Positions 1 through 64,000 of a DNA stretch of 64,000 nt are shown here, piece by piece (the first letter of the stretch is position 1; each line of letters starts with the position of its first letter). The position numbers and the translations under genes are program-made. The stretch is from contig CAJXYU010000005.1 of assembly GCA_913063155.1 (NCBI GenBank), forward strand, positions 1 to 64,000, in the 5' to 3' direction. The notes under the pieces are model-generated. The model was not told where the DNA came from, did not search any database, and saw only the letters and a list, made by a program, of their open reading frames with translations. The DNA is from an uncultured Desulfovibrio sp. (GTDB taxonomy: Bacteria > Desulfobacterota > Desulfovibrionia > Desulfovibrionales > Desulfovibrionaceae).

Positions 1-77
<77 letters not shown>

Positions 78-92
78 CGCTTGTTTTCAAAT

Positions 93-168
93 GGGGGTGT
101 AGCTCAGCTGGGAGAGCACCTGCCTTGCAAGCAGGGGGTCATCGGTTCGATTCCGTTCACCTCCACCA
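93..168 (+). tRNA. tRNA-Ala (TGC)
   Basis: Cloverleaf beginning GGGGGTG and ending with CACCTCC plus encoded CCA. The anticodon TGC is at 126-128. It is the second spacer tRNA, 15 nt after tRNA-Ile and about 84 nt before the 23S gene. Confidence 0.97.
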
Positions 169-222
169 ATTGGAGCGAGCGTTGAGTCGAGAATAGTGGT
201 CTCATCCGATCTTTGACAGTTA

Positions 223-251
223 AATAGGGTTAAGAGAGAGAATTCCTAATT

Positions 252-258
<7 letters not shown>
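223..258 (+). other. 5' arm of the 23S rRNA processing stem
   Basis: The stretch AATAGGG..AGAGAGAGAATTCC..AAATAAG at 223-258 is complementary, with small internal loops, to 3181-3217 just after the 23S gene. Pairing of the two flanks of 23S is the usual RNase III processing substrate. This is read from sequence complementarity; cleavage is inferred. Confidence 0.7.
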
Positions 259-3180
<2,922 letters not shown>

Positions 3181-3188
<8 letters not shown>

Positions 3189-3217
3189 ATACTAACGGAA
3201 TTCTCTCTCTCCCTATT
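3181..3217 (+). other. 3' arm of the 23S rRNA processing stem
   Basis: CTTATTTGAT...GGAATTCTCTCTCTCCCTATT is the partner of the arm at 223-258. Together they close the 23S precursor loop for processing. Confidence 0.7.
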
Positions 3218-3230
3218 GACTCTATATTTT

Positions 3231-3348
3231 GCCTTGGTGGCCAAGGAGAGGTGGGTACACCCGATTCCATTCCGAACTCGGAAGTTAAGCACCTCATCGC
3301 CGATGATACTGCAGTCTAAGCTGTGGGAAAGTAGGTCGCTGCCAAGGC
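3231..3348 (+). rRNA. 5S ribosomal RNA
   Basis: About 118 nt. The terminal helix GCCTTGG pairs with CCAAGGC, and the conserved CCGAACTCGGAAGTTAAGC block is at 3272-3290. It follows 23S by about 40 nt, completing the rRNA operon. Confidence 0.96.
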
Positions 3349-3395
3349 TTTTTTTCCCTAAATTCCCCGGGCCGAACCAAGCCCGCTTATGCAAT

Positions 3396-3420
3396 AGCCC
3401 CTCGTAAAAGGGGCTTTTTG
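3396..3420 (+). terminator. rRNA operon terminator
   Basis: A 6-bp GC-rich stem AGCCCC / GGGGCT (3396-3401 with 3410-3415) has an 8-nt loop and is followed by TTTTT. A run of T directly after 5S (3349-3355) may assist. Confidence 0.8.
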
Positions 3421-3444
3421 TTTACTTGCTCGGAATTCATGGAA

Positions 3445-3475
3445 AAGAAAGGCCGCTCGATTGGGCGGCCTTTTG
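3445..3475 (-). terminator. Terminator of the phytase-like gene (bidirectional hairpin)
   Basis: GGCCGC (3451-3456) pairs with GCGGCC (3465-3470). Read on the minus strand the hairpin is followed by TTTCTTTT, which suits the convergent gene ending at 3497; on the plus strand it is followed by TTTTGATC and can back up the rRNA terminator. Confidence 0.75.
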
Positions 3476-3496
3476 ATCTTTCTGGAGACGTAAAGG

Positions 3497-4882
3497 CTAG
3501 TAGTTGTCGATCTTTCTGGGCAGTTTTATCACCCAGAATGCGGTATTTTTACCTGAAGGCTCGACTTCAATGGCTGCATCCACAGTTTTGTCCTTGTACT
3601 TGAGCTTACCGGAACCGTCCGTGGTGTATGCCTTGGCCGATGCAACGTCTTTGCCTTTGCTGTCCTTGGCTGGGTTGACCACTTTGGACTTCATACCGAA
3701 GTCGTTGTCCGAGCAGATGGCGATAGTGCGATGATCCGGCAACAGGGCTATGCCTTCCGCCTTGCCCGGTTCCCAGCCCTGAGATACGAGGTCCAGCACC
3801 AGGGTTTTCTTCACATACTTGACGCCTTGAGCTTCCACTTCATTGATCGAGTCAAGGGTTTCCAGCGGACGGTCGTCAGGAGCATTGATGCCGGTGATGT
3901 CGGTAGCATTTGCAATGTCGACGACGTAGATCATGATACGGGTGCCTTCTTTACCCTTGCCGCGTTCAATGAGCAGAAACCGGTTTTCATCAATGGTGGC
4001 AAGGTCGCCGATCTTGGCATCGCGGCTCAGTTTGTACGTGTTCACATCATGGGGGTAGGCGAACATCTTGGTTGCGCCTGTTTCGGGATCAAGCCAGACA
4101 AGGCGGGTGAAGGTGGCCTTGGATTTCTTGATTTTGCCGTCCACATCGCAGATGGATTGAACAGCCGCCACAACCTTGTTGGACGGGGTGACGCACAGTC
4201 CTTCCAAGCCGCGATTTGGCTGACGGTGCTTGATGATGTCGGGAAGTCCGTTGCCGGGACCGTACTTCTTGACGATGCGGCCAGTATTGGCATCCATTTT
4301 GGAAATAAACGGGCCATATTCATCGCAAATCCAGAGGTTGCCGTCTTTGCGGTCAATGTCTATTCCTTCTGTGTCCTGGCCGTCCTTGTCGAATTTTGCA
4401 ATCCTCAGGTGGTCATCCAGCGGGAGTTCGCCGGTTGCGCCGACCATGTTCTTGGGCAACGGGCGGCCGGAGATGGGCCAGGAGCGTTCATTTTTGATGG
4501 TGATCAGACTGACGAGCTCGACTTTGCCGTCCTTGAGGCGCAGAGCCCCGTATGAAGGGGAAAAGGACGGAGCGGAGAAAATCTTGGAGGCCTGCGGTTG
4601 CGCTTCGTTGATGATTACTTTGGGGGCGTTGGCGTTGGGCCCGCGGTCGCTGTTGGCGTAGAAATAACGCGCGCCGTCCTTGCCTTTGCCGATGTAGCAC
4701 ATTCCGGAGCCTATACCTATGGGAAATCCGTCCGGGAACCTGTCGGCATATTTACCGCTGTATGGGACATGGAATTTTTGTGGAACATTGATCTCGTACT
4801 TTTCGATTTGAAAATCCTCGGCCAGCACCATGCTGGGAATTAGGAACAGGGATACTGCGAGCGATGCAACAAGTCGTTTCAT
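3497..4882 (-). CDS. Exported esterase-like phytase-family protein
   Basis: A 461-residue protein with a clear signal peptide (charged MKR, hydrophobic stretch, cleavage near VLA-ED at residues 19-22), so it should be periplasmic or secreted. The body matches the esterase-like activity of phytase family, a beta-propeller fold. It has a DRGPN motif at residues 79-83, an EGIDI segment near 170, CDEYGPFI following it, and repeated EG(L/I) segments (RGLEGLCV, KAEGIAL) that in this family carry acidic metal ligands. The Shine-Dalgarno GGAGG lies just before ATG 4882. The substrate is unknown; phosphate-ester hydrolysis is a family inference. It is divergent from a TetR-family gene and ends at a hairpin shared with the rRNA operon. 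Confidence 0.85.
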   Translation of the reverse strand: MKRLVASLAVSLFLIPSMVLAEDFQIEKYEINVPQKFHVPYSGKYADRFPDGFPIGIGSGMCYIGKGKDGARYFYANSDRGPNANAPKVIINEAQPQASKIFSAPSFSPSYGALRLKDGKVELVSLITIKNERSWPISGRPLPKNMVGATGELPLDDHLRIAKFDKDGQDTEGIDIDRKDGNLWICDEYGPFISKMDANTGRIVKKYGPGNGLPDIIKHRQPNRGLEGLCVTPSNKVVAAVQSICDVDGKIKKSKATFTRLVWLDPETGATKMFAYPHDVNTYKLSRDAKIGDLATIDENRFLLIERGKGKEGTRIMIYVVDIANATDITGINAPDDRPLETLDSINEVEAQGVKYVKKTLVLDLVSQGWEPGKAEGIALLPDHRTIAICSDNDFGMKSKVVNPAKDSKGKDVASAKAYTTDGSGKLKYKDKTVDAAIEVEPSGKNTAFWVIKLPRKIDNY

Positions 4883-4912
4883 GAAAACCTCCTCAAATTA
4901 TGATGCTCGGAT

Positions 4913-4924
4913 ATACATATGTAT
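4913..4924. promoter_or_regulatory. 12-bp perfect palindrome, possible TetR operator
   Basis: ATACATATGTAT is exactly self-complementary. It lies in the 166-bp divergent gap between the phytase-like gene (start 4882) and the TetR-family gene (start 5049), where an operator for the latter would be expected. Operator function is inference. Confidence 0.4.
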
Positions 4925-5048
4925 TGGTTGAAGATTGTGACGTTCTGTAAACAATGTAGTAAAAAAATCATGTTCATATGAGGAGTTGAAGGTTTGCACA
5001 TGGCGGAGGAATGCTTACTTGAAGAGAGGAATATGAAAGGAGCATGGT

Positions 5049-5708
5049 ATGGCAAATCTGAAGCTTGTGCCCACTGTCATTCCCATAGATGCAGCTGAAA
5101 GGAAGCGGGAAAAGATGCTGGATGCGGTCGGTTGCGTCCTGGCAAACCATGGGTTTGAAGCCTTGGAAGCCGACCTCGTCGCCAGGAAGGCGGGAGTACG
5201 TCGTAAAGAACTTTTCAAGACTTTCGGCGGGCTCAAGCACCTGGTGAGCGAGTTCGGCAATTCCGAACGGTTTTGGCCTGCCGTTGAAGAGCTCATCGGA
5301 GACGATTTGGAGCAAATACGGGCCATGCCTGCCCATGAGATCATGGCCGAATTCTTCAAACGTTATCTGACAGCGCTTCGCAGCAGGCCACAGACTCTCA
5401 AGATTTTAGCCTGGGAGGAAGTTGGGGGAAACCGCTATTCCGAGGTGTTGGAAGGAGTCAGAGTGCGGACCGCGCTTCAGTTTTTTGAAAATATGCGCCA
5501 GGATCCGCCCGAGGATATCGATCTGACCGCACTGGTGCTCATCATGGCGGGGGCAGTCAATTTCCTTGCAGTCCGTTCGCAGGCACATAGTACATTGGGC
5601 GGGGTGGATCTGCGGTCGGAAAAGGGCTGGAGGCGTATTGAGGAAACAATAGCAAAGATCATGCAGGGAACCTTGGGGAGCAGGCGTTCCGGCAGTGATG
5701 CCGGTTAG
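5049..5708 (+). CDS. TetR/AcrR-family transcriptional regulator
   Basis: 219 residues, the normal length for TetR proteins. The N-terminal helix-turn-helix covers about residues 17-63 (ERKREKMLDAVGCVLANHGF... then ARKAGVRRKELFKTFGGLKHL), in the typical TetR order. The C-terminal ligand domain includes a WEEVGGNRYSE segment. ATG 5049 was chosen over ATG 5044 because GGAG at 5038-5041 is spaced 7 nt from it and the frame is open. It is divergent from the exported phytase-like gene and may control it and itself. Its stop codon overlaps the stop of the convergent small gene by a few bases. The effector is unknown. Confidence 0.85.
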   Translation: MANLKLVPTVIPIDAAERKREKMLDAVGCVLANHGFEALEADLVARKAGVRRKELFKTFGGLKHLVSEFGNSERFWPAVEELIGDDLEQIRAMPAHEIMAEFFKRYLTALRSRPQTLKILAWEEVGGNRYSEVLEGVRVRTALQFFENMRQDPPEDIDLTALVLIMAGAVNFLAVRSQAHSTLGGVDLRSEKGWRRIEETIAKIMQGTLGSRRSGSDAG

Positions 5709-5935
5709 GGGTTGCAGATTTTACAGGGCCGGAATCCTGCTTTGATGGCCTCTTCTCGTGAATTGAAGACTACTCTACAGTTCTTGCAATTGAAATACCT
5801 GCAGTGTGGGGCATGAAAAATGTGGGATTTGACGTTGCCATGGTAGACCAAGCTCGATGCCGTGGCCACCACGACAAAGAGCATGGTGGCGGCAAAGGTG
5901 ACCAGGGTCGTTTTGAAGAGCTTTTTGCCAATCAT
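5705..5935 (-). CDS. Small exported Ada-like metal-binding protein
   Basis: 76 residues from ATG 5935. A signal peptide or anchor (MIGKKLFK then about 20 hydrophobic residues) is followed by a compact domain with Cys45, Cys50, Cys53, Cys71 and Cys74 plus His41 and His44. The pattern (Y-x-GN, H-x-P-x-C, F-x-SREEA, AGFRPCKIC) resembles the zinc-binding domain of Ada and similar domains attached to secreted nucleases. A TTG at 5971 with AGGAG 7 nt upstream would add 12 residues ahead of the signal peptide, but that Shine-Dalgarno is buried in a hairpin, so I prefer ATG 5935. Probably a membrane-tethered or periplasmic zinc protein; no activity can be assigned. Confidence 0.65.
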   Translation of the reverse strand: MIGKKLFKTTLVTFAATMLFVVVATASSLVYHGNVKSHIFHAPHCRYFNCKNCRVVFNSREEAIKAGFRPCKICNP

Positions 5936-5955
5936 AATTTCTCGATATCCCCATA

Positions 5956-5986
5956 AGGAGGAGTCAGGCAAGACCCGACTCCTCTT
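5956..5986 (-). terminator. Hairpin between ornithine aminotransferase and the small exported gene
   Basis: GAGGAGTC (5958-5965) pairs perfectly with GACTCCTC (5977-5984), extendable by a G-T and an A-T pair. There is no clear T-run on the minus strand, so it could be an attenuator or an mRNA 3' stabiliser instead of a strong terminator. It also sequesters an AGGAG that could serve TTG 5971. Confidence 0.5.
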
Positions 5987-5993
5987 GACATGT

Positions 5994-7196
5994 TTAGTTC
6001 ATTTTCAGCACTTCGCGGATGTGGGCGAGAGCCCAGTCGATGTCTTCTTTGGTGATGACGAGTGGCGGGGCAAATCGGATGACATGTTCGTGGGTTTCCT
6101 TGCAGAGGAGCCCCCGGCTCATGAGTGCCTCGCAGAACCGGCGCGCACCGCCGGCTTCCTTTTTGAGCTCCACGCCGATGAGGAGGCCGCGTCCTCGGAC
6201 TTCGGCTACATGCGGGCTCTCGATTTTTCTGAGTTCATCCATGAAATATTCGCCCAGCTTCGCGGCATTGTCGATGAGATCTTCCTCCTGGAGCACCTTG
6301 AGGGCTTCTCGGGCCACTGCGCAGGCCAGCGGGTTGCCGCCGAAGGTGCTGCCATGGTCGCCGGGCATGAACACGCCCAGGACATCCGCGTTGGAGAGTA
6401 CTGCGGAAATGGGATAGAAACCGCCTGAAAGCGCCTTGCCCACCAAAGTCACATCCGCTTCGATGCCGTCGTATTCCTCAGCGAAAAGCCTGCCGGTGCG
6501 CCCCAGGCCGGTCTGTATCTCATCCAGCACCATGACTATGTTGTGCTCGTCGCACAGTTCGCGAATGCGCTTCAAGTAGCCCTCCGGCGGAATGATCACG
6601 CCGCCTTCGCCCTGGATCGGTTCCACCATGATGGCTACCGTGTTGGGGGAGATCGCTTTCTCCATAGCTTCCATGTCGCCGAATGGAACGGCCCTGAAGC
6701 CAGGAGTGAAGGGACCGAAGCCCTCCTTGTAGGCCTCTTCCGTGGAAAAGCCAACGATGGTGATGGTGCGGCCGTGAAAGTTGTTGTTGCAGACGATGAT
6801 CTCGGCTTTGCCGTCAGGGATGTTTTTGGTTTTATACCCCCACTTGCGGACGGCTTTGATGACCGTCTCGACCGCCTCCGCCCCACTGTTCATGGGCAGG
6901 ACCATGTGGGAGTTGGTCAGTGTGCAGATATCCTCATAGAACAGGCCAAGCTGGTCGTTTCGGAAGGCTCGGGAGGTCAGGGTCAGCTTTTCGGCCTGGT
7001 TTGTCAGCGCCTGCTTGATGCGCGGATGACAATGTCCTTGATTTACGGCCGAGTAAGCGGAGAGGCAGTCCATATATTTGTTGCCTTCCACATCCCAGAC
7101 CCAAATTCCTTCGCCCTTGTTGATGACGACGTCGAGAGGCTTGTAGTTTTTGGCGCCATAACGGTCTTCCAGTTCAATGTACTGCTTGGTGTTCAT
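5994..7196 (-). CDS. rocD: Ornithine aminotransferase
   Basis: 400 residues, matching ornithine--oxo-acid transaminase length. It is a class-III PLP aminotransferase: phosphate/PLP region NSGAEA at about 103-108, Asp225 in the [13 protein letters not shown] segment, and Schiff-base Lys254 in LVGKALSGG. The N-terminal ENR-like segment [14 protein letters not shown] and the final [16 protein letters not shown] are typical of RocD. It converts ornithine plus 2-oxoglutarate to glutamate semialdehyde and glutamate in the cytoplasm. GAGG precedes the ATG. It appears monocistronic or drives the small exported gene downstream. The assignment is firm for the family and good for the substrate. Confidence 0.9.
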
Positions 7197-7460
7197 GGGA
7201 GTCCTCTTGTGTTTTCCTGGGTTCAGTTCTCAGCTTGTCTGAACATAGCATCCTTTTACTTAATAATTCCACAGGAAAGGGGGCTTGAAAAGCAGAGGTA
7301 TCCCGCAAGATTAAGATTTGGTCGATAGGGGGGATCAGAATAAACGATGTGCTGTGAGGCAGAAGTAATAGTTGGCGGGGAGACTCATCACATTGCTCTA
7401 ACTATTGGTTTTGGCGGCTGTTTCAGGGGGAGAGTTTCGGTCAATGAAGTATGCCGGAAG

Positions 7461-7532
7461 TTGATTGTTTGTGATTGGTTGTTGCTGACATGTGGTTTTT
7501 TATGACTGTTTTTGATTGACTTTGACTGTTTT
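7461..7532 (+). promoter_or_regulatory. 10-bp phased TGAYTG repeats, probable operator of the rhamnose regulator
   Basis: The 356-bp gap between rocD and the rhamnose operon contains GATTG or GACTG at 7463, 7473, 7504, 7514 and 7524, every 10 bp or multiples of it, with a degenerate unit near 7484. The last three give TGACTGTTTT, TGATTGACTT, TGACTGTTTT in exact succession at 7503-7532. DeoR-family repressors commonly bind direct repeats, and the regulator encoded directly downstream is DeoR-type. The remainder of the gap (7197-7460) shows nothing recognisable. Confidence 0.55.
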
Positions 7533-7552
7533 GGGCGTTTAAGAATGGAGGT

Positions 7553-9835
7553 ATGCTCAAGCACCAAAGACATATGGCCATTTTGAACCTGTTGGAAAAG
7601 GCGGACGCGGTTTCTCTGGAGAGCCTGATGGAGGCCGTGGACGCTTCGGAATCCACTTTGCGCCGAGACATAGTGGAACTGGCTTCCATGAAAAAACTGC
7701 GTAAAGTTCGGGGGGGCGTGGCCGCAGTGAAGCGTGAGCTGGCGGAATCCCGATTGGTTACGCCGTCATATTTCGTGGCGAGAGACAAGAACCTCACTGC
7801 AAAGCAGGCCATTGGCAAGGCTGCGGGAAGGCTGTTGGAGGGCGTCGAGGGAATCATCATCAATGGCGGCACCACCACCTGGCAACTGGCCGAGCACCTG
7901 CCCCAGAGCGGCTTGACGATTTACACCAATTCCCTGCCCCTGATCGAATATGTTTCCACGCGCACGAGTAATCGCTGTTTCGTGGGCGGTGGCGAGGTGT
8001 TTCACCATCATATGATCATATTGGGGCACCTGCAGAGCGAGGCATCGAATTTTTTCGGCGACATATTCTTCACCGGCTGCCAGGGCGTTTCGCCCTGGGG
8101 AATCATGGAGGGCGACCCGCTTCTGGTACATGCGGAGCAGCAACTCATCAACCAGTGTGAAAAGCTGGTCGTCATGGTGGACAGCACGAAGTTCACCAAA
8201 CGAAAGAGCATCATCATGTGTCCTTTGGAGCGGGTGGACATCCTGATCACCGACGATGGGATCGACAACGGCTCCCTTGAAATGCTGGAAGATGCCGGGG
8301 TTGAAGTAATCATCGCTCCGCGCGAAAGGGAGGCAAAGGTTCCGGGAACACGGAGCCTTTGTGTGCCGCGTTGTTTGGCGCTTGATTTCGGAGCGTCCAG
8401 CGGGCGTCTGGTCTCCGTGTCCATTGAAGACGACGGCCTGCACCTGGACGAACTTGCACGCATGGAGAACGGTCCCGAGCCGAGCGCGGACGGTCTTGTC
8501 TGGCCGCATGAGCGTCTTTTTCGGGAGACAATGGAGGGGTTGCGCAAGGCTGGCGAATCCGGCCTGCAGTACGACAGTATTGGCGTCGACACTTGGGGCG
8601 TGGATTACGTTTTGCTGGATGACGAGGGCGAGTTGATCGGCTCGCCGGTGTCGTACCGGGACAATCGAACCGAGGGCATGGTCGAGCGTTTCATTGCCGG
8701 GGAAATGTCCAAAGAGGATGTCTATGCGCGAACTGGCATTCAGTTCCTGCCCTTCAACACGATTTTTCAGCTGTATTCCCAGACGATTTCAAGCCCTGAG
8801 ACTCTGGCCGTAGCAAAGCAACTTTTGTTTACCGCCGATTATTACCACTATTTGTTGTCCGGCGAGATGAGCGTGGAAAAGACCAACGCCTCCACCAGCC
8901 AGATGTGGAATTTATCGGAACAGCGCTGGGATCGGAAGCTGCTTTCGTCACTGGCGTTGCCGTCGGAAGCGCTGCAAACACCTGTTGCACCAGGAACAGT
9001 TCTAGGGGAGTTGCGGCCGGAATTGGCCGAAGAGACGGGATTGCACGGCCTGAAAGTGGTCGCCCCAGCGTCGCACGACACGGCGTCCGCCGTTTTGGCG
9101 GTTCCGGCCGTAAAAGGATCTGGAGAGTGGGCCTACCTCAGTTCCGGGACATGGTCTCTTCTGGGGATCGAAGTGGACGCCCCTATCACGGATGCGGACG
9201 CCATGGCCGCCAACTGGACCAACGAGACCGGCTTTAATGACACCATTCGTTTTTTGAAAAACATCACCGGAATGTGGATTGTGCAACAGGTCGCCAAGGA
9301 ATATGACGGAAGATATTCCTTTGCGGAACTGGCCGGGATGGCCGAGGACGAAACCGGGTTCGTGTCCCTGGTCGATCCGGACGACTCCGCCTTTTTCAGC
9401 CCCGTAAGCATGATTGGGGCTATCCGCGAGTATTGCGCCAAAACCTTTCAGCCCGTCCCTGAAACACCCGGTGCATTGACGCGGTGCGCCTACGACAGCC
9501 TGAGCCTGCTTTATCGCAAGACCATGCAGGATCTTTGCGAATTGAGCGGCCGGGAAATTTCTTTGTTGCATGTGGTTGGTGGTGGGGCTCAGGCCACATT
9601 GCTGAACAGGCTCACGGCCGGTGTTCTCGGGATGCCTGTTGTGGCCGGGCCTGTGGAGGCCACGGTGATCGGCAACGCCTTGGCTCAATTCTTTGCCTCC
9701 GGTGTGCTGTCTTCGCTTGAGGAAGCACGGGCGCTGGTGGCGCGTTCCTATGACCTTCAGCGCTTCGAGCCCGAACCCATTCCTGGAGCGGATGCGGCTT
9801 ATCAGCGGTTCTTGGCGCTCCTGGCGCAAAAATAA
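7553..9835 (+). CDS. DeoR-type regulator fused to L-rhamnulokinase
   Basis: 760 residues in one uninterrupted frame. Residues 1-256 are a complete DeoR repressor: winged helix-turn-helix at about 5-58 (SLESLMEAVDASESTLRRDI) and a sugar-phosphate sensor with INGGTTT (103-109), TNSLPL (125-130) and ITDDGIDN (232-239). A short linker follows. Residues about 274-760 are a full FGGY kinase of the RhaB type: ATP-binding LDFGASSGR (277-285), DTWGVDY (346-352), candidate catalytic Asp509 in ASHDTASAV, and VVGGGAQ near 675. It should phosphorylate L-rhamnulose and bind the operator just upstream. In Rhizobium the equivalent RhaR (DeoR) and RhaK are separate proteins. GGAGG almost abuts the ATG, an unusually short spacing. 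It is followed by rhaA. Confidence 0.9.
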   Translation: MLKHQRHMAILNLLEKADAVSLESLMEAVDASESTLRRDIVELASMKKLRKVRGGVAAVKRELAESRLVTPSYFVARDKNLTAKQAIGKAAGRLLEGVEGIIINGGTTTWQLAEHLPQSGLTIYTNSLPLIEYVSTRTSNRCFVGGGEVFHHHMIILGHLQSEASNFFGDIFFTGCQGVSPWGIMEGDPLLVHAEQQLINQCEKLVVMVDSTKFTKRKSIIMCPLERVDILITDDGIDNGSLEMLEDAGVEVIIAPREREAKVPGTRSLCVPRCLALDFGASSGRLVSVSIEDDGLHLDELARMENGPEPSADGLVWPHERLFRETMEGLRKAGESGLQYDSIGVDTWGVDYVLLDDEGELIGSPVSYRDNRTEGMVERFIAGEMSKEDVYARTGIQFLPFNTIFQLYSQTISSPETLAVAKQLLFTADYYHYLLSGEMSVEKTNASTSQMWNLSEQRWDRKLLSSLALPSEALQTPVAPGTVLGELRPELAEETGLHGLKVVAPASHDTASAVLAVPAVKGSGEWAYLSSGTWSLLGIEVDAPITDADAMAANWTNETGFNDTIRFLKNITGMWIVQQVAKEYDGRYSFAELAGMAEDETGFVSLVDPDDSAFFSPVSMIGAIREYCAKTFQPVPETPGALTRCAYDSLSLLYRKTMQDLCELSGREISLLHVVGGGAQATLLNRLTAGVLGMPVVAGPVEATVIGNALAQFFASGVLSSLEEARALVARSYDLQRFEPEPIPGADAAYQRFLALLAQK

Positions 9836-9853
9836 CCAGACAGGATGACGAAA

Positions 9854-11119
9854 ATGATGAGCGAACAGTTTTTGAACGATGCGTACCGGTTGGCCAAAGA
9901 GTCTTATGCGGCATGGGGAATAGACACGGAAGCGGCCATGGCCGCTTTGGATGCCCTGCCGATATCCCTGCACTGTTGGCAGGGAGACGACGTCACGGGT
10001 TTTGAAGCACCGGACACCGCCCTGACCGGCGGAATCATGGCCACGGGAGCGTATCCGGGCAAGGCGCGCAACGCCGAGGAACTGCGCATCGACCTGGACA
10101 AGGCTCTCTCATTGATCCCGGGAACGCATCGTCTCAACCTGCATGCCATTTATGCCGAGACCGGCGGTAAGGCCGTGGACAGGGCCGACCTGGGGCCCGA
10201 GCATTTCCAGAACTGGATTGGCTGGGCAAAAGAGAAGGGCATGGGACTCGATTTCAACCCTACGTTGTTTTCCCATCCCAAAAGCGCCGACGGTTTCACG
10301 CTGAGCCACCCGGACAAAAGTATTCGCGACTACTGGATCAAGCATTGCCAGGCCTGCCGCCGCATCGGTGCGGCGTTTGGCGAAGCCTTGGGCACTCCGT
10401 GCGTCACCAACATCTGGATCGCTGACGGCTTCAAGGATGTTCCGGTGGATCGCATGTCGCCACGGCAACGATTGATGGATTCCCTGGACGCCATTTTGAC
10501 CGAGAACATTTCCAAGGCACATAATCTCGACGCGGTGGAAAGCAAACTGTTCGGCATCGGTTCCGAGGCCTGCGTGGTCGGCTCGCACGAATTCTACATG
10601 GGTTATGCCGCCACCCGCAAAACATTGCTTTGCCTCGACGCTGGGCATTTCCATCCCACCGAGGTGATTTCCAATAAGATTTCCGCTTCCCTGCTGTTTT
10701 TGGAAGGACTGTTGTTGCACGTCAGTCGGCCCGTCCGCTGGGACAGCGACCATGTGGTTATTCTGGATGATGAACTTCAGGCCATCGCTCAGGAAATCGT
10801 GCGCCACAAGCAGGCGGATCGCATTCATATCGGGCTGGACTTCTTCGACGCCAGCATCAACCGGGTAGCCGCCTGGGTCATCGGCACTCGCAACACTCAA
10901 AAGGCGCTTTTGCTTGCGCTGTTGGAAAATACCGGGGAACTGGCCTCTATGGAGAGGGATTTCAATTACACCGACCGGCTGGCCTATTTGGAAGAGTTGA
11001 AGAGCATGCCTTTCGGCGCTGTCTGGGACTATTACTGCATGTCCCGGGGAGTTCCGGTCGGCCGGGTATGGCTGGATGAAGTGAAGAGTTACGAGGCGGC
11101 CACTCTGGCGAAGCGTTGA
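9854..11119 (+). CDS. rhaA: L-rhamnose isomerase
   Basis: 421 residues from ATG 9854, close to the 419 of Escherichia coli RhaA. Characteristic segments: [12 protein letters not shown] near the N-terminus, [23 protein letters not shown], the metal-site region [29 protein letters not shown], and [13 protein letters not shown]. It interconverts L-rhamnose and L-rhamnulose with divalent metal. AGGA at 9842-9845 is 8 nt before ATG 9854, which favours this start over ATG 9845, where the Shine-Dalgarno would overlap the start codon. It lies 18 nt after the kinase fusion in the same operon. Confidence 0.96.
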
Positions 11120-11161
11120 TCTGTTTCGATATTTTGCAATGTAACACAACAGGGAAAAATC

Positions 11162-11977
11162 ATGGATATTCTCAAATCGCCGTTCATGTCGGATATGACC
11201 CGGATTTCCCGGGAGATTTATGCAAAAGGCTGGGGCGAGGCCAACGGGGGAAACATCTCTCTGCGAATTACGCCGGGGGAGATGCATGCCTACCTTCACT
11301 GCCTGACCTCAGGGCCGACCGTGGAGCTTTCAAAGGCTGTGCCGGAGCTGGCCGGCGACTACTTCCTGGTCACGGGCACCGGCGTGTTCTTTCGCAACGT
11401 CGCCGAATATCCCCACGAAAGCCTTGGGATTGTAAAAGTCAATGAAGACGGGGCTTCGTACACCGTCGTGTGGGGATATGCCAGCGGAGGTCGCCCCACC
11501 AGCGAATTGCCCACGCACCTGCCCGCCCACGCCACACGTAAGCGGGTAACCAACGGGGAGAGCAGGGTCGTGCTGCATACGCACGCCACCAATCTCATTG
11601 CTCTTTCCTTTGTCCTGCCGCTGGATACCAAGATCGTCTCCAGGGAGCTGTGGGAGATGATGAGCGAATGCGTGGTCCTTTTCCCGGAAGGGTTAGGGGT
11701 GATGAAATGGATGATGCCCGGCAGCGAGGAGATCGGGCAGGAAACCGCCAAGATGCTGGAGAAGCACGCCCTTGTCTTGTGGGCGCACCACGGCATCTTC
11801 GGTGCGGGAAAGAGCATGGATCAGGCCTTCGGGCTGATCGAGACCGCGGACAAGGCTGCGGAAATGCTTCTCAAGGTGATGGCTGCGGGAGGGAAAAAGC
11901 AGGCCATTGCCGCAGAGGAGCTCAAAGCGCTGGCCTCGACTTTTGGTTTGACCCCTATGGCGGGTGTTCTCGATTAG
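11162..11977 (+). CDS. rhaD: Rhamnulose-1-phosphate aldolase
   Basis: 271 residues, a class-II aldolase/adducin family member with the RhaD-specific segments GWGEANGGNISLRI near residue 22-35, VTGTGVFFRN, and the zinc-ligand motif HTHATN followed by a late HHGIFGAG. It cleaves L-rhamnulose-1-phosphate to dihydroxyacetone phosphate and L-lactaldehyde. GGGA precedes ATG 11162. It is third in the operon, about 40 nt after rhaA. No lactaldehyde dehydrogenase or reductase gene is seen in the locus, so lactaldehyde must be handled elsewhere. Confidence 0.95.
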   Translation: MDILKSPFMSDMTRISREIYAKGWGEANGGNISLRITPGEMHAYLHCLTSGPTVELSKAVPELAGDYFLVTGTGVFFRNVAEYPHESLGIVKVNEDGASYTVVWGYASGGRPTSELPTHLPAHATRKRVTNGESRVVLHTHATNLIALSFVLPLDTKIVSRELWEMMSECVVLFPEGLGVMKWMMPGSEEIGQETAKMLEKHALVLWAHHGIFGAGKSMDQAFGLIETADKAAEMLLKVMAAGGKKQAIAAEELKALASTFGLTPMAGVLD

Positions 11978-12030
11978 GAGGTGAATCTTTCGGGTGTGAG
12001 GAGCTGCAACCGAAGGAAGGAGGAATACCA

Positions 12031-12053
12031 TTGCCGGCTGGTGTGCCGGCCAA
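12031..12053 (+). other. Intercistronic hairpin before the rhamnose-binding protein gene
   Basis: TTGCCGGC and GCCGGCCAA pair with one bulge in the 103-nt gap between rhaD and the binding-protein gene. No T-run follows, so it is more likely a processing or stability element than a terminator. Confidence 0.35.
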
Positions 12054-12080
12054 CCCCCAAATTGTGAGGAGACGTGTGCT

Positions 12081-13079
12081 ATGCGCAAGAACATTTTCAC
12101 TCTGATCATGGCTTTTGTCCTGTTTGTCACGGCCGCCCCGGCCATGGCCAAGGATTTGAAAATCGCCCTGATCGTCAAGAACCTGGGCAACGGTTTTTTC
12201 GAAGCCTGTGACCGGGGAGCCCAGGAAGCGGCTCAGGAAATCGGCGGTATTGAGGTCATCTACACCGGGCCCACCACTCCCACGGCTGAAGGCCAGATCG
12301 AGATCATCCGGTCCCTCATCGCCCAGAAGGTCGACGGTATCATTATTTCCGCCAATGACCCGGATTCTCTCGTGACCATCACCAAGAAGGCCATGAGGCG
12401 CGGGATTCCGGTCATGTCTTTCGACTCCGGGGTGGCCGAAGCGGGCCGTGTTGTGCATATGGCTCCGTCGGATTCCCAGTTCATAGGCGAACAGCAGGTG
12501 GAGCTCATGGGACAGGCCATCGGATACAAGGGTGAATTCGCCGTCGTCAGCGCCTCCTCCCAGGCTACCAACCAGAACGAGTGGATCGGCTACATGAAGG
12601 ATGCCCTGGCCAAGAATCCCAAGTACAAGGACATGAAGCTTGTGGCCGTGACCTACGGCGACGACCAGACCGACAAGAGTTACCGCGAAGCCTTGGCCCT
12701 GATTCGTAAATATCCCAACCTGAAGGGTATCGAAGCTCCCACTTCCGTCGGTTTTCCGGCATCCGCCAAGGCGGTCATGGATGAAGGCAAGGTGGGCAGG
12801 ATTTTTGTGACCGGCCTGGGCCTGCCCTCGGAAGTCGCCGGCTACGTGAAGAAGGACGTGGTCAGGAATTTCGCCCTGTGGAACCCGGTCGACCTGGGCT
12901 ACAGTTCGGTATTCATCATGAAAGGCATCGTCGGCAAGGAGATCTCCGGCAAGAAAGGCGAAATGGTCAAGGCTGGCCGCATGGGCGAGATTTCCGTCCG
13001 TGACGGCGGTCTGATGGTCATGGGTGCTCCGTTTGTGTTCAACGCCGAGAACATCGACGATTGGTCTTCCGTTTTCTAA
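12081..13079 (+). CDS. rhaS: Rhamnose ABC transporter, periplasmic binding protein
   Basis: 332 residues. Signal peptide with cleavage near AMA-KD (residues 22-24), then a type-1 periplasmic binding fold of the ribose-binding class (IALIVKNLGNGFFEACDRGAQEAA, GIIISANDPDSL, MSFDSGV, ITGLGLP-like segment near 245). Position between the catabolic genes and an ATPase/permease set of the Rhizobium RhaSTPQ type assigns rhamnose as substrate. The symbol follows the Rhizobium usage, not the E. coli regulator RhaS. GAGGAG lies 9-10 nt before the ATG. A strong intercistronic stem-loop follows. Confidence 0.9.
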   Translation: MRKNIFTLIMAFVLFVTAAPAMAKDLKIALIVKNLGNGFFEACDRGAQEAAQEIGGIEVIYTGPTTPTAEGQIEIIRSLIAQKVDGIIISANDPDSLVTITKKAMRRGIPVMSFDSGVAEAGRVVHMAPSDSQFIGEQQVELMGQAIGYKGEFAVVSASSQATNQNEWIGYMKDALAKNPKYKDMKLVAVTYGDDQTDKSYREALALIRKYPNLKGIEAPTSVGFPASAKAVMDEGKVGRIFVTGLGLPSEVAGYVKKDVVRNFALWNPVDLGYSSVFIMKGIVGKEISGKKGEMVKAGRMGEISVRDGGLMVMGAPFVFNAENIDDWSSVF

Positions 13080-13096
13080 ACTGAAGCAAGGAAACA

Positions 13097-13170
13097 AATG
13101 CCCCGGGCGGGAATCTTTGAATAAGATTCCCGCCATTCCCGGATAGGCGAGCGAGGGGTGCCCGGGCATT
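13097..13170 (+). other. Two-tier stem-loop between binding protein and ATPase genes
   Basis: An inner perfect 12-bp stem GGCGGGAATCTT / AAGATTCCCGCC (13106-13117 with 13123-13134) has a 5-nt loop. It sits inside outer arms AATGCCC(C)GGGC near 13098 and GCCCGGGCATT ending near 13170, followed by TTT. Such elements after binding-protein genes commonly stabilise the upstream mRNA or partly terminate, giving more binding protein than membrane components. Structure is seen; function is inferred. Confidence 0.6.
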
Positions 13171-13205
13171 TTGCATCAATACTTTGAAGTATGCGGAGCG
13201 AAGAC

Positions 13206-14753
13206 ATGAGTCAGGTTCTTGTAGATCAAGAAACGACAACGCCGCTTCTTGAAGTGAAGGATATCACCAAGGAGTTTCCAGGCGTTCGCGCCCTTGACGG
13301 TGTGCGGCTGAAGATACGGGAGGGGGAAGTCCTGGCCCTTTTGGGCGAGAACGGCGCAGGCAAATCCACTCTCGTGAAGATTTTGACCGGGGTATATCAA
13401 CCCACGTCCGGGCAGGTTTTCAGGAATGGTCGTCCTGTGTCGTACACCAGCGCCCAGCAGGCCTGGGCGGACGGCATTGCGGCCATCCATCAAGAGACCA
13501 TCGCCTTCAGTGAGCTGTCCGTGACTGAAAACATTTTCATGGGCCATCCCATTACCAAGAAAGGCGGCCTGTTGGACTGGAAGCGCATGAATGAGGAGAC
13601 TCAGGCGCTGCTGGACCGGCTTGGGATCACCGATTTCATTCCCCAGACTTTGCTCAAGGACCTCAGCGTCGCCCAGAAGCACCTTGTGGAGGTGGCCAAG
13701 GCTCTTTCTCATGACGTGAGTATCTTGATCATGGACGAGCCGACGGCCGCGCTTTCCCAGAAGGAAGTGGAGGAGCTGTTTGTGATCGTGCGCAAGCTGC
13801 GGGACGAGGGCAAGGGCATCCTGTTCATCTCCCACCGTTTCGACGACATTTTTTCCATCGCCGATACCTTTGTCGTCTTCCGTGATGGCGACTTCGCCGG
13901 TGAAGGGCGTATCCAGGGCGTCGACGAAGACGATCTGGTTCGGATGATGGCGGGACGGTCCGTGGAGAAGGAATACCGTTCGCGCAAGACGGAAGCGGGT
14001 GAGCCCGTGCTTGTAGTGGATTCTCTTTGCCACCCGACGGAGTTCAAGGATATTTCATTCGAGCTTCGGCGCGGCGAGGTGCTTGGTTTTTACGGACTTG
14101 TGGGCTCGGGCCGGTCCGAGCTCATGCATGTGATTTTCGGCCTGAACAAAGCCTGTTCGGGGAGCATGACCCTGAACGGTGCGCCGTATCAGCCCGGAAA
14201 GCCGGAGGACGCCGTTTCCAATGGACTGGCCTATGTGCCGGAAGACCGTCAGGACTGTGGAGCGATCCTGCCCATGACCGTTGGGGAAAATATCACTTTG
14301 GCATCTCTCTCCAAGATCACCGGCGGGTTGCGTCTGAAGCCCGAAAAGGAAAACGAATTCGCCCGGCGGTATGCGAGCTTGCTCAAGCTCAAAGCCCACA
14401 GCCTGGATCAGATCGTCGGGACCCTGTCCGGCGGCAACCAGCAGAAGGTCGTCATCGGCAAGTGGCTGGGGGTCGACCCGGACGTGATCATCCTCGATGA
14501 ACCCACGAAGGGTATCGATGTCGGCGCCAAGGCCATGGTGCATTCGTTTGTGGCCGAATTGGTGGATTCGGGAATGTCCGTGATCCTGGTCTCTTCGGAA
14601 TTGCCTGAGGTGCTGGGCCTGGCCGACAGGATCGTGGTCATGCGCGAAGGGTTGATGTGCGCCACGCTGCAGACCGGCGATACCAACCAGGAAGAAGTGG
14701 TCGCTTTGGCCACGGGACTGAAAACAAAGCAGGACTCGTCATGCCCATGTTGA
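13206..14753 (+). CDS. rhaT: Rhamnose ABC transporter, double ATPase subunit
   Basis: 515 residues from ATG 13206 (GGAG 7 nt upstream; ATG 13191 in frame is less likely). It contains two ABC cassettes as in sugar importers of the ribose/rhamnose class. First cassette: Walker A GENGAGKST, signature LSVAQKHLVEVAKAL, Walker B LIMDEPTAAL. Second cassette: degenerate Walker A GLVGSGRSE, signature LSGGNQQKV, Walker B IILDEPTKGIDVG. It powers rhamnose import at the inner membrane face. Its last 13 nt overlap the first permease gene. Confidence 0.93.
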   Translation: MSQVLVDQETTTPLLEVKDITKEFPGVRALDGVRLKIREGEVLALLGENGAGKSTLVKILTGVYQPTSGQVFRNGRPVSYTSAQQAWADGIAAIHQETIAFSELSVTENIFMGHPITKKGGLLDWKRMNEETQALLDRLGITDFIPQTLLKDLSVAQKHLVEVAKALSHDVSILIMDEPTAALSQKEVEELFVIVRKLRDEGKGILFISHRFDDIFSIADTFVVFRDGDFAGEGRIQGVDEDDLVRMMAGRSVEKEYRSRKTEAGEPVLVVDSLCHPTEFKDISFELRRGEVLGFYGLVGSGRSELMHVIFGLNKACSGSMTLNGAPYQPGKPEDAVSNGLAYVPEDRQDCGAILPMTVGENITLASLSKITGGLRLKPEKENEFARRYASLLKLKAHSLDQIVGTLSGGNQQKVVIGKWLGVDPDVIILDEPTKGIDVGAKAMVHSFVAELVDSGMSVILVSSELPEVLGLADRIVVMREGLMCATLQTGDTNQEEVVALATGLKTKQDSSCPC

Positions 14754-15721
14754 ACAAACTGATACGTTCCCGCGAGGGACAACTGGTTATTTTCACTGCC
14801 GTGTTCTTTCTGGCCGTGGGGATTGTATCCCCCACGTTCCTGTCGTTCCAGACTGTGGATTCCATTCTCACCGACAGTGCCATTTTGATGATAATGGCTT
14901 CCGTACAGATGATGATTATCCTGACCCGAGGCATCGATTTGACCTTGGCGGCCAACATTGCTCTGAGCGGAATGGTCGCCGCCCTCATAGGCATGTATTG
15001 GCCCGAGACACCCTTATTTCTGGTCATCGGGGCCGCTGTGGCGTCAGGCCTGCTGCTGGGAGTGCTCAATGCGGTGTTCATCGCACTCCTGGGCATTCCG
15101 GCCATTGTGGTTTCTCTCGGGGCGATGACCGTCTATCGGGGGATGGTGTTCGTGCTTTCCGGCGGTCAGTGGGTGAACTCTCAGGAGATGTCCGCCGCTT
15201 TCCAGGCCTTTCCACTGAACCGAATGTTTGGTCTCACCAATCTTGCGGTCATCGGGATCGTCCTGACCATTCTCTTCATGATTCTGATGCGCCATACCCG
15301 TTTCGGGCGTGAGTTGTACGCCATCGGCGGAAACCCTGCGGCCACGGACTATGTGGGGATCAATACCAAAGCGCGGCTGTTTGCCGTATATGTTCTGGCC
15401 GGAACAGCAGGTGGACTATGCGGATATCTCTGGGTGGCGCGTTTCGCAATAGCCTATACGGAGATCGCGCTTGGTTTCGAGCTGCTCACTGTGGCGGCCT
15501 GCGTCATCGGCGGTGTTGGAATTGCCGGTGGCACGGGATCTGTCCTTGGGGCGGCTTTAGGAGCGTTATTTCTGGGCGTGTTGCAAAATGCCTTGCCGGT
15601 CATGGGTATCTCTCCCTTCTGGCAGATGGCGGTCTCCGGTCTGGCCATACTGGCAGCGGTGATTGTGAACTCACGTGGACGGCGCAAAAGAGGGCAGCAG
15701 ATCCTCAGGGTGAGTAATTAG
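14741..15721 (+). CDS. rhaP: Rhamnose ABC transporter permease
   Basis: 326-327 residues from ATG 14741, preceded by AGGA at a 6-nt spacing. It is a polytopic protein of the ribose/rhamnose permease family, with about eight to ten hydrophobic segments. The family signature follows the cytoplasmic loop FGRELYAIGGNPAATDYVGI, then GLCGYLWVARF and GGTGSVLGAALGALF. It overlaps the ATPase gene by 13 nt, indicating translational coupling, and is followed by a second permease, so the channel is probably a heterodimer. Confidence 0.92.
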   Translation: MPMLNKLIRSREGQLVIFTAVFFLAVGIVSPTFLSFQTVDSILTDSAILMIMASVQMMIILTRGIDLTLAANIALSGMVAALIGMYWPETPLFLVIGAAVASGLLLGVLNAVFIALLGIPAIVVSLGAMTVYRGMVFVLSGGQWVNSQEMSAAFQAFPLNRMFGLTNLAVIGIVLTILFMILMRHTRFGRELYAIGGNPAATDYVGINTKARLFAVYVLAGTAGGLCGYLWVARFAIAYTEIALGFELLTVAACVIGGVGIAGGTGSVLGAALGALFLGVLQNALPVMGISPFWQMAVSGLAILAAVIVNSRGRRKRGQQILRVSN

Positions 15722-15758
15722 GATTTTCAAATCGTTCTCCTGAATGGTGGAGGTTGTC

Positions 15759-16760
15759 ATGGAACAAGTTATCAAATCATATGAAATCCCGGACTCTTTG
15801 CCCCAGGGGCTTCTGGACAGGTTGCGCTCCCGCGAGGCGCTCCTGTTGCTGTTGTTGGGGCTTACTGTATTGATTAACAGTCTTCTTTCTCCGTATTTTT
15901 TAGATATTTACAATCTCGCTGACAGCACGCAGAATTTTTCCGAAAAGGGAATCATTGTTCTGAGCATGGCTCTGGTGATCATCGGCCAGGAGATCGACAT
16001 CTCCGTGGCGTCCATCATCGCACTCTCCGGTGTGCTTATGGGGGCGGCCGCGTCCTTCGGGTGCGGAACCGGCACTGTCGTGTTGGTCGGGCTCGCTTCC
16101 GGGACGTTGGCCGGAGCCTTGAACGGACTCTTGGTGACGCGCCTGGACCTTCCATCCATCATCGTGACCATAGGCACCATGTCCCTGTACAGGGGGATTG
16201 CATTCATTATTTTGGGGGACAGAGCCTACACGAGTTTTCCAGACGGGTTCCAAGCCATCGGGCAGGCCTACTTTTTCGATGACTTGGTACCGTCACAATT
16301 TATCGTTTTCGTGATGCTGGCCGCCGGTGTCTGGTATTTTCTGCACCACACCGTGTACGGCCGCAGGTTGTTCGCCATCGGCAACAACCCCACCGGCGCA
16401 AAATACAGCGGGATCCGGGTGGACAATTATCGTCTGGGGCTGCTGACTTTGAACGGATTCATGTCCGGCCTGGCCGCCATAATGCTGGTCTCGCGTATCG
16501 CCACCGCACGTCCGAACATGGCCCCGGGGTGGGAGTTGGAGATCATCACCATGACCATTCTGGGCGGGGTGAGCATTTTCGGCGGAATGGGCAAGATGCC
16601 TGGAGTGATCCTGGCTGTGTTGCTGATCGGTATGGTGCAGTTCGGAATGCAACTGAACAACATCCCCGGCGTGATCATGTCCATCTTTACCGGCGCGCTC
16701 CTGGTAGTTTCCCTGGTGTTACCCATTCTTCTGGGCAAGTTCTTCTCCGGGAGAAAATGA
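15759..16760 (+). CDS. rhaQ: Rhamnose ABC transporter permease, second subunit
   Basis: 333 residues from ATG 15759, chosen because GGTGGAGG lies 5 nt upstream. Multi-span inner-membrane protein of the same family as the preceding permease: GQEIDISVASIIALSG, the loop YGRRLFAIGNNPTGAKYSGI, and GGVSIFGGMGKMPGVIL are diagnostic. It pairs with the upstream permease, ATPase and binding protein to complete an importer of the Rhizobium RhaSTPQ type. Confidence 0.92.
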   Translation: MEQVIKSYEIPDSLPQGLLDRLRSREALLLLLLGLTVLINSLLSPYFLDIYNLADSTQNFSEKGIIVLSMALVIIGQEIDISVASIIALSGVLMGAAASFGCGTGTVVLVGLASGTLAGALNGLLVTRLDLPSIIVTIGTMSLYRGIAFIILGDRAYTSFPDGFQAIGQAYFFDDLVPSQFIVFVMLAAGVWYFLHHTVYGRRLFAIGNNPTGAKYSGIRVDNYRLGLLTLNGFMSGLAAIMLVSRIATARPNMAPGWELEIITMTILGGVSIFGGMGKMPGVILAVLLIGMVQFGMQLNNIPGVIMSIFTGALLVVSLVLPILLGKFFSGRK

Positions 16761-16816
16761 TTGCGTCACGGAAGGACGGTTCGTAAACAATATTATTGCA
16801 ACAAGTAGAGTATGAT

Positions 16817-17131
16817 ATGGAAAAGATAGCCTTCACTATGCAATTGAATCCCGGCCAGAGGGATGAATACAAACGGCGCCACGACGAGATTCAGGACGAT
16901 TTGAAAACCTTGCTGCTTCAGGCGGGGATTCGTGACTACAGTATTTTCCTGGATGAAAAGAACCACGTGCTGTTTGCCGTGCTGCGTCGTACAAAGAATC
17001 ACCATATGGATGAGTTGCCCTCGCATGAGGTAATGCGGCGCTGGTGGGAGTTCATGGCTCCGATCATGGAGACCCATGACACCAATGAGCCTGTTGTACA
17101 TCCTTTGGAAATGATGTTTCACATGGATTAG
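16817..17131 (+). CDS. rhaM: L-rhamnose mutarotase
   Basis: 104 residues from ATG 16817, the same length as E. coli RhaM; an in-frame TTG 21 nt upstream is less likely. The motif order is that of the family: MQLNPGQRDEYKRRHDEI with the catalytic-region histidine, DYSIFLDE, LFAVL and RRWWEFMAPIM ending HPLEMMFHMD. It interconverts alpha and beta anomers of L-rhamnose so that the isomerase is supplied. It is the last gene of the operon; no strong terminator is visible in the 60 bp before the convergent iron-sulfur gene. Confidence 0.93.
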   Translation: MEKIAFTMQLNPGQRDEYKRRHDEIQDDLKTLLLQAGIRDYSIFLDEKNHVLFAVLRRTKNHHMDELPSHEVMRRWWEFMAPIMETHDTNEPVVHPLEMMFHMD

Positions 17132-17192
17132 TTGTGGGAGTCGCTGTCTTGAAGTGACATACAACCCATTGATGCCGTAAGCTAAAAGAATC

Positions 17193-18242
17193 TCAGCCAT
17201 GCACCACTTGTATTTTCCTGGTGCAGATGGGGCAGTAGCCTTGGGAAGACAGGGCTGCGGATTGGGCATTGCAACGGCGGCATCGACCAACGGCTCCGTT
17301 GAACAATGTGATCGGGAAGGGAGCGGCGATGGTTTCGAGAGTAGGGTCGGCCTTTTTGAGAAAGCCGGGCATGCAGGCGCGGATGCAGGAGCTGCAATCA
17401 ATGCAGAGGCCCCCATTGAAGGTGAGGGAGCAGGAATCGTCTTTTCGCGTCAGCGACAAAGCCTTGGTTGGGCAGATTCGTGCGCAGGCGCCACAAGCGG
17501 TACAAGCGCCGTGTCCCTGGATGTTTCCGGCAACAAGGCCGTCTGGCAGCGGTCCCCGCGCCTTGAGAGCCCGAAGCAGCTTGGCCAGTCGGTTCCGTTT
17601 TCCCTTGTTCTGAGCGGGGCCGGTGTTTTTCCGCGTCTCGGGCTTTTCGGTACGCCCCCGGCCTCGTAGGAATCCGAAAAAATCCCTGCGTGAGACGGTC
17701 GCCGCGTCGGTCGACCCGGTAATGCGTTTCTCCACAGACTGCCGTTGGGAAATTGTGAACGGCTGAATTTTTGGCGCATCCGCCGAACTGGCGATAATGG
17801 CGTTCGCCAGTTCGACCGTTTGGCGGATCATTTTCCCATCATCTCCCTTGCCACAGAGACCGCAGTCCCCGCAAGTTAGGGTGGTGCTGGCCCTGCGCAT
17901 GAGCCAGAGCTCAAGCAGGGCATCCACCCCCAGGCTTGCGAGGCAGGCCCGAAGGGGCGTTGCGGTCTCATTCCCCTTGTGAGCGGTGTGGCAACTCAGG
18001 ACTTCGGGGCATTTCCCGTTTTTCCTGATTTGCTTCAACAGCGTTTCCTCGGCCGGGAAGGCCAGCGCCTCTGACGGGCACATAGAGGCGCAGGCCCCGC
18101 ATTCCCGGCACTTGTCGGCCCTGATGATGGGCCCGTTCTGCAGGATGATGGCGTCCGTGGGACAGGCTTCCGAACATAGCGCGCAACTGCCCCCGAGAGT
18201 TTCGGGACACAGCGACTTGGTGACGACGAGTGTTCGGTGCAT
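17193..18242 (-). CDS. Multi-cluster iron-sulfur protein with NapF-like C-terminal half
   Basis: 349 residues from ATG 18242. Four ferredoxin-type 4Fe-4S motifs are visible: Cys20/23/27 with Cys12, Cys45/48/51/55, Cys247/250/253/257 and Cys280/283/286/290. There are also Cys124/127/130 in a CGDCGLCG segment and a C-terminal zinc-ribbon-like set (Cys321/324/337/340). Residues 184-194 (SRRDFFGFLRG) look like a twin-arginine motif placed mid-protein, so the protein resembles a ferredoxin fused ahead of a NapF-like module. It starts 17 nt after torD, so the two are probably co-transcribed and serve maturation of, or electron flow to, the molybdoenzymes upstream. The role is inferred from context. 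Confidence 0.75.
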   Translation of the reverse strand: MHRTLVVTKSLCPETLGGSCALCSEACPTDAIILQNGPIIRADKCRECGACASMCPSEALAFPAEETLLKQIRKNGKCPEVLSCHTAHKGNETATPLRACLASLGVDALLELWLMRRASTTLTCGDCGLCGKGDDGKMIRQTVELANAIIASSADAPKIQPFTISQRQSVEKRITGSTDAATVSRRDFFGFLRGRGRTEKPETRKNTGPAQNKGKRNRLAKLLRALKARGPLPDGLVAGNIQGHGACTACGACARICPTKALSLTRKDDSCSLTFNGGLCIDCSSCIRACMPGFLKKADPTLETIAAPFPITLFNGAVGRCRRCNAQSAALSSQGYCPICTRKIQVVHG

Positions 18243-18259
18243 GGTGTGTCTTGCCCGCC

Positions 18260-18907
18260 TCAGGCTTGGGTGTCCTGCAGCAGTTTTCCTGCATGGTTGA
18301 GGGTTGCGTCGCATAGGAGGGCAACCGCGCCGTAAAAGGGAGCTTCAGCACGGTCTGCAACGGCATGCAGGAATTGGGGCGCCCACAAAGCGAGGTGGGC
18401 ATTCAGGAAATTCAGTGCGGCCGCGCCATGTTCGCGGGCGCTTTTATTGTCGTTGTTCTCGATGGTGTCAGCCATGCAGCCCAAAATGCCACCTAAAAAG
18501 GATACTTCAAGCCCTATGTGGTCATCGGGTTCGTGCTCGGAATTGGGAGCGACAAGGCCATATCGTGCGTACTGCTCCCGGACATCGAACATGGGGCCGT
18601 CGAAAAGCAGCCGGTCCTTGGTGATCCAGACCGATTCCCACAAAGGAATGGCGTTCGCCGGTCCTATGAACAATTCCATATATTCGGATGCCGGTTCGGC
18701 CAAGCTGGTTTCGGCGTAGCCTTCAAAATATGTTCTCAGAAATTCCAGGGCATCGGCGTCTTCCTTCGTCCGTGGTGTCAGAGGCCACTGGTCAAATACA
18801 TGGGCATCCTTGATCTGAACCATGAATGCATGGTCCGGGGCTTCAAGAAAGAGTCGTGCAAGAAAGTTCAGGGTCATGGCGCAAGCGCCGAATTTTTGTG
18901 CGTTCAT
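18260..18907 (-). CDS. TorD/DmsD-family molybdoenzyme chaperone
   Basis: 215 residues, all-helical in appearance, with the family hallmark EYMELFIGPANAIPLWESVW near residues 74-94 and DDHIGLEVSFLGGIL near 128-142. Such chaperones bind the Tat leader of DMSO-reductase-type subunits and hold them for cofactor insertion before export. Two Tat-dependent DmsA proteins are encoded just upstream on the same strand. It lies 47 nt after dmsC1, past a GC-rich hairpin without a T-run, so read-through from the dms operon is likely. Confidence 0.85.
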   Translation of the reverse strand: MNAQKFGACAMTLNFLARLFLEAPDHAFMVQIKDAHVFDQWPLTPRTKEDADALEFLRTYFEGYAETSLAEPASEYMELFIGPANAIPLWESVWITKDRLLFDGPMFDVREQYARYGLVAPNSEHEPDDHIGLEVSFLGGILGCMADTIENNDNKSAREHGAAALNFLNAHLALWAPQFLHAVADRAEAPFYGAVALLCDATLNHAGKLLQDTQA

Positions 18908-18920
18908 GGTCTCAATATAG

Positions 18921-18940
18921 CCCGGAGGCGAGCCTCCGGG
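18921..18940 (-). other. GC-rich hairpin after dmsC1
   Basis: CCCGGAGGC and GCCTCCGGG form a perfect 9-bp stem with a 2-nt nominal loop. The minus-strand continuation CTATATTG lacks a T-run, so it may protect the dms mRNA or attenuate expression of torD instead of ending transcription. The same hairpin follows dmsC2 at 23132-23151. Confidence 0.55.
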
Positions 18941-18954
18941 CCTTTGTTGCTATG

Positions 18955-19821
18955 TTAGATGCCGATACGCATGTAGGTTCCGTAGAACATGAGCCTGCCG
19001 ATGATTTCACCTGCCAGCACCAGGGCAAGGGCGCAGAGTGCGGGGCTGGCGATGAGTTTGATCTGCTTGGTTCCCATGGCTTTGAGTGCGAACCAGCTGA
19101 AGAGGCCGATGCCCGCACAGACCATGACGATCCAGGCCACAAGGCCGTCGACGCCCTTGTCGGCGACCATATGCAGGGCGTTCATGCCGTAATTGTCGGT
19201 GTTGTTCAGGGCGATCATGCTCAGGACGATGCCGATGAACTTGAGGGCGAGGCCGACCAGGGCAGAAACGCAGAACACTCCGGCCATGGAAGAACAGGAC
19301 TCGGCATTCTTGGCGGAGCGGTTTTCCAGGCTGCCGATCAGGCCGCAGGCAACCGATCCGGAAAGCAGCATGGTGCCGAAGAATCCGAAGGTGGTGGCAA
19401 TGGAATTCCAGACCGGGACCGTGGGAAGCAGGTAGACCCTGGTCATGATGAATACTGCTCCGAGTCCGACCACGATGGAAGCGATCGCCAATGGGGTAGC
19501 TCCTTTTTCAGGAGCCTTACGCCTTTGTAACACCAGCAGCAGGATAACCGCAAAGAAGCATCCCACCACGAGGATTTCACGGCTGAGCCAGGACGAACCC
19601 AGGTTCAGGATGGTGAAAACGCTGTGCAGCGGAGTACCCAGGTGTGTCAGGGAGAAGAGCAGGCCCAATGCGGTCAGCGCGCAGGCTGCGGGGGCCTGCC
19701 ATTTCAGGTGCGCCCCACTGTTTTTCAACAGAAGCCGGGTGAACTCGGAAATGACGACAATCCCCACAGCGGCTTGTGTGAGGACGGTGAAGAGTACGAG
19801 ACTCCATTCACTGGAAAACAT
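18955..19821 (-). CDS. dmsC: DMSO-reductase-type membrane anchor, copy 1
   Basis: 288 residues with about eight hydrophobic spans, matching DmsC: N-terminal EWSLVLFTVLTQAAVG, SLTHLGTPLHSVFTILNLGSSWLSREI with the conserved quinol-site histidine region, and ARVYLLPTVPVWN-like RVYLLPTVPVWN. It anchors the catalytic pair to the membrane and oxidises menaquinol. It starts 2 nt after dmsB1, so translation is coupled. The encoded protein is identical to that of the second copy at 23166-24032, although the partner subunits differ. Confidence 0.92.
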   Translation of the reverse strand: MFSSEWSLVLFTVLTQAAVGIVVISEFTRLLLKNSGAHLKWQAPAACALTALGLLFSLTHLGTPLHSVFTILNLGSSWLSREILVVGCFFAVILLLVLQRRKAPEKGATPLAIASIVVGLGAVFIMTRVYLLPTVPVWNSIATTFGFFGTMLLSGSVACGLIGSLENRSAKNAESCSSMAGVFCVSALVGLALKFIGIVLSMIALNNTDNYGMNALHMVADKGVDGLVAWIVMVCAGIGLFSWFALKAMGTKQIKLIASPALCALALVLAGEIIGRLMFYGTYMRIGI

Positions 19822-19823
19822 GA

Positions 19824-20444
19824 TTACACCTCCTCGGGGTTGCTGATTTTTCCGGCCTGCGATCCTGCGGGCTTGGCGTTGCGGTTCGGCGTGATGATCA
19901 GGTTTGGCTGTGTGATGTTTGGAGAAGGTAGCGGAGCGACGAGGTTTTCCGAACCATACTTGTCGGCGAGCTCCTCATATTCTCCATAATGAAGCGCTCG
20001 GTTCGGGCAGGCCGCCACGCAGGCCGGGGATTTGCCTTCCCGCTGGTAGTCACGGCAGAAGTCGCATTTGGTCATTTTTCCCAGTCCTTCACTGTATTGG
20101 GGCGCGGAATACGGACAGCCCCATTCGCAGTAACGGCAGCCCACACATTTGTCGTGGTCGACGGACACGATGCCGTCCGGGCCTTTGTGCATGGCCGTGG
20201 TTGGGCAAGATCTGACACAAATTGGGTTCTCGCAATGGTTGCAGGAGATCGACAGATAGTAAGCAAAAACGTTTTGGTGGTATTTACCGTTGCCGTCTTT
20301 GTTCCAGTCGCCACCGGTGTATTCCGAGACCCGTCTCCACAAAATCCCTTTGGGCAGATCGTGTTTGTCGATACAGGCGATCATGCAGGTTTTGCAGCCC
20401 GTGCAGGCTTCCATATCTATATAAAACGCCGGTCTTTTCAGCAT
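19824..20444 (-). CDS. dmsB: DMSO-reductase-type iron-sulfur subunit, copy 1
   Basis: 206 residues, the usual DmsB length. Four 4Fe-4S ferredoxin motifs are evident: CTGCKTCMIAC (14-24), CNHCENPICVRSC near 69-81, CVGCRYCEWGC near 100-110, and CDFC with a later CVAAC near 128-147. It carries electrons from DmsC to the molybdenum subunit. It starts 12 nt after dmsA1 and is diverged from copy 2 over most of its length, except for the final nine residues that lie inside the repeat. Confidence 0.95.
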   Translation of the reverse strand: MLKRPAFYIDMEACTGCKTCMIACIDKHDLPKGILWRRVSEYTGGDWNKDGNGKYHQNVFAYYLSISCNHCENPICVRSCPTTAMHKGPDGIVSVDHDKCVGCRYCEWGCPYSAPQYSEGLGKMTKCDFCRDYQREGKSPACVAACPNRALHYGEYEELADKYGSENLVAPLPSPNITQPNLIITPNRNAKPAGSQAGKISNPEEV

Positions 20445-20456
20445 GCGGTTTCTCCT

Positions 20457-22895
20457 TTACGCCTTCTCGACCTGGACGAGGTTTGTGTGCTGAGGATTCC
20501 CCTTTGACAGAGGGGTTGGGCGTTGCGAGGTGAGTACGTTGACGCATCCCCCCTGGTCGATGCCATCCTTCCCTGGCGTGTACCACGCCCCCTGGGGTAG
20601 AGTGAGCACTCCGGGCATGATTCTCGGAGTGACCTTGGCGGGGACGATCACTGTTCCACGCTTGTTGAATACTTTGACCATGTCGCCGTGCTTGATGCCG
20701 CGTTTTTCGGCGTCCACTGGGTTGATCCACAGCTCTTGAGGTGCGACCTGTTTGAGCCAGTCCACGTTACCGTATGTGGAGTGCGTGCGTTGCTTGTAGT
20801 GGTGGCCGATGAGCTGCAGGGGAAATTCGGAACGCAGGGGGTCCGACACGCCTTCCCAGGTGGGAGTGTATTGCGGCAGAGCCGAAATGACGTCCCCTTC
20901 ACGCAGTTCCCAGGTGTGGGCAATATTCCACAATCGCTTGGAGAATATTTCGATCTTTCCGGACGGGGTGGGCAGCGGATTGGTTTTCGGGTCCTCTCGG
21001 AACGACTTGTACGGAACTGCGGGTTTGCCTTTTCTTTCGTATTTGAAAACGCCTTGTGTAAAGGCGTCGTCAAGGTTTTCAGGCAGGTCGGGGGTGTTGG
21101 CGCGTTGTTTTGCATACACCCAATGCGCCCAGTCGTTTCTGGTGCGGCCCTCGGTGAACGCATTTCTCACGCCCATCCGTTCGGCAACACCGGTGCAGAT
21201 GTCGTAAACAGTACGGCTTTCAAAGAAAGGCTCCACTGCCTTGGGCGCAAAGATCTGGTACGCCATGGTGGAGGTCCAGCCGCAAACTGCGAAATCGTCT
21301 TCTTCAAGATTGAAGGCGGCGGGCAGGAGTATGTCGGCATAGCGGGCGCTCGGGGTCATGAAGTTGTCTATGACCACGATGGTTTCGCATTTGGATTCGT
21401 CCTGCAGGATTTCGTGGGTGCGGTTTGAGTCGGAGTGTTGGTTGATGATGCAGTTGCCCGCGTAGTTCCAGATGAATTTGATGGGCGCGATGAGCCTATC
21501 CCTGCCTTGAACGCCGTCCCGGGTGGCCGTCATTTCCGGACCGCGTACGATGGCATCGGTCCAACCGAAGACGGAAATGGACGTTTTCACCGGGTTTTCC
21601 AAGGTCGGGAACCCGGCAAAGGGGATGCCGAAAGATCCTTCACGGGCGCCGGTGTTGCCGCCCTGGACGCCGACGTTGCCGGTCAGAATGGGAAGCATGC
21701 AGATGGCGCGGCAGTTCTGCTCACCGTTGGCCTGGCGCTGGATGCCCCAACCTTGGGTGATGAAACATGGTTTGGCCCGTCCGATTTCATGAGCAAGTTG
21801 AATGATGCGTTTTTCCGGGATGCCGGTGATTTCCGAAGCCCATTTCGGAGTTTTTGGCGTCTTGTCGTCGCCTTTGCCAAGGATGTAGGATTTGTAGGAA
21901 TTGCCTGCCGGAATCCCCTCCGGGAGCGAGTCCTCATCATATCCGACACAACACTTCTTCAGGAAATCGTCGTCGACTATTTTCTCGGTGATGAGGACAT
22001 GGGCGAGACCGCAAACCAGAGCCGCATCGGTACCGGGGTGAATGGGAATCCATTCGTCGGCGGCGACGGCCGCCGTGTCTGTGTAGCGGGGATCAATGAC
22101 TATTATCTTTGCGCCGCTTTTCTTTCGGGCTTGGACGATGTCATTGACCAACCCACCGCCGCTCATGCGGGTAGCCGCAGGGTTGTTTCCGAACATGACG
22201 AACAGTTCGGTGTTGGTGATGTCCGCATAAGTGTTGCCGTCAACCCAGCCGCTACCATAGGTGAACGGCAGCGCGTACTCTATTTGGGCGGCGCTGTAGT
22301 CACCGTAATGGTTGAGATAGCCGCCCAGGCAGTTCATGAGTCGGGCGATGGGGGTCGCGCCAGGAGGCCAGGATTTGGAAAGAGTGGCCCCAAGGTTTCC
22401 CGTTCCGTAGTTCAAGTAGACCGACTCGTTGCCATGCTCGTCTATGGCTTTCTTCAGTCGCTTGGCAACGAGGGCGTAGGCTTCGTCCCAGGAAATTCGT
22501 TCGAAGTTTCCTTCTCCGCGCTTACCTACTCGCTTCATGGGATATTTGAGCCTTTCAGGGGCGTACATGCGGCGGCGCATGGAGCGTCCTCGCAGGCAGG
22601 CCCGGACTTGGTGGCTGCCATATGTATCTTTGCCCAGATTATCCGTCTCAATACGGGTAACAACCCCATCCGACACATGTGCGCGAAGGGCGCAACGGCT
22701 GCCGCAGTTGACGTTGCAGGACGCCCAGACGATTTTTTCGTCTGAATTGGGCTGGCGGTTGGCTTTTTTAAGACCGTAAAAAAGCCCTCCCGCTGAAAGG
22801 GAAGCAACGCCTCCGAGGGCGGCTGTCCATTTCAGGACATTGCGTCTGCTGACGCCCTTTTTCTTTTTTGAGGGGGCTGAATTTTCCTTACTCAT
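20457..22895 (-). CDS. dmsA: DMSO-reductase-type molybdenum catalytic subunit, copy 1
   Basis: 812 residues from ATG 22895, with GGAG just upstream; a TTG four codons earlier is unlikely. Twin-arginine leader SRRNVLKW at 16-23, so export is folded via Tat. The FS0 cluster cysteines are Cys60, Cys64, Cys68 and Cys100. HYGDYSAAQ near 196-204 carries the candidate serine ligand to molybdenum. FGNNPAATRMSGGG, IDPRYTDTA and the C-terminal THSTYGNVDWL are typical of DmsA, and the whole protein closely follows E. coli DmsA in motif order. It reduces DMSO or a related S- or N-oxide at the periplasmic side. It is preceded by a sigma-54 promoter and an upstream element. Confidence 0.92.
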   Translation of the reverse strand: MSKENSAPSKKKKGVSRRNVLKWTAALGGVASLSAGGLFYGLKKANRQPNSDEKIVWASCNVNCGSRCALRAHVSDGVVTRIETDNLGKDTYGSHQVRACLRGRSMRRRMYAPERLKYPMKRVGKRGEGNFERISWDEAYALVAKRLKKAIDEHGNESVYLNYGTGNLGATLSKSWPPGATPIARLMNCLGGYLNHYGDYSAAQIEYALPFTYGSGWVDGNTYADITNTELFVMFGNNPAATRMSGGGLVNDIVQARKKSGAKIIVIDPRYTDTAAVAADEWIPIHPGTDAALVCGLAHVLITEKIVDDDFLKKCCVGYDEDSLPEGIPAGNSYKSYILGKGDDKTPKTPKWASEITGIPEKRIIQLAHEIGRAKPCFITQGWGIQRQANGEQNCRAICMLPILTGNVGVQGGNTGAREGSFGIPFAGFPTLENPVKTSISVFGWTDAIVRGPEMTATRDGVQGRDRLIAPIKFIWNYAGNCIINQHSDSNRTHEILQDESKCETIVVIDNFMTPSARYADILLPAAFNLEEDDFAVCGWTSTMAYQIFAPKAVEPFFESRTVYDICTGVAERMGVRNAFTEGRTRNDWAHWVYAKQRANTPDLPENLDDAFTQGVFKYERKGKPAVPYKSFREDPKTNPLPTPSGKIEIFSKRLWNIAHTWELREGDVISALPQYTPTWEGVSDPLRSEFPLQLIGHHYKQRTHSTYGNVDWLKQVAPQELWINPVDAEKRGIKHGDMVKVFNKRGTVIVPAKVTPRIMPGVLTLPQGAWYTPGKDGIDQGGCVNVLTSQRPTPLSKGNPQHTNLVQVEKA

Positions 22896-22938
22896 ACGCT
22901 CTCCCAATTTCGTTTATGAAGATTTTTGACGAAATCAC

Positions 22939-22953
22939 GCAGTAATTGTGCCA
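22939..22953 (-). promoter_or_regulatory. Sigma-54 promoter of dmsA1 operon
   Basis: On the minus strand TGGCACAATTACTGC matches the consensus TGGCAC-N5-TTGC with GG and GC in exact -24/-12 spacing. It is about 43 nt upstream of ATG 22895. Confidence 0.8.
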
Positions 22954-23052
22954 ATAGTATTTTTTTTCTGTGAAATAAATATGTTGCTATAGATAGGCAA
23001 GGGGGAGGAAGGGCGGATTGTCTTTGAGATGCAGAAATTGATGCAGCAAAAC

Positions 23053-23075
23053 TGGAATTTCCATTTTTTTTGGAA
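23053..23075. promoter_or_regulatory. Upstream activator element of dmsA1
   Basis: TGGAATTTCCA (23053-23063) overlaps TTCC-N9-GGAA (23059-23075) with an A/T spacer. Its centre is about 110 bp upstream of the sigma-54 promoter, a normal enhancer distance. The same composite occurs before dmsA2, and TTCC-N9-GGAA occurs twice before the 32993 gene. Confidence 0.65.
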
Positions 23076-23130
23076 TGTTTTGTTTTTCTCAAGCGGAGAG
23101 GCTCTGAGGTGTCTCCCCAGGCGGGAGGGG

Positions 23131-24065
23131 GCCCGGAGGCGAGCCTCCGGGCCTTTGTTGCTGTGTTAGATGCCGATACGCATGTAGGTTCCGTAGAACA
23201 TGAGCCTGCCGATGATTTCACCTGCCAGCACCAGGGCAAGGGCGCAGAGTGCGGGGCTGGCGATGAGTTTGATCTGCTTGGTTCCCATGGCTTTGAGTGC
23301 GAACCAGCTGAAGAGGCCGATGCCCGCACAGACCATGACGATCCAGGCCACAAGGCCGTCGACGCCCTTGTCGGCGACCATATGCAGGGCGTTCATGCCG
23401 TAATTGTCGGTGTTGTTCAGGGCGATCATGCTCAGGACGATGCCGATGAACTTGAGGGCGAGGCCGACCAGGGCAGAAACGCAGAACACTCCGGCCATGG
23501 AAGAACAGGACTCGGCATTCTTGGCGGAGCGGTTTTCCAGGCTGCCGATCAGGCCGCAGGCAACCGATCCGGAAAGCAGCATGGTGCCGAAGAATCCGAA
23601 GGTGGTGGCAATGGAATTCCAGACCGGGACCGTGGGAAGCAGGTAGACCCTGGTCATGATGAATACTGCTCCGAGTCCGACCACGATGGAAGCGATCGCC
23701 AATGGGGTAGCTCCTTTTTCAGGAGCCTTACGCCTTTGTAACACCAGCAGCAGGATAACCGCAAAGAAGCATCCCACCACGAGGATTTCACGGCTGAGCC
23801 AGGACGAACCCAGGTTCAGGATGGTGAAAACGCTGTGCAGCGGAGTACCCAGGTGTGTCAGGGAGAAGAGCAGGCCCAATGCGGTCAGCGCGCAGGCTGC
23901 GGGGGCCTGCCATTTCAGGTGCGCCCCACTGTTTTTCAACAGAAGCCGGGTGAACTCGGAAATGACGACAATCCCCACAGCGGCTTGTGTGAGGACGGTG
24001 AAGAGTACGAGACTCCATTCACTGGAAAACATGATTACACCTCCTCGGGGTTGCTGATTTTTCCG
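23131..24065. repeat. 935-bp near-identical repeat, copy B (contains dmsC2)
   Basis: Direct repeat of 18920-19854, same orientation, offset 4211, with one difference noted. Homologous recombination between the copies would delete or duplicate dmsA1-dmsB1 with one dmsC. Confidence 0.93.
23166..24032 (-). CDS. dmsC: DMSO-reductase-type membrane anchor, copy 2
   Basis: 288 residues, identical in amino-acid sequence to the product of 18955-19821. The start was set at ATG 24032 by that match and by its position 2 nt after dmsB2; the frame stays open upstream to 24359 but there it only overlaps dmsB2. It is a polytopic quinol-oxidising anchor for the DmsA2-DmsB2 pair. Identity of the anchors suggests that both reductases meet the quinone pool through the same protein. 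Confidence 0.92.
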   Translation of the reverse strand: MFSSEWSLVLFTVLTQAAVGIVVISEFTRLLLKNSGAHLKWQAPAACALTALGLLFSLTHLGTPLHSVFTILNLGSSWLSREILVVGCFFAVILLLVLQRRKAPEKGATPLAIASIVVGLGAVFIMTRVYLLPTVPVWNSIATTFGFFGTMLLSGSVACGLIGSLENRSAKNAESCSSMAGVFCVSALVGLALKFIGIVLSMIALNNTDNYGMNALHMVADKGVDGLVAWIVMVCAGIGLFSWFALKAMGTKQIKLIASPALCALALVLAGEIIGRLMFYGTYMRIGI

Positions 24066-24655
24066 TTCTTCGAGCCCGCTGGCTGCGCATTGCGTCCCGG
24101 TTTTACCAGCAGGTTGGGTTGCGTTATGGATGGATCCGGCATTGGGGCGATGATTTGTGCTTCGCCGAACTTGGCCACGAGTTCGGCATACTCCCCATAG
24201 TGAAGCGCCCTGGTGGGACAAGCCGTCACGCAGGCCGGAGCCTTTCCCTGTTCCAGGTCGTCTCTGCAGAAGTCGCATTTGGTCATTTTTCCCAACTTTT
24301 CGTTGAACTGGGGAGCGGAATAGGGACAACCCCATTCGCAATAGCGGCAGCCCACACATTTGTCGTGATCGACGCTGACGATTCCGTTGGCGTCTTTATG
24401 CATGGCCGTGGTGGGGCAGGAGCGTACGCAAATGGGGTTTTGGCAATGATTGCATGAAATGGAGAGATAATACGAGAACACGTTTTGTTCGTAAGTTCCC
24501 GCCTCCAGTCTGGTCCAAGCGCCTCCCGTGTATTCGGAGACCCGTCTGTAGAGCACTCCGTCGGGGAGGTCATGCTTGTCGATACAAGCTATCATGCATG
24601 TCTTGCAACCGGTGCAGGCTGTGGTGTCTATATAAAAAGCCGGTCTTTTAAGCAT
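24035..24655 (-). CDS. dmsB: DMSO-reductase-type iron-sulfur subunit, copy 2
   Basis: 206 residues with the same four cysteine motifs as copy 1 (CTGCKTCMIAC, CNHCQNPICVRSC, CVGCRYCEWGC, CDFC...CVTAC). It differs at many positions between motifs, for example the segment after SEYTGG and the C-terminal third, before converging again on GKISNPEEV. It starts 15 nt after dmsA2 and passes electrons to it. Confidence 0.95.
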   Translation of the reverse strand: MLKRPAFYIDTTACTGCKTCMIACIDKHDLPDGVLYRRVSEYTGGAWTRLEAGTYEQNVFSYYLSISCNHCQNPICVRSCPTTAMHKDANGIVSVDHDKCVGCRYCEWGCPYSAPQFNEKLGKMTKCDFCRDDLEQGKAPACVTACPTRALHYGEYAELVAKFGEAQIIAPMPDPSITQPNLLVKPGRNAQPAGSKNGKISNPEEV

Positions 24656-24670
24656 TCTTGCAAGGCTCCT

Positions 24671-27091
24671 TTACAGTTTGGCGACTTCGACCAGGTTGGT
24701 ATGCTGCGGATTGCCCTTTGCCAGGGGCGAGGGATGATGCGAGGTGAGGGTGTTGATGCATCCGCCCTTGTCGATTCCGTCTGTGTCGGGTTTGAACCAG
24801 GCCCCCTGCGGCAGGGTCATGACACCCGGCATGATGCGCGGCGTGACTTTGGCCTTGGCTTGGGTCTGTCCCCTGTCGTTGAAGACCTTGACACTGTCGC
24901 CGTGTTTGATGCCGCGTTTTTCGGCATCCACGGGGTTGATCCAGAGCTCCTGGGGCGCGACTTTCTGCAGCCAGTCCACGTTGCCGTAGCTGGAGTGGGT
25001 GCGTTGCTTGTAGTGGTGCCCGATGAGTTGCAGCGGATACTTCTGTTTGCCTTTCTCGTCCTCGGCTCCTTCCCATGTGGAGTGGTATTCAGGGAGCGCG
25101 GTGATGACGTCGCCTTTGGGAAGCTTCCAGGCCTTGCTGATGTCCCAAAGTCTCTTGGAGAATATCTCGATTTTTCCGGAAGGAGTTTTGAGGGGATTGG
25201 CCTCCGGGTTTTTACGAAAGTCTTCGAATGCGACCTTCGGCTTGTTCGGGCGGCCCCATTTGATCAGTCCTATTTTCTGAGCATCCTTGAAAGTGGGAGG
25301 CAGGTCGGATTTGATTTCGCGACATCTCTGGTACATGTATTCGACCCATTGGCTCCGGTCCATGCCCAGAGTGAACTTTTTTTCGACTCCCATGCGTTTG
25401 GAGAGGTCGATGAGGATGTCGAAGAAGGAGCGGCTTTCGAAGAACGGTTTGATGGCCTGAGTCGAAGCGACCATGTATGCCATTTCCACTGCATATCCCT
25501 GTTGGATGATGTCCTCTTCCTCCAGGGCCGTACAGCAGGGCAGCAGAATATCGGCGAATTTGGCGCTCGAAGTCATATAGTTGTCGAGTACGACGATCAT
25601 TTCGCACTTGGATTCGTCCTGAAGGATCTCGGCCGTTCTGCCGCAGTCCGAGTGTTGGTTGATGATCGCGTTGCCGGCATAACTCCAGAGGAATTTGATG
25701 GGTTTTTCGAGCCTTTTTTTTCCTCTTACGCCGTCCGTTAAGTCGGTCATGCTGGTGGGATCGTCAATGGCCTTTGTCCAGGTGAACACGGGAATGGACG
25801 TCTTGACCGGGTTTGTTCCCATGGGAATGCGCGGGAACGGAATGCCGTAAGAGCCTTCCCTGTCGCCGGTGTTGCCGCCGCTTATACCTACGTTGCCGGT
25901 GAGTATGGAAAGCATGCAGATGGCCCGGGCGGTCTGTTCCCCACAGGCCTGACGCTGGGGCCCCCATCCTTGGAAGATGGCGCACGGCTTCGCTGTGCCG
26001 ATTTCACGGGCAAGTTTTTTGATGGTGTCAGCCGGGATACCGGTGATTTTTTCGGCCCACTTCGGCGTTTTTGCCGTCTTGTCCCGTCCTGTGCCGAGGA
26101 TGTAATCCTTGTAGGAATTGCCGGTGGGAATGTCCGAAGGCATGGTGGAATCATCATACCCCACGCAGAACTTGGACAGGAAATCCTCGTCGGCCATTCC
26201 TTCGGAAATGATCACATGGGCCAGACCCGCCACGAGTGCGGCGTCCGTGCCGGGGCGGATGGGAATCCATTCATCGGCAAAGGTTGCGGCGGTATCCGTG
26301 TAGCGAGGGTCGACCACGATGACCTTCACGCCGCTTTTTTTCTTGGCGTGGACCAGGTCGTAAATGGTGCCGCCGCCGCTCATGCGGGTAGCCGCCGGGT
26401 TGTTGCCGAAAAAGATGACCAGTTTGCTGTTGACGATGTCGGAAATGTGGTTTCCGTTTTTCTTGCCGTAGGTGTATGGAAGAGCCGTGCTGATTTGTGC
26501 GGTGGAATAGCTGTTGTAGTAATTGAGGGTGCCGCCGAGCTGGTTCATCAACCTCCAGAAGCCTTCCCTTCGTGAAACCGTGCCCCCTAGTACGCCGGTT
26601 GCGTAGTGGCTGTACACGGACTCGTTGCCGTAGGTGTCTATGATGCGTCTCAACCCGGATGCGATGGTGTCGAGGGCTTCGTCCCACGATATCCGCTCGA
26701 ATTTTCCCTCACCGCGCTTGCCGACGCGTTTCATGGGATATTTCAGCCGTTCCGGAGAGTATATCCAACGTCGGGTCGACCTGCCGCGCAGGCAGGCCCG
26801 GACCTCATGCTTTTTGAAGTCTTCGTCGCCGGTGTTGTCCGTTTCGATTCGCACCACGTGCCCGTCGCGGACATGGACTTGAATGGGGCAGCGACTGCCG
26901 CAGTTGACGTTGCAGGTTGCCCAGACGACTTTTTCGTCGGAATTGGGCTGACAGTTGGCTTTTTTAAGACCGTAGAAAAGCCCTCCTCCTGAAATGGAAG
27001 CTACGCCACCGAGGGCGGCCGTCCATTTCAGGACATTGCGTCTGCTGACGCTCCCCTTCTTTTCAGAGGGGGCTGATTTCTTGTTGCTCAT
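24671..27091 (-). CDS. dmsA: DMSO-reductase-type molybdenum catalytic subunit, copy 2
   Basis: 806 residues. Tat motif SRRNVLKW at 16-23, FS0 cysteines Cys60/64/68 plus the one in VRACLRGR, the candidate molybdenum-serine region YYNSYSTAQ, and FGNNPAATRMSGGG. The first about 65 residues are nearly the same as copy 1, but the substrate-side regions differ (for example GGTLNYYNSYS versus GGYLNHYGDYS), so the substrate range may differ. An ATG start with the promoter region upstream supports 27091. It is the first gene of the second dmsABC operon and lies directly after the response-regulator gene. Confidence 0.92.
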   Translation of the reverse strand: MSNKKSAPSEKKGSVSRRNVLKWTAALGGVASISGGGLFYGLKKANCQPNSDEKVVWATCNVNCGSRCPIQVHVRDGHVVRIETDNTGDEDFKKHEVRACLRGRSTRRWIYSPERLKYPMKRVGKRGEGKFERISWDEALDTIASGLRRIIDTYGNESVYSHYATGVLGGTVSRREGFWRLMNQLGGTLNYYNSYSTAQISTALPYTYGKKNGNHISDIVNSKLVIFFGNNPAATRMSGGGTIYDLVHAKKKSGVKVIVVDPRYTDTAATFADEWIPIRPGTDAALVAGLAHVIISEGMADEDFLSKFCVGYDDSTMPSDIPTGNSYKDYILGTGRDKTAKTPKWAEKITGIPADTIKKLAREIGTAKPCAIFQGWGPQRQACGEQTARAICMLSILTGNVGISGGNTGDREGSYGIPFPRIPMGTNPVKTSIPVFTWTKAIDDPTSMTDLTDGVRGKKRLEKPIKFLWSYAGNAIINQHSDCGRTAEILQDESKCEMIVVLDNYMTSSAKFADILLPCCTALEEEDIIQQGYAVEMAYMVASTQAIKPFFESRSFFDILIDLSKRMGVEKKFTLGMDRSQWVEYMYQRCREIKSDLPPTFKDAQKIGLIKWGRPNKPKVAFEDFRKNPEANPLKTPSGKIEIFSKRLWDISKAWKLPKGDVITALPEYHSTWEGAEDEKGKQKYPLQLIGHHYKQRTHSSYGNVDWLQKVAPQELWINPVDAEKRGIKHGDSVKVFNDRGQTQAKAKVTPRIMPGVMTLPQGAWFKPDTDGIDKGGCINTLTSHHPSPLAKGNPQHTNLVEVAKL

Positions 27092-27144
27092 ACATTCTCT
27101 CTACTTCGTTACAGTAACAAAATACGAAACTGCCGGACGCTTTA

Positions 27145-27159
27145 ACAATAAATGTGCCA
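27145..27159 (-). promoter_or_regulatory. Sigma-54 promoter of dmsA2 operon
   Basis: On the minus strand TGGCACATTTATTGT fits TGGCAC-N5-TTGC except for T in place of the last C. It is about 53 nt before ATG 27091. Confidence 0.7.
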
Positions 27160-27254
27160 GAAGAATTGTTGTTAAAAATAAATAGGTTGAAGTCGCAAGA
27201 GGAGTGGGGGGACGGCCGGATCCCCTCTGGACGGAAAAAGTCGGATCAGTAAAA

Positions 27255-27278
27255 TTGGAATTTCCAATAAAAACGGAA
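27255..27278. promoter_or_regulatory. Upstream activator element of dmsA2
   Basis: The palindrome TTGGAATTTCCAA (27255-27267) overlaps TTCC-N9-GGAA (27262-27278), the same composite as upstream of dmsA1. It lies about 110 bp from the -24 element and just past the stop codon of the response-regulator gene. Confidence 0.65.
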
Positions 27279-27283
27279 GGATT

Positions 27284-28708
27284 CTATTCTTCTTCGAGGC
27301 GGTATTTTCGGAGTTGAGAATAGAGGCGACTCTTGCCGAGCCCTGAGAGTGCCGAAGCGCGTTTCATGTCCCCGTCGCTGGCCTCGAAAAGACGGGTGAA
27401 GTAGCGCTTTTCGGCTTTGGCGAGCACTTCCTGTCTGAATGTTTTGTAAGGGAGTACATCTCCGTCAGCCTCAATGCTGTCTTCGATTTCGGCCGAGGAC
27501 AGGTTTTCCTCGTGGCAGTTGTTTTGGGCTATGGCGTATTTGAGTACATGGATGCGCAGTTGTTCCGGCAAACTGTGAGCGTATATTTCCTGCATGTCGT
27601 AAGAAGCCGCGACCGAACTTTCCAGCACGTTCCCCAGTTCTCTAATATTTCCGGGCCAGTCGTAGGCTCTGAAGGCGTCCAGGACACCGTTATTCAATTT
27701 TTTCCTGGGAATGCCGTACCCGTCGCAGGTACGGCCGAGAATGTTTTCGGCCAGTTCATGGATGTCTGCACGGCGGTTGCGCAAGGGAGGGAGCTCAATA
27801 CACATGGCTCCGAGGCGGTATAACAGGTCCCGCCGAAAGGTTCCCTGTTCAACCATTTTCGCCAGATTTCTGTGGGTGGCCGCCACCACTCGGAAATCGC
27901 TCTCCTCCTCATGATTGGCGCCGACAGGGCGAAAACGGCGTTCCTGGAGGACTCTGAGCAGCCGTTTCTGCAGATCGAGGGACATTTCTCCGATTTCGTC
28001 CAGAAAAAGGGTTCCCTTGTCGGCTTTCAAAACCAACCCTTCGCTTGGGCGGTCTGCTCCGGTGAACGCGCCCTTGACATGGCCGAACAGGGTGCTTTCG
28101 AGCAGGGTGGGGGGGATCGAGGCGCAATCCACCACAATGAAGGGGCCGGAAGACCGGCGGCTGTTGTGGTGAAGGGCTTTGGCAAAGAGTTCCTTGCCTG
28201 TGCCCGTCTCACCTGTGATGAGCACACCCGCGTCGCTGCGGGCGGCCGAGGCCATCCTTTCAAGCGCGTCAGTGATCGCCGGGCTGGTTCCGACAATGCC
28301 GCAGCGATCCAAGCTTTTAGGCAGCTTGGCATGTTTACGCAGGGTGTCCCGGTACTTGAGAACCCGTTGCAGGGGCAGCAGTATTTTCTTGGGCGACAGG
28401 GGTTTTTGCAAATAGTCCCAAGCTCCGTTCCGGATGGCCAGTTCCGCGCCGTCCGGGTCCCCAAGGCCGGTCAGGATAATTACCTCCGGTGGAAGGGGAC
28501 GCTGGCGCAGGGTCGGGAGCACGCTCAGGCCGTTGGCATCCGGCAGCCGGACATCCAGGAAGACTACGTCGAACTCCGAGTCTTCCGCCTTGTGCATGCC
28601 TTCGGCCGCAGTAAGTGCGAAATCGGCTTTGTGGCCGATATTGCGGACCAGCTCCATGAGTGCGTCGCAGGTCGGCTGATCGTCATCTATGATCAATACA
28701 TTCGCCAT
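27284..28708 (-). CDS. Sigma-54-dependent NtrC-family response regulator
   Basis: 474 residues in three domains. Receiver 1-120 with phospho-acceptor Asp52 in FLDVRLPD and Lys102 in YLQKPLS. AAA+ domain about 135-370 with Walker A GETGTGKE (166-173), the sigma-54 contact loop GAFTGA (213-218), Walker B TLFLDEIG (233-240) and the NIREL arginine-finger region. A C-terminal Fis-type helix-turn-helix runs to the end (ASALSGLGKSRLYSQLRKY). It is phosphorylated by the hybrid kinase encoded 15 nt upstream and should activate the sigma-54 promoters of the two dms operons. The recognition site is probably TTCC-N9-GGAA. Confidence 0.93.
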   Translation of the reverse strand: MANVLIIDDDQPTCDALMELVRNIGHKADFALTAAEGMHKAEDSEFDVVFLDVRLPDANGLSVLPTLRQRPLPPEVIILTGLGDPDGAELAIRNGAWDYLQKPLSPKKILLPLQRVLKYRDTLRKHAKLPKSLDRCGIVGTSPAITDALERMASAARSDAGVLITGETGTGKELFAKALHHNSRRSSGPFIVVDCASIPPTLLESTLFGHVKGAFTGADRPSEGLVLKADKGTLFLDEIGEMSLDLQKRLLRVLQERRFRPVGANHEEESDFRVVAATHRNLAKMVEQGTFRRDLLYRLGAMCIELPPLRNRRADIHELAENILGRTCDGYGIPRKKLNNGVLDAFRAYDWPGNIRELGNVLESSVAASYDMQEIYAHSLPEQLRIHVLKYAIAQNNCHEENLSSAEIEDSIEADGDVLPYKTFRQEVLAKAEKRYFTRLFEASDGDMKRASALSGLGKSRLYSQLRKYRLEEE

Positions 28709-28723
28709 GTTGATGTTCCGCCT

Positions 28724-31297
28724 TTATGCCTCGTTGTTGGAAAACAGGCCTTCGCCGGGACGCAGGAAGCGGCTGACGCACATGGCCAGACTGCGAAGCT
28801 CCACGGGTTTGTGTAGAAATGCTTCGATACCCAAGCCTTTGGCATCGTTTTCGCCAAAACTCTGGCTGTAGCCCGTGCACAGGATGATCGGGATATCCGG
28901 CCGGATTTCCAGAATGTGCTTTGCCAGCTTGTCGCCGCGCAGTCCCGGCATACTGTAGTCTGTTATGATCAGGTCGAACTCTTCGGGCGTATTCCGGAAT
29001 AGTTCCAGGGCCTGCTTGCCGTCGGTGATGGTATGCACTTTGTAACCGAGAGTGGTCAGGAGCTCTCCGTAGGACTCAGCTAATTCTCTTTCGTCATCGA
29101 CAAAGAGAATAGTGCCGGTGCCGTCTGGGAGCTGGTGCAACGGGGTGGCCTTGGGCTGCTCTAAGGCCTTTTCCTGCATCGCCGGAATGTGGATTCGGAA
29201 GGTGGAACCTTTTCCCAAAGGACTTTCCACCTGGACGAATCCGTCCCATGCCTTGACGATACCCTGCACCACGGACAAACCCAGCCCCGTTCCCTGCCCC
29301 ATGGTTTTGGTGGTGAAGAAAGGGTCGAAAATTCGTTCCAGAAGCTCTTCGGGAATGCCCTTCCCGGTATCGCTCACCGTGAGACACAAATAATTTTTCG
29401 TTTTCCGCTCTTCCGTAGGCTTTATGTCGAGGCGGTTTTCGGTCAGCCGCAAATCTATGGACAGCGTGCCGCCGTTTTGTCCCATGGCGTGCGCGGCGTT
29501 GGTGCACAGGTTCATAAGTACCTGATGGACCTGTGTCGGATCGGCCAGCACCGGTGGCTCGGGTTGCCCAATTGCATATTGGATGTCAATGGAGGCGGGC
29601 AGCGAGGCTTTGAGGAATTTGGCGGTTTCCTTGATGATCGGGCTGATATTCATCAACCGGGTTTCTTCTTTGCCCTTGTTGGTGAAACTGAGAATCTGAC
29701 TGACCAAGTCCCGCCCCCGGTAGGCGGCGGCCAGTATGGCCCGGGTTTTGGATTCCAGGTTCTGATCACCACCGAGGTGGAACAATTCAATCATTTCACC
29801 GTTGGCGACGATGACGCCGAGCAGGTTGTTGAAGTCGTGCGCTATGCCGCCGGCAAGGGTGCCGAGGGCCTCCATTCGCTGCACCCGTTGCAACTGCCGG
29901 TCTTTTTCGTGAAGGGAGATTTCCGTGCGCTTGCGCTGCAAGGCTTCCTCAAAGACAAATAGAACTTCCGCAAGTTGTGAGGTTTCCCCTTCAGTATACT
30001 CCCTGCGCGGACGCATGACGCAAATGACCTTCAACCCCGTGTCCGCCTCCTGGTGGAGGGGGACGGCTATGAGGCGTTTGTCGCCATTTTCGATGTGCGT
30101 GCGTACGTGACGGCCTCCCTTCAGGTCTTCCAGTTGATCCCGGCTCAAGCGGATGGCCGTCCTGTTGGAGGCTGCGGATTGTTCGGCGGATTCGTCTTCC
30201 AAGACCGCCAGCAGTCGTATCAATGTCCTGTCTTCCGACACCTGAGCCAGGGAAGCCTGTTCGCTGCCGGACATGGCTCTGGCTTCGGCCAGGCAGCGGA
30301 GCATGACTTCCTGTTCGGTGCGGCAGTCAAGCGATCCCAGCAGCACCTTGTTGATGGAGCTGAGCGTATGGGTTCGTTGTTGCACCTGTCGTTTGAGGCT
30401 GCGGTTCCAGAGCAGGATCAAAATGATGCTTCCGATGATGGCTCCGAACACGACGAAGACGCCGATCCAAAAGGTTCGACTGACCCAGAAAGGACGGTAT
30501 TGCAGGGAGAGCCAGTCCTCTTCGACGATTTGGCGTTCATGGGGCAGAATCATGCTCAACCCCTTGCGCAGGATGTTGCCGAGCATGGGATTGTTGTTGC
30601 GCGAGGCGATGCGCAGGTCGATGGAGTAGTTGGTGATCCCGGCAATGCGCAGATTGCTGATGCGGGCGTTGGCTATATAGCGTGACGCCAAGGCCATATC
30701 GCAGATGAGGGCGTCCACGTCGCCCACTGCCAGGCAGCGCAGGCCGCCGATGTAGCCCCCCGCCATGGGAACGATGGTGTATCCGCCGTCCGGGTAGCGT
30801 TCGTGCAGGTATTTGAGGAAGTGGTCGGAAACAGTCACCCCGATGCGCATGCCGGACAGCTTGTCCAGCGTCAGGTCTTCGGTGAATTCTTTGCGGCAAA
30901 TGATGGCCGCAGGAACACTGATGTAGGGCTGGGTGAAGTCCAGAGCTTCCCTGAGTTCGGGAGTCATCTCCAGAGCTGCCATCACGTTCACCTGGCCGTT
31001 CAGCAGCGCCTTCAGGGTCTCCTGGCGGTTGCGGAAACGGACCGGTTCGAATTTGAGCCCCGTCTTCTCGCTGATAAGGCGGATGAAATCGGCGCTCAGG
31101 CCTTGATATTTGCCTCCCAGGCTGAATGTCTCGTAGGGAGGATAGTGCAGTCCGACTCCCACCTTCACCGGTTCGGGGTGCTTCTTGATCCACTGTTGTT
31201 CTTCGGGGGTGAGCGGATTCGTCCCCTCCATGACATTGCATGCCGACAAACAGAAGAGGGCCAGCAGGGTTGGGAAGGTGAAAGTCAGAAAACGCAT
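28724..31297 (-). CDS. Hybrid sensor kinase with periplasmic solute-binding domain
   Basis: 857 residues from ATG 31297 (GGAG upstream). The N-terminus ends in LSAC with Cys20, so it is either a lipoprotein-type or an uncleaved leader. A family-3 solute-binding sensor covers about 43-262, a transmembrane helix 276-297, and a GAF-like region about 320-455. The kinase core has phospho-His487 in GGIAHDFNNLLG and ATP-site motifs DTGKGIPEE and GTGLGLSVV. A receiver follows with Asp780 (LIITDYSMPG). It senses a periplasmic ligand, plausibly an S- or N-oxide, and relays to the response regulator encoded next. It follows the FmdE fusion gene by 19 nt. Confidence 0.9.
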   Translation of the reverse strand: MRFLTFTFPTLLALFCLSACNVMEGTNPLTPEEQQWIKKHPEPVKVGVGLHYPPYETFSLGGKYQGLSADFIRLISEKTGLKFEPVRFRNRQETLKALLNGQVNVMAALEMTPELREALDFTQPYISVPAAIICRKEFTEDLTLDKLSGMRIGVTVSDHFLKYLHERYPDGGYTIVPMAGGYIGGLRCLAVGDVDALICDMALASRYIANARISNLRIAGITNYSIDLRIASRNNNPMLGNILRKGLSMILPHERQIVEEDWLSLQYRPFWVSRTFWIGVFVVFGAIIGSIILILLWNRSLKRQVQQRTHTLSSINKVLLGSLDCRTEQEVMLRCLAEARAMSGSEQASLAQVSEDRTLIRLLAVLEDESAEQSAASNRTAIRLSRDQLEDLKGGRHVRTHIENGDKRLIAVPLHQEADTGLKVICVMRPRREYTEGETSQLAEVLFVFEEALQRKRTEISLHEKDRQLQRVQRMEALGTLAGGIAHDFNNLLGVIVANGEMIELFHLGGDQNLESKTRAILAAAYRGRDLVSQILSFTNKGKEETRLMNISPIIKETAKFLKASLPASIDIQYAIGQPEPPVLADPTQVHQVLMNLCTNAAHAMGQNGGTLSIDLRLTENRLDIKPTEERKTKNYLCLTVSDTGKGIPEELLERIFDPFFTTKTMGQGTGLGLSVVQGIVKAWDGFVQVESPLGKGSTFRIHIPAMQEKALEQPKATPLHQLPDGTGTILFVDDERELAESYGELLTTLGYKVHTITDGKQALELFRNTPEEFDLIITDYSMPGLRGDKLAKHILEIRPDIPIILCTGYSQSFGENDAKGLGIEAFLHKPVELRSLAMCVSRFLRPGEGLFSNNEA

Positions 31298-31316
31298 GAG
31301 GTGTTCTCCAGGCCTT

Positions 31317-32993
31317 TTATTTCCCGAACGGGCATTTGGGGAACGTACAATTGGCGCATCCCATGCACATGCCGCCCTCACCCATGCGGGCGAGATCGTC
31401 TCTGGTTACGTCTACGTCCGCCAGCAGGCGGGGCAGAAGCAGGTCCAGGCTTGTGGTCTCGAAGAACAGGGCGCAGGCGGGTACTCCCAGAAGGCGGGCG
31501 CCGCCGATCTTGCCCACGAGTGTCATGGTGCCGGGGAGCAGAGGAGTTCCGTAGAGGAGATCGCGAGCTCCAGCATCCAGCAACCCGTGGCGGGTGACGT
31601 CATCAGGGTCGACGGAAAGGCCGGCTGTCGTGATGATGACCTCACACCCTTCGTCGAGCAGGGTTCGGACGCCGTCCCCAATGCGTTTCCGGTCGTCCGG
31701 TACTAGAATAGCCTGATGTACGGAGCTGCCGAGGGCTGTGACCTTTTTACGGATGACTGCTTCGAAACGGTCCTCGATTTTGCCCGAGTACACCTCGTCG
31801 CCGGTGATGAGAACGCCTACCTTGGTCTTGCGCAAGGGCAGGACCGAGAAAAGCGGGTGATCGGCCTCGGTCAGGGTATCCATGGCCCGGGAATATTGGT
31901 CGCGCTGCAGGTATAGGGGGATTGCCCGGGTGCCTGCCACTTCCGTTCCCTTCTTGACCATGGTCCAGCCTACGCGGCTGGCGGCCATGACCCCGGGACA
32001 GAGGTTGAAGAGGTGCAGGGCGTCCGTGTTGACCCGGAACAGACCGTCGGTTTCGGCCCGAAGTGTGACCTTGCCTTCACGGGGTGGCCCTGCGGGGGTG
32101 ACGCCGGGCCCAGCCATCATCGAGGAGAAGTCTTGGGCGCAGTCGTCTTCATGCACCCATTCCTCGCTGACAGAGCCTTGTTCGACATATAGATTGTTGC
32201 GTCCCATGTGTTGCAGGCGGCACAGGTCGCCCGCTTCGAACACTTGCCCCTTGCGGAATACGGCCTCCTTGCTGATGCCTGGTTCTATGCGGGTCATGTC
32301 ATGGGCAAAGCGGTTTCCCACCGCATCCTTGACGGCGATAGTGGAAATGGACTTCGGCAGAGGATAAATGACTTGTGAGGCTTCGCGCATGGTTTCCGAA
32401 GCATACGGGGATTCACCTTTGCATGAACGACAGACCGGGCCGTGGGCGATTGGATATGCTTCGTGGCAGACCGGGCATTCTCCGATACTTCCCTTGCTCC
32501 GCTTGTAGAGCAGATCGGCGCGCAGGGAGATGGGGCGGACCGAGCAGATATCTGCTCCGGCCTCGCCGATTTCCCTGAGAAGCCTGTCCGAATCCTGTTC
32601 ATGCTTGGGCTTGAGTTTCAGATACCAGGTTCGGATTTCTGAGTCTTTGGGGATCTTGTGCAGATCCAGCCAGACGCGCACTCCTTTGCCGGTATGTTTG
32701 TCGAAGAGGCTGAGCGCATAGAGTCCGAAATTCATGACTCTGATCCAACCGTTGCCGATAGTGCAGGGCGTCAGCATCTGTATGGCGTCGGGAAGACACC
32801 ATGATGTTTCTGAAATGGCTTCAAAAAGCGTTCCTTCGGGAATATGGCGTCTCGCTTCCTCGACCATGTATCCGCCAAGGATGAGTCCTGGGGCGGGATA
32901 GTTGTGGAAAAGTGTAGCCATTTCGATGAATTCATCGAAAGTGTGTTGGCCAATGTTTTTGAAATCGGTCACAGGTGCGGAAGTTGTAGGCAT
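31317..32993 (-). CDS. FmdE-type / molybdopterin-binding domain fusion protein
   Basis: 558 residues. Residues about 15-195 are an FmdE-type domain with Cys66 (SWCLPDAIQ), Cys77 and a treble-clef-like Cys173/176/188/191 set. Residues about 390-530 are a MoCF_biosynth-type domain (VGVLITGDEVYSG, IITTAGLSVDPDDVT, GTPLLPGTM). The end carries Cys543/546/549/554 (CMGCANCTFPKC). It heads the operon with the sensor kinase and regulator and has its own upstream elements. A role in molybdenum-cofactor handling or insertion for the DmsA proteins is inferred from domains and context; no tungsten/molybdenum selectivity can be read. Confidence 0.8.
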   Translation of the reverse strand: MPTTSAPVTDFKNIGQHTFDEFIEMATLFHNYPAPGLILGGYMVEEARRHIPEGTLFEAISETSWCLPDAIQMLTPCTIGNGWIRVMNFGLYALSLFDKHTGKGVRVWLDLHKIPKDSEIRTWYLKLKPKHEQDSDRLLREIGEAGADICSVRPISLRADLLYKRSKGSIGECPVCHEAYPIAHGPVCRSCKGESPYASETMREASQVIYPLPKSISTIAVKDAVGNRFAHDMTRIEPGISKEAVFRKGQVFEAGDLCRLQHMGRNNLYVEQGSVSEEWVHEDDCAQDFSSMMAGPGVTPAGPPREGKVTLRAETDGLFRVNTDALHLFNLCPGVMAASRVGWTMVKKGTEVAGTRAIPLYLQRDQYSRAMDTLTEADHPLFSVLPLRKTKVGVLITGDEVYSGKIEDRFEAVIRKKVTALGSSVHQAILVPDDRKRIGDGVRTLLDEGCEVIITTAGLSVDPDDVTRHGLLDAGARDLLYGTPLLPGTMTLVGKIGGARLLGVPACALFFETTSLDLLLPRLLADVDVTRDDLARMGEGGMCMGCANCTFPKCPFGK

Positions 32994-33037
32994 GAAAATG
33001 TTCCTTTATGTCGGGAAAAATGAATTCTGGCAAAGTT

Positions 33038-33052
33038 TCAATATCCATACCA
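33038..33052 (-). promoter_or_regulatory. Weak sigma-54-like promoter of the FmdE-fusion operon
   Basis: Minus-strand TGGTATGGATATTGA keeps GG and TTG in -24/-12 spacing but lacks the consensus C residues. It is about 45 nt before ATG 32993. Listed because enhancer-like elements lie upstream; support is weak. Confidence 0.35.
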
Positions 33053-33125
33053 GTTCACTTTTCCTCCAATAGCGTTTGCTTTTGTGGCTGATACTGCGTG
33101 TCGAAGATGTTTGCAAAACATTTTT

Positions 33126-33182
33126 TTCCATTTTTTATGGAAAGAAAGAAGTTGCTCCCGAGTTTTTCCATTTTTTTCGGAA
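33126..33182. promoter_or_regulatory. Paired upstream activator elements of the FmdE-fusion operon
   Basis: Two TTCC-N9-GGAA elements, at 33126-33142 and 33166-33182, have A/T-only or nearly A/T spacers. Their centres are 40 bp apart, close to four helical turns, and about 80 and 120 bp from the candidate promoter. The rest of the 525-bp gap up to the aguB end holds only the palindrome at 33321 and no supported gene. Confidence 0.6.
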
Positions 33183-33320
33183 AAAGGTGGGGCAACCTTT
33201 ATTGCGCATCACTTGAGTCGTTGCAACGGGATTTTTATTGTGAAGGAGATGTGCGTATTATTGTATAAGGTCTTCTTATTGCAGTATGAAATTGCAATTC
33301 AGGAGCAGTTGGGGGACGAA

Positions 33321-33350
33321 AAGGCGCTTGCGGTATACCGCAAGCGCCTT
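33321..33350. terminator. 30-bp perfect palindrome
   Basis: AAGGCGCTTGCGGTA and its exact complement form a 15-bp arm pair centred on GTATAC, with T-rich sequence on the plus-strand side (TTTTCCC) and AA/TTCGTC on the minus. It lies about 170 nt downstream of aguB and is probably the terminator of the polyamine operon, though a protein-binding site is possible. The 33351-33518 stretch shows nothing else. Confidence 0.55.
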
Positions 33351-33518
33351 TTCCCTTGGTAGGAGAATCTTACCGGTTGGTTCTAGCCCTGTCGAGTATG
33401 ATCAGTAGGCGGAGGACATACCGAAATCGGTTGAGGGGAAATCTTTCGTGCTCAATATGTCCTATGGTTCCAGGAACCGAGGTGTATCCTGCATACAACA
33501 TGATTGTGAGTGTATGGA

Positions 33519-34403
33519 CTAGCCGACAACTCGGCTCGTTCCGTCCAAGGTCATGACCGGGGCGTAACAGTGAGGTCTGCGGTCCCGGAAAAAACCCCAT
33601 CCGGCTCGGAAGTTGCGAATTTCGTCGAAGTCGACTTCTGCCGTGAGCACGCCTTGGGTGGTACGGTTGGCGTCGGCCACGAGAGCTCCCATGGGATCGG
33701 TGATGAATGAGGAGCCGTAGAAGGTCAGTTCCACGTCTCGGTCCGTTTCGGTCCCGATCCGGTTGGAGGCGCAGACCGGCATAATATTGGCCGCGGCATG
33801 TCCCTGCTGGGTTCGCCGCCAATGAGGCATGGAGTCGCAATTCGGCATGGTCGGCTCGCTGCCGATGGCCGTGGGGTACATGAGTACGTCCGCCCCCATG
33901 AGTGCCATGGCTCGGGCGGCTTCGGGGTACCACTGATCCCAGCAGATTCCCACTCCCACATTGCCGTAGGACGTCTCCCATATCTTGAACCCGGTGTCTC
34001 CGGGATTGAAATAATACTTCTCTTCGTACCCTGGGCCTTGGGGAATATGGGTTTTGCGGTAGACGCCGAGCATGGTTCCGTCCGCATCCATCATTGCCAT
34101 GGAGTTGTAGTGGGCTTTGCCTGCCCGTTCAAAAAAGGAAACGGGCAACACCACACCGAGTTCCCGGGCCAGGGCTGAAAATCTGGCCAACAGCGGGTCG
34201 TTCAATGTGGCTTCATGGGCGTAAGAAAAGTAGGTGTGGTCTTGTTTTTTGCAGAAGTAAGGTCCTTCGAACAATTCCTGAAGCAGTATGATCTGCGCTC
34301 CTAGGGATGCAGCCTCACGGACTAGGGATTCCGCCGTGTCGATGTTTTTGGCAAAGTCGTCGGAGCAGGCCATTTGGGTGACGGCCAGGGAGGTCTTGGT
34401 CAT
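33519..34403 (-). CDS. aguB: N-carbamoylputrescine amidase
   Basis: 294 residues of the nitrilase/carbon-nitrogen hydrolase superfamily. The catalytic triad is visible: Glu in LLQELFEGPYF near residue 43, Lys in YRKTHIPQGPGY near 116, and Cys in VGICWDQWYPE near 154. The FCKKQD and YFNPGDTGF segments match AguB closely. It hydrolyses N-carbamoylputrescine to putrescine, carbon dioxide and ammonia. AGGAG precedes ATG 34403, 9 nt after the agmatine deiminase gene. It is the last gene of the polyamine operon. Confidence 0.93.
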   Translation of the reverse strand: MTKTSLAVTQMACSDDFAKNIDTAESLVREAASLGAQIILLQELFEGPYFCKKQDHTYFSYAHEATLNDPLLARFSALARELGVVLPVSFFERAGKAHYNSMAMMDADGTMLGVYRKTHIPQGPGYEEKYYFNPGDTGFKIWETSYGNVGVGICWDQWYPEAARAMALMGADVLMYPTAIGSEPTMPNCDSMPHWRRTQQGHAAANIMPVCASNRIGTETDRDVELTFYGSSFITDPMGALVADANRTTQGVLTAEVDFDEIRNFRAGWGFFRDRRPHCYAPVMTLDGTSRVVG

Positions 34404-34412
34404 GTCTTTCTC

Positions 34413-35483
34413 CTAGAACACGGGCAGGGGCGTGCCTTTGGGTTGCTGCTGGGTGATGCAGTGGATGCCGCCGCCTCCGGCGAAGATGTCAAGGCTTGGT
34501 ATCTGGATGACTTTGCGGTCCGGAAAAGCCGCACACATACGTTCATAGGCCACCTCGTCCACGGGGTCGTCAAAGGAGGACATGACGATGCCGCCGTTGC
34601 AGATGTAGAAATTGATGTAGCTGAGGTCCATGCGCCAGTCTCCGACATGACGGGGAGCGGGCTCGGGCATGCGGATGATTTCGAAGGAACGTCCCTTGGC
34701 ATCCTTTGCCTCCTCCAAGCGTTTTATGGCGTCTTGACTGACCTTGAAGTTGTGGTTTTCCGGGTCGGTGCAATCGTGGACCATGACCACACCTGGACGG
34801 ACGAAGCAGGCGAGGATGTCCACGTGCCCGTGGGTTTCATCGTCCTCTAGTCCGTTGCCGAGCCATATGATTTTCTTGGTGCCGAGGTAGGCCGCAAGGA
34901 GTTTCTCATAATCCCGGGCCGAAAATCCGGCGTTGCGGCGCGGGTCGAACTGCACCTGCTCGGTGGTCAGGATTGTGCCCTCGCCGTCTGCATGAATACC
35001 GCCGCCCTCGATGATGAATGGTGCTGCATACCGGCGCATTTCTAGATATTCGAGAACGTTGAGAGCCATGGCTTCGTCATATTTCCCTTCGTAGCGGGCG
35101 ATGTGCCCCCAATCGTTGAAGACCCAGTCCACTCCGGCCACTCTTCCCTTGCCGTCCACGAGAAAGGTGGGGGCGGAGTCGCGTGCCCAGGAGTCCCGGG
35201 TGTCCATGGGAATGATGTTGACTGCATCGTCGCACATGGCCCGCGCTTCGTCGACGAGCTCGGGACGGGCCATCATGTGGACCTGCTCGAATCTGCTGAT
35301 GGCTTTGGCGACCTCGGCATAGGCCATTTTCGGTTTCTCCATGCCGAAGGGCCAAGCCGAGGGCTTGCACGGCCAGGTCATCCATGTCGCTTCGTGTTCT
35401 TCCCACTCGGCGGGCATGTAAAGTCCGTCGCAGGAGGGGGCGCGGACCGGGATTCGAACCAATGGAACGGGATTGTTTGCCAT
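34413..35483 (-). CDS. aguA: Agmatine deiminase
   Basis: 356 residues from ATG 35483, which has AGGAAGAG upstream; an in-frame ATG 27 nt earlier is less likely. Peptidyl-arginine-deiminase-fold protein: MPAEWEEHEATWMTWP at the N-terminus, DTRDSWARDSAPTF, IEGGGIHADGEGT, ETHGHVD and the nucleophilic Cys near residue 342 in GGGGIHCITQQQP. It converts agmatine to N-carbamoylputrescine, the substrate of the adjacent amidase. Confidence 0.94.
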   Translation of the reverse strand: MANNPVPLVRIPVRAPSCDGLYMPAEWEEHEATWMTWPCKPSAWPFGMEKPKMAYAEVAKAISRFEQVHMMARPELVDEARAMCDDAVNIIPMDTRDSWARDSAPTFLVDGKGRVAGVDWVFNDWGHIARYEGKYDEAMALNVLEYLEMRRYAAPFIIEGGGIHADGEGTILTTEQVQFDPRRNAGFSARDYEKLLAAYLGTKKIIWLGNGLEDDETHGHVDILACFVRPGVVMVHDCTDPENHNFKVSQDAIKRLEEAKDAKGRSFEIIRMPEPAPRHVGDWRMDLSYINFYICNGGIVMSSFDDPVDEVAYERMCAAFPDRKVIQIPSLDIFAGGGGIHCITQQQPKGTPLPVF

Positions 35484-35534
35484 GTGTTTTCTCTTCCTGC
35501 TTATGGGCATGGAATTGCTTTTGATTTTATGTTG

Positions 35535-36968
35535 TTACATGCCATTATTGATCATGACGTGCTTGGTGACCAGGTAATCCCCCACGGCTTCGGCGGAAAG
35601 ATCCTTTCCGAAGCCGGACTGTTTAAAGCCGCCATGTGGGGTTTCCGAAGCCAACGGGAGGTGGTCATTGACCCACACTGTACCGAATTCCAGGGCGCGG
35701 CTGACGCGCATGGTCCGGGCCACGTCGCGGGTGAATATCGAGGAGGCCAACCCGTACACAACGTCGTTGCCCATGGAAACGGCTTCCTGTTCGGTCTCGA
35801 AGTTCTGGATGGTGATGATCGGGCCGAACACTTCCTTTTGTACGATCTCGGAAGCCTGGCGTACGTCGGCGATGACAGTCGGCTCGTAGAAATAACCGGG
35901 ACGGTCGATGCGCTTGCCGCCGCACAGGATGGACGCACCGTCCTTTTCGGCACGCTCAACAAATCCCGAAATCATGTCCAGGTGCCTGGCGGAAATGATG
36001 GAGCCCATCTCAGTGGTCGGATCGAAAGGGTCTCCCACCTTGACGTTTTTCATGGCCTCGACCATGGCTTCGCGCACGTCCGCTTCAATGGCTTTGTGGC
36101 AGATGATGCGGGTAGCTGCGGTGCAGTCCTGACCTGAGTTGCAATAGGCGGCCAGAGAAAGCTTCTCGGCGACCAGGGATATGTCGGCGTCCTTGAATAC
36201 AAGAGCCGGTGCTTTCCCTCCCAGTTCGAGATGCACTCGTTTGAGAGTGTCCGCCGCGCTTTTCATGACGGATTTGCCCGTGGTGGAGGCTCCGGTCAGA
36301 CTGATCAGCCTGACGTCGGGATGAGCGGTGAGCACGGGGCCGGCGCTCCCTGGAATGACGTTGACCACACCGTCCGGGATGCCTGCTTCGGCGGTTAGTT
36401 CGCCCAACATCAGGGCCGTACGCGGCGTGAGTTCCGCCGGTTTGAGGACCGTGGTGCATCCTGCGGCAAGTGCGGGACCGATTTTCCAGACCGCCATGAG
36501 CAGGGGATAGTTCCATGGGGCGATTTGGCCGACCACGCCGACCGGATCGCGACGATAGAGGGAAGTATAGCCCTGTGCGAACTCTCCCGCATGATGGCCG
36601 CCCGTATCCCGGGCGGCCGTAGCAAAGAAGCGGAGGTTGTCGATACAAAAGGGCAGGTCGGCCCCCTGGCTGAGGAATTCGTATGGTTTGCCGGTATCTT
36701 CCGACTCTATCCGGGCGAATTCATCCATGCGGCTTTCCAGCAAGTCGGCCAGCTTCCAAAGGGCGTTGGCCCTCTCGGCCGGAGTCAGGCCGGACCAGCG
36801 TCCGTCCTCAAAAGCTGTTTTTGCGGCGGCGACTGCAGTCATGACGTCTTTTTTTCCGGCCTCGGCGACAGTGGCGACTGTTTCGCCTGTGGCCGGGTTT
36901 TCCACTTCCATGACCGAGCCGTCCCGGGCTGCTGTCCATTGTCCGTTTATCCAAAGCTTCATGTCCAT
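35535..36968 (-). CDS. patD: Aminobutyraldehyde dehydrogenase
   Basis: 477 residues, NAD-dependent aldehyde dehydrogenase. The catalytic Glu is in LELGGKAPALVF and the nucleophilic Cys in NSGQDCTAATR, and PWNYPLLMAVWKIGPALAAG is the cofactor region. Its closest style is gamma-aminobutyraldehyde/betaine-aldehyde dehydrogenase. Placed between putrescine aminotransferase and the agmatine genes, it should oxidise 4-aminobutanal to 4-aminobutyrate. AGGAGG precedes ATG 36968, 11 nt after the aminotransferase. Confidence 0.87.
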   Translation of the reverse strand: MDMKLWINGQWTAARDGSVMEVENPATGETVATVAEAGKKDVMTAVAAAKTAFEDGRWSGLTPAERANALWKLADLLESRMDEFARIESEDTGKPYEFLSQGADLPFCIDNLRFFATAARDTGGHHAGEFAQGYTSLYRRDPVGVVGQIAPWNYPLLMAVWKIGPALAAGCTTVLKPAELTPRTALMLGELTAEAGIPDGVVNVIPGSAGPVLTAHPDVRLISLTGASTTGKSVMKSAADTLKRVHLELGGKAPALVFKDADISLVAEKLSLAAYCNSGQDCTAATRIICHKAIEADVREAMVEAMKNVKVGDPFDPTTEMGSIISARHLDMISGFVERAEKDGASILCGGKRIDRPGYFYEPTVIADVRQASEIVQKEVFGPIITIQNFETEQEAVSMGNDVVYGLASSIFTRDVARTMRVSRALEFGTVWVNDHLPLASETPHGGFKQSGFGKDLSAEAVGDYLVTKHVMINNGM

Positions 36969-36979
36969 TGAGAACCTCC

Positions 36980-38335
36980 TTATCCGGCAGGAAGTGATTT
37001 AATGACGTCTTCCATTCTGTTCAGGGCCTCGTCCAGAAGTTCCATGGGAATATTCAGTGCGGGTTCGAAACGGATGCATTTCGCGTTGGTCAGGGTTCCT
37101 GCGGTGATGACGCCGCGGGCGAAGAGGCCGGATGCGATGGAATAGCCGATCTCATCGTTGGTGAAGTGCATGCCAATGAGCAGCCCCTTGCCGGTGACCT
37201 TTTCGATGATGCCGGGATATTTCTCGGACAGTTCGTTGAGGCGTTTCTTGGCGTATTCCCCTTTTTGGGCGGCTTGGCCGGGCAGATCCTCTTCCTGCAT
37301 CACTGTGAGTGCTGCCAGGGCGGATGCGCAGGCGATGGGGTTGCCGCCGGTCGTGGTGGTGTGCATGAACGGGTTGGGTTCCATGACTTGCCAGATTTCC
37401 GGAGTGGCGAAGAATCCGGACATGGGAATCACGCCGCCGCCGAGAGCCTTGCCGAAGCACATGATGTCGGGCTGCACGTCCCAGTGATCCACGCCGAAGA
37501 TCGTGCCGGTGCGGCCGAAGCCGGTCTGGACTTCGTCGGCTATCAGAAGCACGCCGTAGTTATCGCAAATTTCGCGCAGGCGGGGCCAGAAATCGTCCGG
37601 GGGCACGATGGCGCCGGCTTCACCCTGGATGGGTTCGGCCACTACGCCTGCGATGTCGTCGCCCACGGATTGCGCGTACCGGAGCTCGCGTTCCACTGCG
37701 TCTGCGTCGCCGAAGGGGACATGGCGCACGCCCTCCAGAAGCGGTAGGAGCGGGGCGCGATAGTCGGTCTTGCCCATGAGGGAAAGAGACCCCAGTGTCT
37801 TGCCGTGGAAGCCCTTGAGCATGGAGATGAATCCCTTTTTTCCGGTGTGGAATTTGGCCAGTTTCATGGCTCCTTCCACGGCCTCGGTGCCGGAGTTGGC
37901 AAAAAAGCCGTACTGGATGTCGCCGGGGGTGAGCTTGGCGATGACGCGAGCGAGCTTGGCGCGCAAAGGGTCGAGCATTTCCTGCGAGTACTGCGGCGAT
38001 CGGTCGAGCTGTGCCTTGACGGCTTCCACTATTTTGGGATGGCGGATGCCATAGCTGTAAAGCCCGAACCCGCCGAGAATGTCGATGTACTCGCGGTCCA
38101 GGGCGTCCTTGAGGATGGAACCTTGCCCCGTCCACTCGGTGATGGCGTAGGACCCCGCTTCGGTGACGGATTTGCGGTATTCAAGGAATCCCTTGTTGAT
38201 ATGGTCGCGGAAATTTTCCACGGTTTCGGTGGCGATGGCCTGTCGGTTTTCCAAGGAAACCGACCCTGCGGGCTGGCTGATGATGTTCACGAAGTCTGCC
38301 GCTTCCCGGAATGCACCTTGTATGTCACGTGTCAT
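36980..38335 (-). CDS. patA: Putrescine aminotransferase
   Basis: 451 residues, class-III PLP aminotransferase of the YgjG/PatA type: long N-terminal extension (AADFVNII...), YIDILGGFGLYSYGIRHPKIVEAV, NSGTEAVEGAMKLAK, IADEVQTGFGRTG and PLP lysine in MCFGKALGGGVIPMSG. It transfers the amino group of putrescine to 2-oxoglutarate, giving 4-aminobutanal that cyclises to pyrroline. Its ATG overlaps the stop of the upstream amidohydrolase gene by 4 nt (ATGA). Confidence 0.9.
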   Translation of the reverse strand: MTRDIQGAFREAADFVNIISQPAGSVSLENRQAIATETVENFRDHINKGFLEYRKSVTEAGSYAITEWTGQGSILKDALDREYIDILGGFGLYSYGIRHPKIVEAVKAQLDRSPQYSQEMLDPLRAKLARVIAKLTPGDIQYGFFANSGTEAVEGAMKLAKFHTGKKGFISMLKGFHGKTLGSLSLMGKTDYRAPLLPLLEGVRHVPFGDADAVERELRYAQSVGDDIAGVVAEPIQGEAGAIVPPDDFWPRLREICDNYGVLLIADEVQTGFGRTGTIFGVDHWDVQPDIMCFGKALGGGVIPMSGFFATPEIWQVMEPNPFMHTTTTGGNPIACASALAALTVMQEEDLPGQAAQKGEYAKKRLNELSEKYPGIIEKVTGKGLLIGMHFTNDEIGYSIASGLFARGVITAGTLTNAKCIRFEPALNIPMELLDEALNRMEDVIKSLPAG

Positions 38336-39945
38336 GATATCGTCTCCAATGCTTGAATTTTTGATTTTGTTCGTTCCTTGTCGCAGGCATGTGGAGATGT
38401 GGGGCCGTCGCGGGCGTCGTCAACGGGCTTACCCTCGACGATGGTCTTGATGATCTTGATGTCGCGAATGGCTTCGGGAGCCACTTTGGTGGGGTCTTGG
38501 GCCAGCACCGCCAAGTCGGCATATTTACCTTCTTCTATGGAGCCACGCTCCGCCTCCTCGAAATTGCTGAATGCTGCATCCGCGGTGAACATGCGGATGG
38601 CTTCCAGTACGGAGATCCGTTCGTCCTCGTTCGGGTGAAGTACTGCGGCCTGAATGCCGGTCAGAGGAGAGTGGGGCGTCACCGGGCAGTCAGAGCCGCC
38701 GCACACGACGATACCTTTGTCCAGCATGGTCCGGTAAGGGTGCAGCCAGCGTAGCCGGTCGCCGCCGAATATTTTTTCGTAGTCGTCCATGTCTATCAGG
38801 TAGGGCAGGAATGCGGGCTGCATGGATGCGATGATGCCCGCTTTCGCCATGCGGTCGAGCTGACCTTCGGTGGGGATTTCGCAGTGTTCGATACGGTGGC
38901 GGTGGTCGGCGCGAGGATGGGCTGCGAGGGCTTTTTCCAGAGCGGAAAGAACCTGCTCGATGGCTGCGTCCGTTTCGCAATGGATGGCGACCTGAAGCCC
39001 TTCCTTGTGGGCGTCCATGATAAAGGCGTCCATTTCTTCCTGCGTGAAATTCAGGGTGCCGCAATTGTCCGGCTGGTTGCAGTACGGCTCGAACAGGGCG
39101 GCGGTGTATGCGTCGATTGCCCCGTCCGCGCAAATGCAGCCGCCTATGCGCGGCAGACCGAGTGATTTGGTTTCCTCAATATCCATGACCTGGTTCCAGA
39201 GCACGATGTGTTGCGGCAGTGCGTTTCGGTTTTCGGCGATCATCTTGGTATCGTCGGGGCCGTATTCCCCGCCTTCGAGGCAGTGGAGGGTGGTGATGCC
39301 TTCTTTCTGGGCGGCATGGCATGCGGCCTTGAAACTGGCGAGCTTCACGTCTTCCGGCGTAAATGCGGAGATCTTGGGGAAAACATGGGTAAGAGCGCCG
39401 GGGTCGCGCACCAGGCCGGTGGGAAGTCCGTCTTTTCCGAGGTCCAGACCCGGCAGGTCGGGCGGGAGGTTCAGGATGTCGAGGGCCTTGGAGTTCAGGG
39501 CGCAAAGATGCCATGAGCTGTGAACGAGCATTACAGGCAGGTCCGTGCAAATCGCGTCAATCTCTTCCTTGAGTGGCATGGAGGGGACCTTCAGGCTCAA
39601 CTCATTGAACGTGTAACCGAGAACCCACTCTTCGTCTTTTTTGCCTGCAGCGGCTTTTCCGAGACGTTGGTACACTTCGGCTATGGATGTGGCGGCCAGG
39701 AAGTCCACTCCGTTGAGCACCTGGCCGGTCAGCCCTAAGTGTTGGTGTGTGTCCATGAACCCCGGCAGTACTGTGGCGCCTTTCAGATCGAGTACCGACC
39801 AGCCCGCATCGATAAGGGGGGCAACTGCGGTTTTGTCTCCTACTGTGACGATTCGACCATTTTCCACGGCCAGGGCCGTGAACCGGGTGTCCGCCTTGTC
39901 CATGGCAATTCCATTGGCGTGTATAATGACGTATTTTTCGCTCAT
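38332..39945 (-). CDS. YtcJ-like amidohydrolase, substrate unknown
   Basis: 537 residues of the amidohydrolase superfamily (family 3): HxH metal motif in PGFMDTHQHLGL near residues 62-73, internal CLEGGEYG, HCETDAAIEQ, HRIEHCEIP and late GGSDCPV. It hydrolyses C-N bonds, probably in the cytoplasm as no signal peptide is seen. Its position between the importer genes and the putrescine aminotransferase suggests release of a diamine or amino acid from an imported conjugate. That is inference only; the substrate is not identifiable from sequence. Confidence 0.8.
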   Translation of the reverse strand: MSEKYVIIHANGIAMDKADTRFTALAVENGRIVTVGDKTAVAPLIDAGWSVLDLKGATVLPGFMDTHQHLGLTGQVLNGVDFLAATSIAEVYQRLGKAAAGKKDEEWVLGYTFNELSLKVPSMPLKEEIDAICTDLPVMLVHSSWHLCALNSKALDILNLPPDLPGLDLGKDGLPTGLVRDPGALTHVFPKISAFTPEDVKLASFKAACHAAQKEGITTLHCLEGGEYGPDDTKMIAENRNALPQHIVLWNQVMDIEETKSLGLPRIGGCICADGAIDAYTAALFEPYCNQPDNCGTLNFTQEEMDAFIMDAHKEGLQVAIHCETDAAIEQVLSALEKALAAHPRADHRHRIEHCEIPTEGQLDRMAKAGIIASMQPAFLPYLIDMDDYEKIFGGDRLRWLHPYRTMLDKGIVVCGGSDCPVTPHSPLTGIQAAVLHPNEDERISVLEAIRMFTADAAFSNFEEAERGSIEEGKYADLAVLAQDPTKVAPEAIRDIKIIKTIVEGKPVDDARDGPTSPHACDKERTKSKIQALETIS

Positions 39946-39993
39946 GGTTTCATTGTGACCGGGGCATGAAGCCCCGGCCTGTTTTTCGTTGTT

Positions 39994-41034
39994 CTATCGG
40001 GTTTTCACCATGGTCCAGATCTGATCGTACATTTTGTTGTCATTGCCCAGGTCCTCGATGAACTGGAGCGACGGCATGTACGCATCGTCCGGATAGATGG
40101 CCGGGTTTTTGAAGTCCTCGGGAGTGATGTACGGGTAGGCCGCTTTGTTCGGCGTGGCGTACTGGGTCCAGTTGGACAGTTTAGCGCCGATTTTGGGTTC
40201 CAAAACCCAGTTGATGAAGGCGTGTGCCAACTCCGGATGGGGAGCTCCGACCGGGATGGCCATGTTGTCCACCCAGGCGATGGTGCCGCCCTTGGGGTTT
40301 ACGAAGGCGCAGGTGTCGGGATTGTCTGCCACGGCGCGGAGTGCGTCTCCGTTGTAGACGACGGCGGCTACGGCTGTGCCTGCAACGACCTTGGAACGGC
40401 CGCCGGTGCCCACATCGAAGCCGGCGAAGTATTTATCGTGTTTGGCTTCAAGCATCTTGTCCATGAGGGCTTTGAGGTTCCCCTTGTCGGTGGTGTTGGC
40501 GTCCATGCCCATGGCGCATTGGGCCACACCAAGCATTTCGCGTACAGAGTCAACGAAGATGAAGGGCCCCTCACGCTTTGCGGCGTTGAACATGATCGAC
40601 CAGGATCCGTCGAAATCTTTAAGCTTGTCCTTGCGGTACATCAGGCCCAAGGTTCCCCACTGATAGGCTACGCTGTACTTGTTGCCCTTGTCCCAAGTCG
40701 GGTCGATGAAGGTGTCCTGAAGGTTTTTCAGGTTGGGGATTTGGGAGTGATCCAATTTTTTCAGGAGGTTGAGTTTGATCATGGCCGGCATGATGTAGTC
40801 GGACGGAACCACTACATCATATTGGTTCTTGCCGCCGGCCTGGAGCTTGGCGATCAACTCTTCCATGGATTCGTAATATTCGGGGCGTACCTTGATGCCC
40901 GTATCCTTTTCAAAGGTGGCCAGAAAGTCCTCCGGCATGTATTCCGACCAGATGAGCAGACGCATTTCATCGGCCGCAAAGGCCGTAGGGGCCAGCAGCA
41001 GGACCATAAAGACGGCCAAGATCAATTTACGCAT
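39994..41034 (-). CDS. potD: Spermidine/putrescine-binding protein
   Basis: 346 residues with a signal peptide cleaved near AFA-AD (residue 20). The PotD/PotF fold is shown by LIWSEYMPEDFLATFEKDTGIKV, YDVVVPSDYIM, WGTLGLMYRKDKL, VDNMAIP and the final WTQYATPNKAAYPYITPEDFKNPAIYP. It captures polyamines in the periplasm for PotABC. The gene starts 8 nt inside the end of potC. In this operon agmatine or putrescine is the likely ligand. Confidence 0.93.
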   Translation of the reverse strand: MRKLILAVFMVLLLAPTAFAADEMRLLIWSEYMPEDFLATFEKDTGIKVRPEYYESMEELIAKLQAGGKNQYDVVVPSDYIMPAMIKLNLLKKLDHSQIPNLKNLQDTFIDPTWDKGNKYSVAYQWGTLGLMYRKDKLKDFDGSWSIMFNAAKREGPFIFVDSVREMLGVAQCAMGMDANTTDKGNLKALMDKMLEAKHDKYFAGFDVGTGGRSKVVAGTAVAAVVYNGDALRAVADNPDTCAFVNPKGGTIAWVDNMAIPVGAPHPELAHAFINWVLEPKIGAKLSNWTQYATPNKAAYPYITPEDFKNPAIYPDDAYMPSLQFIEDLGNDNKMYDQIWTMVKTR

Positions 41035-41848
41035 GTGAACTCTCCTTCTCCTTGGATTTGTTTGACATTTTTTCCGAAGCGACGACCAGGCAAATCGTCA
41101 GCAAAAGACCGACAGTGGACAATGCATGTATTTTCGGCGTGATGCCGCGATGCACTTCCGCAAAGATGTACAGGGGCAGGGTGACCGAGGTCGGCCCTGC
41201 CGTGAAAAAGCTGATGATGAAGTCGTCCAGCGACAAGGTGAACGCGAGCATGGCTCCGGACACGATGCCCGGAGTGAGCATGGGCAGAATGACTTTTCGC
41301 AGGGTGTACCCGTTACTGGCGTAAAGGTCCCTGGACGCCTCCTCTATTTCGTTGTTGAAGGACGCGAGTCGCGAGCGCACCACAAGGGCTACGAAGGCCA
41401 CCTGGAAGGTGACGTGACCGATGATCATGTTGACCATACCGGGCTCGAAGATGGAGGAAAAATAGCGCAGGGTGGCGAAGGCGATGACCAGCGCTCCGGC
41501 GAAGACGATCTCTGGAGTGATGACCGGCATGTAGAGGTTGAACTCGAAAAAGGAGGCGGTCTTTTTACCCCAGGGGAACCGGCTCATGCCGATGGCCAGC
41601 GCTGTGCCGACGACGGTGGCTATGGCTGTGGACACGCCGGCCAGGAACAGGGTGTTCCAGCACGCTTCGAGAATCTGTTCGTTATGGAACAAGGCCGCAT
41701 ACCATTTCCAGGTGAATCCTTCCCACGTGAGGCCGAAGCGGGAGTTGTTCACCGAGAAAGACGCCACGGCAATCAACGGAACATAGAGAAAGGCGATGGT
41801 GCCGAGGGCACAGAGGGGCATGAGTACTGGCTTGTCGAATTTTTTCAT
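41027..41848 (-). CDS. potC: Spermidine/putrescine ABC permease PotC
   Basis: 273 residues from ATG 41848, the PotC length; the frame extends upstream without a plausible start. About six membrane spans and the ABC permease EAA-type loop EIEEASRDLYASNGYTLRKVILPMLTPG. Starts 2 nt after potB ends and overlaps potD by 8 nt. Confidence 0.93.
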   Translation of the reverse strand: MKKFDKPVLMPLCALGTIAFLYVPLIAVASFSVNNSRFGLTWEGFTWKWYAALFHNEQILEACWNTLFLAGVSTAIATVVGTALAIGMSRFPWGKKTASFFEFNLYMPVITPEIVFAGALVIAFATLRYFSSIFEPGMVNMIIGHVTFQVAFVALVVRSRLASFNNEIEEASRDLYASNGYTLRKVILPMLTPGIVSGAMLAFTLSLDDFIISFFTAGPTSVTLPLYIFAEVHRGITPKIHALSTVGLLLTICLVVASEKMSNKSKEKESSHA

Positions 41849-41850
41849 GG

Positions 41851-42759
41851 CTAAACCACCTCCATATCTTCGCCTTTGCGACGGAAAACGAACAATCCGA
41901 TGAGGGTCAGAGCCATCAGGGCCAGTGATACTGCCGCGCCAAAGGGCCAATCGCGGCTTTTGCCGAATTGTTGCTGGATGAGGTTGCCCACGAGCATGTA
42001 TTTGGCTCCGCCCAGGAGGTCCGGGACAAGGAACATGCCCATGGCCGGAACGAACGTGAGGATGGCGCCCACGGACAGGCCGGGCAGGGTCTGAGGCAGT
42101 ATCGCCTGCAGGAAGATTCGTTTTTTACTGGAGTAAAGGTCGTACGCCGCTTCCACCAAGGTCCAGTCCAGTTTCTCCACACTGGAATAGAGCGGCAGCA
42201 CCACGAAGGGCAGAAAGGCTGAGATCATGCCCATGTAAACGGCAAAGGACGACGGGTAGAGTGGACTGCCCTGTGGTATGATGTTGAGCCGAGCCGCGAA
42301 CTGGGCGATGGGCAGATCAGGGGAGAGGACAAGCTGCCAGGCGTAGGTACGGATGACCAGGTTGGTCCAAAAGGGAATGATCACCAGGATGAGCCAGAGG
42401 TATCTTTTTTTCTTGGGTTGCCGGGCGATGAAGAATGCCAGTGGGAAGGCCAGCGCGATGCAAGCCGTCGTCGTCACGGCGGCGACGACCAGGGAACGCA
42501 GGAGAATCCAGAGGTAGTCCGGGCTCCATCCGAAAAGGCCGTATCCCATCAGCCGTTCATAGTTTTCCCATGTGAATATCCACTGGATTTCACCGTAGCT
42601 GCCGCGCGTGGCGAATGATACGGCGATGAGTGCCAGGGCCGGAATGGTCAGAAGCATGAGTATCCAGAACAGTCCCGGTGAGATGTGCAGTAGTCCCCTG
42701 CGGCGTAGGGAAGACCGTGTCGTCAGTTCGCCGAACCAGATGCGTGTGTTATCAGTCAT
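41851..42759 (-). CDS. potB: Spermidine/putrescine ABC permease PotB
   Basis: 302 residues from ATG 42759, overlapping the potA stop by 8 nt (translational coupling). Six hydrophobic spans and the coupling loop DWTLVEAAYDLYSSKKRIFLQAILP, followed by PGLSVGAILTFVPAMG, typical of PotB. Pairs with PotC as the inner-membrane channel. Confidence 0.93.
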   Translation of the reverse strand: MTDNTRIWFGELTTRSSLRRRGLLHISPGLFWILMLLTIPALALIAVSFATRGSYGEIQWIFTWENYERLMGYGLFGWSPDYLWILLRSLVVAAVTTTACIALAFPLAFFIARQPKKKRYLWLILVIIPFWTNLVIRTYAWQLVLSPDLPIAQFAARLNIIPQGSPLYPSSFAVYMGMISAFLPFVVLPLYSSVEKLDWTLVEAAYDLYSSKKRIFLQAILPQTLPGLSVGAILTFVPAMGMFLVPDLLGGAKYMLVGNLIQQQFGKSRDWPFGAAVSLALMALTLIGLFVFRRKGEDMEVV

Positions 42760-43774
42760 GGATGGCCACCAGTGCGTCTTCGAGCAGTTCCACCCACACG
42801 GAGTCCCCCGTTTCAATCTTGTTGTGCGGGGCGCAGCGCACGCGTAGATTGCCGGTTTCCAAGGTGACGTCCAGGAAGGTCCCGCGGTAATACACCTCGC
42901 TAACCTTGGTCTGGACGCCGTTCTTTGCGGGCTTGTCGTTACGCAGCAGAATTCCTTCGGGGCGGATGACCAGTGCGCCGTCTTTCCAGTCCGGCAGTTC
43001 GGGCAGAATCATGTCGCCCACGGAGGTGGTCATGACGTCACCGTCCCTCCTTGCATCGATGATGTTGGCCGTTCCGATGAATTCAGCCACGAAGCGACAA
43101 TTGGGACGATCATATATTTCGCGTGGAGAACCGATTTGAAGAACTTTTCCGTTTTTCATGATCGCGATTTTGTCTGAAACGGTCAGGGCCTCATCCTGAT
43201 CGTGAGTGACGAGAACGAAGGTTTTTTTGATTTTTTTCTGAAGTTTGCGGAGCTGAATCTGAAGGTTGGTACGCAGCTTGGCGTCCAGGGCGGACATGGG
43301 TTCGTCAAGCAGCAGTACCTCGGGTTCGCAGACCAGGGCTCGGGCCATGGCCACCCGCTGGCGCTGGCCGCCGGAAAGTTGGTTTGGGAAGCGGTCTCCG
43401 AATTCGCTTAACTCCATCATCTCAAGTCCTGCTTCGACTTTCTTCCGGACTTCGGTTTCGGGGATTTTGCGGGAGCGGAGTCCATACGCCACGTTGTCCG
43501 CGTTGGTCATATGCGGGAATAGGGCATAGCTCTGGAAAACCGTGTTTACCGGCCGTTGGTTGGCGGGGATGTTCGAGACGGGCGTTCCATTTAGGTAGAT
43601 CGTGCCTTTGTCCGCTTTTTCCAAGCCGGCAATGATCCGCAACAACGTGGTTTTTCCGCAGCCGGACGGGCCGAGGAGGGTGAATAATTCTCCGGTTTCG
43701 ACACGAATGTCGACATCCTGCAATGCCTGGACATCACCGTAATTTTTGCTGATTGCGTATGCTTCAAGCGTCAT
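42752..43774 (-). CDS. potA: Spermidine/putrescine ABC ATPase PotA
   Basis: 340 residues. Walker A GPSGCGKTT at 35-43, signature LSGGQRQRVAMARAL, Walker B VLLLDEPMSALD, and a C-terminal TOBE domain (VIRPEGILL, VRCAPHNKIETGD). It is the first gene of the nine-gene polyamine operon and is divergent from the Lrp/AsnC gene across a 608-bp gap. Confidence 0.94.
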   Translation of the reverse strand: MTLEAYAISKNYGDVQALQDVDIRVETGELFTLLGPSGCGKTTLLRIIAGLEKADKGTIYLNGTPVSNIPANQRPVNTVFQSYALFPHMTNADNVAYGLRSRKIPETEVRKKVEAGLEMMELSEFGDRFPNQLSGGQRQRVAMARALVCEPEVLLLDEPMSALDAKLRTNLQIQLRKLQKKIKKTFVLVTHDQDEALTVSDKIAIMKNGKVLQIGSPREIYDRPNCRFVAEFIGTANIIDARRDGDVMTTSVGDMILPELPDWKDGALVIRPEGILLRNDKPAKNGVQTKVSEVYYRGTFLDVTLETGNLRVRCAPHNKIETGDSVWVELLEDALVAIHD

Positions 43775-44171
43775 TTGTTTCTCTCTTCTTAAGTCGGCCC
43801 CGGAATCTGGAGCGCGCTGTTTTCGTACCCATCTTGGAGGCTTGGTTGTCGGATGGAAAGATGGGGCATTCCCTTGGGAGGAAAGCTTGGTCGGTGGCAG
43901 GAGTCTCAGCCTGTATGAATGGCTGAAGAGAGTTTTGGCAAGAGGTGATTCGGGTTGATCTGAAAAGTCGTGGGGCGTTTGGCTTAATGGTTTTGGGCAT
44001 GCGCCAGGAGTTCTCGCCCAGAGGGGCGCCGGTGATGAAGGATGAGCCTCTTACCAGTGGCGGAGTGTGGTTCATTTGAGCCTCCCTATGCGGTGCTGGG
44101 AAAAGGGTGTGGCTGAAATTCTTGTATTGTCCGGGGTTGGTTGCTCATGACGAACATGTTTAAGATGTTTT

Positions 44172-44254
44172 GGTTCGAATGTCAAACCGTAAGGTTCGAA
44201 TAGCGAATCAATATCGTCGCAGTAATCGATTGTCGAACTTGATTTGGTCGATTA
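44172..44254. promoter_or_regulatory. Repeated TTCGAA / TCGAA elements upstream of potA and the Lrp-type gene
   Basis: GGTTCGAAT occurs at 44172-44180 and again at 44193-44201, exactly 21 bp (two helical turns) apart. TAGCGAATC, TCGATTGTCGAA and GGTCGATTAG follow in AT-rich sequence. Such phased sites suit an Lrp/AsnC octamer, whose gene starts at 44383. The rest of the 608-bp gap (43775-44382) shows no supported gene. Confidence 0.4.
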
Positions 44255-44382
44255 GCTGTGTTAGCTCCGGTTTAGAACGATATTCGTTATAGATAAGCCG
44301 AGATTTAAATGCAGCCGGAATTGTCGTAATTTCCAGCTGCAATATCCTTGAATGAAACAATGAAAATTAATTTCGAGGCAAT

Positions 44383-44835
44383 ATGAGCAATTTACCGCTT
44401 GATGACGTGGATAACGAAATAATTGAGTTGTTGAAAGGAAATGGCCGTATGCCCAATACGGAGATTGCCGACGCGCTCAATATGTCAGAAACCGCAATTC
44501 GGAAACGCCTGAAGCGGTTGCTTAAAGACGAGATAATTGAAGTTGTCGCCGTGGTTAACTTGCGTAAGTTGGGATACGAAATAGAAGGCAACATCAAGAT
44601 CAAAACCGATCATAAGAAAAATCAGCAGGTCAAGGAGAGTCTTCTGAGATTGAAGCGGGTTTGGTATATTGCCTATGTTACTGGCGCAGCCGATTTTGAC
44701 GTGGAGTTCAATGCCAAATCTCAAAGTGATCTTCATGAGCTCATTGAAGCCGTCAATCAGATAGACGGGGTCCGTAGCACCGAGATTTCAATCCGGTTGC
44801 AGATGGTGAAAAACAGCTACGATTGGGAAAAGTGA
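44383..44835 (+). CDS. Lrp/AsnC-family transcriptional regulator
   Basis: 150 residues. N-terminal helix-turn-helix at about 7-52 (LDDVDNEIIELLKGNGRMPNTEIADALNMSETAIRKRLKRL) and C-terminal RAM ligand domain (IKTDHKKNQQVKESL, VTGAADFDVEF, VNQIDGVRSTEISI). Divergent from the polyamine operon, which it probably controls in response to an amino acid or polyamine. A 14-bp bidirectional terminator follows at 44950. Confidence 0.88.
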   Translation: MSNLPLDDVDNEIIELLKGNGRMPNTEIADALNMSETAIRKRLKRLLKDEIIEVVAVVNLRKLGYEIEGNIKIKTDHKKNQQVKESLLRLKRVWYIAYVTGAADFDVEFNAKSQSDLHELIEAVNQIDGVRSTEISIRLQMVKNSYDWEK

Positions 44836-44949
44836 CTTCAATGCCCAGCGGGCGATTTAAAGGAGGGAGTGGCGGGGGCGTCTTTCGATTGTTGCTACGG
44901 AGTGTATTCAACTGTCTGGCCGCGGTCTTTTGTTTCTCTTGAATACAGC

Positions 44950-44981
44950 AAAAGGGTACGAGTTCATACTCGTACCCTTTT
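44950..44981. terminator. Bidirectional terminator
   Basis: AAAAGGGTACGAGT and ACTCGTACCCTTTT form a perfect 14-bp stem with a TCAT loop, A-rich on one side and T-rich on the other. It serves both the Lrp-type gene (plus) and mucR (minus), which converge here. Confidence 0.9.
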
Positions 44982-45004
44982 GAAATGTTTTTTCTGTAGT
45001 CGGC

Positions 45005-45400
45005 TTATTTTTTCTTTTTGCCGCGTTTTGTCCACAATTGCATTTCTTTCATCTTTTTGCGTCGCTCACGCTGCAGGGATTTGCAGACCAGGGGGCAGTT
45101 CTTCTTGTAACCGAACTTCTCGCGGTACTCTGCAGGAGTCAGGTCATGGCTGGCAAGGTGTTTCTTGGTCAGGATCTTGAAAGATTTGCCACAAACGCAA
45201 CAGATGATGCTTTTTTCCCTGATGGCTTTTTGGGGCTCGCAGGCGATCTGTTCTTCCGCTTCCACAACGCCGCCGTCCGCGATGGTCTGAATCCCGGTGG
45301 CAAGCTTTTGGACCATGGAAGTGATTTCTTCTTCAGTCATGGTTCGGACGCTGGCCTGCGCTTTGACGATTTCCAATGCTTGTTTCAAGTACTCTTCCAT
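45005..45400 (-). CDS. MucR/Ros-family zinc-finger regulator
   Basis: 131 residues from ATG 45400 with AAGGAG upstream. The C2H2 finger is at Cys67 or Cys68, Cys70, His81 and His85, followed by the family signature HDLTPAEYREKFGYK. The tail is strongly basic (RERRKKMKEM ... KRGKKKK). MucR proteins bind AT-rich DNA and often regulate themselves and envelope or motility genes. An inverted repeat lies upstream. Targets are unknown. Confidence 0.85.
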   Translation of the reverse strand: MEEYLKQALEIVKAQASVRTMTEEEITSMVQKLATGIQTIADGGVVEAEEQIACEPQKAIREKSIICCVCGKSFKILTKKHLASHDLTPAEYREKFGYKKNCPLVCKSLQRERRKKMKEMQLWTKRGKKKK

Positions 45401-45445
45401 TGAAGGCTCCTTGGTAAATATACGTAAAAAATGATCAGCAAGGGT

Positions 45446-45465
45446 TACTGAATATTGCTTCAGTA
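45446..45465. promoter_or_regulatory. Inverted repeat upstream of mucR
   Basis: TACTGAA (45446-45452) and TTCAGTA (45459-45465) are exact 7-bp arms with a 6-bp spacer, about 50 bp before the mucR start. Possible autoregulatory operator. The rest of the 320-bp gap (45401-45720) is AT-rich and shows no gene. Confidence 0.4.
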
Positions 45466-45720
45466 GATCGAATAACAGAACTGCACGGTCTGGTCCAGAT
45501 AAAAAAAAGAATACTGTGTGCGTCAAGTTAAATTATAATCCTTCGCTCTGCTTGTAGTTTGGTTATGTGGTTTTGTCAGAGTTATTGCGATACAAAAAAA
45601 GCTGTTTTGCATGTCGATGGAATGATGTTGCTTGCTTGGCTTCGGGTTTGATTTCTTTCCCCCGGTGAAGTAGTTTGCACTTCTGTTCGGATGTTACGTT
45701 TATTTTTTATGGAGTGCGTA

Positions 45721-46158
45721 ATGAATGCTGAGAAAAATAATGTGCATGTTCTCAACCCTGTAAAAGCTACCGAAGAGTCCTCCTTCGGTGCGAGTCCCGC
45801 CGAAGAATCCGCGCGCAGGAATACAGGGAAGGACATGAGTAAAGTCGCTGTCGTTGTTTCCCTTCTGTCTGTTGTTCTGCTGGCTGTTTTTTTCTTCGGC
45901 ATCAACAGGAATCTTGCAGGAGTCACCGAAGAGTTGAATTCTCTGCGGGGACTGCGTCAGGATGTGAAGGTGTTGGACGAGAAGGTATTCAAACTCGAAG
46001 CCGTTCCCGAACATATCAAATATAATATGATTGCTGAAATGGAAACGCAGGCGGTGCTGTTGGCCCGAGTGATTGACGACCCCGCTCAGGTAGAACGGCT
46101 GCAGAGGGTTCGCGCCGAGCTTATAGAGCTCAGAGAGGAGCTTCTCAAAAGCAAATGA
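45721..46158 (+). CDS. Single-span membrane protein of unknown function
   Basis: 145 residues from ATG 45721, with GGAG 6 nt upstream. A hydrophilic N-terminal 38 residues is followed by one transmembrane helix (about 42-62, VAVVVSLLSVVLLAVFFFGI) and a charged, coiled-coil-like C-terminal half (about 68-145). Likely type II orientation with the coiled coil outside. I do not recognise the family. A terminator follows. Confidence 0.7.
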   Translation: MNAEKNNVHVLNPVKATEESSFGASPAEESARRNTGKDMSKVAVVVSLLSVVLLAVFFFGINRNLAGVTEELNSLRGLRQDVKVLDEKVFKLEAVPEHIKYNMIAEMETQAVLLARVIDDPAQVERLQRVRAELIELREELLKSK

Positions 46159-46183
46159 AAAAAAGCCTGGCTGTGAGGCATGA

Positions 46184-46216
46184 AAAGGCGCGGGGTGATT
46201 CCGCGTCTTTTTTTGT
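46184..46216 (+). terminator. Terminator
   Basis: AAAGGCGCGG and CCGCGTCTTT pair (one G-T) around a 7-nt loop, followed by TTTT. Confidence 0.8.
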
Positions 46217-46249
46217 TCGTTAGGTTGAACATTATTGGTTGAAAATATG

Positions 46250-46277
46250 TTGACAGGCTGTTGTTTTTTGATATGTT
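46250..46277 (+). promoter_or_regulatory. Sigma-70-type promoter with TTGAAC repeats
   Basis: -35 TTGACA (46250-46255) and -10 TATGTT (46272-46277) are separated by 16 bp. TTGAAC or TTGAAA boxes at about 46225, 46239 and 46287 flank it, suggesting control by the MerR-like protein encoded next. Confidence 0.5.
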
Positions 46278-46311
46278 GATCAGTAGTTGAACAATGAACA
46301 ACGGTGACAGT

Positions 46312-47229
46312 ATGGATGAAACACAGTTTATAAGTTTGCGGGAGGTCGGCAGGAGGCTGGGTATTCCGCCGTCTACCGTAGTGTATTATAAGGATAAGTT
46401 TTCCAGGTATATCCCCTCGTCCGGCGGAGGGGGGCGGCGCAGGCGTTATCCTGTCGAGGTGCTTGAAGTCTTCAGGAGGATACGGGAAATGTTTGGAAAC
46501 AATTGGTCAGTTGAGCAGATTGAAAATGAATTAGCTTTGAAGTTCGGTATGTTGATTAATAATGATCAGTCTGATCAACAGGAAAATGCTTCTTCTTTTG
46601 TGGCTCCGGCAGCGGGGCGGCTTGATGAGGTGTTGGCCCGCATTTCCGATGCGCTGGATAACCAGGCTTTGTTTCGAAGCGAGATCCGTTCACTGCGGGA
46701 TGAGGTGGCCGGCTTACGTGACGAGTATGGTTCATTTGAGCAGAAGTATGGAAAGCGTCTAAAGGTGTTGGAGAGCGGGATGCAATCCCTGGAGGAATCG
46801 CATGGGAGGTTGGAGCGTTTGTTTTCCGGCAAGGCCACGGGTCCCGGAGGGATAGATTTCCCGAGCGAGAAGTATCTTGCTCGTCCTTTGGTGATTCGCT
46901 CCAATGGCGAGTTTCTTGGTGTCCAGGGGGGAGGTAAGAAACATTTTTCACTGCGGGATTTTGTTCGCCTCATTGAAAGGAGTGCTTCGGCAACTTGTTC
47001 CGTGGACACGCGATGGGAAAAAAAGAGCGGTAATTGGGTTTTTGTGGTCAAGACCTCCGACCCGGCCAGGGGGCTCCGGCAGGATGTGGTTCTGGTGACC
47101 CGCAAGACCGTGACTCCCAATGGTAATACCGTCACCGAGATAGCCCGTCTCAATATTGACGGAAACGACGCGCCTGATTCTCTGTTACTTAGTCTTTTCA
47201 GGCAGGTGCGGACCGTTTTTGGGGGGTAG
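46312..47229 (+). CDS. MerR-like DNA-binding protein with long C-terminal region
   Basis: 305 residues from ATG 46312 (GGTGA 5 nt upstream); ATG 46294 in frame has no visible Shine-Dalgarno. A MerR-type winged helix covers about residues 5-75 (ISLREVGRRLGIPPSTVVYYKDKF ... RRYPVEVLEVFRRIREM). A coiled-coil-like stretch spans about 100-175. The C-terminal domain about 190-305 has several beta-like segments (PLVIRSNGEFLGVQGGG, WVFVVKTSD, DVVLVTRKTV) that I do not recognise. It probably binds the TTGAAC boxes at its own promoter. Confidence 0.75.
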   Translation: MDETQFISLREVGRRLGIPPSTVVYYKDKFSRYIPSSGGGGRRRRYPVEVLEVFRRIREMFGNNWSVEQIENELALKFGMLINNDQSDQQENASSFVAPAAGRLDEVLARISDALDNQALFRSEIRSLRDEVAGLRDEYGSFEQKYGKRLKVLESGMQSLEESHGRLERLFSGKATGPGGIDFPSEKYLARPLVIRSNGEFLGVQGGGKKHFSLRDFVRLIERSASATCSVDTRWEKKSGNWVFVVKTSDPARGLRQDVVLVTRKTVTPNGNTVTEIARLNIDGNDAPDSLLLSLFRQVRTVFGG

Positions 47230-47354
47230 GATTATTTTTTTTGTTTAAGTATTGTCTAGAAAAAATCTTGATCAATGAAGTCTTTTGCAGTATGAGTATG
47301 CTGTTGTTAGTCTCCAGTGATCTACCCCATATCCCATGGAGGGAGGAACGGATT

Positions 47355-47783
47355 ATGCCTCAGGTTGCTGCACGGATTACTGACGACCATGAAAAGTGGT
47401 TGAAAGAGTACTTCAAGACAAAGAGCGCTGGTGCGGAGTTTATTCTGCCTTGGGCTGTTGATGTTTTTTTCAAGTCAATCCGGAATGTGTCCTCAGAATT
47501 TTCCGTTGCCGAACTCAAAACCCTGCTGGAGTCCCACAAGGAAGTGAAGCTCCTTCCCAACCAGTCCAAACAGGCCTATCTGCTGCTTCGGGTCGAAGAG
47601 GCGTGCGAGGAAAAAAACGTGCACCTCAAGCACGGCGCCAGCAAGAGTAATCTTGAAGTCAAGCTGCGCCGCCTGACAGACCTGCAGGCGACCGCCCTCA
47701 TGATTTGGGCCACGGCGTACTGGACCAGCAAGTCATGGGGAGGGGTCTCCATCGACGACTACGTGAAGCTCTCCTGTAGTTGA
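47355..47783 (+). CDS. Conserved-looking small protein of unknown function
   Basis: 142 residues from ATG 47355, with GGGAGG 8 nt upstream. A soluble, mostly helical protein with no signal peptide. The middle LESHKEVKLLPNQSKQAYLLLRVEEACEE and the end LQATALMIWATAYWTSKSWG look structured. It may be co-transcribed with the MerR-like gene 125 nt upstream. The function is unknown to me. Confidence 0.65.
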   Translation: MPQVAARITDDHEKWLKEYFKTKSAGAEFILPWAVDVFFKSIRNVSSEFSVAELKTLLESHKEVKLLPNQSKQAYLLLRVEEACEEKNVHLKHGASKSNLEVKLRRLTDLQATALMIWATAYWTSKSWGGVSIDDYVKLSCS

Positions 47784-47901
47784 TTTCCTTGCCGCCAACG
47801 GCCAATTTCACTATTCTCCCTCATTGTTTTCTTGTAGGTCAAGCGAATCGCTTGCCATGCCTTTTGCATTGAAACGATCTTCTCCCAAAGGAGACTTGCT
47901 C

Positions 47902-49278
47902 ATGGAGCCCTTGCCTTGTGTTTTGACCATTGCCGGATCAGACTCCGGTGGTGGAGCCGGCATACAGGCCGACCTTAAAACCATAACCATGCTTGGCGCC
48001 TACGGGGCCAGTGTGATCACCGCTCTGACCGCTCAGAATACAATGGGCGTCACTGCTATCCATGCTCCGTCGCCGGATTTCGTATCCCAACAGATGCAAG
48101 CGGTTCTGGACGATATCAAATTCGGTGCGGCCAAGACCGGGATGCTTTTTTCCGCACCCATCATCAAGGCTGTCGCACCGTTCTTGGAAAGAAAGAGTTT
48201 CCCTTTGGTGGTAGATCCGGTCTGTGTGGCCACCAGCGGCGCCAAGCTGCTTGAGGATGATGCGGTCAGAGCAATGATGGACTTCGTATTTCCTTACGCG
48301 GATCTCCTGACTCCCAATATCCCCGAAGCCGAGTTGTTCGCAGGAATGAAGATAAAGGATCAGGACGACGTGACCAAAGCGGCCGACAAGCTGCTGACAA
48401 TGGGGCCAAAGGCGGTACTCATCAAGGGGGGGCATCTGGAGTCGGTTACCTCGACGGACTGGTTTGCTCAGAAGCATTACAAATCCATTCCGCTCATTCA
48501 GCAGCGGGTGGACACCAAAAATAGTCATGGCACCGGTTGTACGCTGTCCGCCGCCATCGCCACAGGGTTGGCTCAGGGGATGGAAATGGTCCATGCGGTG
48601 CGCAGGGCTCAGCAATATCTGAATCTTGGCTTGCGCGCGGGGTTTGATGTCGGAGAGGGAAGCGGGCCGCCCAACCATTTGGCCCCCATGCTCCAGGAGA
48701 ACGCCAAAGCGGACGTGCTGGCTCAACTGGACAAGGCAGGAAGACGGATTTCGTCCATGGCCAATTTCGCCTCCCTGGTTCCCGAGGTGCGTATGAATCT
48801 GGCCATCGCCCTACCGTTCGCTGACGATGAAAAGAGCGTGGCTGCCTTTACTGGCGGTATTGTCAGTACCCGTTCGGGCGATGTGGATATTGCGGGCTAT
48901 CCGCAGTTCGGCGCTTCTGTACAGGTAGCCAAAGGGTTGGTTGCGGCCAGGCGGGTTTGCGGTGATATTCGCTGTATGATTAATTTGCGTCAAAGCCGGT
49001 CGGTGCTTGATTCCCTGGAAAAAGTCAGTGTGGTGACGGCCTGGGGTGATGAGGAAAACAAACCTCCGTACATAATCAATAGCGATGGTGTGTGGGAAGA
49101 GTGGGTGGTGTACGAAGCCATGAAGAATCACCCCGCCCCAGAGTCCGTGCGTGCCGTTTGCGACAAGGGGGGGCCGGGGCGGGAGCCGCTTGTGAGGCTG
49201 TTTGCCGAGAATTGTGCGGACCTCATGGCCAAGCTCTGCACTCTGATCGATTGCTCCGACGTCGGAGTGGGCTGTTGA
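47902..49278 (+). CDS. thiD: Bifunctional HMP kinase / ThiN-type thiamine-phosphate synthase
   Basis: 458 residues from ATG 47902 (GGAG 8 nt upstream). Residues about 1-265 are ThiD: IAGSDSGGGAGIQADLKT near 10-28, the MLGAYGASVITALTAQNT segment, LVVDPVCVATSG and NSHGTGCTLSAAIA. Residues about 280-450 are a ThiN domain (FASLVPEVRMNLAIALP, TGGIVSTRSGDVDIAGYPQFGAS, RCMINLRQS). ThiD phosphorylates hydroxymethylpyrimidine twice; ThiN can replace ThiE in joining the pyrimidine and thiazole. No TPP riboswitch motif was seen upstream. Confidence 0.9.
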   Translation: MEPLPCVLTIAGSDSGGGAGIQADLKTITMLGAYGASVITALTAQNTMGVTAIHAPSPDFVSQQMQAVLDDIKFGAAKTGMLFSAPIIKAVAPFLERKSFPLVVDPVCVATSGAKLLEDDAVRAMMDFVFPYADLLTPNIPEAELFAGMKIKDQDDVTKAADKLLTMGPKAVLIKGGHLESVTSTDWFAQKHYKSIPLIQQRVDTKNSHGTGCTLSAAIATGLAQGMEMVHAVRRAQQYLNLGLRAGFDVGEGSGPPNHLAPMLQENAKADVLAQLDKAGRRISSMANFASLVPEVRMNLAIALPFADDEKSVAAFTGGIVSTRSGDVDIAGYPQFGASVQVAKGLVAARRVCGDIRCMINLRQSRSVLDSLEKVSVVTAWGDEENKPPYIINSDGVWEEWVVYEAMKNHPAPESVRAVCDKGGPGREPLVRLFAENCADLMAKLCTLIDCSDVGVGC

Positions 49279-49349
49279 TTCTAAATCTCGTTTAAAAGGG
49301 GAAAAGGTTGACAGTCATTGTAATGATTGCTTAATAAGCACGTTCTTTT

Positions 49350-49434
49350 GCGGGCGTGGCGGAATTGGTAAACGCGCCAGATTTAGGATCTGGTGCCTCT
49401 CGGCTTGGGGGTTCGAGTCCCTCCGCCCGCACCA
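49350..49434 (+). tRNA. tRNA-Leu (TAG)
   Basis: 85-nt class-II tRNA with long variable arm (TGCCTCTCGGCTT), acceptor GCGGGCG paired with CGCCCGC, and encoded CCA at the end. Anticodon stem CCAGA/TCTGG holds loop TTTAGGA, anticodon TAG. Confidence 0.96.
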
Positions 49435-49503
49435 TATTTTTCAGAAAGAGTCCATAGCGAGGAAATACGACGTCAACAGGCGTTGCAGGAGGATCGGTTA
49501 ATT

Positions 49504-51024
49504 ATGGAATACAAAGTAGAAGATGTATCCCCGGTAAAGAAAAAAGTGGTCATTACGGTTCCCGCCGAAGAGGCGACCGCTGCCATTTCCGCCACTGTTG
49601 CGCTGTATAAGATGCGCACCAACATCAAGGGGTTTCGTCCGGGCAAGGCCCCGGCCAGCATGATCGAAGCCCAGTATCACTCTCAGATTTACAATGAGGC
49701 CACCACCGACCTCATCAACCTCCAGATCAACCAGATCATGGGCGAGGCGGGGCTGACTCCGCTCTCCCGTATTGATGTTGACGCCAAGGAAATCGTTAAA
49801 GGCGAAGATTTCATCTATTCCATTTCCTTTGACGTGGCCCCTGAATTCGATCTGCCCAAGTACAAAGGGCTTGCCGTCGAAAAGGAAAAGGCCGTGGTCG
49901 AGGACGAAGAACTGGTCGAAGTTGAAAAGCGCATGCTCGAAAACGCCGCCGAAACCAAGGTTTTGGAAGATGTCCGTGAACCCAAGGACGGCGAGATCGT
50001 TTCGGTGAGCTTTGCCACTTTCCAGGACGGCGAGCCGGTGGAAGGCCTTAAGGCCGAGAATTTTGACATGGCTCTGGGCGAAGGCCAGTCTCTCCCTGAA
50101 TTCGAAGAGTTGGTCAAGAAGCTCAAGACCGGTGAGGATGGCGAAGGGGACATTACTTTCCCCGAAGACTTCATCAATACCGAATTGGCCGGTCAAACCG
50201 TGACCATGAAGGTCAAACTGCATGCCATTAAAGAACGCGTCATCCCTGAACTGACCGACGAAGTCGCCAAAAGGGCAGGCGGTTTCGAATCCGTTGAGCA
50301 GATGCGCCAGGTCATTCGTGATTCCTACATGAACTCCCGCGAAGAGCTGCATAAGTCCAACGCCCAGAAGGTCCTGCTGAAGGAACTGCTGGACAGTGTG
50401 GACTTCCCGCTGCCCGAAGCGCTGGTGGAAGACCGAGCCGAGCGTTTGGTGCGTGACTTGGAATATAAATTGGACCGCCAGGGCAAGAGCTTTGCCGCCA
50501 CCGGCCGCACCGAGGAACAAGTGCGTGAAGAATTCATGCCTGAAGCCCAGGAGACCGTGAAGAGCGAAATTCTGCTGCTGGCCATTGCCAAGGAAGAAAA
50601 CATCGAGGTCACCCCGCAGGAAATAGACGGTTTCCTGAGCCGGTTGGCAATGCAGTCCAAGACTCCGCTGCATGAGCTCAAAAAATACTATGAAGACAAC
50701 AACCTGATCATGCCGCTCAAGGATCGCATCATGTCCGACAAGGCCATGGAGCTGGTCTGGGATAACGCCGAGGTTGCTGAAGTCGAGCCCAAGGGCGATG
50801 GTGACAAGAAGCCTGCCAAGAAGTCGACCAAAAAGCCTGCGGCCAAGAAGACCGCGGAGAAGAAAACCTCTGAGAAGAAGCCTGCGGCTAAAAAGGCTCC
50901 GGCCAAGAAAGCCGCTGAGAAAAAGCCTGCGGCTAAAAAGGCCCCGGCCAAGAAAGCCGCTGAGAAAAAGCCTGCGGCTAAAAAGGCTCCGAAGAAGGCA
51001 GCCAAAAAAGACGAAGACAAGTAA
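49504..51024 (+). CDS. tig: Trigger factor with lysine/alanine-rich C-terminal tail
   Basis: 506 residues from ATG 49504 (AGGAGG upstream); the usual length is about 430-450. The ribosome-binding N-domain has the signature GFRPGKAP near 40-47, a PPIase domain covers about 150-245 (DGEIVSVSFATFQDGEPV), and the C-terminal chaperone domain runs to about 425. Residues about 434-506 are almost only Lys, Ala, Pro, Thr and Glu in KKPAAKKAP-like units, resembling eukaryotic histone H1 tails. The tail is partly encoded by 45-bp tandem repeats. It chaperones nascent chains at the ribosome exit; the tail may bind RNA, DNA or the ribosome (inference). It is followed by a strong terminator. Confidence 0.95.
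   Translation: MEYKVEDVSPVKKKVVITVPAEEATAAISATVALYKMRTNIKGFRPGKAPASMIEAQYHSQIYNEATTDLINLQINQIMGEAGLTPLSRIDVDAKEIVKGEDFIYSISFDVAPEFDLPKYKGLAVEKEKAVVEDEELVEVEKRMLENAAETKVLEDVREPKDGEIVSVSFATFQDGEPVEGLKAENFDMALGEGQSLPEFEELVKKLKTGEDGEGDITFPEDFINTELAGQTVTMKVKLHAIKERVIPELTDEVAKRAGGFESVEQMRQVIRDSYMNSREELHKSNAQKVLLKELLDSVDFPLPEALVEDRAERLVRDLEYKLDRQGKSFAATGRTEEQVREEFMPEAQETVKSEILLLAIAKEENIEVTPQEIDGFLSRLAMQSKTPLHELKKYYEDNNLIMPLKDRIMSDKAMELVWDNAEVAEVEPKGDGDKKPAKKSTKKPAAKKTAEKKTSEKKPAAKKAPAKKAAEKKPAAKKAPAKKAAEKKPAAKKAPKKAAKKDEDK
50878..50991 (+). repeat. 45-bp tandem repeats in the trigger-factor tail
   Basis: Two full units (50878-50922 and 50923-50967), differing by a single T/C, and a partial third of 24 bp encode KPAAKKAPAKKAAEK. 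The repeat length is a multiple of three, so unit number can change without shifting the frame. Confidence 0.9.
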
Positions 51025-51054
51025 CCGTTTCGCTTTTAGGGAACAGAAGTCACA

Positions 51055-51086
51055 GGTAGCCCGGCGGTGGTCGGGCTACCTTTTTT
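51055..51086 (+). terminator. Terminator of tig
   Basis: GGTAGCCCG and CGGGCTACC form a perfect 9-bp stem around GCGGTGGT, followed by TTTTTT. The 206-bp gap to clpP beyond it has only a small CCGCTAAGCGG hairpin. Confidence 0.9.
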
Positions 51087-51292
51087 CTTTTGTTGCTTGA
51101 CTGTCGGAACAGAGGATTTATACCTCTTTGCTGAGTAAGTTTCCCTTGTTATGGCAGGGGAAATACTCCATACTGAGGCAAAGCCGCTAAGCGGCACTCA
51201 TCTTCATGCGAACGTCGGTTTTCCCGCGGACAGCGCTAAGGTTCAAGATGATTCCGACCGATTAACCACGTAATGATGTCAAGGAGATTCGG

Positions 51293-51901
51293 ATGACCGC
51301 CATCCCTATGGTCATTGAGACGACAGGGCGCACTGAACGTGCATACGATATTTATTCAAGGCTCCTGAAAGACAGGATTATCCTGTTGGGAAGCGCCATC
51401 GACGACCATGTTTCCAGTCTGATCTGCGCGCAACTGCTTTTTCTGGAATCCGAAGATCCGGAGAAGGAAATATACATGTACATCAACTCCCCGGGTGGAG
51501 TGGTTACGGCCGGACTGGCCATCTACGACACCATGCAGTACATCTCCGCCCCGGTGGCGACCCTGTGCCTCGGCCAGGCCGCCAGCATGGGCGCGCTGTT
51601 GCTGTCCGCGGGGGAAGCGGGCATGCGTTACGCATTGCCGCACAGCCGTATCATGATCCACCAGCCGCATGGCGGCGCCCAGGGACAGGCCACGGATATT
51701 AATATCCAGGCCCAGGAAATACTCCGCCAGCGCCAGGAATTGAATAATATACTGGTCAAACACACCGGCCAGAAGATATCGAGAATAGAGAAGGACACAG
51801 ACCGCGATTTCTTCATGTCCTCGGAGGAAGCCGTGGAATATGGAGTGATCGACAAAGTTATGGCTTCCCGTAGCGATATTGCGGAAATAGCCAAGGATTA
51901 G
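51293..51901 (+). CDS. clpP: ATP-dependent Clp protease proteolytic subunit
   Basis: 202 residues. The Ser-His-Asp triad is visible: Ser in [11 protein letters not shown] near residue 101, His in [13 protein letters not shown] near 126, Asp in [13 protein letters not shown] near 175. AAGGAG precedes the ATG. It forms the tetradecameric protease chamber served by ClpX, encoded 6 nt downstream. Confidence 0.97.
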
Positions 51902-51907
51902 AGCAAT

Positions 51908-53161
51908 ATGACCAATGAAAGCAACATGACTTCCGAGCTGAGCTGCTCTTTCTGCGGGAAGAAGCAGGCCGAAGTCCAGCGCCTCATTGCAGGGCCCGAT
52001 GTGTATATCTGCGATGAGTGTGTGGGGTTGTGCAACGACATCATGGCCCAGGAAACAGTCAACGAGGAGTTCGAGGACGGCCGTTTGTTGCCGCCCGAAG
52101 AGATCAAGGCGCTTCTCGATGAATATGTTATCGGTCAGGAGCATCCCAAAAAGATCCTGTCCGTGGCCGTGTACAATCACTACAAGCGCATCTTTTATGC
52201 CCAGGCCACCAAAAGCCCCGATGACGTGGAGATCGACAAGAGCAACATCCTGCTCGTGGGGCCTACCGGATCGGGCAAGACCTTGCTGGCACAGACTCTC
52301 GCGCGGGTCCTGAAAGTACCTTTCGCCATTGCCGACGCCACCACTCTGACCGAAGCCGGCTACGTGGGCGAGGATGTGGAAAACATTCTCGTGCAGCTGC
52401 TGCAGAATGCCGATTACGACATTGATGCGGCAAGCCGCGGGATCATTTACGTGGATGAGATCGACAAGGTGGCTCGCAAAGGCGATAGCCCGTCCATCAC
52501 CCGAGACGTATCGGGGGAGGGCGTCCAGCAGGCTCTTTTGAAAATCATCGAAGGCACGGAGGCCAACATTCCTCCCAAGGGGGGGCGCAAGCACCCGCAG
52601 CAGGAATTCATCCGTATGGATACTTCCAACATCCTGTTCATCTTGGGTGGTGCGTTCATCGGCCTCGATCAGATCGTGCAACAGCGCAAGCAGGGCTCCG
52701 GTATGGGCTTTGCCGCCAAAGTGGAGTCCAAGAAGGATGAGCACATGAGCCGCTTGCTGCTGGAGGCGGAACCCAACGACCTGATCAAGTTTGGCCTCAT
52801 TCCCGAATTCGTGGGACGTATCCCGGTCATGACCGCCCTTGAGGAGTTGACCGAGGATGATCTGGTCCGTATTCTTCAGGAGCCCAAGAATGCGCTGGTG
52901 AGCCAGTATAATAAGCTCTTCGAGTTGGACAAGGTCAATCTGCGCATCACGGACAATGCGCTTCGCGCCATTGCCAAGAAAGCCATCGAGCGCAAGACCG
53001 GTGCCCGAGGCCTGCGTAACGTGATGGAAACCATCATGCTCGACATCATGTACAAACTGCCTTCTCTGGAGAACGTGAAGGAGTGCGTCGTGAACAAGGC
53101 TGTTGTGGAAAAGGGGATGGAACCGCTTCTTTTCTATCACCAGGAAATCAAGAGCGCCTAA
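51908..53161 (+). CDS. clpX: Clp protease ATP-binding subunit ClpX
   Basis: 417 residues. N-terminal zinc-binding domain CSFCGKKQ...CDECVGLC (about 14-43), AAA+ Walker A GPTGSGKT, the pore loop GYVGEDVE, Walker [10 protein letters not shown], and IGF-like loop region near residue 260-275 ([11 protein letters not shown]). It unfolds substrates for ClpP. Co-transcribed with clpP; a GC hairpin terminator follows. Confidence 0.97.
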
Positions 53162-53175
53162 CGTCGAACGAAGTG

Positions 53176-53201
53176 GGCCCGGCGCTTTGCCGGGCCTTTT
53201 T
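53176..53201 (+). terminator. Terminator of clpPX
   Basis: GGCCCGGC and GCCGGGCC form a perfect 8-bp stem with a GCTTT loop, followed by TTTTTA. Confidence 0.85.
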
Positions 53202-53298
53202 AGCTTCAACGGTTTGACAATACGGCAGGCGGTATTAGTTATTCAGCATTCCTGGTGCGGTCCCAGTTGGACCGCCCCGAAACCTGAGAAACGGGAGG

Positions 53299-55764
53299 AT
53301 GTTCATGCCGAATTTTGCTTTTGACGGCAAAGAATCCCCAAATCATATTGAACTTCCCATGATGTCTCTGCGGGAAGTCGTCATGTTTCCCCGGTCCATC
53401 GCGCCCTTGTTCGTTGGACGGGAAGCATCCATCAAAGCGATTGAGACCGCCATTGCCGACCACGAAAAGAAGATTTTTCTTGTTACCCAGAAGAATCCCG
53501 AGAAGGAACGCCCTGAAGCCGGTGATCTGTACGAAATCGGTACGGTGAGCAAGATTCTGCAGATGTTGCGTTTGCCGGACGGAACCATCAAGGTCCTCTT
53601 CGAAGGACTGTATCGCGCACGTTGGGATCAGGGCGCGGAGGGAGCGGGGTATGAGCTGGGTGAGGACGATTACCCTCGCGCCATCATCTTGCCTTTGGAA
53701 GAAGACTCCGTTGACAATCCTGAAGCCCAGGCCTTGATCCGTTCGGTCCAGGATTCACTCGAGGAGTTCGGCAAGGTCAACAAGAAGTTGGCCCCCGAAG
53801 CCATCCTGGCCATGTCTTCTCTCAAGAATGCAGGCCAGTTGGCCGATTCTGTCATGCCGCACCTCAAGGTGGACTTCGACCGCAAGCAGAAGATCCTTGA
53901 GATGTTCGACCCCATTGAACGTCTTGAAAAGGTCTATGAACTGCTCCTCGGAGAAATCGAGATCGTCTCCGTGGAAAAACGCATCAAGGGCCGCGTCAAG
54001 GACCAGATGGAGAAGAATCAGCGCGAGTACTATCTCAACGAACAGATGAAAGCCATCAACAAGGAGATGGGGCGCGAGGACGATCCTGCTTCCGAGGCAG
54101 CCGAACTGGAAAAGCAGCTTGATGCCAAGGAAATGCCTGATGAGCATAAGGATCGCGTCAAGAAAGAGATCAAGAAGATGCGCCAGACTCCGTCGAGCTC
54201 GGCGGAGTACACTGTGGTGCGCAACTATATAGATTGGATTCTGGACCTGCCGTGGGGTGCACTCAAGGCCACGGACACCAGCATTGAAAAGGCCCGCAAG
54301 GTACTTGACGAAGATCACTACGGTCTTGAGAAGCCCAAGGAGCGTATTCTTGAGTACATGGCCGTGGAATCCCTGGTGGACAAGCTCAGGGGCCCCATTC
54401 TTTGCTTGGTTGGCCCTCCCGGTGTGGGGAAGACCTCCATCGCCAAATCCATTGCCCGGGCTATGGACCGCGAGTTCGTGCGTCTTTCTCTGGGCGGCGT
54501 TCGTGATGAGGCTGAGATCCGAGGTCACCGCCGCACCTACGTGGGGGCTTTGCCCGGCAAGATCATCCAGTCTTTGAAGCGTTGCAAGTTCAACAATCCT
54601 GTCATGTGCCTGGATGAAGTGGACAAGATGAGCGCGGATTTCCGTGGCGATCCGTCCGCCGCATTGCTCGAGGTGCTTGATCCTGAGCAGAACTCCGCCT
54701 TTGCGGACCATTATCTGGACCTGGATTACGACCTGTCCAAGATATTCTTTATCACCACGGCCAACACTTTGGATTCCATTCCGTTGCCGCTACAGGACCG
54801 TATGGAGATCATTCGTCTGCCTGGTTATTTGGAGACTGAAAAGGTCAAGATCGCAAGGCAGTTTCTGTTGCCCAAGCAGTTGGATATGCATGGCCTCAAG
54901 GAAGATAATCTCAATCTCTCCGACAATGCCGTTTTGGACCTCGTGCGTCTGTACACCAAGGAGGCCGGTGTGCGTAGCCTGGAACGTGAGCTTGCTTCCA
55001 TTTGTCGCAAATCCGCCATGAAGATTGTGGAAGACGGCGACAAGGCAAAGGCGGTTCACGTGACGAAGCAGAGTTTGTCGTCTTTCCTGGGGGTGCCGCG
55101 CTTCCGTTACGGTGAGCGTGAATCCGAATCTCAGGTGGGTGTCAGCACCGGTTTGGCCTGGACTCAACTCGGCGGTGAATTGCTTGTGGTGGAAGTGGCC
55201 CTCATGCCCGGAAAAGGCAAGGTGCAGATCACCGGAAAGCTCGGCGACGTCATGCAGGAATCCGCTCGCGCAGCCATTTCCTACATTCGTTCCCGCTCGG
55301 ATCTTTTCGGTCTCAAACCTGATTTTCACCAGCAGGTGGATATCCACATTCATGTGCCCGAAGGCGCTACACCCAAGGACGGCCCCAGCGCCGGCATCAC
55401 CCTGGCCTCGGCCATTACCTCCGCGCTGCTGAACATTCCCGTACGCAACGATCTTGCCATGACCGGTGAGATCACTCTGCGCGGGCGTGTATTGCCGATC
55501 GGCGGCCTGCGCGAAAAGCTGCTGGCCGCGCACCGTGGACTGGTTAAGACCGTCCTTATTCCGGCGGACAACAAAAAGGATCTCAAGGATGTGCCCAACG
55601 CCATTCTCAAGGATTTGGAAGTAATCCCCGTTGAGACCATGGACGAGGTTTTGGAACACGCCCTGGTGTGTCCTGGAGGCGGAAAGATTTTCTGCCCGAT
55701 TGAGGATATCGCCCCGGTTGCCAACGGTCTGCTCAAAGATGAGCTGCGCGAGTCAGCGCACTAG
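53299..55764 (+). CDS. lon: ATP-dependent protease Lon
   Basis: 821 residues from a strong start (possible codon ATG 53305 in the same frame). N-terminal substrate domain ([23 protein letters not shown]), AAA+ with Walker A GPPGVGKT near 370 and the [19 protein letters not shown] segment, and the C-terminal protease with Ser in PKDGPSAG and Lys about 43 residues later in [10 protein letters not shown]. It degrades misfolded and regulatory proteins. The tig-clpP-clpX-lon order is a common bacterial cluster. A terminator follows. Confidence 0.97.
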
Positions 55765-55788
55765 ACATCAACCTCATTGATTGAACGA

Positions 55789-55821
55789 AACCCCGCAGGG
55801 CCTGTCCCTGCGGGGTTTTTT
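55789..55821 (+). terminator. Terminator of lon
   Basis: AACCCCGCAGGG and CCCTGCGGGGTT form a perfect 12-bp stem with a CCTGT loop, followed by TTTT. Confidence 0.92.
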
Positions 55822-55892
55822 CATGGGGTTGCTTTGCCGTGGGCGGCGGGTATTATGGCGGCAAACAAGTCTTCAAACGCATTGGAGGAAAT

Positions 55893-56885
55893 ATGGACAT
55901 CACCATGCAGGAAAGGGCCATGGGAGCTGTTGTGGGTATGTTCGTTGGCGACGCCCTGGGATTGGGACCGCACTGGTTTTACGACCTGGAGGAGATGCGC
56001 GGACTCTATGGGGACTGGATCACCGACTATGCCGCCCCCATGCCGGACCGGTACCATGCAGGCTGCAAGGCGGGCGATATTTCTCAGACAGGTCAGGTCT
56101 CCCTGCTGCTGCTTCGGTCTTTGGCGTCGCAGGGCGAGTACGATCGGTACGATTTCACGGCCAGGATGGATGAATTTCTCGATACTCTGGACGGTACGCC
56201 CAAAGGCGCCCAGGGAGGGCGGTATACGGATATAGCCATGCGTGAAGTCTGGAAAGCCCGGCAGGCGGGCAGGAAGTGGGACGAGGCCGGCTGTATGGCC
56301 GACACTGCCGAGGCTGCCATCCGAGGGATCATGCTTGTGGCGTGTTATGCGGGCAACCCTCGCGACTTGGCCGAGCACGCGATGAACAACATCGGCCTGA
56401 CGCATGTAGAGCCGTTTGTGGCGGCCCAGTCCATGGCTTTCATCCTTTCCGTCTGCAAGCTCGTTCGAGGCAAGTCTCTGGCCGCCTCCGGCAAGTCGCT
56501 CATGGGGTGGGCTCAAAAACAGGTGGACAGGGCGCTCATCGATGTGTTTCTGCAGCCGGATTTCGTCTACCGGGCAGCCACGAATCCGGAACTCACCGTG
56601 GAGCCGCCGCACCTCGTCGGACAACTCTACGGCCTGGCCTGTCAGCTGGGTTTTCTGGCTCCGGCCGCCTATTATCTGGCGTCACGTTTTTCGGACGATT
56701 TCGAGGCAGCCGTGCTCAACGCGGTAAACGGCGGCGGCAACAACATGGCGCGTGCGGCCATGACCGGAGCTCTTTCCGGCGCCATGGTGGGGCTTCAGGG
56801 CATTCCCGAACGGTTCGTGGAGGGGCTGCGGGACAGGGAGGCCATTCTCCAGGCGGCGGAAGAGGTCGTTGGCGTCTTGGGATGA
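55893..56885 (+). CDS. ADP-ribosylglycohydrolase-like protein lacking metal motifs
   Basis: 330 residues from ATG 55893 (TTGGAGGAAAT upstream). The N-terminal GAVVGMFVGDALGLGPHWFYD (11-31) is the hallmark of the DraG/J1-crystallin superfamily. The usual first metal motif (DDT-x) is replaced by DISQTGQ (62-68) and the second (GGDTDT) by GGGNNMARA (about 280-288), so both magnesium-ligand clusters expected of active enzymes are missing. Hydrolase activity is therefore doubtful; a binding or structural role is possible. It is monocistronic after lon. Confidence 0.75.
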   Translation: MDITMQERAMGAVVGMFVGDALGLGPHWFYDLEEMRGLYGDWITDYAAPMPDRYHAGCKAGDISQTGQVSLLLLRSLASQGEYDRYDFTARMDEFLDTLDGTPKGAQGGRYTDIAMREVWKARQAGRKWDEAGCMADTAEAAIRGIMLVACYAGNPRDLAEHAMNNIGLTHVEPFVAAQSMAFILSVCKLVRGKSLAASGKSLMGWAQKQVDRALIDVFLQPDFVYRAATNPELTVEPPHLVGQLYGLACQLGFLAPAAYYLASRFSDDFEAAVLNAVNGGGNNMARAAMTGALSGAMVGLQGIPERFVEGLRDREAILQAAEEVVGVLG

Positions 56886-57002
56886 TAACGAGAGGAGTTC
56901 AGACTCTGGCGCTGTTCAGGGCAAAACCTGTATTTTTGTGGCAAAGGGGCACTGTGGCTGGTCTTGTCCTGGTTTTGTTTGATTGACTGAGTGTTGGGAA
57001 AA

Positions 57003-57593
57003 TCAGACCTTGATACTTTTCAAGGTGGAGTTTGCGGAAGTCGGCAGTGCAGCGTTTTCATAGCATAGTCCAGCTAAGCCGCGCAGGACTTGGGACATTG
57101 TGCCTCCTTCGCTTTTATTCAATCCTTCGAGCAGGTTGATTTCCGCCATCTGCTGTTCCTTGAGGAATTCGGAATTTCGCATCCCGGCTTTTTCTTCCTC
57201 TTTTTCCTTTTTGTCCTTGTCGTCATCCTTGCCCGGCAGCTTTGCCATGTTCTGGGTAATGGAGTTTTTGGATGTTTTTATGCCTGTCAGTTTCTCAATC
57301 TCTTTTTCGACTCTCTGGATATTTCGTTTCTGCTCTTCGGAGGGGGGATTCTCGGCGGCGGACAACATTTGCGTCAGCATGTTTTTGAGGTATTCGAGCC
57401 GCTGTTTTTCCTTTTCGCTCAACTCTTTGGTCATGGAAAGGGAACTGGTGCTCTCCAGGGTCTTTTCCTCTTGGGCCTCTTGAGAACTGAGCGTATCAAA
57501 GTCGCTTTCGGTGCTGTTCACCGAAATGCCGCATGTCTTGCAGAGAACGGAGAGAGCGGTGGCGCCGTTGTTTGAATTGATGCCGTTGATCAT
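57003..57593 (-). CDS. Hydrophilic coiled-coil protein of unknown function
   Basis: 196 residues from ATG 57593 with GGAGG 9 nt upstream; the frame extends to 57788 without a convincing start. It begins MINGINSNNG, has a CKTC pair at about 18-21, and is then mostly charged helix (ELSEKEKQRLEYLKNML; a KDDDKDKKEKEEE run). No signal peptide and no family recognised. It lies downstream of the M23 peptidase gene, beyond a 19-bp terminator, so it is probably transcribed separately. The 117-bp gap before 57003 shows nothing notable. Confidence 0.6.
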   Translation of the reverse strand: MINGINSNNGATALSVLCKTCGISVNSTESDFDTLSSQEAQEEKTLESTSSLSMTKELSEKEKQRLEYLKNMLTQMLSAAENPPSEEQKRNIQRVEKEIEKLTGIKTSKNSITQNMAKLPGKDDDKDKKEKEEEKAGMRNSEFLKEQQMAEINLLEGLNKSEGGTMSQVLRGLAGLCYENAALPTSANSTLKSIKV

Positions 57594-57684
57594 GCTGACG
57601 TACCTCCGGAAAGTTTTTCCGACTTGATATCGAGAAGCAAGAACCGGGCCGAGGGCAAAGGCTGCCGGAGAGGGGGAGAGAAGG

Positions 57685-57727
57685 AGAAAAGACCCGGGAG
57701 AAAATTCGTTTCTCCCGGGTCTTTTCT
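57685..57727. terminator. Strong hairpin terminator after the M23 peptidase gene
   Basis: A perfect 19-bp stem, AGAAAAGACCCGGGAGAAA with its complement, has an ATTCG loop and A/T-rich ends that work in both directions. It lies 10 bp past the M23 stop codon on the minus strand. Confidence 0.9.
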
Positions 57728-57736
57728 GGTGTGTGT

Positions 57737-59065
57737 TTACTGTAGTTTGGAAGTGATGTTGTGGCTGATCCAGCGGGCGTCCCACCATTCGAACGGTTGG
57801 ACCGGGATGCCGGAGATGAGCACACCATAGTGCAGGTGGTCGCCGCCAGCCAGGCCGGTGGTGCCTGTGTGGCCGATGGTCTGGCCTCGGGTGACGTTGT
57901 CGTTGCGGGCCACGGCAATGCTGCTCAGGTGGGCGTACAAGGTCTGGAGGCCCAGGCCATGGTCAATGATGACCACGTTGCCGTAGATGCCCAGGAAGTC
58001 GGCAAAGACCACGATACCGTCATTGCCGGCAGGCACCGGGGCCTGTCGGATGCTGGCCAGGTCAAGCCCCAGGTGGGTTTGGTGATCGACCTTCTTACCT
58101 TTGTAGTAGTAGTCGCGTGCATCGGCGAAACGGGCGCGGTTGGCAGAGTTGGGCAACCGTTTGAATGTGCCCTTCCAGAGCATTTCGTCTGCCGTGTCGC
58201 GGCCGACCTTTACCAGTTGCGCCCTGTTCTGGGCACGGACCTCGTTGTTGATTTTCAGGTATTGCTCAAGCGGAGACCCCTCGCCGGTGAGGTACTGATG
58301 GAATTCGGGGATGGTCTTCTCCATGAACGAGTCGGACAGGTTGATGCGGTCCTTGCGGAATTTGCGTGCGTTCACATGGTAGTTGAAGGAGCGCCTGACG
58401 CTGTTGCCTGCGGTGTCCTCGGCCATGATCATGGGCTTGAATTTGGCGGGCGGGGTGTCCCAGGGAATGGCGAACATGCAGTAATAAATGTTCTGGTCGC
58501 CAAAGGAGGCCTGCCTGTAGGCCGGGAAAAAGCGTTCGCCCACCTGGATACCTGTTTCCTTGGCCACCTCGGACAGGGCGTACACGAGCAGGCCGGCGCC
58601 TCCCTGGTTCATGTTGGTCGTATGGGTCTTGACGAAGATACGGGGCGGCTTGGTGTCCAGGCTGAACTCTTTGGAGGCTGTGCTTTTTCCTGCCGCTCCG
58701 AAGGGATACAGAGAGTTGTCCCGGGCAGTGACCTGGATGGAGAGCGCGCCGTCTTTGAATTGATCCTTGGGCAGGGTGAATTTTTCTTTGGCCTGTCGCG
58801 TGCCCTGGGGCATTTGTTTGGAGAGTATCGGCACGTTTTTTTCGCCTTGCACGGCGGAAATCTCCACACTTTTGAGCCCGGAACCCGGGTCATCCACCGT
58901 AACGACGTATTCGGTGGGCAGGCCCACATGGGCTACATCCGGCTCAATGCCAATGGTCGGCGGGGTCGTGTCCCTGAAAACCATGAAGGCTCCGGCGGCC
59001 AGTACCGCCAGCACCAGCACGCCGATAACGGTTCCAAAGGGGAATCTTTTCTTTTCCTTGTTCAT
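57737..59065 (-). CDS. Membrane-anchored M23 (LytM-type) peptidase
   Basis: 442 residues. An N-terminal transmembrane helix at about 11-30 places the rest in the periplasm. A long middle region (about 35-320) has Ig-like beta segments. The C-terminal M23 domain has zinc ligands His331 and Asp335 (HLGLDLA) and His410/His412 (HLHYGV), with His379-region YAHLSSI. All key residues are present, so it should cut peptidoglycan cross-bridges or activate amidases. No visible partner; flanked by terminators. Confidence 0.9.
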   Translation of the reverse strand: MNKEKKRFPFGTVIGVLVLAVLAAGAFMVFRDTTPPTIGIEPDVAHVGLPTEYVVTVDDPGSGLKSVEISAVQGEKNVPILSKQMPQGTRQAKEKFTLPKDQFKDGALSIQVTARDNSLYPFGAAGKSTASKEFSLDTKPPRIFVKTHTTNMNQGGAGLLVYALSEVAKETGIQVGERFFPAYRQASFGDQNIYYCMFAIPWDTPPAKFKPMIMAEDTAGNSVRRSFNYHVNARKFRKDRINLSDSFMEKTIPEFHQYLTGEGSPLEQYLKINNEVRAQNRAQLVKVGRDTADEMLWKGTFKRLPNSANRARFADARDYYYKGKKVDHQTHLGLDLASIRQAPVPAGNDGIVVFADFLGIYGNVVIIDHGLGLQTLYAHLSSIAVARNDNVTRGQTIGHTGTTGLAGGDHLHYGVLISGIPVQPFEWWDARWISHNITSKLQ

Positions 59066-59229
59066 GAATGCATGTCCTTACACTTTGCATTATACGTGAT
59101 TTTTTCTAGACAATTTCTACACGCATAATCGGTTGGTCTCAAGGCCTGACGGGAATTTGCACAAAAAAGAGCCCAAAGGGGAAAGGAGGGGGTGAAAAGT
59201 AAGATAATCCGGGGATCTTTGAGAGCGGC

Positions 59230-59265
59230 AAATAAGAAAGGCCCTTGTACATCAATCCAAGGGCC
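59230..59265 (-). terminator. Terminator of the CBS-domain gene
   Basis: On the minus strand GGCCCTTG and CAAGGGCC pair around about 10 nt and are followed by TTTCTTATTT. The 164-bp stretch 59066-59229 up to the M23 start contains no gene and should hold the M23 promoter. Confidence 0.8.
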
Positions 59266-59285
59266 CTGACACAGGTGTTGTTTTT

Positions 59286-59717
59286 TTATTGTTCTTCGTT
59301 CAGCGCTTCGATCAAGGTAATGGTCAGTTTGAGAAAGTCGGCTTCAGTGAGGATGCCGACCAGTTGATCGTTGTCCAGAACGGGCAGACAGCCGTACTTG
59401 TGGTTCAGGAGCAGTTGGGCCGCATCCTTGAGATTGGAGTCCGGTTCCACTGTCCTGACATCCGTGTTCATGATTTCCCGCAGGGGAATGCCTGAGTCGA
59501 TTTCCTTCCGGGTTTCCGAGTCCAGTTCCGCCAGTTCGGAAATGGTGGCCGAAAGCAGGTCGCGGTGGGTGATGAGGCCGATGAAGTTGTTATCCATGTC
59601 AACGATGGGGATATGCCGGATGCGATGCAGGTCCATGAGATCGCGTGCAGCGTGCAGCGATTCGTTTTCCTGTAGGGAGTGAACAGGGCTGGACATCCAA
59701 TCTTTGACTCTGAGCAT
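59286..59717 (-). CDS. Two-CBS-domain protein
   Basis: 143 residues consisting of two CBS motifs, about 1-60 (VKDWMSSPVHSLQ ... RHIPIVDMDNNFIGLITHRDLL) and 75-140 (IMNTDVRTVEPDSNL ... GCLPVLDNDQLVGILTEADFL). Such pairs bind adenine nucleotides or S-adenosylmethionine and report energy state, or act as stand-alone regulators. GGAGG precedes ATG 59717. The partner is unknown. Confidence 0.9.
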   Translation of the reverse strand: MLRVKDWMSSPVHSLQENESLHAARDLMDLHRIRHIPIVDMDNNFIGLITHRDLLSATISELAELDSETRKEIDSGIPLREIMNTDVRTVEPDSNLKDAAQLLLNHKYGCLPVLDNDQLVGILTEADFLKLTITLIEALNEEQ

Positions 59718-59874
59718 ACTATCCTCCGGTTGCTTGTATCATGATACTTTACGAAGCGGGTACTTGTGTCAAGTTCGGACGCCATCAATAACTCTTTCAA
59801 ACGTCTTGGGGAGTTGACTTGCCTGGAAAATTCTGGTCAGCATCCTGCAAACATTTCGGGCGGGGAGTAATTGA

Positions 59875-60516
59875 ATGATTGATCCGAAGCGACTTCGGGA
59901 GAAAATGGTCCGCGAGCAGATAGAGGCGCGCGGTATTAGTGATGAGCGGGTGCTGGCGGCCATGCGCGAACTGCCGAGGCATTTGTTCGTGGAAGAGGCG
60001 TTGGCGTCCAAAGCGTACACGGACGCGCCGCTGCCCATCGGGGAAGGGCAAACCATTTCCCAACCCTATATTGTGGCGCTCATGTCTCAGAAGCTGCGGG
60101 TGGAACCGGGTATGAAGGTGCTGGAAATCGGCACCGGGTCCGGATATCAGGCCGCCGTGCTGGACCACATGGGAGCTGAAGTTTTTACCGTGGAGCGGCT
60201 CAAGAAGCTCTTTTTCGCCACACGCAAGCGGTTCATGGACATGCGGTTGTTCGGCGTCAAGGTCAAGCTCGACGACGGAACCCTCGGCTGGAGGGAAGAG
60301 GCCCCGTTCGACCGCATTATCGTCACGGCGGGCGGACCGGAAATTCCCCGGCCCCTGGTTGACCAACTCGCCGATCCCGGTTTACTGGTCATTCCCGTTG
60401 GTTCTTCCCGCAGGATGCAGAAACTCATGCTGGTGGAAAAGAGGGACGGGGAAGTCAGCGAAATCGATCTGGGCGGGGTCGCCTTTGTCGACCTCGTGGG
60501 CGCTCATGGTTGGTAA
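59875..60516 (+). CDS. pcm: Protein-L-isoaspartate O-methyltransferase
   Basis: 213 residues. SAM-binding motif [26 protein letters not shown] near 84-109, plus the family segments [12 protein letters not shown] and [21 protein letters not shown]. It methylates isoaspartyl residues in aged proteins, allowing repair. GGGCGGGGAG precedes ATG 59875 at a spacing near 10. Followed within 22 nt by the DUF368 gene. Confidence 0.95.
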
Positions 60517-60537
60517 CCGACAAATTATCGAGGCATT

Positions 60538-61512
60538 TTGTTGCATAAAGACAGGCTGACCCTTCGGCAGGCGTGGGCTCAGAGTCCCGGGCCGGAGAAC
60601 GGCAGGCAGGCGGCCCTGCTGGCTATGAAAGGATTCTGCATGGGGGCGGCGGACATCATCCCCGGGGTTTCCGGCGGCACCATCGCCTTCATTACCGGCA
60701 TATACGACCAGCTTGTGGACGCCATCCGTTCCTTTGACGTGTCAGTCCTAAACAGGCTTTTCCGCTTTGATCTGCCCGGTGTGGTTTCTCGTTTTCATCT
60801 CAAGTTTTTGTTTTTCCTCCTGTTCGGCATCGGGTTGGCCATCGTGGGCATGGCCCGTGTGATGCATCACATGCTGAGCAATCATCCCGTGGAAATCTGG
60901 TCTCTGTTCTTCGGACTTATTGCCGCATCCATCTACATCGTGGGCAAGCGTATTGAAGAGTTGAACGGAACCAACATTTTTTTCTGCGCGATGGGAATCC
61001 TGGGGTGTTATTTGCTGGTGGGCATGATCCCGGTGACCACGCCCGAAACCTTGTGGTTCGTGTTTCTGTGCGGGGCCATAGCCATATGCGCCATGATCCT
61101 GCCCGGCATCAGCGGGGCCTTCATTCTGCTCATGCTCGGGAAATACGAATATATAACCAGGACGCTCAAGAATCCGTTCCTGCCCGATAATCTGGAAATT
61201 ATCGCGGTATTCCTTGCCGGAGCCGGATTAGGTATTATTGTCTTTTCTCGAGTGCTGCACTATCTTCTTGACCGGTGGCATGCCGCCACGGTCAGCGTTC
61301 TTACCGGATTCATGATCGGAGCGCTGCGCAAGGTGTGGCCCTGGAAGGAAATACTCGAAAGTGTTGTCATCAGAGGCAAGGTCCATGTACTGCGTGAGCA
61401 GAACATATTGCCCGGAATGGACGGTGACCTTGTCGTGGCGCTGTGCCTGATGGCTCTGGGAATGGCTGTCGTCCTGGCCTTGGACTGGATCTCCAATGGA
61501 AGATCCGAATAG
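60538..61512 (+). CDS. DUF368 polyprenyl-phosphate transporter
   Basis: About 323 residues with eight or more hydrophobic spans. The DUF368 signature MKGFCMGAADIIPGVSGGTIAFITGIYD lies at about 30-57 and again a GISGAFILLMLGKYE repeat near 195. Members of this family (PopT) are reported to flip undecaprenyl phosphate back to the cytoplasmic face. The start is uncertain: TTG 60538 or 60541 with GAGG upstream, or ATG 60628. Confidence 0.85.
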   Translation: MLHKDRLTLRQAWAQSPGPENGRQAALLAMKGFCMGAADIIPGVSGGTIAFITGIYDQLVDAIRSFDVSVLNRLFRFDLPGVVSRFHLKFLFFLLFGIGLAIVGMARVMHHMLSNHPVEIWSLFFGLIAASIYIVGKRIEELNGTNIFFCAMGILGCYLLVGMIPVTTPETLWFVFLCGAIAICAMILPGISGAFILLMLGKYEYITRTLKNPFLPDNLEIIAVFLAGAGLGIIVFSRVLHYLLDRWHAATVSVLTGFMIGALRKVWPWKEILESVVIRGKVHVLREQNILPGMDGDLVVALCLMALGMAVVLALDWISNGRSE

Positions 61513-61554
61513 GGTCAGGTTGCATGTAACTTTTAAGTTTATCAGGTGATTACA

Positions 61555-62445
61555 GTGAGTTCAGGATGCTCTTCTTGTTCCAGCTCCAAAGGCGGGGACA
61601 ACAAAAACAATGCGCAGTTCGAGCTGCAGAATGAATTGATTTCTTCCACGCTTGCCCGCATCAAGCACAAGCTGTTCATCATGAGCGGCAAGGGTGGTGT
61701 GGGGAAGAGCTCGGTCACCGTGAACCTGGCCGCGGCCCTGGCCGCCAAGGGGTTCAAGGTCGGGGTTCTGGATGTGGATATTCACGGCCCCAGCGTGCCG
61801 ACCCTGCTCGGCCTCAAAGGCACTCTCGATGTGGATCGCGGTTCTTTGGTCATGCCCAAGCAGTACAATGAGAACCTTTCCGCAGTGTCCATGGAATCCC
61901 TGCTCAAGGATCCGGACCAGGCCGTGCTCTGGCGTGGTCCCATGAAGACTTCCGCCATCCGTCAGTTCGTTTCCGACGTGCAGTGGGGAGATCTGGATTT
62001 CTTGCTCATTGATTCCCCTCCGGGTACCGGCGACGAGCCCATGACCGTGCTCAAGACCATTCCCGACGCCCTGTGCGTGGTGGTGACCACCCCGCAGGAA
62101 GTTTCCTTGAGCGACGTGCGCAAGTCCATTAATTTCCTGCAGTACGCCAATGCCAATATCCTTGGCGTGGTGGAAAACATGAGCGGCCTCGTCTGTCCCC
62201 ATTGTAACAAGTCCATCGACCTGTTCAAAAAGGGCGGAGGCGAAGAACTGGCTGAAAAGTACGGCCTGGACTTCCTCGGCGCCATCCCGCTGGATCCCGC
62301 AACGGTTGTTGCCGGCGACAGGGGAACTCCGGTCGTTCTCTTGGAGGAGGAATCCTTTGCACGGGATGCCTTCCTCAAGCTCAGTGAAAAGGTGGCCGAG
62401 GCAGCCGAGAGCAGTCTTGAAGCGGCTGCCACAACCCACGGCTGA
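61555..62445 (+). CDS. Mrp/NBP35-family iron-sulfur carrier ATPase
   Basis: 296 residues from GTG 61555, chosen because AGGTGA lies 5 nt upstream; GTG 61546 is the alternative. N-terminal Cys5 and Cys8 (GCSSC), Walker A SGKGGVGKSS at about 44-53, DVDIHGPSVP, SPPGTGDE and CPHC near 206. It is a P-loop ATPase that carries or inserts Fe-S clusters, relevant in an organism with many ferredoxin-type proteins. It lies 5 nt before pgsA. Confidence 0.93.
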   Translation: MSSGCSSCSSSKGGDNKNNAQFELQNELISSTLARIKHKLFIMSGKGGVGKSSVTVNLAAALAAKGFKVGVLDVDIHGPSVPTLLGLKGTLDVDRGSLVMPKQYNENLSAVSMESLLKDPDQAVLWRGPMKTSAIRQFVSDVQWGDLDFLLIDSPPGTGDEPMTVLKTIPDALCVVVTTPQEVSLSDVRKSINFLQYANANILGVVENMSGLVCPHCNKSIDLFKKGGGEELAEKYGLDFLGAIPLDPATVVAGDRGTPVVLLEEESFARDAFLKLSEKVAEAAESSLEAAATTHG

Positions 62446-62450
62446 AAACG

Positions 62451-63035
62451 ATGAAAAGACACCTCTTCAATTTGCCCAATACGCTGACCCTGACGCGAAT
62501 TCTCGCCGCACCCATAATCGTGCTGTTGCTGTATTGCGAGCTTTGGCTCGGGTGGAAGTTCGGCTCCATGCTGGCGGCCATAGTCTTCATGCTTGCTTCC
62601 CTGACCGACATGTTCGACGGCATGATCGCCCGGCAGCAGAACCTGATCACCAATCTAGGCAAATTCCTGGACCCCCTGGCAGACAAACTCCTGATCTGCT
62701 CAGTGCTCATCATGCTGGTGCGCATGGGGCCTGAGTGGAAGGTCCCGGCCTGGGTGGTCATCATCATTGTGGCCCGTGAGATTGCCGTCACCGGCATGCG
62801 GGCCATTGCCGCGGAAAAGGGCGACGTGATCCCTGCCGATAAATTCGGGAAGATGAAGACCATAGTGCAGAGCCTGGCCCTGGCTCCGCTGCTCTGGCAT
62901 TACCCGCTTTTCGGCATCAACCTTGTCCTGGTCGGCCAGGTCCTGCTTTACACGGCCTTGGTTCTCACCGTTTTCTCCGGGGCGAATTATCTGTACAATT
63001 TCTACAGAAATTGGTTAATGAATGAAGAAAGTTGA
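62451..63035 (+). CDS. pgsA: CDP-diacylglycerol--glycerol-3-phosphate 3-phosphatidyltransferase
   Basis: 194 residues, inner-membrane enzyme with about five spans. The CDP-alcohol phosphotransferase motif D-x2-D-G-x3-R-x8-G-x3-D-x3-D is intact (Asp53, Asp56, Gly57, Arg61, Gly70, Asp74, Asp78). It makes phosphatidylglycerophosphate. Probably co-transcribed with the Mrp gene upstream and the small genes downstream. Confidence 0.95.
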   Translation: MKRHLFNLPNTLTLTRILAAPIIVLLLYCELWLGWKFGSMLAAIVFMLASLTDMFDGMIARQQNLITNLGKFLDPLADKLLICSVLIMLVRMGPEWKVPAWVVIIIVAREIAVTGMRAIAAEKGDVIPADKFGKMKTIVQSLALAPLLWHYPLFGINLVLVGQVLLYTALVLTVFSGANYLYNFYRNWLMNEES

Positions 63036-63054
63036 AGCTATAAGGTGAAACTCG

Positions 63055-63333
63055 ATGGCCGAAACCAACGTCACGAATTACATGGTCCGTATTTCAAACT
63101 GTCTTCAGACCATTTTGGAGCTGGAGCCCGAGCTTGAACGCCTGGAGCTTGGGCATTCGTTGCTGGATGAGTTCGTCGTGTTGAAATCGTTCCTGGAAAA
63201 GATCGACAGGGTGGAGGTCAGTGAAGAGGATGTCCGGCGTATCGAGCAGGCTACAGCCAACTTTCTTGAAGAACTCAAGGGGCCCCTGGCGGGTCTTGAT
63301 GCGGAAGAAAGCGGCGGTCGCCGTCTTCAATGA
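63055..63333 (+). CDS. Small coiled-coil protein of unknown function
   Basis: 92 residues, acidic and helical, no signal peptide (ISNCLQTILELEPELERLELGHSLLDEF ... VSEEDVRRIEQATANFLEEL). It lies 19 nt after pgsA and 8 nt before the FtsB-like gene, so it belongs to the same operon. Family not recognised; a division- or envelope-related role is only a guess from position. Confidence 0.7.
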   Translation: MAETNVTNYMVRISNCLQTILELEPELERLELGHSLLDEFVVLKSFLEKIDRVEVSEEDVRRIEQATANFLEELKGPLAGLDAEESGGRRLQ

Positions 63334-63341
63334 GGCTGTGA

Positions 63342-63665
63342 ATGGCTGGTAAACGCATACTGTTGGTCTGTCTGGTTCTCATAAATCTGTTTCTGCTTTT
63401 CAGGCTCGTGTGGAGCGGGCAGGGCATCTTTGCCTATATGGAGCTCAAGCAACGGCATGAAGCTCTGGAAAAACAGTTGCAGAAAGTCGACGCCAGGAGC
63501 CTGGACCTGAGCCGGGAGATCGGTCGGCTCAAAAACGACCGGGCATACCAGGAGAAAGTCATCAGGGACAGAATGAATTTCGTTAAGAAAAATGAAATCC
63601 TCTACATCTTCCATGATAATGAAGTTGCAACCACTGGAGTGAAGGCGGATGGAGAAAAAAATTGA
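63342..63665 (+). CDS. FtsB/DivIC-family septum protein
   Basis: 107 residues: one N-terminal transmembrane helix (about 5-24), a coiled coil (about 33-70) and the family end segment YQEKVIRDRMNFVKKNEILYIF. FtsB-type proteins bridge FtsL and FtsQ in the divisome. Overlaps the next gene by 16 nt. Confidence 0.82.
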   Translation: MAGKRILLVCLVLINLFLLFRLVWSGQGIFAYMELKQRHEALEKQLQKVDARSLDLSREIGRLKNDRAYQEKVIRDRMNFVKKNEILYIFHDNEVATTGVKADGEKN

Positions 63666-64000
63666 GTGGTATCAGGAGGTCCTTTCCCTTGAACCAGGTT
63701 CCAAGGTCTTTTTCCCCTTAGCCAAGCTCTTTGTTGAGACCGGCGATACTGAGGATGCCGTCAAAACCCTGAAGCAGGGACTGGACAGACACCCCGATTT
63801 TCTCGAGGCGCGCATGCTGTTGGTGCAGCTCCTGACCGACCTCGGGCGGGAGGATGAAGTGCATGACCAGTTGGAGCGCGTTGTTGATCCATTGAAGGAG
63901 TATCCGGCTTTCTGGAGGGCGTGGGCCCGCAGCATGCCGGAGGAGAAAAGAGATCTCAGCGTTTTTCTCATGCTGGTGTCCGCCAATCTTTCGGGCGATG
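63650..64000 (+). CDS. Tetratricopeptide-repeat protein (partial, runs off the window)
   Basis: 117 codons are visible from ATG 63650, preceded by GGAG/GGCGG and overlapping the FtsB-like gene. The sequence shows TPR-like helices (KIEWYQEVLSLEPGSKVFFPLAKLFVETGDTEDAVKTLKQGL, then FLEARMLLVQLLTDLGREDEV). The C-terminus lies beyond the right edge, so function cannot be judged. Confidence 0.8.

Follow-up and report, generated by a model that had tools for sequence, protein, structure and literature searches.

In an uncultured Desulfovibrio sp., a sigma-54 activating response regulator very probably binds a dyad of the form TTCCR-N7-YGGAA and, as predicted from sequence, activates the sigma-54 promoters of S/N-oxide reductase genes and of its own operon. 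The stretch of DNA analysed, here called the window, is 64,000 nucleotides long. The element, the promoter-like sequences and the geometry between them are observed, together with their conservation in relatives, their co-occurrence with the kinase and a matching change in a sister clade. The genes concerned are the following:

31317..32993, minus strand: fusion of FmdE, a zinc finger and a molybdopterin-binding (MoCF_biosynth) domain, 558 aa, by domain search
28724..31297, minus strand: hybrid sensor histidine kinase, 857 aa, with a periplasmic SBP_bac_3 (Venus-flytrap) domain, HATPase and C-terminal receiver
27284..28708, minus strand: sigma-54 activating response regulator, 474 aa, with GAFTGA loop and recognition stretch KSRLYSQ
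24671..27091, minus strand: dmsA2, catalytic subunit of a DMSO/selenate family reductase (TIGR02166, 1234.8 bits, cut-off 777.7)
24035..24655, minus strand: dmsB2, iron-sulfur subunit (TIGR02951, 236.4 bits, cut-off 214.1)
23166..24032, minus strand: dmsC2, membrane anchor, its DNA identical to dmsC1
20457..22892, minus strand: dmsA1, its product 65% identical to DmsA2
19824..20444, minus strand: dmsB1, its product 77% identical to DmsB2
18955..19821, minus strand: dmsC1, by domain search
18260..18907, minus strand: DmsD/TorD-type chaperone, Pfam Nitrate_red_del above cut-off
17193..18314, minus strand: ferredoxin-type iron-sulfur protein, by domain search

Both reductase loci are of the DmsABC type, with A, B and C genes in a row that match their family models above cut-off; the models were scanned on both DmsA copies, DmsB2 and DmsC1, DmsC2 being the same as DmsC1 and DmsB1 being assigned by its identity to DmsB2. 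The chaperone scores below the cut-offs of the NCBIfam DmsD and TorD models, and the ferredoxin-type protein has a relative 3' of the reductase genes in most of 16 close relatives.

The regulator consists of an N-terminal receiver (PF00072, 74 bits, cut-off 30.2), in which D52 is invariant across 18 aligned proteins, an AAA+ sigma-54 interaction domain (PF00158, 224.5 bits) with the GAFTGA motif that the original prediction had read in the translation, and a C-terminal part. The C-terminus matched no Pfam helix-turn-helix model at E<=0.001, and the DNA-binding part was therefore placed from the alignment, where the stretch GLGKSRLYSQ is conserved. The best 25 of 97 matching NCBIfam models, named types such as NtrC, AtoC and ZraR, are all below cut-off, the highest being NtrC (357.4 versus 558.6 bits). 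Plasmids searched with the regulator yielded nothing closer than relatives below 60% identity. Elsewhere in the genome, the 19.9 kb around a second FmdE-fusion gene (C1:229049) contain nothing that matches the kinase or the regulator of the window at E<=1e-10; a third copy of the fusion is also present.

Predicted operators and sigma-54 type promoters are placed upstream of these genes as follows:

33166..33182, minus strand: predicted distal operator of the fmdE-kinase-regulator operon, TTCCGAAAAAAATGGAA, centre 123 bp upstream of the -24 GG
33126..33142, minus strand: predicted proximal operator of the same operon, TTCCATAAAAAATGGAA, centre 83 bp upstream of the -24 GG
33038..33052, minus strand: sigma-54 type promoter of the FmdE-fusion operon, TGGTATGGATATTGA, by consensus and conservation
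27262..27278, minus strand: predicted dmsA2 operator, TTCCGTTTTTATTGGAA, centre 112 bp upstream of the -24 GG
27220..27236, minus strand: predicted degenerate proximal operator of dmsA2, TTCCGTCCAGAGGGGAT, with one mismatch
27145..27159, minus strand: sigma-54 type promoter of dmsA2, TGGCACATTTATTGT
23059..23075, minus strand: predicted dmsA1 operator, TTCCAAAAAAAATGGAA, centre 115 bp upstream of the -24 GG
22939..22953, minus strand: sigma-54 type promoter of dmsA1, TGGCACAATTACTGC

The original prediction named four copies of TTCC-N9-GGAA, each before a separate transcription unit. All four (the operators above other than the degenerate one) are exact, but the window holds six matches, and the four copies precede three units, those at 33126 and 33166 both standing before the FmdE-fusion gene. 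The two matches left out lie at 29171-29187, inside the kinase gene, and at 33001-33017, directly before the FmdE gene and over its ribosome-binding region. Six matches compare with 2.06 expected, a number reached by 2 of 100 shuffles. The distances at the dmsA genes, first put at about 110 bp, are 112 bp for dmsA2 and 115 bp for dmsA1, and the composite described at both, the element followed by an ATTCCA half-site, is real at both dmsA promoters and present in three relatives (L093, L094 and L095). The two operators of the fmdE-kinase-regulator operon lie 40 bp apart; the degenerate copy at dmsA2, missed earlier, lies 42 bp from the strong one. As for dmsA1, no proximal copy was found in the window, the best candidate having three mismatches. 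Perfect dyads number two before the regulator's own operon, one (plus one weak copy) before dmsA2 and one alone before dmsA1, and the own operon may therefore respond at lower regulator levels. All targets carry -24/-12 promoters downstream of the sites, called by consensus and conservation, and the TGGTAY-N5-TTG form of the FmdE-fusion promoter recurs in relatives.

In the circuit that we infer, the Venus-flytrap domain would detect a periplasmic signal, and the hybrid kinase would phosphorylate the regulator. Regulator dimers would occupy a pair of dyads, in most cases separated by about four helical turns and located 70-125 bp upstream of a -24/-12 promoter, where the assembled AAA+ ring would open the sigma-54 polymerase. 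The predicted targets in the window's genome are the FmdE/MoCF fusion-kinase-regulator operon and the two dmsABC operons; some relatives would have a further target, an operon that encodes a TorC-like cytochrome together with a TorA-like reductase.

It is quite possible, if tentative, that such a circuit serves another purpose: the substrate of the DmsA-type enzymes would then be methionine sulfoxide, selenate or some other oxide, or the system would respond to molybdenum or cofactor supply rather than to DMSO or TMAO. Indeed, NCBIfam calls the window's DmsA family DMSO/selenate, and the more specific models (DmsA and YnfE/F) score below cut-off on the window's proteins. The operon begins with an FmdE/molybdopterin-binding fusion, and the sensor domain belongs to the general SBP_bac_3 type, its closest solved relatives including BvgS and EvgS. 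However, torC was detected in six of the 36 genomes of the genus, all of them kinase-bearing, and in each it is preceded by an exact TTCC-N9-GGAA (the window's genome has no torC at E<=1e-80). In addition, sister regulators in two genomes, G347 and G079, front torC-torA operons whose TorA proteins reach 1037.9 and 1027.9 bits, above the curated TMAO-reductase cut-off of 909. S/N-oxide respiration is thus favoured, because TorA passes this cut-off and the same regulator family fronts torC operons.

Another sigma-54 activator or transcription factor could also bind the element, the neighbouring regulator acting elsewhere. Binding by the neighbour is a prediction, and other candidate activators are likely in the window's genome, as D. 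vulgaris alone has 37 (main text of PMC4641369). The distribution of the sites nevertheless makes a different binder improbable. In particular, composites of site and promoter track the kinase/regulator pair across the 36 genus genomes (12 kinase-bearing and 24 others): the proximal composite occurs in 10 of 12 versus 0 of 24, and the distal one in 12 of 12 versus 2 of 24, these two being possible chance matches. None of 17 dmsA homologues that lack linkage to the pair has the element upstream; of 25 FmdE-fusion genes without a linked pair, one is preceded by it and 24 are not. A looser R..Y pattern was discarded as a marker across the genus, where it did not separate kinase-bearing from kinase-less genomes. 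The sister operons point the same way, as they carry GTCC-N9-GGAC before their own operon and before torCDA, with five copies in four sister promoter regions and none in 35 first-clade regions, whereas TTCC-N9-GGAA has 40 copies in the 35 first-clade regions and none in the four sister ones. The recognition helix is KSR[LV]YxQ in all 16 aligned regulators of the 17 in the first clade and RSRLYSL in both sisters, R and L replacing K and Q, so that an altered helix goes with a dyad altered at one base and N9 kept. This contrast rests on G347 and G079, and 348 genomes of the order hold no further member of the sister clade.

Binding by the neighbouring regulator also agrees with the conservation of the element. 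The comparison covers 17 genomes with the kinase/regulator pair, giving 17 operon-upstream and 18 dmsA-upstream regions; since the genomes are related, the counts are not independent. When spacings of 0 to 20 were scanned, N9 gave 24 copies in 14 of 17 operon regions (the window copy over the ribosome-binding region included) and 15 copies in 14 of 18 dmsA regions. The next-best spacings in either set were N13 with four copies (dmsA set) and N0 with two, and shuffled regions from the two sets combined averaged 0.16 copies. R and Y flank the middle seven bases in 39 of 40 copies, which had been collected irrespective of these flanks. The sites lie 70-125 bp upstream of the -24/-12 promoter and are often paired at about 42 bp; pairs 40-44 bp apart, counting those of one exact and one one-mismatch member, occur in 14 of 17 operon and 10 of 18 dmsA regions. 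An exact site is absent upstream of the operon in L096, L099 and L100 and upstream of dmsA in L097, L100, L107 and L108. One-mismatch copies near the expected distance exist in L097 (dmsA) and L100 (both regions), and none in the L096 and L099 operon or the L107 and L108 dmsA regions. Strict helical phasing relative to the promoter was rejected: 45 distances gave a resultant length of 0.62 at 10.5 bp, but the promoters of the operon are offset from those of dmsA by about 9 bp and the rows come from related genomes, so only pair spacing is claimed.

The proposed regulon is supported by these orthologous promoters, the negative unlinked controls and the mostly kinase-bearing composites. The commonness of the bare pattern, set at the outset as a refuting check, went against it: the eight bases occur at chance genome-wide (185 places versus 181 for the reversed control), which rules them out as a marker, and the bare element has meaning only together with position, R..Y flanks and promoter. 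TTCCR-W7-TGGAA, the form common to the four sites on the coding strand and derived from those sites themselves, occurs at exactly four places in the 4.3 Mb genome, which are the four copies first named. Six further places with one mismatch were dropped as extra targets, none having a -24/-12-like site within 200 bp. That the element is inherited promoter DNA or an A/T-rich coincidence with no binding role is very improbable: the chance-level count of the bare pattern and the common descent of orthologous promoters speak for it, but N9 stands out among spacings, the middle seven bases vary while TTCCR, YGGAA and the promoter distances are kept, and the same element precedes different promoters (fmdE operon, dmsA and torC).

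The evidence is evenly poised for a broader reading, in which the FmdE-fusion/kinase/activator trio would be a Desulfovibrionaceae control module for molybdenum S/N-oxide reductases in two versions, TTCC-N9-GGAA (Lys/Gln) acting on dmsABC and in some genomes torC, and GTCC-N9-GGAC (Arg/Leu) acting on torCDA. If true, the two versions would amount to a natural switch of specificity at one base by a sigma-54 activator, and their contrast to a ready test of which activator residues choose one base. As far as literature searches reach, it would also be the first sigma-54 control of DMSO/TMAO respiration, adding S/N-oxide reductases to the processes under sigma-54. It offers a concrete regulator-site-target assignment for these enzymes in sulfate reducers, organisms in which sulfate competes with alternative electron acceptors, and the FmdE/molybdopterin-binding protein, predicted to be co-regulated with the reductases, becomes a candidate partner in cofactor supply.

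The original statement that no described regulator has such a site is uncontradicted among the open-paper full-text matches listed, a scope outside which logos in figures and supplements fall. As to D. vulgaris Hildenborough, S/N-oxide reduction is not among the functions in Table 1 of 37 regulators, and TTCC, GGAA, DMSO and molybd are absent from the main text, which leaves the motif logos in figures aside (PMC4641369). Otherwise the window's regulator resembles the NtrC-type activators of that regulome, as the main text describes it, in its receiver, AAA+ domain with GAFTGA and putative C-terminal DNA-binding part, in a small predicted regulon of few operons near the regulator gene, and in having its predicted sites upstream of -24/-12 promoters; in that regulome, promoters within 100 nt of a site make up the largest fraction (PMC4641369).

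As in TorS/TorR, a hybrid kinase with periplasmic input would control TMAO/DMSO reductase genes, this control being predicted here. However, the window's kinase scores far below the cut-off of the TorS model (TIGR02956, 128.4 versus 676.5 bits). TorR is an OmpR-type regulator, whereas the window's response regulator is a sigma-54 activator. The window's DmsA, DmsB and DmsC resemble E. coli DmsABC and YnfEFGH in passing the family-model cut-offs and differ from E. coli DmsA and YnfE/F in not reaching the narrower models. In E. coli, dms is regulated by FNR and NarL; the window's genes carry predicted sigma-54 sites instead.

The genes concerned lie on the minus strand of the window and are given here from the first to be transcribed onwards:

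32993-31317, minus strand, FmdE/zinc-finger/molybdopterin-binding fusion protein
31297-28724, minus strand, hybrid sensor kinase with a periplasmic SBP_bac_3 domain
28708-27284, minus strand, sigma-54 activating response regulator
27091-23166, minus strand, dmsA2-B2-C2
22892-18955, minus strand, dmsA1-B1-C1
downstream of dmsA1-B1-C1, minus strand, DmsD/TorD-type chaperone, then ferredoxin-type protein

In profile searches, the curated cut-offs of the DMSO/selenate family are exceeded by both copies of DmsA and by DmsB2; against the narrower E. coli models for DmsA and YnfE/F, the window DmsA stays below cut-off. Together with their short flanks, the two copies of dmsC are identical over 902 bases (18953-19854 and 23164-24065), in contrast with dmsA (65% amino acid identity between the operons) and dmsB (77%), and ungapped identity falls to 45% and 65% in the adjoining 200 bases of each side; either a recent gene conversion or an effect of the assembly would account for this. 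A polyamine set lies at 33519-41034, on the same strand and upstream of the FmdE operon, with N-carbamoylputrescine amidase, aminobutyraldehyde dehydrogenase and putrescine aminotransferase above a cut-off, and agmatine deiminase and a PotD-like binding protein as best matches below it.

The four copies of TTCC-N9-GGAA in the original prediction (23059-23075, 27262-27278, 33126-33142 and 33166-33182) are all exact, and two further copies of the bare pattern occur in the window, one inside the gene for the kinase, the other overlapping the ribosome-binding region of the FmdE gene. Genome-wide, the bare pattern is found at 185 places versus 181 for the reversed pattern and thus carries no signal by itself. 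The coding-strand form common to the four copies, TTCCR-W7-TGGAA, has just four exact matches in 4.3 Mb, all of them the window copies, and six more with one mismatch (reversed control with one mismatch allowed: one match per strand); since this form was derived from the sites themselves, its count indicates uniqueness and not independent significance.

Related genomes supply an independent test. Of 348 genomes in the order, 17, the window's included, have a kinase relative at 57-82% identity and two more have one at 37%, and regions of 18.7-19.9 kb around the kinase were fetched from the 18 other genomes. The order kinase, regulator, dmsA, dmsB is kept in all 16 close relatives, with dmsC undetected in loci L107 and L108; the FmdE-fusion gene directly precedes the kinase in eight, and in the other eight the kinase start was taken as the operon start. 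When TTCC/GGAA spacings of 0 to 20 were scanned in the 450 bp before the operon and the 260 bp before dmsA, N9 accounted for 24 copies, spread over 14 of 17 operon regions and including the window copy at the ribosome-binding region, and for 15 in the dmsA set, spread over 14 of 18 regions. The element is mostly kept before both kinds of gene, as predicted. The next-best spacings were N13 (one operon and four dmsA copies) and N0 (one and two), followed by single copies of N3, N5, N12, N18 and N20 in the operon set and of N20 in the dmsA set. Longer regions (480 and 300 bp) contain 40 N9 copies, of which 39 have a purine and a pyrimidine flanking the middle seven bases (R..Y), the sole exception being the window copy at the ribosome-binding region. 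After base shuffling, the regions contained 0.16 copies on average and never more than 2 in 500 rounds. The exact site is absent from the operon regions of L096, L099 and L100 and the dmsA regions of L097, L100, L107 and L108; one-mismatch copies lie near the expected distances in L097 (dmsA) and L100 (both regions), and none in the remaining regions. The kinase match of L097 (genome G208) breaks after about 95 codons and continues in another frame, through a frameshift or a sequencing error. The FmdE-fusion match of L107 (genome G065) consists of two pieces that overlap, and its dmsA match runs into the end of that to the regulator, which leaves no room between the genes for a promoter of dmsA's own.

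Distances are kept as well. At operon promoters the centres of exact sites are 78-83 and 120-125 bp upstream of the -24 GG, and at dmsA promoters 70-71, 102 or 112-116 bp upstream of it. Pairs of sites 40-44 bp apart occur in 14 of 17 operon regions (both members exact in ten, one of them a mismatch away in four) and in 10 of 18 dmsA regions, always as one exact site and one with a mismatch; in L098 a distance of 32 bp separates two exact dmsA sites, and three torC promoters carry exact and one-mismatch sites at steps of 19-22 bp. Such steps come close to whole helical turns. Of the window's two dmsA genes, dmsA2 is preceded by a weak proximal copy (27220-27236), while for dmsA1 the best proximal candidate is no better than three mismatches. 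The larger composite noted earlier, a dyad directly followed by ATTCCA, recurs in three relatives (L093, L094 and L095).

Loci without the linked kinase served as controls. Removing the window's L026 and four loci from kinase-bearing genomes (L030, L031, L032 and L051) from 30 FmdE-fusion loci left 25, including L033 from G079, a genome with a sister kinase beside another FmdE-fusion gene; only L055 has the dyad, without R..Y flanks. Likewise, 28 DmsA places minus 11 (the window's two and nine kinase-linked) left 17 at 51-61% identity, including second copies in kinase-bearing genomes (L136 and L137) and one with only 177 bp upstream (L131), and the dyad precedes none of these 17. A search of 36 genus genomes for the R..Y element with TGGYAY-N5-TTG after it, at the distances seen before, located the proximal form in 10 of 12 kinase-bearing genomes versus 0 of 24 others (reversed control 0), and the distal form in 12 of 12 versus 2 of 24 (reversed control 1); the Fisher values, 2.6e-7 and 7.3e-8, are descriptive only because the genomes are related. 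Three of 23 distal places (in G206, G156 and G185:C6) and one of 18 proximal places (inside dmsA of G213) do not precede a known target, and these four are taken for chance or another regulator's sites. At G060:C4 14079-18155 and G028:C18 23082-27158, dmsA comes directly after an FmdE-fusion gene with no kinase there, which makes the FmdE-DmsA link independent of this regulator.

Relatives also have further candidate targets. A torC gene (E<=1e-80) is present in six of the 36 genomes, all kinase-bearing, and not in the window's genome. Before torC in G203, G204, G198, G185 and G217, the element lies at an observed distance from a -24/-12 promoter, and G164 has an exact site 95 bp upstream of a promoter-like sequence. 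The TorC cut-off of 478 is not reached by the TorC-like cytochromes of G203 and G217 (377 and 371 bits), nor is that of 132 by the TorD-like chaperones encoded after torC in G203 and G185 (79 and 85 bits); the reductases that G203 and G185 encode next to these (1020.8 and 1024.1) are above the S/N-oxide reductase cut-off of 1017.55 and just below that of TorA, and that of G164 (1008.9) is just below the former. In addition, G217 has a second dmsA-like gene elsewhere in the genome with a site 71 bp above a promoter, and G164 another FmdE-fusion gene with a site 116 bp upstream of a promoter-like sequence that is weaker.

A sister system provides a natural contrast. In G347 and G079, FmdE-kinase-regulator trios (L109 and L110) with a 54% identical regulator are followed by torC-chaperone-torA; TorA passes the PRK15102 cut-off of 909 in both (1037.9 and 1027.9), TorC is below its cut-off (396 and 400 bits), and the G347 TorD passes (156.4 versus 132). 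Their promoters lack TTCC-N9-GGAA and carry GTCC-N9-GGAC instead, in three copies before FmdE-fusion genes and two before the operon after the regulator, both in G347 (G079 has one-mismatch copies only there); R..Y flanks are absent in two of the five. Neither promoter set contains ATCC or CTCC versions. In parallel, all 16 aligned first-clade regulators (L103 left out) have KSR[LV]YxQ as their recognition stretch, and the two sister regulators have RSRLYSL. That one base pair per half-site and two residues change together, as seen in two sister genomes, is the best evidence that the neighbouring regulator itself would be the binder, and we hypothesize that those two residues choose the dyad base.

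The sequence shows the sites, promoter-like sequences, geometry, conservation and co-occurrence. In sigma-54 activators of this family, phosphorylation of the receiver leads to assembly of the AAA+ ring, which opens the sigma-54 polymerase. The signal would enter via the flytrap domain of the kinase, a domain with the sensor domains of BvgS and EvgS among its solved relatives by sequence, and may be an S- or N-oxide or something accompanying one; the regulator's own operon, with two perfect sites, would be the more sensitive target. With the corrections given above, the proposal that the regulator acts through the element on both dmsABC operons and its own operon stands, with binding as its predicted step.

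Among the papers listed in full-text literature searches, none reports a sigma-54 regulator of DMSO or TMAO reductase or a regulator with a TTCC-N9-GGAA motif given in the text. The closest, on the D. vulgaris sigma-54 regulome, names no DMSO/TMAO reductase target in its Table 1 (PMC4641369). The specificity contrast between the two dyad versions makes the circuit easy to test; its site is unreported as far as the literature searches reach, and the circuit itself is of a well-known kind.
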